From positions 1-25,157 of the IMG/VR virus record IMGVR_UViG_3300010392_000768: a DNA stretch of 25,157 bases; one strand, given 5' to 3'. This DNA comes from a virus. The position numbers were made by a program, and so were the translations under genes. Below, one piece after another: positions 1 to 25,157 of the stretch. Position 1 is the first letter of the stretch, and each line of letters starts with the position of its first letter. The notes under the pieces are model-generated. The model did not search any database and was not told the DNA's origin. It saw only the letters and a list, made by a program, of their open reading frames with translations.

Positions 1-132
1 ACCTTGAAGGCGCTGGAATCTCACGAGCCTGCCGCAAAGCGGTACGGTCACGCGACGAAGGCCGAGCGGTTACAGATGGCCAGACGGATCGGTGAATTGA
101 TTAAAACCATGCCGGAGTCGAAATATGGCTAA
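1..132 (+). CDS. C-terminal end of an unidentified protein (partial)
   Basis: Frame 1 is open from the first base to a TAA at 130-132 and encodes the last 43 residues of a protein that starts outside the window. The fragment is charged and probably helical (AERLQMARRIGELIKTMP). I do not recognise a family. Its stop overlaps the ATG of the next gene at 125 by 8 bases, which implies one operon and translational coupling. The overlap and the lack of interrupting stops make coding likely, but the fragment is too short for a functional call. Confidence 0.6.
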   Translation, partial: TLKALESHEPAAKRYGHATKAERLQMARRIGELIKTMPESKYG

Positions 133-607
133 ACGCAAGCGCAAATACCGCGAACGGCAGGATTTCAACAACGGCATACAGCCGACGCCGGAACGGGCGA
201 AACATAACGGCGGAATTGTCATGGAAGTGCGAGACAGCAACGAGGAAGATTCCGTGCGAATTGTTGGCCCACGCGCTCGATATGAAAGTTTGATTGACCG
301 ATGGCTGGACGAGGGAAAGCTAGGACGGCATCAGCAGGCCGGCAAGCGCCACGATATGGCCATATGGCTGCGGGAACTGCACGCGAACACCCATCCGAGC
401 GAGGTCCAGGACTTCACCGGCGCCGGTGGCGGAAACGGGGAAATGTCCGATGCCCAAGCATGGAACTTTGAGTGCTACAAAGATTCCATGATGGACATGG
501 GTCAAGACGCCTGCGCCGTCGTGGCGGTGGTCTGCGAGGACCAGGAGCGGAAGGTGGAGCCTGTCTTGCGCGGTTTGGATCGGTTAATTGAACGAAGGGG
601 AATTTGA
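125..607 (+). CDS. Phage protein of unknown function, possible late-gene regulator
   Basis: This encodes 160 aa. The N terminus is strongly basic (KRKRKYRERQ), which would suit nucleic-acid binding. The middle and C-terminal parts have a pattern I associate with DUF6456-like phage proteins that sit just ahead of terminase genes: a helical segment with GKRHDMAIWLRELH near residues 73-86, then a cysteine/valine segment (ACAVVAVVCED) and a final helix ending in LRGLDRLIERRGI. The link to that family is from memory and tentative. The gene lies between an upstream reading frame and the promoter-hairpin-terminator region at 854-983, the place where lambdoid phages keep antiterminator Q. A role in switching on the late operon is therefore plausible but only inferred from position. 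ATG 125 overlaps the upstream stop; no strong Shine-Dalgarno is present, which fits coupling. Confidence 0.75.
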   Translation: MAKRKRKYRERQDFNNGIQPTPERAKHNGGIVMEVRDSNEEDSVRIVGPRARYESLIDRWLDEGKLGRHQQAGKRHDMAIWLRELHANTHPSEVQDFTGAGGGNGEMSDAQAWNFECYKDSMMDMGQDACAVVAVVCEDQERKVEPVLRGLDRLIERRGI

Positions 608-834
608 TGGAAACGCCAAAAGATTTGGCCGAGGAATTATTGGACGCGATGATTTACACCGTCGCTCGGGAGTTTGTTAAGGATACAGGCGGTCAAACCA
701 TTGAAGATGCGGCGGAAGGGATGAAAATGCTCCTTGTCTGCGGCTTGCTCCGCTTTACTAATCTCACCTTCGGAGTTGAGGTTAAACAAGACGACGGGGA
801 ATGGGTGGGTACTGGGCCATCCAGAATGCACTAG
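607..834 (+). CDS. Small hypothetical phage protein
   Basis: This encodes 75 aa. ATG 607 shares its A with the TGA stop of the preceding gene (605-607); a TTG directly upstream is in frame but less likely. The protein is acidic and helical in its first half (PKDLAEELLDAMIYTVAREFV). A short hydrophobic stretch follows (MLLVCGLLRF, about residues 42-51), and the tail has alternating charged residues. It is too short for a confident membrane call. I recognise no family. It is the last gene before the non-coding control region at 835-1120. Confidence 0.6.
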   Translation: METPKDLAEELLDAMIYTVAREFVKDTGGQTIEDAAEGMKMLLVCGLLRFTNLTFGVEVKQDDGEWVGTGPSRMH

Positions 835-853
835 GCCGCCGCACAAAATGTAG

Positions 854-883
854 TTGACACGCTTTTGCGGGATACGATACCTT
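854..883 (+). promoter_or_regulatory. Candidate late-operon promoter
   Basis: A perfect -35 hexamer, TTGACA, is at 854-859. Weak -10 candidates follow at 876-881 (GATACC, 16-base spacer) and 878-883 (TACCTT, 18-base spacer). The -35 is consensus and lies in a gap without genes. The poor -10 suggests that the promoter is weak or needs help. Predicted transcripts would begin near 888-890 and run into the hairpin at 901-926 and the terminator at 953-983, then the late genes. The promoter is predicted by eye only. Confidence 0.55.
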
Positions 884-887
884 GTGC

Positions 888-984
888 ATGTCCTCGGACG
901 GCCCCTTACCCGGAAACGGGTGGGGCTTAAGGCTGTAGGTGTGTCTGAAAGCAACCGCTCCCGAATAGGTCGAGCGGTTTTTTG
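888..984 (+). ncRNA. Predicted short structured leader RNA upstream of the late operon
   Basis: The stretch from the predicted start near 888 to the terminator contains a strong hairpin. GCCCC (901-905) pairs with GGGGC (922-926), and CCCG (909-912) pairs with CGGG (917-920) across a GAAA tetraloop (913-916), leaving a small TTA/T internal loop. An outer helix of TCGGAC (894-899) with GTCTGA (943-948), including one G-U pair, could enclose it. The RNA would end at the terminator, giving roughly 95 nt. The layout resembles the short PR'-tR' transcript of lambda or the RNA antitermination (put) sites of HK022, but I see no sequence match to either. It could equally be an independent small RNA. 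Confidence 0.45.
953..983 (+). terminator. Intrinsic terminator
   Basis: AACCGCTC (953-960) and GAGCGGTT (972-979) form a perfect 8-bp stem around an 11-base loop. The run of six T at 978-983 follows directly, the last two stem bases being part of it. This is a standard Rho-independent terminator on the + strand. It stops transcripts from the early genes and from the promoter at 854, so the late operon would need either readthrough or its own promoter. Confidence 0.8.
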
Positions 985-1086
985 TTACCCGGAACGCCCG
1001 AAGCGGCAACCTTTACACAGCTTATTGCACACAAAGGCCGATCTGGGCTTCCGGGTGCGTTAACGAATCCAACCTTTTCATAACTA

Positions 1087-1115
1087 TTGAATAAACGCGG
1101 CATTCGCGGTACATT
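1087..1115 (+). promoter_or_regulatory. Possible second promoter giving an almost leaderless mRNA
   Basis: TTGAAT (1087-1092) and TACATT (1110-1115) are separated by exactly 17 bases and match the sigma-70 hexamers at 5 of 6 and 4 of 6 positions. The predicted transcript start would fall on or next to the ATG at 1121, which lacks a Shine-Dalgarno, so translation would be leaderless. This is a weak prediction. The rest of the stretch from 984 to 1086 shows nothing I can name. Confidence 0.3.
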
Positions 1116-1120
1116 TCAGC

Positions 1121-1522
1121 ATGAACCGACGATCATTCATAGTTGGATTTGCCGCATTGTGGGCGTTCCCCGCGCAAGCCAGTGATATCGAGGCGGTCTT
1201 TCGCCGCGCTTATATGTTGATGGATTACGAGAAGGACGCCAAATCCAACAGCGCGGACCTTGTAAGGCAGGGTAAGCGGTTCAAGGCTGATTGCCTCGGC
1301 TTCGCCCTGACGTGCCAGACGTTGCTTTCCGATCGGGAAAGCTGGATACACTATTGCGCCACGCTTGGCGGCAGACCCCACGCGGTTCTGGAATGCGGCG
1401 GGTATATCCTCGACATCCGTTATCCGGGGCTGCGGACTGTTGAACAGGCAAAAAAGGGAAGCGGGTACACATTCCATGAGTTCCTACCGGCTAACGCCAA
1501 AGCAGCGGGCTTAAATGGGTAG
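1121..1522 (+). CDS. Exported transglutaminase-like cysteine peptidase
   Basis: This encodes 133 aa. The N terminus is an export signal with a twin-arginine motif (NRRSFI at residues 2-7), a hydrophobic core and a likely cleavage site after AQA at residue 20. The mature part has a plausible Cys-His-Asp triad: Cys58 in ADCLGFA, His87 in RPHAVLEC and Asp98 in YILDIRYP. This order and spacing match the bacterial transglutaminase-like cysteine peptidases (BTLCP/LapG superfamily), although the domain is short. An NlpC/P60-type peptidase is the main alternative, since DCxGF is also seen there. The likely site of action is the periplasm, on a peptide or protein substrate I cannot name; a role in lysis or envelope modification is possible. 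It is the first gene after the control region and its end overlaps the next gene by 8 bases. Confidence 0.7.
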   Translation: MNRRSFIVGFAALWAFPAQASDIEAVFRRAYMLMDYEKDAKSNSADLVRQGKRFKADCLGFALTCQTLLSDRESWIHYCATLGGRPHAVLECGGYILDIRYPGLRTVEQAKKGSGYTFHEFLPANAKAAGLNG

Positions 1523-2138
1523 GAAGGCTTGCCCACGTTGCCAGCAAATGCGGTTTGGCTGCGCTGTATGTAGCAAGGCGTTGGGGATTTCAGGGCCGGG
1601 TTATTATGTCTATGAGCTTATAGATCCGAGAACGAATGGCGCGTTTTACGTGGGCAAGGGGCGAGGCAATCGCGCGCTTCACCATCTTGGCGGCGTGAGC
1701 AAAAACAACAAAAACAAAACCGCCTTGGTCGAGGAAATTAGAGAGTCCGGGTTAGAGCCAGAGATTAGGGTAGTTAGGGAATTCGATGACGAGCAGGCCG
1801 CGTATGATTTTGAGCGGGAACACATAGAAGAAATAGGGCTTGAAAATTTAACAAATGTAAGGCCGGGCGGCGGTACAGGTCGCTTCGAGGCCGAGCTTAA
1901 ACACTTCGTTAATTCTTTGCTCGCTCACGAGTGGAAACCGATATCCGAATACCCGAAAGACAAGCGGCATTGGCCGGTAATGGTGGTTAACGGAATCAAA
2001 GAGACCGCCAACCTTTTTGTTGAAAAATGGGGCGATAAAGCCGTCCCGCTACAGAGGCACGTTCATGGGCGCGTTCAGGCTTACCTCAAAGCAGACGAAG
2101 TTTGCGGAACTGGTGATCGCGGGCGTCAAGCAGGTTGA
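1515..2138 (+). CDS. GIY-YIG endonuclease with N-terminal zinc knuckle and C-terminal DUF551-like domain
   Basis: This encodes 207 aa in three parts. Residues 6-19 have Cys6, Cys9, Cys16 and Cys19 (CxxC, six residues, CxxC), a probable zinc knuckle. Residues 30-118 are a GIY-YIG nuclease of the LEM-3-like type: YYVYELIDP, FYVGKGRGNR with Arg53 as probable catalytic arginine, and a closing acidic helix followed by LTNVRPGGG. Residues 138-190, opening with WKPISEYPKD, resemble the DUF551-type domain of many phage proteins. It may be a free-standing homing endonuclease or a nuclease that assists packaging; its position directly before terminase fits both. The start ATG 1515 overlaps the upstream stop, and the last 74 bases overlap the terminase small subunit gene. 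Confidence 0.8.
   Translation: MGRKACPRCQQMRFGCAVCSKALGISGPGYYVYELIDPRTNGAFYVGKGRGNRALHHLGGVSKNNKNKTALVEEIRESGLEPEIRVVREFDDEQAAYDFEREHIEEIGLENLTNVRPGGGTGRFEAELKHFVNSLLAHEWKPISEYPKDKRHWPVMVVNGIKETANLFVEKWGDKAVPLQRHVHGRVQAYLKADEVCGTGDRGRQAG
2053..2057 (+). promoter_or_regulatory. Shine-Dalgarno deciding the small terminase start
   Basis: AGAGG lies 7 bases ahead of ATG 2065. In-frame TTG codons at 2017 and 2020 have no such site, so this favours ATG 2065, inside the end of the upstream nuclease gene. Confidence 0.6.
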
Positions 2139-2535
2139 GGCTTATAAGGCTGTCTATAAGAGCGACAAAATGAGTCCGAACGCTTTGGCGGTTGAGGCAT
2201 CCCGTTTAATGCGGCATCCGCAGGTATCCCTAAAGATCGCCGAAGGGAGAGAGAAAGAAATTATTGAGCCGACGGCAACGTACACTCAATTCACGCATCA
2301 AAAGGCGGTTGAGCTGGCGCTACATGCGGCGAAGCGTGCGGATGAATTAGGCCAGTCCGGCGCCTATGTGTCGGCGGTTCGGTTGGCGAGCGATCTGCAA
2401 GGTTACATCACGGAAAAGAAATCCGTTGAGGTCACTACCAACCCCTGGTCGGAAATCGCCGAGCTGACGGGCGCCGGCAAGCGCCACCTGGAGGAAGATG
2501 AGCAGCATTCGGGCGGTAGCGGGTCAGTTCACTGA
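2065..2535 (+). CDS. terS: Terminase small subunit
   Basis: This encodes 156 aa from ATG 2065. The N-terminal half is the typical helix-turn-helix region of Terminase_2 (PF03592) proteins: LTSKQTKFAELVIAG, then VEAYKAVYKSDKMSP, then ASRLMRHPQV and an arginine/glutamate helix. In this family the subunit recognises the packaging site and assembles into a ring that hands DNA to the large subunit. The rest is helical and probably makes the oligomer. The acidic C-terminal end (HLEEDEQHSG) may contact the large subunit. The gene overlaps the nuclease gene upstream by 74 bases and the large subunit gene downstream by 38 bases. Confidence 0.85.
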   Translation: MGAFRLTSKQTKFAELVIAGVKQVEAYKAVYKSDKMSPNALAVEASRLMRHPQVSLKIAEGREKEIIEPTATYTQFTHQKAVELALHAAKRADELGQSGAYVSAVRLASDLQGYITEKKSVEVTTNPWSEIAELTGAGKRHLEEDEQHSGGSGSVH

Positions 2536-3973
2536 CAAGCGTTGGCGGTTAAGCAACCTTTACCACGTCACGGACAAGACGGGGGCCAAGGTTCGATTCC
2601 GCATGAATTGGGCTCAAGAGGCCCTGTTCGACAATATGCACTTTCTGAATACGATATTGAAAGCCCGCCAGCTTGGGTTTTCGACATTCATTCAGCTTTA
2701 CATACTCGACGATTGTTTGTTCCACGCGAATATACGGGGCGGCGTTATTGCTCACACTCGGGAAGACGCGCAGGCGATATTCAAGGACAAGGTTCGGTTC
2801 CCCTACGACTGCCTTCCGGAAGGGCTGAAGGCGGCGGTCCCGGCAACTCAGGACAGCGCGCAGGCGTTGAGCTTCGCGAACAATTCCAGCGTTCGGGTCG
2901 GCACGAGTTTGCGATCCGGCACGTTCCAATGCCTTCACATATCGGAGTTCGGCAAGATTGCGGCGCTGTATCCCGACAAGGCGCGGGAAATCAGGACAGG
3001 CGCGCTGAATACGGTCCAGGCTGGTCAAAAGGTGTGGATTGAATCCACGGCGGAGGGGCAGGCTGGTGATTTTCATGATTTGTGCGTGACGGGCATGGAG
3101 GCGCAGCGGCGCAAGACCAAGCTCACGGCGCTTGATTTTAAGTTCCATTTCTTTCCGTGGTGGAAGGAACAGGAATACACGCTGGCCCCGGAAGGCGTCG
3201 AGATACCGTCGGACATGGCGGAATACTTCGCCAAGCTGTTGACGATTGGAATAGACCTCACGCCGGAACAAAAGGCCTGGTACGTCAAGAAAGCGGAACA
3301 GCAGCGCCAGGATATGAAGCGCGAATTCCCCTCGACGCCGGAGGAAGCTTTTGAGGCGTCGATTGAGGGCGCTTATTACGGCGATCAGATTGCGGCGCTG
3401 GAGGAAGCGGGAAAGATATGCGCGGTTCCTCACGATCCGGCTGTCCCGGTGGAGACGTGGTGGGATTTGGGCATCGGCGATGCAATGGCGGTATGGTTCA
3501 TCCAGCGTGTGGGCCGCGAGATTCACGTTATCGACTATTACGAAAACTCGGGTGAGGGCATTCCGCACTACGCGAAGATGCTGGCGGCGAAGCCCTACAC
3601 CTATTCGGAACATATTTTGCCGCACGATGCCGAGGCGCGGGAATTGGGTTCCGGCAAAACGCGCGTGGAGACGTTCAAGGGGCTGGTCGGAAAGGCCCCG
3701 CACGTTGTCCCTAGGCAGAGCGTGGAAGACGGCATCGAGGCGTCGAGGAACATCCTGAGTCTGTGTTGGTTCGACGCGGAGAAGTGTTCCGAGGGCCTGA
3801 AGGCGCTGAAGAACTACCGCAAGGAATGGGATGACAAGCTCGCGACGTGGAAAGATAAGCCGCGTCATGATTGGGCATCGCATGGTTCTGATGCGTTTAG
3901 AACGGGCGCGATGTACAGGCCGTCGAATCCCCGACCGAAGGGGCCGAAAAGCCCGAAACTCAATATTCGATAG
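2498..3973 (+). CDS. terL: Terminase large subunit (packaging ATPase and nuclease)
   Basis: This encodes 491 aa, a usual length. The N-terminal ATPase has an adenine-site region near residues 36-45 (MNWAQEALFD), a deviant Walker A KARQLGFST at 55-63, a Walker B-like CLHISEFGK at 145-153 with Glu150, and a coupling motif IESTAEG at 181-187. The C-terminal RNase H-like nuclease has candidate metal-binding acids Asp323 (WWDLG), Asp377 (LPHDAEA) and Asp465 (HGSDAFR). It would pump DNA into the prohead through the portal and cut the concatemer. ATG 2498 has GGAGGA only 2 bases upstream, an unusually tight Shine-Dalgarno, so coupling with the overlapping small subunit gene probably helps. The conserved LSNLYHVTDKTGAKVRFRM segment supports this start rather than a later one. 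Confidence 0.95.
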   Translation: MSSIRAVAGQFTDKRWRLSNLYHVTDKTGAKVRFRMNWAQEALFDNMHFLNTILKARQLGFSTFIQLYILDDCLFHANIRGGVIAHTREDAQAIFKDKVRFPYDCLPEGLKAAVPATQDSAQALSFANNSSVRVGTSLRSGTFQCLHISEFGKIAALYPDKAREIRTGALNTVQAGQKVWIESTAEGQAGDFHDLCVTGMEAQRRKTKLTALDFKFHFFPWWKEQEYTLAPEGVEIPSDMAEYFAKLLTIGIDLTPEQKAWYVKKAEQQRQDMKREFPSTPEEAFEASIEGAYYGDQIAALEEAGKICAVPHDPAVPVETWWDLGIGDAMAVWFIQRVGREIHVIDYYENSGEGIPHYAKMLAAKPYTYSEHILPHDAEARELGSGKTRVETFKGLVGKAPHVVPRQSVEDGIEASRNILSLCWFDAEKCSEGLKALKNYRKEWDDKLATWKDKPRHDWASHGSDAFRTGAMYRPSNPRPKGPKSPKLNIR

Positions 3974-3981
3974 GAGTTCAA

Positions 3982-4185
3982 ATGAACAAGATTGCGTTTA
4001 ACGGCGCCACGCTTTCGCCGTGGTCCGACTTCAACAGCATTATGAACAATGCGCGCACGCTGGCCGTTCACATCGGCGATAAGGTGTTCGACGGCGATTT
4101 CGAGCTTCGGGAAGAAGAAGGCAACGTCGTGATTGCCTTTGACGAGCCGAAGAAACGCGGCCGCCCGGCGAAGGACGAGGACTAG
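3982..4185 (+). CDS. Small phage protein with a basic AT-hook-like tail
   Basis: This encodes 67 aa with a good AGGAG 5 bases before the ATG. Most of the protein is an acidic alternating-polarity domain (residues 10-52), probably beta-rich. The last 13 residues hold KKRGRPAKDED at 57-67, which contains the RGRP core of AT-hook DNA-binding motifs. It sits between terminase and portal, where phages often keep small head or packaging accessory proteins. DNA contact is suggested only by the short tail, and one hook alone is weak evidence. The portal start follows 4 bases after its stop. Confidence 0.75.
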   Translation: MNKIAFNGATLSPWSDFNSIMNNARTLAVHIGDKVFDGDFELREEEGNVVIAFDEPKKRGRPAKDED

Positions 4186-4189
4186 GCGA

Positions 4190-6538
4190 TTGCCTGACGC
4201 ATCCTCCATCGCGCGGCGGCCCCTGACCGATTCCGACCTCAAAAACATGATCGGCCAGGAAATCCAGCGCTCGGTCGATTGGTTGAATGGTGAGTTGGGG
4301 CAGGACCGCGAGGACGCGCTTGCCCGATACTTTGCCGAGCCTTACGGCGACGAAGTGGAGGGGCGGTCTCAGGTTGTCTCGACGGACGTGCAGGATACGG
4401 TCGAATCCGTAATGCCGGGCTTGATGGAAGTCTTTGCCGCGTCCGATGAAATCACCAGGTTCGAGCCGGTGGGTCCCGGAGACGAGGAACAGGCCGAACT
4501 CGCGACGGACTACGTTAAATATGTTTGGTGGCGGGACAATGACGGTTTCTCCATCATGCATGACTGGATCAAGGACGGCTTGCTCCAGAAGAATGGTATC
4601 ATCAAGGTTAGTTGGGACGACACGCCGAAGGTAAGCCGGGAGAACGCTCGAGGCGTCAATTCCTTGGTCTTGGCCGAACTGCAAGCGGATAATGAAGTCG
4701 AGATTATCGAGGTCGAGGAACGCGCGGCGACCGAGGAGGAAATGCAGTTTGCTCCAGATGGGGTTTTGTATGACCTGACGATAAAGCGCACGCGGGAGGA
4801 TGGCCGGGTGTCGATTGTGCCGATCCCGCCTGAAGACTTCATGATTCAGCGCCGGGCGGTGGATTTGGATTCGGCGCGGTTCAAGGCGCATCGGGCGAGA
4901 TACACGCGGTCTGACCTGATTAGCATGGGCTACGATGAAGATATCGTAAACAAGCTGCCAACGGACGACGCGGACGACTGGAACGAGGTTGAGGAACAGC
5001 GTTTTAACGACGAGGAATGGCTTGCGAGCGATAGCCCATTGGATTTCGCCTCCCATGAAGTGACGGTTTACGAGTGCTATATCAACGTCGACTTCGACGG
5101 CGACGGCATTACGGAACAGCGCATGGTGGTGGTCGGCGGGCCGGGTTATGAAATCCTTGCTAATGAGGAAGTGGACGATCATCCGTTTTGTTCGCTGACA
5201 CCGATCAAGATGCCGCACAAGTTCTTCGGGCGGTCTTTGGTCGATTTGACGGCGGATATTCAGGAAATCAAGACCATCCTTTGGCGGAATCTCAATGACA
5301 ACGCCTATTTGCTGAATAACGCGCGGACGGGCATCAGCAACAAGGTCGATCTGGACGATTACCTGAATACCGACCCAGGCGCCGCAATTGGCGTGGATAC
5401 GGAAGCGGGCGACGTGGCCGGGCATTTCCACGAGTTGACCACGACGCCTTTGGGGCCGTCGCTGTTCCCCATGCTGGAATACATCGACAGCATCCGTGAG
5501 ACGCGGACGGGCGTGACACGGTATAACCAGGGCCTCGATGCGGACAGCTTGAACAAGACCGCAACGGGCATGAACCAGATATTGGGGCAGGCGGCGAAGC
5601 GGCAAATGCTTATCGCCCGCACCATCGCTGAGTTGGGCGTGAAGTCGGCGGTCCGGAAAATCTTGCGGCTTTTGGTTAACCACCAAGATCGCGAGCGTAT
5701 GATTCGGCTCAAGGGTAAGTGGGTGCCGATGGACCCGCGGTCCTGGAATGCTGAAATGGACGTTTCAATTTCGGTTGGCTTGGGTCATGGGACGAAAGAG
5801 ACCCAAATGATGGCCGACCAGCTCATGTTGAACGTCATGCACCAAATCGTGGCGCTCCAACAAGGTATTGATGGGCCGTTGGTGACGCGGAAAGGCCTGC
5901 ACACGGTTCTCAAGCGGTTTGCGGGCAACAACGGGTATCAAGACCCAGATACGGTCTTCGCCGATCCGGAAGACCCGGCAAACCAGCCGAAAGAACAGCC
6001 TGACAAGGAAATGCTGCTGGAGCAGGCCAAGGTTGAGGCGGAAATGCAGAAGACGCAAATGCAGATCGCGCAGAAAGACCGCGAAATGCAGGCGACAGGG
6101 GAACTTGAACAGCGCAAGGCCGAACAAGACGCGGCTTTGGAGCAAATGAAAGCCCGTCTTGATGCGGAATTGCGGCAATGGGAGGCGGACCAAAAGATTC
6201 GGCTGGCCCAATGGGAAACCGAGCAAAAGATGACGCTGGCTTACATGCAGGCTGGCATCGAGCGCGAGAAGATGGAAATGCAGGTCGGCATTGAACGCGA
6301 GAAAGCGGCAATGGCGGCTGATGCGGAACGTTCCAAGGTCATGATCCAGGCGGATGCGGAAGACCGGCGCCACGAGCGCCAGACAGCAAGTGAGGAAAGG
6401 CGTTCACAGCATGAACGCGCGCCCGCTCCCGCGCCGTTGCCGCCAATCAATGTGCATATCGGCGGTCAGAAGAAAGCGGTTAAGTTTGAGCGGGACGAAA
6501 GCGGTAACATCGCCGGCGCAAGCGTGGACGATTCCTAG
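4190..6538 (+). CDS. Portal protein (head-tail connector)
   Basis: This encodes 782 aa from TTG 4190, chosen because GAGG at 4177-4180 lies 9 bases upstream and the previous gene ends at 4185. The frame is open further upstream but would overlap that gene. The N-terminal region has the features of podovirus portals: QVVSTDVQDTVESVMPGL, then DYVKYVWWRDNDGF, GLLQKNGIIKVSWDD and VPIPPEDFMI. The dodecameric ring would sit at the vertex where DNA enters and the adaptor binds. The C-terminal part from about residue 600 to 745 is a very long Gln-, Met-, Glu- and Lys-rich coiled coil, followed by a proline-rich linker. It is probably a barrel extension like that of P22-type portals. The stop shares one base with the next GTG. 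Confidence 0.9.
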   Translation: MPDASSIARRPLTDSDLKNMIGQEIQRSVDWLNGELGQDREDALARYFAEPYGDEVEGRSQVVSTDVQDTVESVMPGLMEVFAASDEITRFEPVGPGDEEQAELATDYVKYVWWRDNDGFSIMHDWIKDGLLQKNGIIKVSWDDTPKVSRENARGVNSLVLAELQADNEVEIIEVEERAATEEEMQFAPDGVLYDLTIKRTREDGRVSIVPIPPEDFMIQRRAVDLDSARFKAHRARYTRSDLISMGYDEDIVNKLPTDDADDWNEVEEQRFNDEEWLASDSPLDFASHEVTVYECYINVDFDGDGITEQRMVVVGGPGYEILANEEVDDHPFCSLTPIKMPHKFFGRSLVDLTADIQEIKTILWRNLNDNAYLLNNARTGISNKVDLDDYLNTDPGAAIGVDTEAGDVAGHFHELTTTPLGPSLFPMLEYIDSIRETRTGVTRYNQGLDADSLNKTATGMNQILGQAAKRQMLIARTIAELGVKSAVRKILRLLVNHQDRERMIRLKGKWVPMDPRSWNAEMDVSISVGLGHGTKETQMMADQLMLNVMHQIVALQQGIDGPLVTRKGLHTVLKRFAGNNGYQDPDTVFADPEDPANQPKEQPDKEMLLEQAKVEAEMQKTQMQIAQKDREMQATGELEQRKAEQDAALEQMKARLDAELRQWEADQKIRLAQWETEQKMTLAYMQAGIEREKMEMQVGIEREKAAMAADAERSKVMIQADAEDRRHERQTASEERRSQHERAPAPAPLPPINVHIGGQKKAVKFERDESGNIAGASVDDS

Positions 6539-7788
6539 TGGCGAATCCGAGTGAGGGCTTTTTGCCCGTTGGCGTTTCGGGGGAATTGCTCGATACCACG
6601 CTGATAAACCAGAAAGACGGCACGCCAACGCACCGCGAGAATATTCTAATCACCGGCGTTGCGTCGGACGGCAGCAACACAAGCACGACCGCATTGGGGA
6701 GCGGGGAGACGTTCACCGGCGAAGGGGAACTGAACGATCTCCCTGATGTGATGGTTTCGTGCCAAACCGACAATTCCGGGACGCTGTATTTTGATTTTTC
6801 CGTCGATGGGACCAACTGGACGCGCTTTCCCGTCAATGGCTTTAAGATAACGGCTGGAATCCATGAATTTCATACGGCGGTAAAAGGGCCGCGCTATTTC
6901 CGCGTTGAATTGGTCAACGACACCGGCGCGCAGTCTTATCTGCGGCTCTACACGTACTATGGGGCGTTCCGGCAGGGCAATTCGCCGCTGAATCAGTCGG
7001 TGTCCCTCGACACGGACGCGGCGCATGTGCGGCCCAGTGATTTCCAGGATGAAATCCGCCTTGGCCGACGGTCTGGCGTGACGGGCTGGAATAAGTTTGG
7101 TTTCAAGTCTTCCCTGACCGCTTCGAGCGGGGAGCAAATGGTCTGGCCTGCGTCGGGGAACTTCACGCCGATGACGAGCGCGTCCACGTTCGACATTGCT
7201 TATGATGGGACTGCGGGCGGGACGACGGACGGGGCGGGGACGACCGGCGCGCTGGCGATGACGATTTACTACATAGATTCGTCGGGCTTGCCTGCGGTTG
7301 CGCTTCATACTCTCGGGACGGACGGCACGGACACCACGTCGTTTAGCGGGTTGGGCATTAACCGGATCGCGGTAAGCTCAACCGGGACAAACGACACGAA
7401 TGTTTCAGATATTACGGTAACGGCGACGGGCGCGGGGACGACGCAGGCAATCGTTCCGGCAGGGACTGGCGTCACACAGCAGGCGTTGTTTTTTACGGGC
7501 AGCAACCACACGGCGGTTGCTCCGTTTTTGTGGGTCAATGTCGGAAAGCCCGGTGGTGGCAACGCGAAGGTCACGGTTAAGGGCTACGTCTACAACCGAG
7601 GGGTTGATTCGCGGTTCGAGGTTTTCCGTGCGTTGGTCGATACGGCATCGGAGACGACAGTTTCAATCAATGAGCCTGTCAAGTTTCAACTGAATGCGAC
7701 GGACGTTCTCTATTTTGTCGCCGATACGGACACGAATGCGGCGAGCATAAACGTGCGGTTTTCCTTGAATGAATATCAGTTGTTCTAA
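6538..7788 (+). CDS. Beta-rich virion structural protein
   Basis: This encodes 416 aa from GTG 6538, which overlaps the portal stop by one base. The first 140 residues form a beta domain containing FDFSVDGTNWTRFPV and GPRYFRVELVND, a pattern common in phage structural proteins. Residues 150-416 form a second domain beginning VRPSDFQDEIRLGRRSGV and rich in Thr, Gly and Asp. It resembles structural proteins of marine podoviruses that lie near portal genes, but I cannot name its exact place in the virion. Low lysine and high threonine fit an extracellular virion part. Decoration protein, fibre or head-fibre protein are all possible. Confidence 0.8.
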   Translation: MANPSEGFLPVGVSGELLDTTLINQKDGTPTHRENILITGVASDGSNTSTTALGSGETFTGEGELNDLPDVMVSCQTDNSGTLYFDFSVDGTNWTRFPVNGFKITAGIHEFHTAVKGPRYFRVELVNDTGAQSYLRLYTYYGAFRQGNSPLNQSVSLDTDAAHVRPSDFQDEIRLGRRSGVTGWNKFGFKSSLTASSGEQMVWPASGNFTPMTSASTFDIAYDGTAGGTTDGAGTTGALAMTIYYIDSSGLPAVALHTLGTDGTDTTSFSGLGINRIAVSSTGTNDTNVSDITVTATGAGTTQAIVPAGTGVTQQALFFTGSNHTAVAPFLWVNVGKPGGGNAKVTVKGYVYNRGVDSRFEVFRALVDTASETTVSINEPVKFQLNATDVLYFVADTDTNAASINVRFSLNEYQLF

Positions 7789-8030
7789 TGCTCGCCTCTT
7801 TGCTGCTCAATGAGCCGGTCCCCGGTAGGAGGGTTATCTATGGCGTATGGGAAGAAGAAGACAGGGAAGAAACGCCCGTCGCGGAAGTGCGCGCCCGCCC
7901 GGCGCCGTCGGTACTAACCAAGTTTCACAAGCCGGAATATATCCGGAATTTCTTTGCCACGGCTGAAGGCCGGGCGCGGAGGAAGCGGGACGATGACGCT
8001 ATTCTCGCTTTGATCTTAACCAGCGTCTAA
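7788..8030 (+). CDS. Small hypothetical protein, overlapping a nested gene
   Basis: This encodes 80 aa. ATG 7788 shares its A with the TAA of the previous gene (TAATG coupling). The middle is acidic (WEEEDREETPV) and the C-terminal half is basic with a hydrophobic end (DAILALILTSV). I recognise no family. A 25-codon gene with a much better Shine-Dalgarno lies within it in another frame at 7840-7917. If only one is real, the nested one has the stronger initiation signal. The end past 7917 would then be unexplained, which argues for keeping this frame too. Confidence 0.45.
   Translation: MLASLLLNEPVPGRRVIYGVWEEEDREETPVAEVRARPAPSVLTKFHKPEYIRNFFATAEGRARRKRDDDAILALILTSV
7827..7832 (+). promoter_or_regulatory. 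Perfect Shine-Dalgarno of the nested small gene
   Basis: AGGAGG stands exactly 7 bases before ATG 7840, the best Shine-Dalgarno of this region. It is the chief reason for annotating the nested gene. Confidence 0.6.
7840..7917 (+). CDS. Nested 25-residue highly basic peptide
   Basis: ATG 7840 to TAA 7915-7917 encodes 25 aa, of which 12 are Lys or Arg. It opens MAYGKKKTGKK and ends in RRRRY. Very short Lys/Gly-rich proteins starting this way are common beside portal and scaffold genes in podovirus genomes; the next gene (8043) opens similarly with MMYGNKYPKG. A role in binding DNA or the acidic scaffold is a guess. It lies wholly within 7788-8030 in another frame, with a perfect Shine-Dalgarno. 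It falls below usual gene-caller length limits. Confidence 0.5.
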   Translation: MAYGKKKTGKKRPSRKCAPARRRRY

Positions 8031-8042
8031 GGAGCATCCGAA

Positions 8043-8171
8043 ATGATGTATGGCAACAAGTACCCGAAAGGGGAAACCCCGGTGATGACTCCGGGAAAGG
8101 GTATCAACCTGAAAGGCGGGCGACCGCTGCCGGGCGATTCCCTGTCGAAAAAGGGTGGCAAGCGTAAGTGA
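8043..8171 (+). CDS. Small Gly/Lys-rich phage protein
   Basis: This encodes 42 aa. AAGGAG at 8029-8034 lies 8 bases before ATG 8043, and the stop TGA (8169-8171) overlaps the GTG of the next gene (GTGA). The sequence opens with MMYGNKYPKGE, is rich in Gly, Lys and Pro, and ends in KKGGKRK. It is probably disordered and basic. Its opening is like that of the nested peptide at 7840, so the two could be related by duplication. The function is unknown; the position before the scaffold and capsid genes suggests a head-assembly accessory. Confidence 0.7.
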   Translation: MMYGNKYPKGETPVMTPGKGINLKGGRPLPGDSLSKKGGKRK

Positions 8172-8467
8172 CACCCGAAGACGAGGCCAAAGCCCGCGTT
8201 CGCCTAGAGCGTGGCGTTAGGGCGCAGGCCATTCTGGACGACGACATTACCCGCGAAGCCATCGAGGCACTTAAAAAGCGGGCCTATGAATCGTTCAAAT
8301 CGGCTGACCCTGGGGACACTCAGGCGTTGGCCATTGCTAAAATGCGATTCGAGGTGACGGAGGATTGGGTCAACCATTTCGCCAGCCTCATGCAGAAGGG
8401 CAAACAAGCGGACGCAGCACTCGCCAAGTGGCACGCGCTGCCGGCCCGGAGAAAACGAACCGCTTAA
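8168..8467 (+). CDS. Helical hypothetical phage protein before the scaffold
   Basis: This encodes 99 aa from GTG 8168, coupled to the previous stop. The protein is almost wholly helical: GVRAQAILDDDITREAIEAL near residues 16-35, then KRAYESFKSADPGDTQAL, then a helix with VTEDWVNHFASLMQKGKQA. Proteins with this order (conserved ILDDD-type start, a Ser/Asp linker and a final coiled segment) are common between portal and scaffold genes in podoviruses. I know of no assigned function. It ends in a basic tail (ARRKRTA). Confidence 0.75.
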   Translation: MTPEDEAKARVRLERGVRAQAILDDDITREAIEALKKRAYESFKSADPGDTQALAIAKMRFEVTEDWVNHFASLMQKGKQADAALAKWHALPARRKRTA

Positions 8468-8476
8468 CGTAAGGCC

Positions 8477-8488
8477 CGCCGTGAGGCG
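8477..8488 (+). other. Small GNRA-capped hairpin before the scaffold gene
   Basis: CGCC (8477-8480) and GGCG (8485-8488) pair around a GTGA (GNRA-type) loop in the 47-base gap between genes. No T tract follows, so it is not a terminator. It may shape the 5' end of a processed mRNA or be chance; the stem is only 4 bp. Confidence 0.25.
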
Positions 8489-8514
8489 CGCTGTTCCCTT
8501 AGAAGGACACTTTT

Positions 8515-9633
8515 ATGTCGGAAGAAATGGTCACCCCGGATTCGGGAACCAACGAAGGACTGTTCGTCGGTGTAGACGCTGGCGAACGGGCATTTTTAGA
8601 TTCCCTGGACGTTGATGACGGACCCGTAGAGGCACCCGTTACCAAGGAATCGAGCCATGAGGCCACCCCGGAAGCGGAGCCTCAGATGGATGCGGATTTG
8701 GACGACGAAGCGGAAGGCGAGCTTGAAGCCGAAGCCGAGACGGAAGATGACGCAACGGCTTCCGATGAAGCCGATGATACGGAATCCGAAGATTGGGCCT
8801 TGCCGGAGGAATGGTCGCTGGAAGACGCGGCCAAAGACTTGGGCGTGGATCCGGAACAGTTGGCCGCCAGCCTTCGCGTGAAGGTGGGCGACGACCTGGT
8901 TCCGCTCCAGGACGCAATCAAAGGGACACTCCGGGAATCGGACTACACGCGGAAGACGATGGCGCTTGCCGAAGAACGGAAGGCTTTTGAAGCCACCCGT
9001 GCGAAGCAGGCGGAAGAATGGCAAGGCCGTATTCAGCAAGCAGATACGCTTGCGGGCTTGTTTCGCCAGCAGTTGAGCGGAGAAGAGGCCGCTTTGCAGG
9101 ATATGCTGGACGAAAATTCCATCAACTACGATCCGCAAGGCTACATTGTGAAGCGCGCGGAGTTGGATAAGCGTCAAAGAGATTTGGGGCAATATTTCCA
9201 GCATCGCGAGCAAGAGCAAGCGGCCCTTGTGGCTCAACATCGCCAGGAACACCAAAAACTGGCGCGCGAGAACATCCCCGAGCTGGCCACGCCGGAAGGG
9301 GCTGAGAAGTTCCAGCAAGACATGCGGGAAGTCCTCCCGCAATACGGTTACACGCCGGACCAGATCAATGCGTATATGGACGGTGCCTGGGACTACAAAG
9401 ACCTCGCGATTCTTCGGGACGCCATGAAATATCGAGCTTTGGAAAAGGGGAAACCCGAAGCCAGGAAGAAGCTCGCAGGCAAGCCGAAGCTCCGTCCGAA
9501 TGGACGGGATGGAAAAGGCACGCAGGCACAATCGAACACGGACGCCATTCGCCGCCGTCTGAGAAGCAGCAACCCGCGCACGAAGCAGCGGGCCGCTGAG
9601 GACTTTCTCGGCGCATTTGCCGAGACCCTTTAA
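8515..9633 (+). CDS. Scaffolding protein (capsid assembly)
   Basis: This encodes 372 aa with AGAAGGA upstream of the ATG. It lies directly before the major capsid gene and has the layout of podovirus scaffolds. Residues 15-100 are extremely acidic and disordered (many Asp/Glu, DDEAEGELEAEAE). The middle is a coiled coil with Gln and Glu (EERKAFEATRAKQAEEWQGR, about 154-173, and later QHREQEQAALVAQHRQEH). The C-terminal end is basic (RKKLAGKPKLRPNGRDGK, then RRRLRSSNPRTKQR), the usual capsid-binding tail. It would direct prohead assembly inside the shell and then leave. Family assignment comes from layout and position rather than from a named motif. Confidence 0.85.
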   Translation: MSEEMVTPDSGTNEGLFVGVDAGERAFLDSLDVDDGPVEAPVTKESSHEATPEAEPQMDADLDDEAEGELEAEAETEDDATASDEADDTESEDWALPEEWSLEDAAKDLGVDPEQLAASLRVKVGDDLVPLQDAIKGTLRESDYTRKTMALAEERKAFEATRAKQAEEWQGRIQQADTLAGLFRQQLSGEEAALQDMLDENSINYDPQGYIVKRAELDKRQRDLGQYFQHREQEQAALVAQHRQEHQKLARENIPELATPEGAEKFQQDMREVLPQYGYTPDQINAYMDGAWDYKDLAILRDAMKYRALEKGKPEARKKLAGKPKLRPNGRDGKGTQAQSNTDAIRRRLRSSNPRTKQRAAEDFLGAFAETL

Positions 9634-9648
9634 CCGGAGAATGGAACC

Positions 9649-10617
9649 ATGACTCTCTACACCAATGCTTTCCCGACCTACAGCCAGATTGGCCGCCGGG
9701 AAGACCTGAGCGACGCTATTTATGACATCACGCCGACGAAAACCCCGTTTATTTCGGGCATCGCGAAAACCTCGGCGGAACAGACCAATCACGAATGGCA
9801 GACCGATTCGCTCGATGCCAACGTGGACACGAACCAGCAGCTTGAAGGCGATGTGGTCGGCAGCGTGACAGCGGCCACGGCGACAACCCGCCTCGGGAAT
9901 ACCTGTGAAATCGCCCGAAAGGCGTTTGCCGTCACCGGCACGTCGGAAGTGGTCAACAAGGCTGGCCGCAAGTCGGAATTGAAGTACCAGATTCTCAAGA
10001 ATTCCCGCGCGCTTATGCGGGATATCGAGACTTCGCTTCTGGCGAACAAGGCGAAGAATGCGGGCAACAGCACAACGGCGCGGGTTGCGGCGGGTGTTGA
10101 ATCGTGGATTGCGACAAACTCCAGTCGCGGCACGAACGGCGACGATCCTGCGGGAACGGGGGCGGACACAGCGACGGACGGCACGCAGCGCGCGTTGACC
10201 GAAAGCCTGCTCAAGTCGGTATTGAAGGACTGCTTTGATGCCGGTGGTGATCCGGATACGATTCTCTGCTCGTCCAAGCACAAGCAGACCATTTCCGGGT
10301 TCACTGGGAATGCCACGCGCCAAAAAGACGCGATGGACCGAACCCTCGTGGCCTCTATCGAGCTTTATCAATCGGATTTCGGGGATTTGCAAATCTTCCC
10401 GCACCGATTCATGGAAGGTTCGAGCGGCGGCACGCCGGGTTCGATTCGTTCCGTTCTGGTTCTGCAAAAGGATATGTGGGCCTTTGCCTCGCTGCGTTCG
10501 CCGGCCATTTACGACTTGGCTCGGACGGGTGACGCGGAGCCGCGCATGATCCTGGCGGAATACACCCTTGAAGCTCGCAATGAGGCGGCTTCGGGAATCG
10601 TCGCGGACCTTAGCTAA
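9649..10617 (+). CDS. Major capsid protein, SU10-like (DUF5309 type)
   Basis: This encodes 322 aa. The opening YSQIGRREDLSDAIYDITPT, followed by TPFISGI, HEWQTDSLD and TTRLGNTCEIARKAF, is the signature I know from the phage SU10-type major capsid family (DUF5309/PF17236), an HK97-fold capsid protein. Later parts include NSRALMRDIETSLLANKAKN, the long spine-like helix. The protein builds the icosahedral shell. GGAG at 9637-9640 precedes the ATG. A UUCG-capped hairpin follows the stop at 10623-10638 and may protect or trim the mRNA of this highly expressed gene. No N-terminal delta domain is visible; the separate scaffold gene upstream does that job. Confidence 0.93.
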   Translation: MTLYTNAFPTYSQIGRREDLSDAIYDITPTKTPFISGIAKTSAEQTNHEWQTDSLDANVDTNQQLEGDVVGSVTAATATTRLGNTCEIARKAFAVTGTSEVVNKAGRKSELKYQILKNSRALMRDIETSLLANKAKNAGNSTTARVAAGVESWIATNSSRGTNGDDPAGTGADTATDGTQRALTESLLKSVLKDCFDAGGDPDTILCSSKHKQTISGFTGNATRQKDAMDRTLVASIELYQSDFGDLQIFPHRFMEGSSGGTPGSIRSVLVLQKDMWAFASLRSPAIYDLARTGDAEPRMILAEYTLEARNEAASGIVADLS

Positions 10618-10622
10618 GGGGC

Positions 10623-10638
10623 GGGGGCTTCGGCCCCC
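10623..10638 (+). other. UUCG-capped hairpin after the capsid gene
   Basis: GGGGGC (10623-10628), loop TTCG (10629-10632) and GCCCCC (10633-10638) form a perfect, very stable stem. No T tract follows, so full termination is unlikely. It may be an mRNA 3' stabiliser, a processing barrier or an attenuator that lowers expression of the cargo genes after the capsid. Confidence 0.55.
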
Positions 10639-10659
10639 AACTCTCTACAGGAGTTTTCT

Positions 10660-11169
10660 ATGCGAATTATTGCAACTCTTTTCGCGCTCGTGTTCATGGC
10701 GTCTTCCGCGTGGGCCGGTGCGAATCTCCAGCAAAGCGACGACGGGCGGAATGCGCAATGGGTCAATCAAGACGGGGTTTCTTTCCCCGTTGGCGATCCT
10801 GGCCTTGCGGTGTCGATTACAGACATGTCAACGGCGGGGACGACCTACGTTATCTCTCACAAGCCGGGCCTTTTGTCGAAAGCCTACACGGTTCTTCACA
10901 ATGCGCTTTCGGCGGGGTCGAACTCTCCATCCCTGACGTTTTTTCTTGCTTCGGCGGCGTCGGCCAATGATGGGCAGTTTACGCAAGTATCCGATCTGTC
11001 GGGGGCGGCGTTGACCCTTGGGGCCACGAGTGCAGGCGGGAACGGGTCGCTTACCTGGGACGACGCAAACAGCACGCGCGTTGTCGGCCAGGGCGATGTG
11101 ATTGCCATCGTAACGGATGGCGGGTCGACAGGCACCGCGCTTGGTACGATTACGCTTGTCATCGAGTAG
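10660..11169 (+). CDS. Secreted beta-rich protein (capsid-adjacent)
   Basis: This encodes 169 aa with AGGAG 7 bases before the ATG. Residues 1-19 are a clear signal peptide (MRIIATLFALVFMASSAWA) with an AWA cleavage site. The mature part is Gly-, Ser- and Thr-rich and likely all-beta. The C-terminal pattern, ending VVGQGDVIAIVTDGGSTGTA, recalls beta-sandwich phage structural proteins. A signal peptide on such a protein is unusual, since virions form in the cytoplasm. It may instead work in the periplasm or outer surface together with the membrane proteins encoded next. I do not recognise a named family. Confidence 0.7.
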   Translation: MRIIATLFALVFMASSAWAGANLQQSDDGRNAQWVNQDGVSFPVGDPGLAVSITDMSTAGTTYVISHKPGLLSKAYTVLHNALSAGSNSPSLTFFLASAASANDGQFTQVSDLSGAALTLGATSAGGNGSLTWDDANSTRVVGQGDVIAIVTDGGSTGTALGTITLVIE

Positions 11170-12295
11170 GGATGCGGGCGCGGCGGTTCTTGTCGCCGCG
11201 TCCCTTCTCGCCTTTGGCATATGGAGCCCGGAGCCTTTCCGCTGGTCCGCGATATTCCTTTTAGCGTTCTGCGGTTCGTTTTGTTTTTGGAAATACAGAC
11301 CTAAAGTAATATGGCCCTTGATGGCCCTGTTTCTTTGGGCCTGCGTTTCTTTGGTTTGGTCGCCGGATATAAGAACCGGCGTTTTGTATTTGATGCAATG
11401 CGCGGCGGTAATGGTTGTCGCGGCTTTGCCGTGGCGCCGGTCTTTTGTCCTGAATGTGGTTTCGGCGGCGGCGGTGGGGGCGTTCGTTCTAAATTACGTG
11501 CGGCCTTATGCGGGCGGGTTTGGGAATCCGAACTTTCAGGCTGAATTTATTTGCCTCGCCTTGCCGTTTTGCATCGCGAACATCAGGCATAGCTCCCCCT
11601 TGGCTCTTATGGGGGTGGTGGCGTGTTTAGGCGTTCTGGCGCAGTCTGACAGCTCGACACATTGGGGCGCGCTGGCGGGCTTTCTGGTGTTGTTTATGGC
11701 CTATCGCCGCATGTGGTGGACCTTGGCTTATTTCGTGGCGATTGGGGCGAATATCGCGGCGTTTTGGGCGGACGACCTTTGGGCTTGGTCCTCGGTCCAT
11801 GAGCGCGTGGAGCTTTGGTGGAATACCATTGTGATGTGGCTCGATTCCCCGATGGGATACGGGGTCGGGTCGTTCAATTACGAATATTATAGGTTTCAGG
11901 AGGCGCACCCTTGGCAGGACACGCTGTTAAAGGCGCCGACCGTCTTTGCGGGGGCCGCTCACAACGAGTTTTTGCAAGTTTTGGCAACGCTTGGCCCCTT
12001 GGGGGTTATTCTGGCGTGCGCGTCGATCTTGTCGCTTCCCCGCGACGGATTGAGCCTTTCCGTGGCGGGCGTGGCGATATCTCTGGCGGGGTTCGGGTTT
12101 CCGTTCCAATCCGCCGCGCCGCTGATGTTAATGGCTTTGTGTTTTGCGATATCTGAGCCTGCCGATTATCGCATTTTGCGGCGTTTTGCTGTTTTTCGGC
12201 GCGCATTGGGCGCTGGCCGGGGTCCAGTTAAGCAATGCGCGGGTAGCGATCAAGTCCGACCCGTTGGCAGCGTTCCAGTACCTATCGACAGCTAA
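11117..12295 (+). CDS. O-antigen polymerase/ligase-like membrane protein (Wzy/WaaL type)
   Basis: This encodes 392 aa with about ten hydrophobic segments. The Wzy_C hallmarks are present: GFGNPNFQAEFICLALPF at 134-151, then ERVELWW (229-235, Arg230), SPMGYGVGSF (244-253) and AHNEFLQVLATLGPLG (281-296, His282). In this family a large periplasmic loop with conserved Arg and His joins polysaccharide from a lipid carrier to an acceptor. A phage copy could change host O-antigen or other glycans. The start is uncertain: ATG 11117 overlaps the upstream gene by 53 bases and lacks a good Shine-Dalgarno, and TTG 11141 or 11156 are alternatives. The last roughly 35 residues look non-native and overlap the TPR frame, so the true end may be a frameshift (see findings). 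Confidence 0.85.
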   Translation: MAGRQAPRLVRLRLSSSRDAGAAVLVAASLLAFGIWSPEPFRWSAIFLLAFCGSFCFWKYRPKVIWPLMALFLWACVSLVWSPDIRTGVLYLMQCAAVMVVAALPWRRSFVLNVVSAAAVGAFVLNYVRPYAGGFGNPNFQAEFICLALPFCIANIRHSSPLALMGVVACLGVLAQSDSSTHWGALAGFLVLFMAYRRMWWTLAYFVAIGANIAAFWADDLWAWSSVHERVELWWNTIVMWLDSPMGYGVGSFNYEYYRFQEAHPWQDTLLKAPTVFAGAAHNEFLQVLATLGPLGVILACASILSLPRDGLSLSVAGVAISLAGFGFPFQSAAPLMLMALCFAISEPADYRILRRFAVFRRALGAGRGPVKQCAGSDQVRPVGSVPVPIDS

Positions 12296-12581
12296 CAGAA
12301 TATCCAAGCTGGACCCGGAAGTTAGAAAGAACCTGCTTTTGGCTTTGGTTCGGCTGATGGCGGAAAAGAATGTGACGGTTTCGCCGGCGGCGATGGACCG
12401 GGCGATAGAACGAGCCGAGACGGCGGCGCGGCACAGTCCCGCCGTATTGATGATTAAAGCTGAATATTACCTGAAAACGGGGCGCCTGGCGGAAGCGGAA
12501 GCGGCTTTCGAGGCCCTACGCAGGCACACGCCGAACAAGGCGCGACACTGGTTAGATCGGATTGAAAAGGGAAAGCCATGA
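12144..12581 (+). CDS. Membrane-anchored TPR-like protein, probable partner or split C-terminus of the Wzy-like protein
   Basis: This encodes 145 aa from TTG 12144; the start is uncertain and has no Shine-Dalgarno. Residues 5-26 form one transmembrane helix or uncleaved signal (LPIIAFCGVLLFFGAHW). Residues 35-140 are helical and TPR-like, with VLMIKAEYYLKTGRLAEAEAAF (101-122) as the clearest repeat. Many bacterial O-antigen ligases and pilin glycosylases end in a membrane helix plus TPR helices in one chain. Here the frame overlaps the ligase gene by 152 bases, so the two may be coupled separate genes or one protein split by a frameshift. It would face the periplasm. Confidence 0.65.
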   Translation: MRYLSLPIIAFCGVLLFFGAHWALAGVQLSNARVAIKSDPLAAFQYLSTANRISKLDPEVRKNLLLALVRLMAEKNVTVSPAAMDRAIERAETAARHSPAVLMIKAEYYLKTGRLAEAEAAFEALRRHTPNKARHWLDRIEKGKP

Positions 12582-12628
12582 AGGGGTTTCTTGATGGCAT
12601 AATCGGGGCTTTCAGTGGGGAACGGTAA
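12578..12628 (+). CDS. 16-codon ORF, perhaps the lost N-terminus of the next protein
   Basis: ATG 12578 overlaps the previous TGA (ATGA) and has AAAAGGGA at 12565-12572 as a good Shine-Dalgarno. It reads MKGFLDGIIGAFSGER before TAA 12626-12628. Phage polyvalent proteins of the type encoded next often begin with a similar short hydrophobic MGxLDxxxG sequence. The next gene (GTG 12615) starts inside this ORF in another frame. So this may be its true start with a frameshift near 12620, or a separate peptide. Confidence 0.35.
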   Translation: MKGFLDGIIGAFSGER

Positions 12629-13775
12629 ACTTTTCGGGACCGGGCCTGGACTGGGCTTTGATCCTCGTGATGAAATCACGGGGCGCCTGTTTGACCCCGA
12701 GGTGGCAAAGCGCGCAAGCCTCTTGCCTATGGTTCGGATGAACTCCGGAGAACGGGCGTTTGGAGCGCCGCAGTTTTTGGTTGAAATGCTGAATAGCGCG
12801 ATGCTGCCGGGTGCGGCGGCGCAGGGCTATCAGGCAACCCCGCAAGACGCGGCACAGTTCGGCCTCGATTGGATGGCTGGCGGCATGGGGGTGAATGCGC
12901 TCGGCAAGGGCGCGCCACGTGGCGCGGTGTTGGGCGCTAACGTATGGCAGGGCGGCCCTCACAAGTACGGCCCCAAGGGCGCTGCGGAGAGCTTGCAGCA
13001 CGTTGGCAAGGGTGAAGGGGCCGCGGCCTACGGTTGGGGTAGGTATGATGCGGGGGCGCGGGAGGTTGCGGAGAAGTACCGCAAGGACCTTTCCGGTGAT
13101 TTTTGGACGACGCCCGACGGTGAATTATTCGACCCCTCAACCTTAGAACACCTCAATGCTCGCTCTGCCGTGCAACGGAATCCCGATATTGAGTCGCTAT
13201 TGCCAAAACTTAAAGGCATTGCGTCCAAGCAAGCCGGCACAGAAGCGGGTGATATGATGGCTCGCGATATTGCCAAGTTGGAGGCGTTACAGAAAAAGGG
13301 CGGGTTGTCAGAGGCTTCCGGGCACATCTACAAACACGACCTTCCCGACGAAGACATAGCCCGCTATCTCGATTGGGACAAGCCGCTGAGTGAGCAGCCG
13401 GAGAGTGTGAAGGAAGCTTTAAAAGAACTCGGCCCAGAGTTGCAAAAAGTGTTTGATGACTACAGCGACGAATACAATCTGAGCCTAGATTTCGACAGTG
13501 TAGGCGGGGAGCAGTTTGTCCAAATTGTGGGCCGCGCTCTGCAAGATGACTATCTACCAATAAACGGCCCGCACGTCGAAAAGGCGTTAGAGGCGGGAGA
13601 CCTAAAAAAAGCGGCATCTATGTGGCTGCGAAACGAAGATATCCCCGGCCTGAAATATCTCGACGGTATGAGCCGAGGCGAGGGCGCCGGAACCCACAAC
13701 TACGTCACATGGGACCAAGACGTTCTAAACCGCATGAAGCTATTGGAGCGCAACGGCGCGACACAGTTTGATTAG
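12615..13775 (+). CDS. Phage polyvalent protein with ADP-ribosyltransferase-like domain
   Basis: This encodes 386 aa from GTG 12615, with CGGGG about 8 bases upstream. Residues 24-66 (RLFDPEVAKRASLLPMVR) resemble the N-terminal region of phage polyvalent proteins. At 113-146 GGPHKYGPKG and then GEGAAAYGWGRYDA match the motif pattern of ADP-ribosyltransferase-like domains in this class. The closing elements also fit: DLPDEDIARYLDWDKPLSEQ in the middle, IPGLKYLDG at 343-351 and NYVTWD at 362-367. Such proteins are thought to travel in the virion or act early on host targets; the target here is unknown. I cannot confirm an intact catalytic set. The gene ends in the cargo block between capsid and neck genes. 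Confidence 0.75.
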   Translation: MGNGKLFGTGPGLGFDPRDEITGRLFDPEVAKRASLLPMVRMNSGERAFGAPQFLVEMLNSAMLPGAAAQGYQATPQDAAQFGLDWMAGGMGVNALGKGAPRGAVLGANVWQGGPHKYGPKGAAESLQHVGKGEGAAAYGWGRYDAGAREVAEKYRKDLSGDFWTTPDGELFDPSTLEHLNARSAVQRNPDIESLLPKLKGIASKQAGTEAGDMMARDIAKLEALQKKGGLSEASGHIYKHDLPDEDIARYLDWDKPLSEQPESVKEALKELGPELQKVFDDYSDEYNLSLDFDSVGGEQFVQIVGRALQDDYLPINGPHVEKALEAGDLKKAASMWLRNEDIPGLKYLDGMSRGEGAGTHNYVTWDQDVLNRMKLLERNGATQFD

Positions 13776-13788
13776 GAGTGCAAACAGC

Positions 13789-14130
13789 ATGAAAAAATTA
13801 GTTTACGGCCTGCTCGCCGTCGCGGTTCTTATGGGCGCGGCGAAGGCGGCGGACGTGTATCACTTGGTCACGGGTCACGCGGTATCGGCGACCACGGCAA
13901 GCCAAGTTCATTCAACGGCCTTTGCCAATGGGGTGAACACGATCCGAGTGGTGGCGGATGACGCCGCCTTTATCGCGGTCGCGGCGACCAATCCATTCGC
14001 AAGCAACACGACGGGGTTCTTTGTCCCTGCCGACACGCCGGTGTTCCTGTCCATTCAGGGTGGCGACTTTCTTGCCTACAGGGCGTCGGATACGAGCGGC
14101 ATGATATACGTCCAGGAAGTCTCCAAGTAA
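13789..14130 (+). CDS. Small beta-sandwich phage protein with a signal peptide
   Basis: This encodes 113 aa from ATG 13789 (AGGAG at 13774-13778, 10 bases upstream); an in-frame codon at 13768 would add seven residues with no better signal. Residues 1-20 are a signal peptide (KKLVYGLLAVAVLMGAAKA). The mature part, from VSATTASQ through NTIRVVADDAAFIAV and TTGFFVPADTPVFLSI to YVQEVS, belongs by pattern to the small beta proteins commonly found between capsid and adaptor genes in podoviruses. Those usually lack a signal peptide, so the exported form is odd. It might decorate virions or act in the envelope. Confidence 0.75.
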   Translation: MKKLVYGLLAVAVLMGAAKAADVYHLVTGHAVSATTASQVHSTAFANGVNTIRVVADDAAFIAVAATNPFASNTTGFFVPADTPVFLSIQGGDFLAYRASDTSGMIYVQEVSK

Positions 14131-14459
14131 TGAAGCGCCTGCTTGAACACGACCCGCTGACCGGCGTCACGGAATGGGCGCACATTGACGAAATGAGCGA
14201 CGAGTGCGCCATTCAGCACACTCAGGACGTGGAACCGATCATCGAGCGCAACAAGCGGCTTCAGAACGAAGGCCCGAACATGAGCGCGGACAAATCGCTT
14301 CACTGGATCGGGTCCATTCCGCTGGTCATCGCGCACAAGTGGATTGTGGAGGATGGTATTAACTGGCTGGCCCTGCCGAAGCCGGAAATGCGGTCCTACG
14401 TCAACCGCAAGCTATCCGATCCGGATTACCGTTATTTGAGGGTGAGCAGCATCCTATGA
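14130..14459 (+). CDS. Conserved phage neck-region protein
   Basis: This encodes 109 aa; ATG 14130 shares a base with the previous TAA and the end overlaps the adaptor gene by 4 bases (ATGA). The opening RLLEHDPLTGVTEW, followed by QDVEPIIERNKRLQNE and ending DPDYRYLRV, is a pattern I know from small proteins next to capsid genes in podoviruses. Its exact role is not established to my knowledge. The location between capsid and adaptor suggests a head or neck part, or an assembly helper. Confidence 0.75.
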   Translation: MKRLLEHDPLTGVTEWAHIDEMSDECAIQHTQDVEPIIERNKRLQNEGPNMSADKSLHWIGSIPLVIAHKWIVEDGINWLALPKPEMRSYVNRKLSDPDYRYLRVSSIL

Positions 14460-15340
14460 CGATATCGAATTACGGCGAGTTGAAAACGGCAGTTGCAAAT
14501 TATCTGTCGCAGGGTTCGGGGCTGAGTTCCCGGATTCCTGAATTCATCAAACTTGCCGAGGATTATCTTGCGCAGAACCTTCGCGTGCGCGCGATGGAAC
14601 ACACGGTTGATATCATCCTGAAATCTCCGGTGACCGGAACGACGGGCGGCACGGCAAACGCCATCACCCTGACGACGACTTCGAGTTATTCGTCGCTCGC
14701 GACGGGCGATGTTTTTTCGGTGACGGCGACAAGCGAAAGTACCGGAAACGTCACGTTGAATGTGGATTCGGTTGGCGCGACGGCATGGAAAGACGAAGAC
14801 GGTTCGACCGAACTCGAGGCGGGCCGGATACAGGTGGGCGGCACTTATTACGCATATTATGACGGCACGAGCTTTCGCTTGGTCCCGCCCGGTGGGGTTC
14901 CGTTGCCGTCCCGATACAAAGGAATGCGCCGGATATTTCTGGACACCAACCCCGTTGGCATTTTGCAGCACATGCAGCCGGGGGAGCTGTGGGAAACCAA
15001 TACGGGGGTTGTGAACCGCCGGCCGCGCTATTTTACGGTTGAGGGCGAGTGCATCGTGTTTCGCCCGGTCCCGGATACGACATACCACGCGAAGGTTCTC
15101 TACTGGCGGCGCTTTGCCACCCTTTCGGGTGACAGCGATACCAACTGGATCATTGACAATGCCGGCGGGCTTTTACTGTACCGCTCTTTAGTCGAGGCCA
15201 GCCCGTTCTTGAAAGACGATGCGCGGACGTTGACTTGGGCATCGCTTTACGATGACGCCGTTGAAAATGTAATGAAATCGGATAAAGCAGATCGCCACCC
15301 CCACGGGATGCGCGGTCGCCGGGCGCAGCGGGTCCGATGA
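14456..15340 (+). CDS. Head-tail adaptor (SU10 type) with an inserted beta domain
   Basis: This encodes 294 aa. The ends fit SU10-type adaptors, which form a ring between portal and nozzle: residues 3-47 (ISNYGELKTAVANYL, then IPEFIKLAEDYLAQNLRVRAME) and, later, PLPSRYKGMRRIFLD and QHMQPGELWE. The adaptor core is interrupted at about residues 64-144 by an extra beta domain (GTANAITL, then TGNVTLNVDSVGATAWK, then YYDGTSFRLVPP). That domain closely resembles residues 53-133 of the tail fibre at 22715. It lies where plain adaptors pass from one strand directly to the next. The start overlaps the upstream stop (ATGA) and the end overlaps the nozzle gene (ATGA). Confidence 0.85.
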   Translation: MTISNYGELKTAVANYLSQGSGLSSRIPEFIKLAEDYLAQNLRVRAMEHTVDIILKSPVTGTTGGTANAITLTTTSSYSSLATGDVFSVTATSESTGNVTLNVDSVGATAWKDEDGSTELEAGRIQVGGTYYAYYDGTSFRLVPPGGVPLPSRYKGMRRIFLDTNPVGILQHMQPGELWETNTGVVNRRPRYFTVEGECIVFRPVPDTTYHAKVLYWRRFATLSGDSDTNWIIDNAGGLLLYRSLVEASPFLKDDARTLTWASLYDDAVENVMKSDKADRHPHGMRGRRAQRVR

Positions 15341-16896
15341 GCCTTTCGCAACGCCTCGCTCGGGTGCAACCCGTAATGCCGGGAGTACAGCGGACGTTCA
15401 TTCCGTTTGGCGAGTGGTTGCCGGACCTTGGGTCTTTCAATAATCCGGGGGTTTATCTTTCGCCCGGATTTTTCCCGGTGGGAAGCGGCTTTAAGTCTGT
15501 AAAAAATGTGTCAGTGGCTTCTGACGCCATCGACAACCGACCGCAGGGGTTAGTGGCGGCGCGCGACACGGCGTCCAACATTTATGTGTATTCAGGCGAT
15601 TCATCAAAGATCTACAGCTTGACAAGCCAAGTATGGGGAGACGTTTCAAAGGGTGGCGGCTACAACACCGCCGCTGATGACGTTTGGTCGTTTGTCCAAT
15701 TCAATAATAAAATCATTGCAACAAACTTTGCTGACCCGGTGCAGGCAATCACGTTGGGGGGGGCGAATTTTGCAGACTTGATTACCTCGACAAACAAGCC
15801 AAAAGCGAGATACGTTGCGGCGACCAGAAATTTTTTGATTCTGGGGAACACAAACGACACCACGGACGGCGCCAAGCCGAATAGGGTATGGTGGTCGGCG
15901 ATTGGAGATGAAACGGATTTCGATCCTGCGGCTAGTACGCAATCTGACTATCAAGACATTGAAACAGGCGGGTGGATCAGGGCTATTGTCGCCTTTGCCG
16001 AGTATGCGTTGATTTTTATGGATTCATCCGTTGTTCGGATGACGTATGAAGGCCCGCCAACTATCTTCCGCTTTGACGTGATTGACAGCACAAGGGGAAC
16101 GCCATTCCCTGGGTCTGTAATCTCCCAAGGCAGAAACGTATATTTTATATCTGAAGAAGGATTTATGGTTACGGATGGCGTTTCGGTTCGCCCTATCGGT
16201 CACAATAAGGTGGACAATGATTTGTTTGCCTATACAGACGGCGTGTTTTTTGACCGTTTTTCTTCGGCCATTGATCCGCTTAATAAACTGATACTGTTTG
16301 GCGCGCCTTCGCCTCAAGGCATCTTGAATAGAACTTATATTTACAGTTGGGCCGAGCAAAAGTTTTCGCTTTTGGAGCATCTGCCGGCTTTAAGCCAATA
16401 CGCTACAATTTTGACGCAGGGCTATACGTTAGATGGCCTTGATGTGTTGGGTACAGACATAGATGATTCTGGTGTTTTCGCGAATTCCTTTGATTCCAGA
16501 TTGTGGTCGGGGGGATTGCTGCAATTGGCCGCTATGGATTCAAATAAAAAACTTGTCTTGTTTGATTCCACCCCGTCACCCGCTTGCGGCATCACAACGT
16601 CGTTTCAAAGGTTTGGTCGCCAAAAATCCAGGGTTTTAGGCTTTAGGATTCATTCAAGCGGTTTAGGGTCCCCCATGGCTTCGGTCACGGCGTCCATCTT
16701 CTCTACGTCCGATCCAGGAACGGCGACAACGACAATCACGAGTCTTGATGTGCGGACCGCGTTGGATAGCTATATTCCCGTCCCGACGGGATCGGATAAT
16801 TGGTATCACAGATTCAGCCTTACATGGTCGGCGGGGCTGTCCGATGTGATTATTTCGGGTATAGACGTTGATTGGGTGCCGACGGGTGCCTATTAG
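15337..16896 (+). CDS. Tail nozzle / DNA-stabilisation protein
   Basis: This encodes 519 aa. The propeller-like beta structure, with NRVWWSAIGDETDFDPA and QDIETGGWIRAIV in the middle, is typical of podovirus tail nozzle proteins (the T7 gp12 or P22 gp10 role): a ring below the adaptor that closes the tail and contacts fibres. GFFPVGSGFKSVKNV near the N terminus and YIYSWAEQKFS later also fit. The gene follows the adaptor with a 4-base overlap. Its base composition is visibly lower in GC than that of its neighbours; two sampled 60-base stretches, 16321-16380 and 16501-16560, hold 22 and 27 G/C. That may mean a different recent history. Confidence 0.85.
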   Translation: MSLSQRLARVQPVMPGVQRTFIPFGEWLPDLGSFNNPGVYLSPGFFPVGSGFKSVKNVSVASDAIDNRPQGLVAARDTASNIYVYSGDSSKIYSLTSQVWGDVSKGGGYNTAADDVWSFVQFNNKIIATNFADPVQAITLGGANFADLITSTNKPKARYVAATRNFLILGNTNDTTDGAKPNRVWWSAIGDETDFDPAASTQSDYQDIETGGWIRAIVAFAEYALIFMDSSVVRMTYEGPPTIFRFDVIDSTRGTPFPGSVISQGRNVYFISEEGFMVTDGVSVRPIGHNKVDNDLFAYTDGVFFDRFSSAIDPLNKLILFGAPSPQGILNRTYIYSWAEQKFSLLEHLPALSQYATILTQGYTLDGLDVLGTDIDDSGVFANSFDSRLWSGGLLQLAAMDSNKKLVLFDSTPSPACGITTSFQRFGRQKSRVLGFRIHSSGLGSPMASVTASIFSTSDPGTATTTITSLDVRTALDSYIPVPTGSDNWYHRFSLTWSAGLSDVIISGIDVDWVPTGAY

Positions 16897-17248
16897 TTCT
16901 CCCCGCGCGAGCGCCGCATCCCTGCCCGGCGTACCGCTTGAATGGTCGGATGAAAAAGAACACCGCCGCCAGCTCGCGCTCACCGCAAACGCCATTCTGC
17001 AAGGTCGGCTAAACAACGTCATATCGGTAACGCTCACGGCATCCTCCGCCAGCACGACGATAACGGACGCGCGGATCGGCTTGAACACGGCCTTAATTCT
17101 TGTGCCGACGACGGCTAATGCATCGGCGGAAATCGGGGCGGGGACGATTTATCAGACGTTTCCGAACGCGACGAAGAATCAAGCCGTCATTAACCACGCG
17201 AACAACGCCCAGACAGACAGAACTTTTAGAGCGGTGATGATCGGATGA
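16886..17248 (+). CDS. Small beta-rich phage structural protein
   Basis: This encodes 120 aa from GTG 16886, overlapping the nozzle stop by 11 bases; TTG 16868 is an alternative. The helix GVPLEWSDEKEHRRQLALTANAILQGR leads into a beta domain, VISVTLTASSASTTITDAR. The closing part, AVINHANNAQTDRTFRAVMIG, recalls a family of small podovirus proteins found near tail genes (often ending in a DRTFRYVVIG-like sequence). The precise role is unknown to me; a tail or fibre-attachment component is likely. Confidence 0.75.
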   Translation: MPISSPRASAASLPGVPLEWSDEKEHRRQLALTANAILQGRLNNVISVTLTASSASTTITDARIGLNTALILVPTTANASAEIGAGTIYQTFPNATKNQAVINHANNAQTDRTFRAVMIG

Positions 17249-18015
17249 CCTACGCGGCGCAAAACCCTTATCAGAATCCCTATTTGGTGGCACAAATGCG
17301 GCGCCGTCGTCCCGGCCCGCAAGGCGTTCCGCCGCCCATGCCGGTCTCCAATCGGGGGCCGAATAACCAGCTTTCGATTGGGAACGCTTCGGGGCAAATC
17401 AGCAGCACGACAGGGCCGGGACCGCAACAGCCGCAGCAACAAGAGCAAAGCCCGCTTTCTGATGGGTTGGGCTTGTTCAACACCGCGCAGAGAGTGGGCA
17501 ATCTAAACCTTTTCGGCGTGGCGCCAGACGCTCTTGCGGAAGGCTTGACGCTCAACCAAGGCGGTCCAGTCGAGGGGGCGCTGTCGGCTTTCGGCGGCGA
17601 AGGGCCGATGGTCAACGGCGGGAGTTTGTTTTCCGGGTCATTGCCGGCGAACCATGCGGTGGGCATGTCCGGAGGGCTTGGCCTGGGCGCGGCTGGTCTT
17701 GAGGCGGGCTTTGGGACCGGCGCGGCGGCGGCAGGGCCGTCGATGTTCGGTCCGGGACTGTCTGGAGCGGCGGCGGGGGGTGTTGCGCCGCTTGCCCCTG
17801 CGGGGGCGGCAGCGGGGGGCGCGCTAAGTGCCGTGCCGTTCTTGGGCGCAGCCTACATGGGGCTAAACGCGCTCGGGATTAAGAATGAGCAAGGGGATAA
17901 CCCCATGTTTAGCGGTGCCGGGATAATGGGTTTTGGGCCGCAGGGTAGTATTTTCAACACACTTTTCGACCCTGATAATTTACTTGGCAGCGTGCTTGGG
18001 CTGGACTTTTTCTAA
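17245..18015 (+). CDS. Gly/Ala-rich virion protein, probably internal
   Basis: This encodes 256 aa; ATG 17245 overlaps the upstream TGA by 4 bases. The N terminus has NPYQNPYLVAQMRRRR, then Pro/Gln-rich linker. Residues 130-215 are an Ala/Gly-rich hydrophobic stretch (GLGLGAAGLEAGFGTGAAAAG, then ALSAVPFLGAAYMGL). Such low-complexity stretches are common in podovirus ejection or internal proteins and could insert into membranes. I recognise no named family. It sits between tail and ejection genes. Confidence 0.65.
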   Translation: MTYAAQNPYQNPYLVAQMRRRRPGPQGVPPPMPVSNRGPNNQLSIGNASGQISSTTGPGPQQPQQQEQSPLSDGLGLFNTAQRVGNLNLFGVAPDALAEGLTLNQGGPVEGALSAFGGEGPMVNGGSLFSGSLPANHAVGMSGGLGLGAAGLEAGFGTGAAAAGPSMFGPGLSGAAAGGVAPLAPAGAAAGGALSAVPFLGAAYMGLNALGIKNEQGDNPMFSGAGIMGFGPQGSIFNTLFDPDNLLGSVLGLDFF

Positions 18016-18426
18016 GTGTGGGCAGGACTGAAGCCGGAGCAGGTGTCCGACGATTGGGGCCGATTAAAGCCGTTTGTCGAAAAGGGATTGGCCCGGTCGC
18101 GCGGCGAATACACCGCCGAAGACGTTTTAATTAAAATCGCGCACAGAGAAATGCAGCTTTGGGCCGTGTTCCATGACGAAGGGCTGCAAGCAATCGTCAT
18201 CACTGAAATTCTTTATTTCCCGAACCTAAAAACAGCGAACCTCTTTCTGGCGGCGGGGCAAGGGATGGCGCATTGGGGGAAGTATTTAGAGGAAGTTATC
18301 GAACCTTGGGCGAAGTCTCGGGGGTGTGTCGAGTTGTCCGGTTTTTGCCGCGCGGGCATGGCGAAGACGCTGGAGAAGCGCGGATGGACTCCAGCCTATA
18401 CAGTAATGAGGAAGGCCATAGCATGA
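18016..18426 (+). CDS. GNAT-like acetyltransferase in the tail/ejection cluster
   Basis: This encodes 136 aa from GTG 18016, directly after the previous stop. The pattern HREMQLWAVFHDE, then QAIVITEILYFPNLKTANL, GQGMAHWGKYLEEVIEPWAKSRGC, and a closing MAKTLEKRGWTPAYTVMRKAI is that of the small GNAT-like proteins often found among podovirus tail genes. Residues 81-83 (GQG) could be the acetyl-CoA loop, but the usual RxxGxG/A is not intact, so activity is uncertain. The substrate is unknown. The end overlaps the next gene by 4 bases (ATGA). Confidence 0.75.
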   Translation: MWAGLKPEQVSDDWGRLKPFVEKGLARSRGEYTAEDVLIKIAHREMQLWAVFHDEGLQAIVITEILYFPNLKTANLFLAAGQGMAHWGKYLEEVIEPWAKSRGCVELSGFCRAGMAKTLEKRGWTPAYTVMRKAIA

Positions 18427-19337
18427 AGTGGCAATGCGATATCCAGGCGAATATTGAAATGAAGGGCGGCGGCGGTGGTTCGGCGCCGGCTCAGACAACT
18501 CAGAACACGGTCCAGAAGTCCGACCCTTGGGAGGGCCAGCAGCCCTATCTGGAGCGGGGTTTCGAGGAAGCCGAAAGCCAGGTTCTTGAGCGCCCGCTTA
18601 ATTATTTCCCCGATTCAACCGTGGTTCCGTATTCGCAGGAAACCAACACCGCGTTGAACTTGCAGACAGGCCGCGCCTTGGGCGGCTTGGGCCTTCCGGG
18701 GGGGATGCAGACGCCCAACGTGCAACTGCAAGATGCGGCACGCGGGCAAATGGGCGCGAACATCGCTGGTAACTACACGGCGCAGGGAAACCCCTACACG
18801 CAAGGCATCATGGACCGGGCGATGAATACCATTACGCCCGCGATTGATGCAAAGTTCGGGTCGTCCGGGCGGTTCGGTTCCACGGCGCACGCGGAGGCGC
18901 TCGGGCGCGGCGTGGGCGATGCGGTGGCACCTTCGATATTCCAGAATTACGAAGCAGAGCGCGGGCGGCAGATGGCGGCGGCGGGGGCCGCCCCAGGATT
19001 CGCCGCGCAGGATTACGGCGATATCGCGTCCCTGTCGGAAGTGGGTTCGGCGCGCGAGGCGTTGTCTCAGGAACAACTCGCGGACCAGATTGCACGGTTC
19101 AACTTCGAGCAGGGCGAGCCGACCAACCGCCTTGCCCAATACATGAACTTGATTCAAGGCCAGTACGGCGGGAATTCGACGCAAAGCATGGTTTCGTCCG
19201 CGCCACGCGGGCAGGGCGCCAGTCCTCTTTTGAGCGGCCTGGGTGGCGGTCTGGCCGGGGCCGGGTTGGGAAGCATGGCCGGGTTCGATCCGCTCTATGG
19301 CGCGATTGGTGGCGCCGGTATTGGTCTGTTTGGTTAG
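18423..19337 (+). CDS. Internal virion/ejection-associated protein
   Basis: This encodes 304 aa from ATG 18423 (ATGA overlap). ATG 18459 is an alternative that would give MKGGGGGSAPAQTTQNTVQK, a start seen in related phage proteins. The central part, SDPWEGQQPYLERGFEEAES and then YFPDSTVVPYSQETNTAL, is followed by a Gly/Ala- and Gln-rich region. The end is a glycine-rich hydrophobic segment (GLGGGLAGAGLGSMAGFDP). The layout resembles podovirus internal proteins that are ejected with the DNA, but I cannot name a family. Confidence 0.75.
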   Translation: MKWQCDIQANIEMKGGGGGSAPAQTTQNTVQKSDPWEGQQPYLERGFEEAESQVLERPLNYFPDSTVVPYSQETNTALNLQTGRALGGLGLPGGMQTPNVQLQDAARGQMGANIAGNYTAQGNPYTQGIMDRAMNTITPAIDAKFGSSGRFGSTAHAEALGRGVGDAVAPSIFQNYEAERGRQMAAAGAAPGFAAQDYGDIASLSEVGSAREALSQEQLADQIARFNFEQGEPTNRLAQYMNLIQGQYGGNSTQSMVSSAPRGQGASPLLSGLGGGLAGAGLGSMAGFDPLYGAIGGAGIGLFG

Positions 19338-19346
19338 GAGGTAGAA

Positions 19347-20603
19347 ATGCCTGGTCTTTTTGATAACCCGATGGCCCTGATGCAATTGGGCGGCAGTTTG
19401 ATGGCGGCGGGGCAGGAACAGCCTTACGGGGTGAGCCGGGGGCAGGTATTGGCACAAGGCCTTCAAGGCGTCGGCAAGTCGATGGCCGCGCAGCAGCAGA
19501 TGGACATGCAACGCCAAGCCTTTGAATTGAAGAAAAAGGAATTCGAGGCGAAGCAGGCGGCGGCGCAACGGCAGGCGGCGCACCAGCAGGCCGCGATGAA
19601 TCCGCAAGGATTGTTCGGCGGGCCATCCGCGACTCCGGCGAGCGTACAAAAAGCCGGGCTTGAGTTGCAGCCGAAAGCGGGACTGACCCTCGAACAGAAA
19701 CGGCAACTGGCCCTAAAAGCGGCGGCACAAGCCGAAGCTGGCGGAATGCCGGGCTTGGCGGGATTTTATCGGGATTTGGCGAAACCGCAGGAAGGTTACA
19801 CGCTTGCGCCGGGCGCGACCCGGTTTGATGCAAACAATGAGCCGGTGGCGTCCGTGCCGTCCAAGCCCGAAGCGGGTTCGGGGCTTTCCAAGTTGATCGC
19901 GGAGCGCAATGCGCTGCCTCCGGGTCACCCGATGCTTCCGATTTACAATGCCGCCGTGGCAAAGGCGGCCTTGCCAAGCCGAATGACGGCCAGCATCCCG
20001 ACCGACAACGGCGTGATCGAAATCTCGTCGGGACCGGATAAAGATCAGATGGGTGCGTTGACCAATTCCACGCGGAGCAAGATTGAATCCAAGGTCGTTT
20101 CTCTTGAGGATTCAATGCAAAGCGTTATGGATATGGAAGCGCGGTTTAAGCCCGAGTTCCAAGAGATCGGGACGCGGTGGGAAAACATGATGACGGCGGC
20201 GAAGGACAAGCTCGGCTTCCGTCCGGCAGACGCGGACCGGAAATCCCTGAGTGAATATACGCAGTTTAGGCAATCTGTCGGACGGAACTTCTCAACCACG
20301 CTGAAGGAGCTTTCGGGCGCCGCCGTGGCGGAACATGAAATGAAACGCGCGGAAGGGTTCGTCCCGAATGCCGGAACAGGCCTGTGGGACGGAGACAGCC
20401 CAACCCAATTGCAGGCAAAGATTTCGGGGATGAAACAGTTTACCCTGAAAGCCCTGGCCCGCCAGAAATATTACCTGAAGCAAGGTGTAACCAACGTCAA
20501 TGCGATGGCAAAAGCCATGCCGATAGATTCGGTGCGGGTGAAGGTCAACCCGGAGACGGGGCAGAAAATCATTCTCGTTAACGGGAAGTGGGAGGCCATC
20601 TAA
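19347..20603 (+). CDS. Probable ejection (pilot) protein
   Basis: This encodes 418 aa; AGGAGG at 19336-19341 lies 5 bases before the ATG. A hydrophobic N-terminal segment (NPMALMQLGGSLMAAG) is followed by a long Gln/Ala/Lys coiled coil (about residues 45-85). Later come a linker and a helical C-terminal domain. The conserved-looking segment YTQFRQSVGRNFSTTLKELS, then GAAVAEHEMKRAEGFVP, is typical of phage internal proteins. By position and layout it would be packed in the head and pass into the host envelope at infection. The stop shares a base with the next ATG. Confidence 0.8.
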   Translation: MPGLFDNPMALMQLGGSLMAAGQEQPYGVSRGQVLAQGLQGVGKSMAAQQQMDMQRQAFELKKKEFEAKQAAAQRQAAHQQAAMNPQGLFGGPSATPASVQKAGLELQPKAGLTLEQKRQLALKAAAQAEAGGMPGLAGFYRDLAKPQEGYTLAPGATRFDANNEPVASVPSKPEAGSGLSKLIAERNALPPGHPMLPIYNAAVAKAALPSRMTASIPTDNGVIEISSGPDKDQMGALTNSTRSKIESKVVSLEDSMQSVMDMEARFKPEFQEIGTRWENMMTAAKDKLGFRPADADRKSLSEYTQFRQSVGRNFSTTLKELSGAAVAEHEMKRAEGFVPNAGTGLWDGDSPTQLQAKISGMKQFTLKALARQKYYLKQGVTNVNAMAKAMPIDSVRVKVNPETGQKIILVNGKWEAI

Positions 20604-22576
20604 TGGAACCAGCGGCGCCGCGCGGCTTTGTTGATTTGGAAGACATGCCGACAAGCGCCGAGCCGCCCGCGCCTCCGGGGTTTGTCGATCCGGAAAACAT
20701 GCCCGCACCCGCCCCGCCCCGAGGCACCAAGGCGCAGCCGGTGGGCGCGCTCGACGTGATGAAGACTTCATTTGCTTCGGATCGCGGGGAAGCGGTGAAC
20801 TTTCTCGCCCAAAAGGTTTTCCCCGACATCCCGGTTGAAGAAGCCAAAAAGTTTTTCACCGAAAAGGACGGAATGATTGCCTTCCGAGACCCGGAAGGGA
20901 AGGAACACGTCATCGCCGATTCGCTGTTAAAGCGCCTTGCTTTGGGTGTTGGCCCCTCGCTTCCTATCGGCACTGGAACGGCGGCGGGTATTGCTTCAAT
21001 GCCGCTGGCAGCAACAGGCATTGGTACGCTCGGGACAATCGGCCTGACGGGCGGTGCGGCGGCGGCGGGAGAAGCCGCGCGCCAGAAGATAGGCGATTAC
21101 CTGATGGATACGCCGGACCCGTCCCTAAACGCCGGTTCTATTTTGTTTGAGGGCGGCATGGGTGCGGCTGGTCAGGGTTTGGGCAAGGGCATGGCCGCGC
21201 TTTCGGAACGCTACGCTGTTCGGGATTTGGCCAAAATGAGCCCCACGGCGACAAAGAATGCTTACTCCCAAGCGCAGCGGCATGGCGTGGACCTGACGCC
21301 GGGCGAGGCGACGGGATTGCCAAGTTTGAAGGCGCAGCAAAAGCGGTTGGGAAACATCACGGCCACCTCGGATGATATGGCGTCGTTTTACGAAAAGCGG
21401 AACGATCAAGTGTTCTCCGCGTGGGACGATTTCCTCGGGTCGATCTCGAAAAACGGAGACGCGGATTCAGTTGCGGAAAGCGCGCGGTCGGCAGCGCAAA
21501 AGTCCATTTCAGACGTGCGTGCCGCCCGTTCTGCGGCGGCGGCCCCCCATTACGAGGCGGCCTTTGCGGACGATGTGACCGTTGACACGGCACCCATTTT
21601 GAATGGTTTAGATGAACGCTTGGGCGTGGCGAAGGGGGGGATTAAAGCGGCCCTCACAAGCGCGCGTAATTTGCTGGTAGATGGGGATAGGCCGGATACG
21701 CGGCTGCGGGCGTTGCATGAAGCGAAAATGGCCCTTGACGATATGATTGAGGGCGCGCGGGAATCCGGGATGGGGAACACCGCCAAGCGCGAATTGGTAT
21801 CCTTAAAAAATCAACTTCTCGACGCGATGGATGATGCGTCGCCGGATTACACCACCGCGCGGCAGATATTTTCCAATGAATCTGGTGCCGTCGATGACGC
21901 GATGAATTCGACGGTTAAAATTCTTGCCGGCCTAAAGGACGTGAACCTCCAGCGCGCGACAACGGAGATATTAAATCCTGGGACGAGAAGCGCCGGGACG
22001 GTTGCCCGCGCCCGCGCCTTGCTCGAAAAGGCCGACCCGGAGGCATGGCAAGGCATCAAGCGAATCTACCTCCAACAAGAAATGGATAAAGCCTTTCGGG
22101 TTTCTCAATCCGGCGCGGTCCAAAACCCCGCAGGCAAACTCTACGCAACCTTGACCCGCACGCCTCAGTTGCGGAACCTAAAAGCCGCGATGACTGGCCC
22201 TGAATACGCCAGATTTACGGAGTTCATGGACGTGATGAAGCGCGCGTCTTCGGTCAAGCAAATTGGGTCCGATACGGCGTGGAATCAGGAGGCTAACAAG
22301 GAAGCCTTTGATGCGGCCAGGCCGTTTTTGGCGAAGGTCGCTAAGAACATTAATCCCCTCAAAGCCTTGGAAAACGCGGCGGATTTTTTCACCAATCGCA
22401 ACCTTGAAAAAAATGCGCAGACGATGGTGGATGTTATCACTTCGGGCGACCCGGAAGCGGTGAAGGTTCTTCGCGAGCTTCGGAAGTTGTCCCCAAAGGA
22501 TATGCGCTGGCGCGCGCTTGTCGGGCATCTTTTAACACGCGGCGGCGTTCAAGGTGCTCAAGAACTAGCCCAGTGA
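20603..22576 (+). CDS. Large internal/ejection protein with N-terminal GFVD repeats
   Basis: This encodes 657 aa from ATG 20603, with GGGAGG at 20590-20595 seven bases upstream and a TAATG overlap. The N terminus has two copies of a short motif, GFVDLEDMP (8-16) and GFVDPENMP (26-34), 18 residues apart. Podovirus ejection proteins often carry GFV repeats here. At about 122-165 lies a Gly/Ala hydrophobic stretch (GTGTAAGIASMPLAATGIGT) that could enter a membrane. The rest is helical with Asp/Glu and Arg. It is likely ejected with the genome to build a channel through the host envelope. The end is unusually close to an antisense ORF (22437-22703). Confidence 0.8.
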   Translation: MEPAAPRGFVDLEDMPTSAEPPAPPGFVDPENMPAPAPPRGTKAQPVGALDVMKTSFASDRGEAVNFLAQKVFPDIPVEEAKKFFTEKDGMIAFRDPEGKEHVIADSLLKRLALGVGPSLPIGTGTAAGIASMPLAATGIGTLGTIGLTGGAAAAGEAARQKIGDYLMDTPDPSLNAGSILFEGGMGAAGQGLGKGMAALSERYAVRDLAKMSPTATKNAYSQAQRHGVDLTPGEATGLPSLKAQQKRLGNITATSDDMASFYEKRNDQVFSAWDDFLGSISKNGDADSVAESARSAAQKSISDVRAARSAAAAPHYEAAFADDVTVDTAPILNGLDERLGVAKGGIKAALTSARNLLVDGDRPDTRLRALHEAKMALDDMIEGARESGMGNTAKRELVSLKNQLLDAMDDASPDYTTARQIFSNESGAVDDAMNSTVKILAGLKDVNLQRATTEILNPGTRSAGTVARARALLEKADPEAWQGIKRIYLQQEMDKAFRVSQSGAVQNPAGKLYATLTRTPQLRNLKAAMTGPEYARFTEFMDVMKRASSVKQIGSDTAWNQEANKEAFDAARPFLAKVAKNINPLKALENAADFFTNRNLEKNAQTMVDVITSGDPEAVKVLRELRKLSPKDMRWRALVGHLLTRGGVQGAQELAQ

Positions 22577-22703
22577 ACCAACCGACTGAAACGGCGGTGA
22601 TAAGCGGCACCACCGCCATTTCCCACACGGGCCATTTCCCGCTGACGAAGTGCAATCCGATAACGATTGCACCAAAAATTAAACCGCTCAAGGCGTAGTT
22701 CAT
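22437..22703 (-). CDS. Candidate antisense two-helix membrane protein
   Basis: This minus-strand ORF reads 88 aa from ATG at 22703-22701. Residues 4-20 (ALSGLIFGAIVIGLHFV) and about 30-50 (MAVVPLITAVSVGWFTGLV) are two hydrophobic helices, followed by a charged tail. That layout resembles a small holin. The helices are encoded almost wholly by 22577-22700, the only sizeable gap between + strand genes in this cluster, so they are not the shadow of another gene. Against it: no Shine-Dalgarno, opposite strand, and the C-terminal part overlaps the ejection gene. It could be real, a remnant, or chance. Confidence 0.35.
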   Translation of the reverse strand: MNYALSGLIFGAIVIGLHFVSGKWPVWEMAVVPLITAVSVGWFTGLVLEHLERRRVLKDARQARASAYPLGTTSEAREEPSPLPGRPK

Positions 22704-22714
22704 AAGGACCGAAC

Positions 22715-23722
22715 ATGGCAGACATTGGCGATCTAAACATAACAGACGCAAGCAATACCGCAAGGTTTCCCGAAAACATGGCGCCAAGTGCCGTGAATGA
22801 CGGCGCGCGGGCCTTGGAGGGGATAATCGCCCGGTGGTACGCTGACACAAACGGCTCGCTTGTCTCCACAGGGTCAGCGAACGCTTACGTCCTGGCGGCG
22901 AATCAAACGCTATCCGCCTATGCGCAGGGGCAGTTATTTGTTTTCGAGGCCAATTTTGGGAACACCGGCGCCGCAACGCTGAATGTTGACGCCATCGGTG
23001 CGAAGGCGATTAAAAAGCACAACGATGTAGCTCTTGCTTCGGGGGATATTGAAAGCGGGCAAATCGTTGTTGTCGCGTATGAAGCCGCAGCGGACGCTTT
23101 TCAGCTATTGTCGCCGCTTGCGAATGAATCCCTTACCTCTGGCGCAATCGGCGTGACGGTCCAAGGCTACGACGCGGGCATATCGACCACGCCGCTCACA
23201 CAAGGTCTCCATACGATCAACTTAGTCGCGGGGACATGGACGCCCACTGAAACGGGCGGCTGCGCGTCTATTGCGAGTTACGAAACGACCGCCGGCCGGC
23301 CAATGATCCGGGCTTTGGCTTTTGGCCCGTCGGCGGACGAACACGCCCAGGTGGCATTCAGCTTCCCGAAGGGGTGGGACGAGGGGACAGTTACCTTCAG
23401 GGTTAAATATTCGACGCTGGCAACCGATACGGACGGCGTGGCTTGGGGCCTTCAAGCCGTGGCGGTTTCTGACGGGGATACGATGGACGTAGCTTTTGGA
23501 ACGCCCGTTGTCGTCACCGACGACGCCCAAGGCGCTGCGGAGGACCTTTTGACTTCTGTAATTTCCACTGACGTTACCATCGCGGGAAGCCCAGCAGAAG
23601 GCGATCTGTGTATTTTCGATATTTTCCGGGATGTGTCAGACGCTAACGACGATATGACAGAAGACGCGCTGTTAGTAGAAGTCCAAATTTTGTTCACAAT
23701 CAGTGCAGGAAACGATGCCTAA
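22715..23722 (+). CDS. Tail fibre / receptor-binding protein
   Basis: This encodes 335 aa; AAGGA at 22704-22708 lies 6 bases before the ATG. The N-terminal segment FPENMAPSAVNDGARALEG (18-36) is a well-known podovirus fibre attachment signature. Residues 53-133 form a beta domain (GSANAYVL, then TGAATLNVDAIGAKAIK, then AFQLLSP) like the one inserted in the adaptor at 14456. The C-terminal 170 residues are beta-rich (PMIRALAFGP, GWDEGTVTFRVKYS) and probably the receptor-binding part. It would recognise the host surface, which is of interest given the O-antigen-like genes upstream. Confidence 0.85.
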   Translation: MADIGDLNITDASNTARFPENMAPSAVNDGARALEGIIARWYADTNGSLVSTGSANAYVLAANQTLSAYAQGQLFVFEANFGNTGAATLNVDAIGAKAIKKHNDVALASGDIESGQIVVVAYEAAADAFQLLSPLANESLTSGAIGVTVQGYDAGISTTPLTQGLHTINLVAGTWTPTETGGCASIASYETTAGRPMIRALAFGPSADEHAQVAFSFPKGWDEGTVTFRVKYSTLATDTDGVAWGLQAVAVSDGDTMDVAFGTPVVVTDDAQGAAEDLLTSVISTDVTIAGSPAEGDLCIFDIFRDVSDANDDMTEDALLVEVQILFTISAGNDA

Positions 23723-24170
23723 ATTTGCCGAAACTAAAGGTGGTTCTTTCACCGGCGTTGTGAAGGAATTTGAATCTCGGCCAGACCCAAATCCAAGCAA
23801 GGGGTTTGTCTGGCTTCCGCATGTCGAACAGCCGGACCCCGCGATTAATCCGGCAACGCACAAGCTCGGGCCGGTCGAGTTCGATGTCGTCGGCGGTGAG
23901 GTTCGGCGGTCTCGCCCCGCTGTCGCGTTGACGGCCCAAGAGAAGCTCGAGCGTGTCATACGAAATCGCGGGGCCGGGTATCAATCCGGCACGCTTGGGC
24001 TAAAGGGCGTCCAAGGCGATCAGGTGACGGTTTTAGGCTTCTGGGTTGACGCAATCGCGGAACAACTCGACGCCATTATGCAGGCACAATCCATCACGCC
24101 GACAGCGGAATTGCAGGCGCTTTTATCCATGCGCGCCGCCGTCAAGTCCACTAATCCGAAGTCCTCTTAA
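23715..24170 (+). CDS. Fibre-associated protein of unknown function
   Basis: This encodes 151 aa from ATG 23715, with AGGA at 23707-23710 and an 8-base overlap with the fibre gene; GTG 23703 is an in-frame alternative. The first half is Pro- and Val-rich (ESRPDPNPSKGFVWLPHVEQ), and the second half helical (ALTAQEKLERVIRNRG; then a helix ending AIMQAQ). The position after a fibre gene suggests a fibre chaperone or an accessory fibre part. I do not recognise a family with confidence. Confidence 0.7.
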   Translation: MPKFAETKGGSFTGVVKEFESRPDPNPSKGFVWLPHVEQPDPAINPATHKLGPVEFDVVGGEVRRSRPAVALTAQEKLERVIRNRGAGYQSGTLGLKGVQGDQVTVLGFWVDAIAEQLDAIMQAQSITPTAELQALLSMRAAVKSTNPKSS

Positions 24171-24823
24171 TGCTTCAAGTCAATCATCTTGTCGGGTTTG
24201 GCGCTGGCGCAAGCGGCAGGGACCCGACGATTGTTTACGCATCGACTGCGGCGCAAAACGGAAGCCTCACATCGCCGCATACATTTTCCGGGCAAGGAAT
24301 AGGGACGGCCAGTTCCGACCGGGTTGTGATTGTGTCGATATATGCAAAAGGTTCCGGCGTTCCTGTCGATAGCATTACAATCGGCGGCGCATCGGCGGCG
24401 AAACTTGTAGAAATCACGCACAACGAAGGCAATGCGACCATTTGGGCGCTCAAGGTTGCGGCCGGCACCACAGCCGATATCGCGCTGACTTGGACCGGAA
24501 CCCTTGACCGAGTGTTTATAGGCGTCCACGCAATGACGGGGACGAGCGGCAGCGCGGCGACTCACGATACCGCAACGCACAGCGCAACCACGTCTCTTAC
24601 GACGACGATTGACGTACCTTCAGGCGGTGCTGTAGTGGCCGTGTGCGGCGGGAATAACACGGGCGGGGTTTCCTTCACGGCGGGGATTACCGAGGAATGG
24701 GAGCAGATCGCAACGGGGAGCGCGGGCGGCGCGTCAGATGATGATTTGTCGCTGGAGTCTGGCCGGACGATTTCCGCGACCGTCCCGTCCGGTCACGAAT
24801 GTTTAGCGGTGGTTTCGTTTTAG
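24170..24823 (+). CDS. Beta-rich tail/fibre accessory protein
   Basis: This encodes 217 aa; ATG 24170 shares a base with the previous TAA. The sequence is Gly-, Thr- and Ser-rich beta structure throughout: VNHLVGFGAGASG, then SDRVVIVSIYAKGSG, VDSITIGGASAAKLVEI and VPSGGAVVAVCGG. This is a pattern seen in short proteins at the end of phage tail clusters, resembling immunoglobulin-like or jelly-roll domains. A role in surface attachment is plausible. No named family is certain. Confidence 0.75.
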   Translation: MLQVNHLVGFGAGASGRDPTIVYASTAAQNGSLTSPHTFSGQGIGTASSDRVVIVSIYAKGSGVPVDSITIGGASAAKLVEITHNEGNATIWALKVAAGTTADIALTWTGTLDRVFIGVHAMTGTSGSAATHDTATHSATTSLTTTIDVPSGGAVVAVCGGNNTGGVSFTAGITEEWEQIATGSAGGASDDDLSLESGRTISATVPSGHECLAVVSF

Positions 24824-24835
24824 GGTGTATCAGTC

Positions 24836-25157
24836 ATGAGCTACGAAGGACCGGATCGGCGTGACATCGACGCGATTATCGAAAAAGCCGCGAAGGAAGC
24901 GTCTGAGGAAACGGCTGCGACCTTCCCCGCCGTGGTGAAGGAAACGCTGATATCCATCGGCATTGACACAGCCGATAAGATAGGGATGCAGCGACAAATG
25001 TCCTACCTTCGTGAATCGGCGCACCGGCACGAAGACCCGGAAGTTAAGAAGGATCGGGATTGGGCGCGGAGAACCCGCCAGCGGTGTGAGAAGTTCGAGG
25101 CGGCGGTTTTATCCAGGCTTGGTGGCGCATTGGTCATGTTGACGATAGGCATTATCG
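24836..25157 (+). CDS. Start of a phage protein with C-terminal membrane helix (partial)
   Basis: ATG 24836 opens a frame that runs off the window after 107 residues. AGGG at 24822-24825 is a weak Shine-Dalgarno 10 bases upstream. The first 90 residues are charged and helical (IDAIIEKAAKEASEE, then HEDPEVKKDRDWARRTRQRC). A hydrophobic stretch begins at the end (GGALVMLTIGII), probably a membrane helix. The form resembles DUF6127-like phage proteins that sit after tail genes near lysis genes. It may be the first gene of a lysis module. Confidence 0.65.
   Translation, partial: MSYEGPDRRDIDAIIEKAAKEASEETAATFPAVVKETLISIGIDTADKIGMQRQMSYLRESAHRHEDPEVKKDRDWARRTRQRCEKFEAAVLSRLGGALVMLTIGII

Follow-up and report, generated by a model that had tools for sequence, protein, structure and literature searches.

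A candidate GafZ-like late-gene switch and a recurrent stem-loop in a phage leader

In phage lambda, a regulator gene, a promoter (PR'), a short leader, a terminator (tR') and the late genes follow one another. The regulator Q binds between the -35 and -10 elements of its promoter, as does GafZ. GafZ of Caulobacter is an antiterminator that acts from a promoter (PMC11150451), and DUF6456 is the label reported for relatives of GafA of Rhodobacter (PMC9638019). GafY/GafZ and GafA are activators of gene transfer agents, and they include a DnaA-like partner: GafY in the gafYZ pair, the N-terminus in GafA. GafZ and GafA work at a promoter before the packaging genes, with a terminator downstream (PMC11150451 and PMC9638019); this terminator consists of three 150-bp repeats. 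The put RNA of phage HK022 folds early in the transcript, before a terminator, and consists of two stems that contact polymerase (PMC9378689).

Gene order and conservation of the late leader

The window, our term for the whole stretch of DNA analysed, covers 25,157 bases and is the virus record of a phage whose portal and capsid protein are of SU10 type. In it a regulator gene is followed by a promoter, a short structured leader, a terminator and the late genes (Table 1), which is the order of lambda. The arrangement of promoter, downstream terminator and packaging genes is also that of GafZ and GafA, although the terminator here is a simple hairpin. A sequence-only reading had named these elements, and they are present where it placed them. 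The gene lies in the place of lambda Q with the virion genes after it, and in the TTGACA 0 of 6 columns vary. The hairpin pairs GCCCC (901-905) with GGGGC (922-926) and ACCCG with CGGGU (908-912/917-921), and the terminator pairs AACCGCTC (953-960) with GAGCGGTT (972-979) and has its T run at 978-983. The hairpin carries a UU bulge at 906-907 and its GAAA cap at 913-916. That reading saw no sequence match to the lambda or HK022 systems, and the family searches below gave none to Q.

Table 1. Features of the leader region and the gene before it
Feature	Start	End	Strand	Basis
Q-position gene, 160 aa; candidate GafZ-like (DUF6456-related) antiterminator	125	607	+	Profile similarity
Conserved CAAAATGYAG-type stretch	843	853	+	Just 5' of the -35; 2/11 columns vary
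Promoter (predicted)	854	883	+	-35 TTGACA 854-859; -10 candidate TACCTT 878-883; 18-nt spacer
GAAA-capped hairpin, P2 of the stem-loop family	901	926	+	Folds; 0/26 columns vary
12-nt conserved family tail TTAAGGCTGTAG	927	938	+	Tail columns, 39 copies
Intrinsic terminator (predicted)	953	983	+	8-bp stem and six T; fold; 2/31 columns vary
Second structured block, long stem	984	1061	+	2/78 columns vary; fold

We judge the odds to be roughly even (about 0.5) that these elements form an antitermination switch for the late genes, of the lambda PR'/tR' type but with a GafZ-like (DUF6456-related) protein in place of Q. We infer that transcription would start at the promoter and terminate at 953-983, giving a short leader RNA. 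As the 125-607 protein accumulates, it would load onto RNA polymerase at or just after the promoter, and the loaded polymerase would read through the terminator into the terminase and virion genes. Hairpin 901-926 would be a general phage leader element placed inside the switch leader; as a guess, it might slow polymerase or protect the RNA.

A simple consensus scan, run with a terminator loop limit of 8, listed neither the promoter nor the terminator, and in positions 1-3000 it found no excess of promoter-like sites (2 vs 1.8 expected) or terminator-like sites (3 vs 3.9 expected). Consensus by itself therefore proves nothing, and the evidence beyond chance is conservation. The -10 candidate matches the consensus at 3 of 6 positions and reads TATCTT in two relatives (L003 and L004). 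Terminator 953-983 is the sole one that our own scan detected in the 2.6 kb 5' of terL. The RNA 888-990 has a folding energy of -41.3 kcal/mol (z -2.3), a value reached by 1 of 200 shuffles; for 886-1065 z is -3.7, and 0 of 200 shuffles reach its energy. A tRNA search found none, and the DNA of the region gave chance-level matches only against named phages and plasmids.

Four viral contigs (L002, L003, L004 and L005) encode near-identical counterparts of the 125-607 protein. L002 is identical to the window over the region, while 837-1061 is about 89-94% identical in L003/L005 and L004. L003 lacks the window's ORF 604-834, and the terminase families of L003 and L004 differ from the window's. 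Thus 125-607 is inherited together with the leader block in L003, L004 and L005 through exchanges of ORF 604-834 and of the terminases, and this cohesion favours the switch reading.

Column counts from a four-row alignment, in which the rows stand for about three lineages because L003 and L005 are alike there, are very uneven along the region. Only 1 of 16 columns varies at 875-890, against 9 of 15 in the promoter spacer (860-874) and 52 of 59 at 1062-1120. At third codon positions of 125-604, 37 of 160 differ from the window in L003 and 35 of 160 in L004. On this alignment, the -35, the hairpin, the terminator and the next 78 bases are nearly fixed while spacer and flanks are free, a footprint of function that favours a switch. 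The same counts also weaken it, since the spacer, where GafZ and Q bind, is the least conserved part; the palindrome CGC-TTTT-GCG in the window's spacer, where a GafZ-type binding site would lie, is not kept in L003 or L004. The block 984-1061 had no match by exact scan outside the window's clade. It repeats a 10-mer of the hairpin, TTACCCGGAA.

The regulator gene and its relatives

At profile level, the 125-607 protein looks like a distant relative of the DUF6456/GafA-GafZ proteins. A profile of 15 homologues (A8) matched a profile of ten DUF6456 proteins (A9, drawn from 10 of 58 genomes) with an E of 8.4e-6 over 113 columns, compared with 0.44 for the control. The likeness is remote, and GafYZ and GafA serve gene transfer agents whereas the window is a phage. 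The Pfam DUF6456 model does not match 125-607, and the window sequence alone reaches an E of 0.34 against the DUF6456 profile, both of which weaken the switch reading. Searches of Pfam and PHROG gave no match at 0.001, tblastn in phages and plasmids gave an E of 7 or worse, and none of the solved structures matched. No fold match to lambda Q was found either. The structure model of 125-607 is middling and a fold search with it found no neighbours in the PDB, which weakens the reading further; against a viral structure library it matched phage proteins, four below an E of 0.001, and one model named DUF6456 at 3e-3.

The neighbourhood recalls gafYZ. A Bac_DnaA_C-like gene (PF08299) lies upstream in L003 (E 1.8e-6; 28.3 bits vs a cut-off of 31.5), and a DnaA_C gene lies directly 5' of a chromosomal homologue of 125-607 (L200; E 2e-21). 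The window itself starts downstream of the place where L003 has this gene. Together with the profile match and the antitermination described for GafZ, the genes in L003 and L200 favour the switch reading. At E 0.01, 5 of 385 alphaproteobacterial genomes have a homologue of 125-607 (the weakest is doubtful), and within one family (L207-L218) the count is 12 of 23 genomes. These family homologues and the DnaA_C-preceded one in L200 are possibly a domesticated phage regulator pair.

One divergent prophage (L199/L206) has the same order. Its 125-607 homologue, 34-39% identical, is followed by a TTGACA, a folded leader (z -2.7), an 8-bp terminator and the terL and portal genes. We noted no sequence likeness between its leader and the window's, and the stem-loop element is absent from it; a shared order around an unrelated leader favours a switch. 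Two further loci (L082 and L084), chosen after looking, have the same order by inspection, with Q-position genes and sequence unrelated to the window's. In L012 the layout is weak, the preceding ORF having only 52 codons. The layout is absent from L227 and L228 and from the viewed 125-607 homologues other than L206. Terminators before terL occur in 6 of 27 SU10-like loci, with 4 in each of two controls, and so are not in excess. These homologues without the layout, and the lack of an excess, weaken the switch reading.

If the switch is real, GafZ-type antitermination, known from gene transfer agents, would also run the late genes of a phage, and a single regulatory family distinct from those of Q would link domesticated and free phages.

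A stem-loop family in phage leaders

The hairpin is not confined to this locus. An exact scan with the 27 bases 900-926 matched an unrelated phage (L086), and the match runs on into the tail, TTRAGGCNGTAG. Scanning with the 3' half only gave 72 contigs, or 40 once near-identical ones were collapsed. Over these 40, the unbiased test of the stem is the count of the 5' partner GCCCC within 45 bases: it was found upstream in 19 and downstream in 3. Copies inside long frames made up 19 of the 21 without the partner vs 9 of the 19 with it. Some of the 72 contigs hold more copies, with the alternative complementary stems GCCGG/CCGGC, ACCCG/CGGGT, GTCCG/CGGAC and CCCCG/CGGGG. The sequence-only reading had looked to compensating changes in relatives as a check of the hairpin. 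Within the window's clade there are none, because the hairpin does not vary there; in the wider family the stems covary.

The 39 copies behind the tail columns include near-identical ones and were picked for a 5-bp stem, which biases counts of stem types among them. In the window's clade 3 of the 12 tail columns are variable, all three in L004. An outer helix (P1) that pairs the tail with upstream bases has modest support: it scores 163 where 146 is expected (sd 7.2), and 65 of 5000 permutations reach that score. The window's clade does not form P1. In several Azospirillum and related copies another helix (P3) can be drawn by eye just 3' of the tail; P1 and P3 were both partly drawn in this way.

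By scan, the window's own sub-type is present in 14 contigs. Copies of the family sit mostly between co-directional genes, near the next start. The pattern of 3' half plus partner is rare in cellular genomes, with 14 stretches in the genome collection, many in coding-looking sequence and about 7 expected by chance on a hand estimate. A search model (R1) with five pairs was built from eight copies of equal loop length because MAFFT failed to align the variable loops. It hit 4 of 385 alphaproteobacterial genomes, one of which (G340) is doubtful, and had 0 hits in 48 SU10-like loci. Rfam 15 at its gathering score gave 0 matches in the window; an E-value search of 600-1140 gave 3 sub-threshold matches, none of them on the hairpin, and at six carrier loci Rfam gave none at the motif. 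In one Azospirillum-type prophage (L119, 1237-1845) a non-coding leader of 600 bases contains three motif-like copies at intervals of about 190 bases.

Is the hairpin tied to the regulator? No homologue of 125-607 was found in the 24 carrier records outside the window's clade, many of which are fragments. The 125-607 profile matched just two of 26 carrier records, both from the window's clade, and DUF6456 matched 0 of these 26, again with many fragments among them. The hairpin is therefore not bound to this regulator, and it is not evidently the site that the switch would recognise, being common to unrelated phages with no detectable 125-607 homologue. We accordingly split the idea of one integrated RNA switch in two: a candidate late switch driven by a protein, and a leader element of general occurrence in phages. 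For the first, the order, the conservation, the second prophage and the regulator family lend partial support to the sequence-only suggestion of a possible new antitermination switch; the supposed put-likeness of the hairpin found no support. The second stands on firmer ground as a new observation. Its stem-loop family has covarying stems and no match in Rfam 15, recurs across unrelated phages in leaders and between cistrons, and offers a concrete, testable RNA element. Neither this family nor a phage GafZ switch was found in the literature searched, which mostly lay outside subscription journals.

The tail contains GGCNGTAG, which recalls the RfaH ops site GGCGGTAGCGTG (PMC5995543). Unlike ops, the tail varies, with a G at position 9 in 30 of 39 copies, and in many copies it partly pairs with upstream bases. 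The full ops site includes TG at positions 11-12; the window reads GGCTGTAGGTGT instead, and the bases after GTAG vary across the family. The ops/RfaH reading was dropped because the tail is variable and partly paired and NusG-family genes are present in 1 of 24 carrier records. One Azospirillum-type prophage record with the stem-loop does encode a NusG-family protein (L180, 1501-1770). REP/RAYT elements have GTAG at the foot of their hairpin. They were set aside because GTAG lies on the opposite side here.

Other readings of the leader

The stem-loop could instead serve the translation, processing or stability of phage mRNAs and be unrelated to any switch, a reading we hold to be quite possible though short of probable. 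Many copies lie directly 3' of a stop codon, and in 30 of 32 viewed copies a mechanical frame of 45 codons or more begins at most 150 nt downstream, a count made without a control. The ESAS of cluster K mycobacteriophages are similarly placed inverted repeats that recur 5' of phage gene starts (PMC3203893), but they differ from the window's stem-loop in sequence and hosts. The window itself fits poorly, its first assigned gene 3' of the hairpin beginning only at 1121, past the terminator.

Alternatively, the promoter and terminator could bracket an independent gene for a small RNA, about 95 nt long, that also insulates early from late genes, the late genes using another promoter. The folded RNA between the two signals, the strongly conserved block 3' of the terminator and a frame on the other strand that may follow the terminator in L199 are in keeping with this. 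Yet outside the clade the RNA does not recur as a whole but only as its short hairpin, the L199 RNA is not similar in sequence, and by eye no conserved late promoter is recognised 3' of 983. We think such a gene rather unlikely.

Placement of promoter, element and terminator in a row makes the window the plainest setting for a bolder idea: that the family is a new cis-acting RNA, shared by unrelated phages of Alphaproteobacteria and perhaps by others, that modifies transcription elongation through host machinery only. We regard this as improbable. The reading in which the stem-loop is a put-like RNA that alters host RNA polymerase in cis, gives readthrough with no phage protein and leaves 125-607 incidental seems about as improbable. 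Like put, the window's element is a folded RNA between promoter and terminator; its recurrence in unrelated phages makes a host partner likely, and in an Azospirillum prophage copies lie near the start of an early operon. But the window's stem-loop has another sequence, most copies of the family, unlike put, lie within operons, between genes and near a start codon, with no terminator noted, and L199 has the layout with no such element. Likeness to HK022 is not beyond chance either, R1 giving a best score of 10 bits (E 0.34) there, although R1 models the stem-loop motif and not put.

Attenuation by a leader peptide (frame 888-938, MSSDGPLPGNGWGLRL) is very improbable: L003 and L004 retain the frame with its TAG, and L086 has almost identical codons, but by eye all three L004 changes in the frame are non-synonymous and no start codon lies in frame between the previous stop and these codons in L086, and the TAG is part of a motif also found in copies with no such frame.

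Between the candidate switch and the terminase genes, the window carries a GIY-YIG nuclease gene (1515-2138). Among the late genes, 11117-12295 encodes many hydrophobic segments and is presumably O-antigen ligase-like.

Follow-up and report, generated by a model that had tools for sequence, protein, structure and literature searches.

What is a membrane protein of the O-antigen ligase and polysaccharide polymerase family doing among the head genes of a phage? The question is raised by IMG/VR record IMGVR_UViG_3300010392_000768, whose 25,157 bases (positions 1 to 25,157) are referred to here as the window.

A group of short-tailed phages carries Wzy_C at a set place in the head operon

The head module of the window is ordered terminase, portal, scaffold, SU10-type major capsid protein (MCP) and adaptor. 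The cassette of interest, all of it on the plus strand, is anchored on the left by the MCP gene (SU10_MCP, 9649-10617; Pfam PF17236, E = 2e-88; phrog_1328) and on the right by a phrog_3982 protein (14130-14459; E = 2e-20) and the SU10-type adaptor, or neck, protein (14456-15340; Pfam PF24175, E = 3e-28). Between MCP and adaptor lie a small protein that we call g1, the Wzy_C open reading frame (ORF), a TPR ORF, an extra ORF, a second small protein (g2) and the phrog_3982 protein. The first-pass annotation had located the Wzy_C gene between capsid and neck genes and supposed it to be made late; the flanking MCP and adaptor genes bear out the site, and the late, structural-operon position is likewise supported.

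The Wzy_C ORF (11117-12295, 392 amino acids from its ATG) matched Pfam Wzy_C (PF04932) with E = 4e-10 and a score of 40.1 bits (cut-off 31.7), the domain match covering 11615-12016 (residues 167-300 of the 11117 ORF). All four strings taken earlier as an intact family signature (GFGNPNF, ERVELWW, GYGVGSF and AHNEFLQ) are indeed present. PF04932 was also matched by all 20 aligned family members, which together with the score rules out a chance match or mis-call; an FtsW/RodA assignment scored under the Pfam cut-off. Starting from ATG 11117 the ORF would overlap g1 by 53 nt, and the true start is probably nearer the g1 stop, at TTG 11156 or TTG 11141, judging by comparison with relatives; neither possible start in the window showed a clear ribosome-binding site.

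The extra ORF between the TPR ORF and g2 (12615-13775, 386 amino acids) has weak similarity to large phage polyvalent proteins (phrog_873, E = 3e-4), had no counterpart in Wzy_C-carrying (Wzy+) relatives by tblastn, and by eye resembles an ADP-ribosyltransferase-type domain. Elsewhere in the window, an ORF upstream of terminase (1121-1522) has a signal-peptide-like start (MNRRSFIVGFAALWAFPAQA), and a homing-endonuclease-like ORF (1515-2138; phrog_5356, phrog_314) overlaps the terminase small-subunit region. A second IMG/VR record, 3300027790_000113 (L002), is 100% identical over 10,936 bases, its bases 353-11288 matching window bases 1-10936, and stops just within g1.

The carriers are a group of uncultured short-tailed phages. 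A first capsid-protein scan found three loci with a Wzy_C gene in the same slot, and a scan with the alignment from those three yielded 30 loci; in every one with the region covered, Wzy_C lay in the head operon directly after a g1 homologue. A second capsid-based scan added four further Wzy+ loci (L123, L125, L129 and L182). Checking relatives, as had been proposed, thus returned Wzy_C at the identical place, in 22 capsid-protein clusters, and this fixed position rules out a stray moron. When 50,697 phage records were searched by tblastn, neither the window Wzy protein nor those of two relatives nor window g1 had a homologue among them, and an IMG/VR single-protein scan with the window Wzy protein gave no match, the relatives having been reached through capsid-gene synteny. 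A genome scan gave three matches, of which two are phages of this same kind inside metagenome bins. Contigs L116 and L117, filed under Novosphingobium and Verrucomicrobiota bins, carry this lineage's phage genes, and their host assignment is doubtful.

The Arg-His pair of the family is invariant and a second Arg is mostly lost

Numbered from TTG 11156, R217 (codon 11804-11806) and H269 (codon 11960-11962) were invariant in 20/20 aligned members, at a spacing of 52 residues, and a PxxGxG motif was kept in all 20; P232 and three glycines were also invariant. The corresponding pairs in WaaL (R288/H338) and PglL (R298/H349) are spaced by 50 and 51 (PMC3643930), and R217 and H269 are, by spacing, their putative counterparts. 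A second Arg (WaaL R215, PglL R224), whose position we assigned by eye from the alignment, is lost in the window, which reads SDSSTHW, and is kept only in L112, L114 and L115 of the 20-member alignment. The first-pass annotation had made its assignment depend on catalytic Arg and His residues being present in homologues; the pair is there throughout, while the second Arg is gone from most members. PglL_A and Wzy_C_2 had no match in any of the 20 members at E ≤ 5. In lineages with an intact gene, dN/dS values of 0.08-0.24 indicate purifying selection.

An AF2 model of the window protein, read through a frame break described below, had a pLDDT of 84 and a pTM of 0.84, with helices compatible with 12 transmembrane segments plus a long periplasmic loop. 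Its helices at 342-470 correspond to a thirteenth transmembrane helix (TM13) and a TPR part, where Foldseek gave TPR matches; this part dominated the 50 matches listed, none of which had E ≤ 0.001. Since Foldseek recognized only the TPR part among these listed matches, the fold assigned to the membrane part is one read from sequence, and the placement with Wzy and WaaL, for which structure comparison had been proposed as a check, stands at the level of sequence family. A PDB sequence search with Wzy and g1 profiles returned nothing useful. From loop charges we infer that the N terminus lies inside and that the long loop bearing R217 and H269, together with the TPR domain, is periplasmic.

Wzy_C and TPR domains form a single protein in most relatives

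The TPR ORF (12144-12581, possible TTG start) begins with a membrane helix, the TM13 of the model, and matches Pfam TPR_19 above cut-off; its TPR domain, also seen with AF2 and Foldseek, is predicted to be periplasmic. The description of this ORF as a membrane-bound, TPR-like partner of Wzy_C was therefore right about the helix and the repeats and wrong about its being a separate partner, since in most relatives (L008, L011 and L015, for example) the two parts form one ORF of 563-588 amino acids. In the window they are separated by a frame change, with the frames overlapping at 12132-12295, where relatives have a single frame. Splits also occur in L107, L108, L110, L113, L115, L117, L123/L125 and L182, in different frames, the break invariably falling after the final Wzy helix and ahead of the helix that precedes the TPR domain; the ORF is split in about nine lineages and kept single in about 13.

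Several accounts of the split were considered and rejected. Two genes by design would not fit the intact relatives, in which there is one protein; sequencing error is unlikely as a general cause because the same break is found in L123 and L125, which come from different samples; and a conserved programmed frameshift is at odds with shifts in both directions and the lack of a common slippery site. That the frame is broken in the window as well as in at least eight further loci, and that no clear ribosome-binding site was seen, could instead mean that the window gene is degenerating and its product unused. We consider such decay very improbable: both halves retain their conserved features, the break shared by L123 and L125 argues against it, and breaks fall only at the domain boundary while intact lineages are under purifying selection. 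The TPR ORF of the window keeps its own membrane helix and so could reach the periplasm unaided.

Predicted signal peptides on head-cassette proteins coincide with Wzy_C

Window g1 (10660-11169) and g2 (13789-14130, in an ORF open from TTG 13768) are each predicted to begin with a textbook Sec signal peptide, MRIIATLFALVFMASSAWA for g1 (10660-10716) and MKKLVYGLLAVAVLMGAAKA for g2. Profile HMMs built from Wzy-less relatives only nevertheless recovered the g1 and g2 proteins of Wzy+ phages (window g1, E = 1e-9; window g2, E = 1e-15), so both are homologues of a pair of short cytoplasmic proteins encoded after the MCP in Wzy-less phages such as HTVC106P. In compact members, the cassette genes directly adjoin one another or share 1-4 nt. 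The AF2 model of g1 (pLDDT 73) is mostly beta in its mature part; Foldseek gave weak jelly-roll-like matches, all above E = 0.001, which were set aside. In one Wzy-less locus (L160:5150-5731) the post-capsid protein lacks a signal peptide and opens like mature Wzy+ g1 (NLKQNADGS).

To compare phages with and without the enzyme, capsid proteins were grouped at 95% identity into 123 clusters, 22 Wzy+ and 101 Wzy-less (120 loci), and signal peptides were called with a home-made n/h/c-region rule rather than SignalP. A predicted g1 signal peptide was present in 22/22 Wzy+ clusters (called by script in 20 and by eye in L111 and L112); in none of the 101 Wzy-less clusters (120 loci) did an ORF lying between MCP and adaptor resemble one with a signal peptide. 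Flags in Wzy-less L135 and L141 were judged internal-start artefacts; they were not reproduced when gene calls were used and the start window was shortened. For g2, a signal peptide was found in most Wzy+ clusters; that of L114 is without one, and in L106 and L111 another gene takes the place of g2.

The linkage is perfect by count, yet it is based on few independent events because the Wzy+ phages mostly fall in one clade. A careful tree of 52 capsid proteins placed most of them together, with Wzy-less L187 and L058 nested inside the clade and Wzy+ L110 and L114 outside it, and well-supported branches of the MCP tree force at least three independent changes. In a larger, quick tree, signal peptide and Wzy_C changed together in 3/3 independent pairs (p = 0.25), a number of pairs that cannot reach significance. 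The coupling of signal peptides to Wzy_C on cassette proteins suggests that these phages export their own proteins for sugar attachment.

A GT-A-like protein occupies the same slot in some Wzy-less phages

A GT-A-like protein with a DxD motif was found between capsid and adaptor in 7/101 Wzy-less clusters (L141:6586-7266, L151:4677-5369, L034:4865-5530, L137, L173, L057 and L150; phrog_1574 in six of the seven) and in 0/22 Wzy+ clusters. Its profile matched STIV A197 (2c0n) at E = 2.9e-5, a proposed coat-protein glycosyltransferase (PMC4187194). The mutual exclusion of GT-A and Wzy_C is not significant at that base rate, and its direction agrees with glycan transfer. An apparent Wzy-to-GT swap within the Wzy+ clade, at L034, was seen in the quick tree and is absent from the careful one, so that we set it aside.

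Cellular relatives are of two kinds

The best cellular relative found (L205, 195 bits) lies within a polysaccharide locus, beside genes for GDP-mannose dehydratase, mannose-1-phosphate guanylyltransferase and asparagine synthase and a GT2 gene, and two more (L206 and L208) are near what by eye appear to be exopolysaccharide genes. A weaker Wzy_C relative in an Acidobacteriota bin (L118:7467-11155) sits a short way downstream of a gene resembling those for type IV pilins, an arrangement that resembles TfpO and PglL.

The Wzy_C family takes in both ligases and polymerases, and the polysaccharide neighborhoods would suit an enzyme that alters the glycan of the host envelope, converting serotype or blocking superinfection, with the small exported proteins assisting there. 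We regard this as unlikely. It leaves unexplained why homologues in the head operon gain signal peptides exactly with Wzy_C, and surface-conversion genes are usually separate morons, whereas in all Wzy+ phages Wzy_C keeps its set place among the head genes. Moreover, a search of nine Wzy+ records turned up no GT2 gene, so any glycan must come from the host.

Discussion

The reading that we favor, with a probability of about one half, is that Wzy_C is a periplasmic O-oligosaccharyltransferase (O-OTase)-like enzyme, dedicated to its substrates in the manner of PglS, TfpO or PglL, that glycosylates the co-encoded, exported g1 and g2. Late in infection, the head operon would make g1, Wzy_C-TPR and g2 together; g1 and g2 would exit the cytoplasm via Sec; and the enzyme in the inner membrane would take a host-made lipid-linked glycan and move it in the periplasm onto g1, usually onto g2 too, while the TPR domain beside the active-site loop would hold the acceptor. 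Dedicated O-OTases often have their genes next to those of the exported substrates (PMC3643930, PMC12645811), and it is because the three-gene cassette resembles this arrangement that we rate glycan transfer to g1 and g2 at this level.

In favor of an O-OTase are the fixed place of the gene, the g1 signal peptides, the conserved Arg, His and PxxGxG, the abutting genes, the low dN/dS and the A197-like GT-A protein in the same slot. The case is weakened by the missing second Arg, the lack of PglL_A and Wzy_C_2 matches, and acceptors with neither a C-terminal Ser/Thr (0/14 aligned g1 proteins; window g2 ends in Lys) nor Ser/Thr enrichment as a sign of O-glycosylation (22% vs 20% in g1, no clear difference), as well as by the polysaccharide setting of the best cellular relative, the few independent linkage events and the g2 exceptions.

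With PglS, TfpO and PglL the phage protein shares the O-antigen-ligase domain and a periplasmic-loop Arg and His at matching spacing, and here too predicted-exported proteins adjoin the gene as candidate substrates. It differs from them in its place in a head operon, its C-terminal TPR domain, its missing second Arg and its lack of a PglL_A or Wzy_C_2 match; their substrates are pilins, whereas those of the phage would be capsid-cassette proteins, and the pilin acceptor of TfpO and TfpM is a C-terminal Ser/Thr, unlike the ends of g1 and g2. WaaL and Wzy-type polymerases share with it the Pfam family, many membrane helices and the conserved Arg and His, but the phage gene lies outside any LPS locus and is tied to predicted-exported phage proteins, and most phage members lack the counterpart of WaaL R215. 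Phage-borne enzymes of envelope sugars such as D3 Wzy-beta and the Gtr modules are separate morons of temperate phages, whereas the Wzy_C gene has a set place within the head operon and is coupled to two predicted-exported proteins.

The established chemistry of the Wzy_C family is transfer onto or off a lipid-linked carrier. It would equally serve a cassette in which g1 and g2, rather than joining virions, act as decoys that stay bound to the envelope or are released, for exclusion, lysis or biofilm functions, with Wzy_C mounting them, for instance on a lipid or glycan anchor. Such a role, which would fit the predicted export of g1 in every Wzy+ phage, seems to us rather improbable, as the homology of g1 and g2 to unexported post-capsid proteins suggests a shared and probably head-related function.

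Of the three roles that the first-pass annotation had offered, the one most compatible with these findings is the addition of sugar to virion parts, with a modification: because the neighboring proteins are predicted to be exported, the transfer would be periplasmic. Tailed-phage heads assemble in the cytoplasm, and export signals are unexpected on head proteins. We tentatively suggest that a phage O-OTase glycosylates the exported cassette proteins in the periplasm and that these coat the heads once lysis mixes the compartments, replacing a cytoplasmic route. Cytoplasmic virion glycosylation, for which STIV A197 is a candidate and which in mycobacteriophages involves capsid glycosyltransferases, is similar in that a virus enzyme is proposed to add sugar to particle proteins; there the enzymes are GTs in the cytoplasm, whereas we propose a membrane transferase with exported acceptors. 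Predicted Ig-like minor capsid protein gp10 of phage SU10, for which the SU10 head has no density (PMC9509320), resembles g1 as a small capsid-related protein of an SU10-type phage, both being predicted to be rich in beta structure.

The enzyme family is already known; for the combination of a head-operon site, a TPR fusion and coupled, exported capsid-cassette homologues, we found no description in the open-paper literature searched. To our knowledge, a phage-encoded O-OTase would be the first. If our reading is true, how exported proteins meet the particle becomes a question for these phages, and their head operons would offer a compact supply of new enzymes for glycan transfer whose acceptors are very small.
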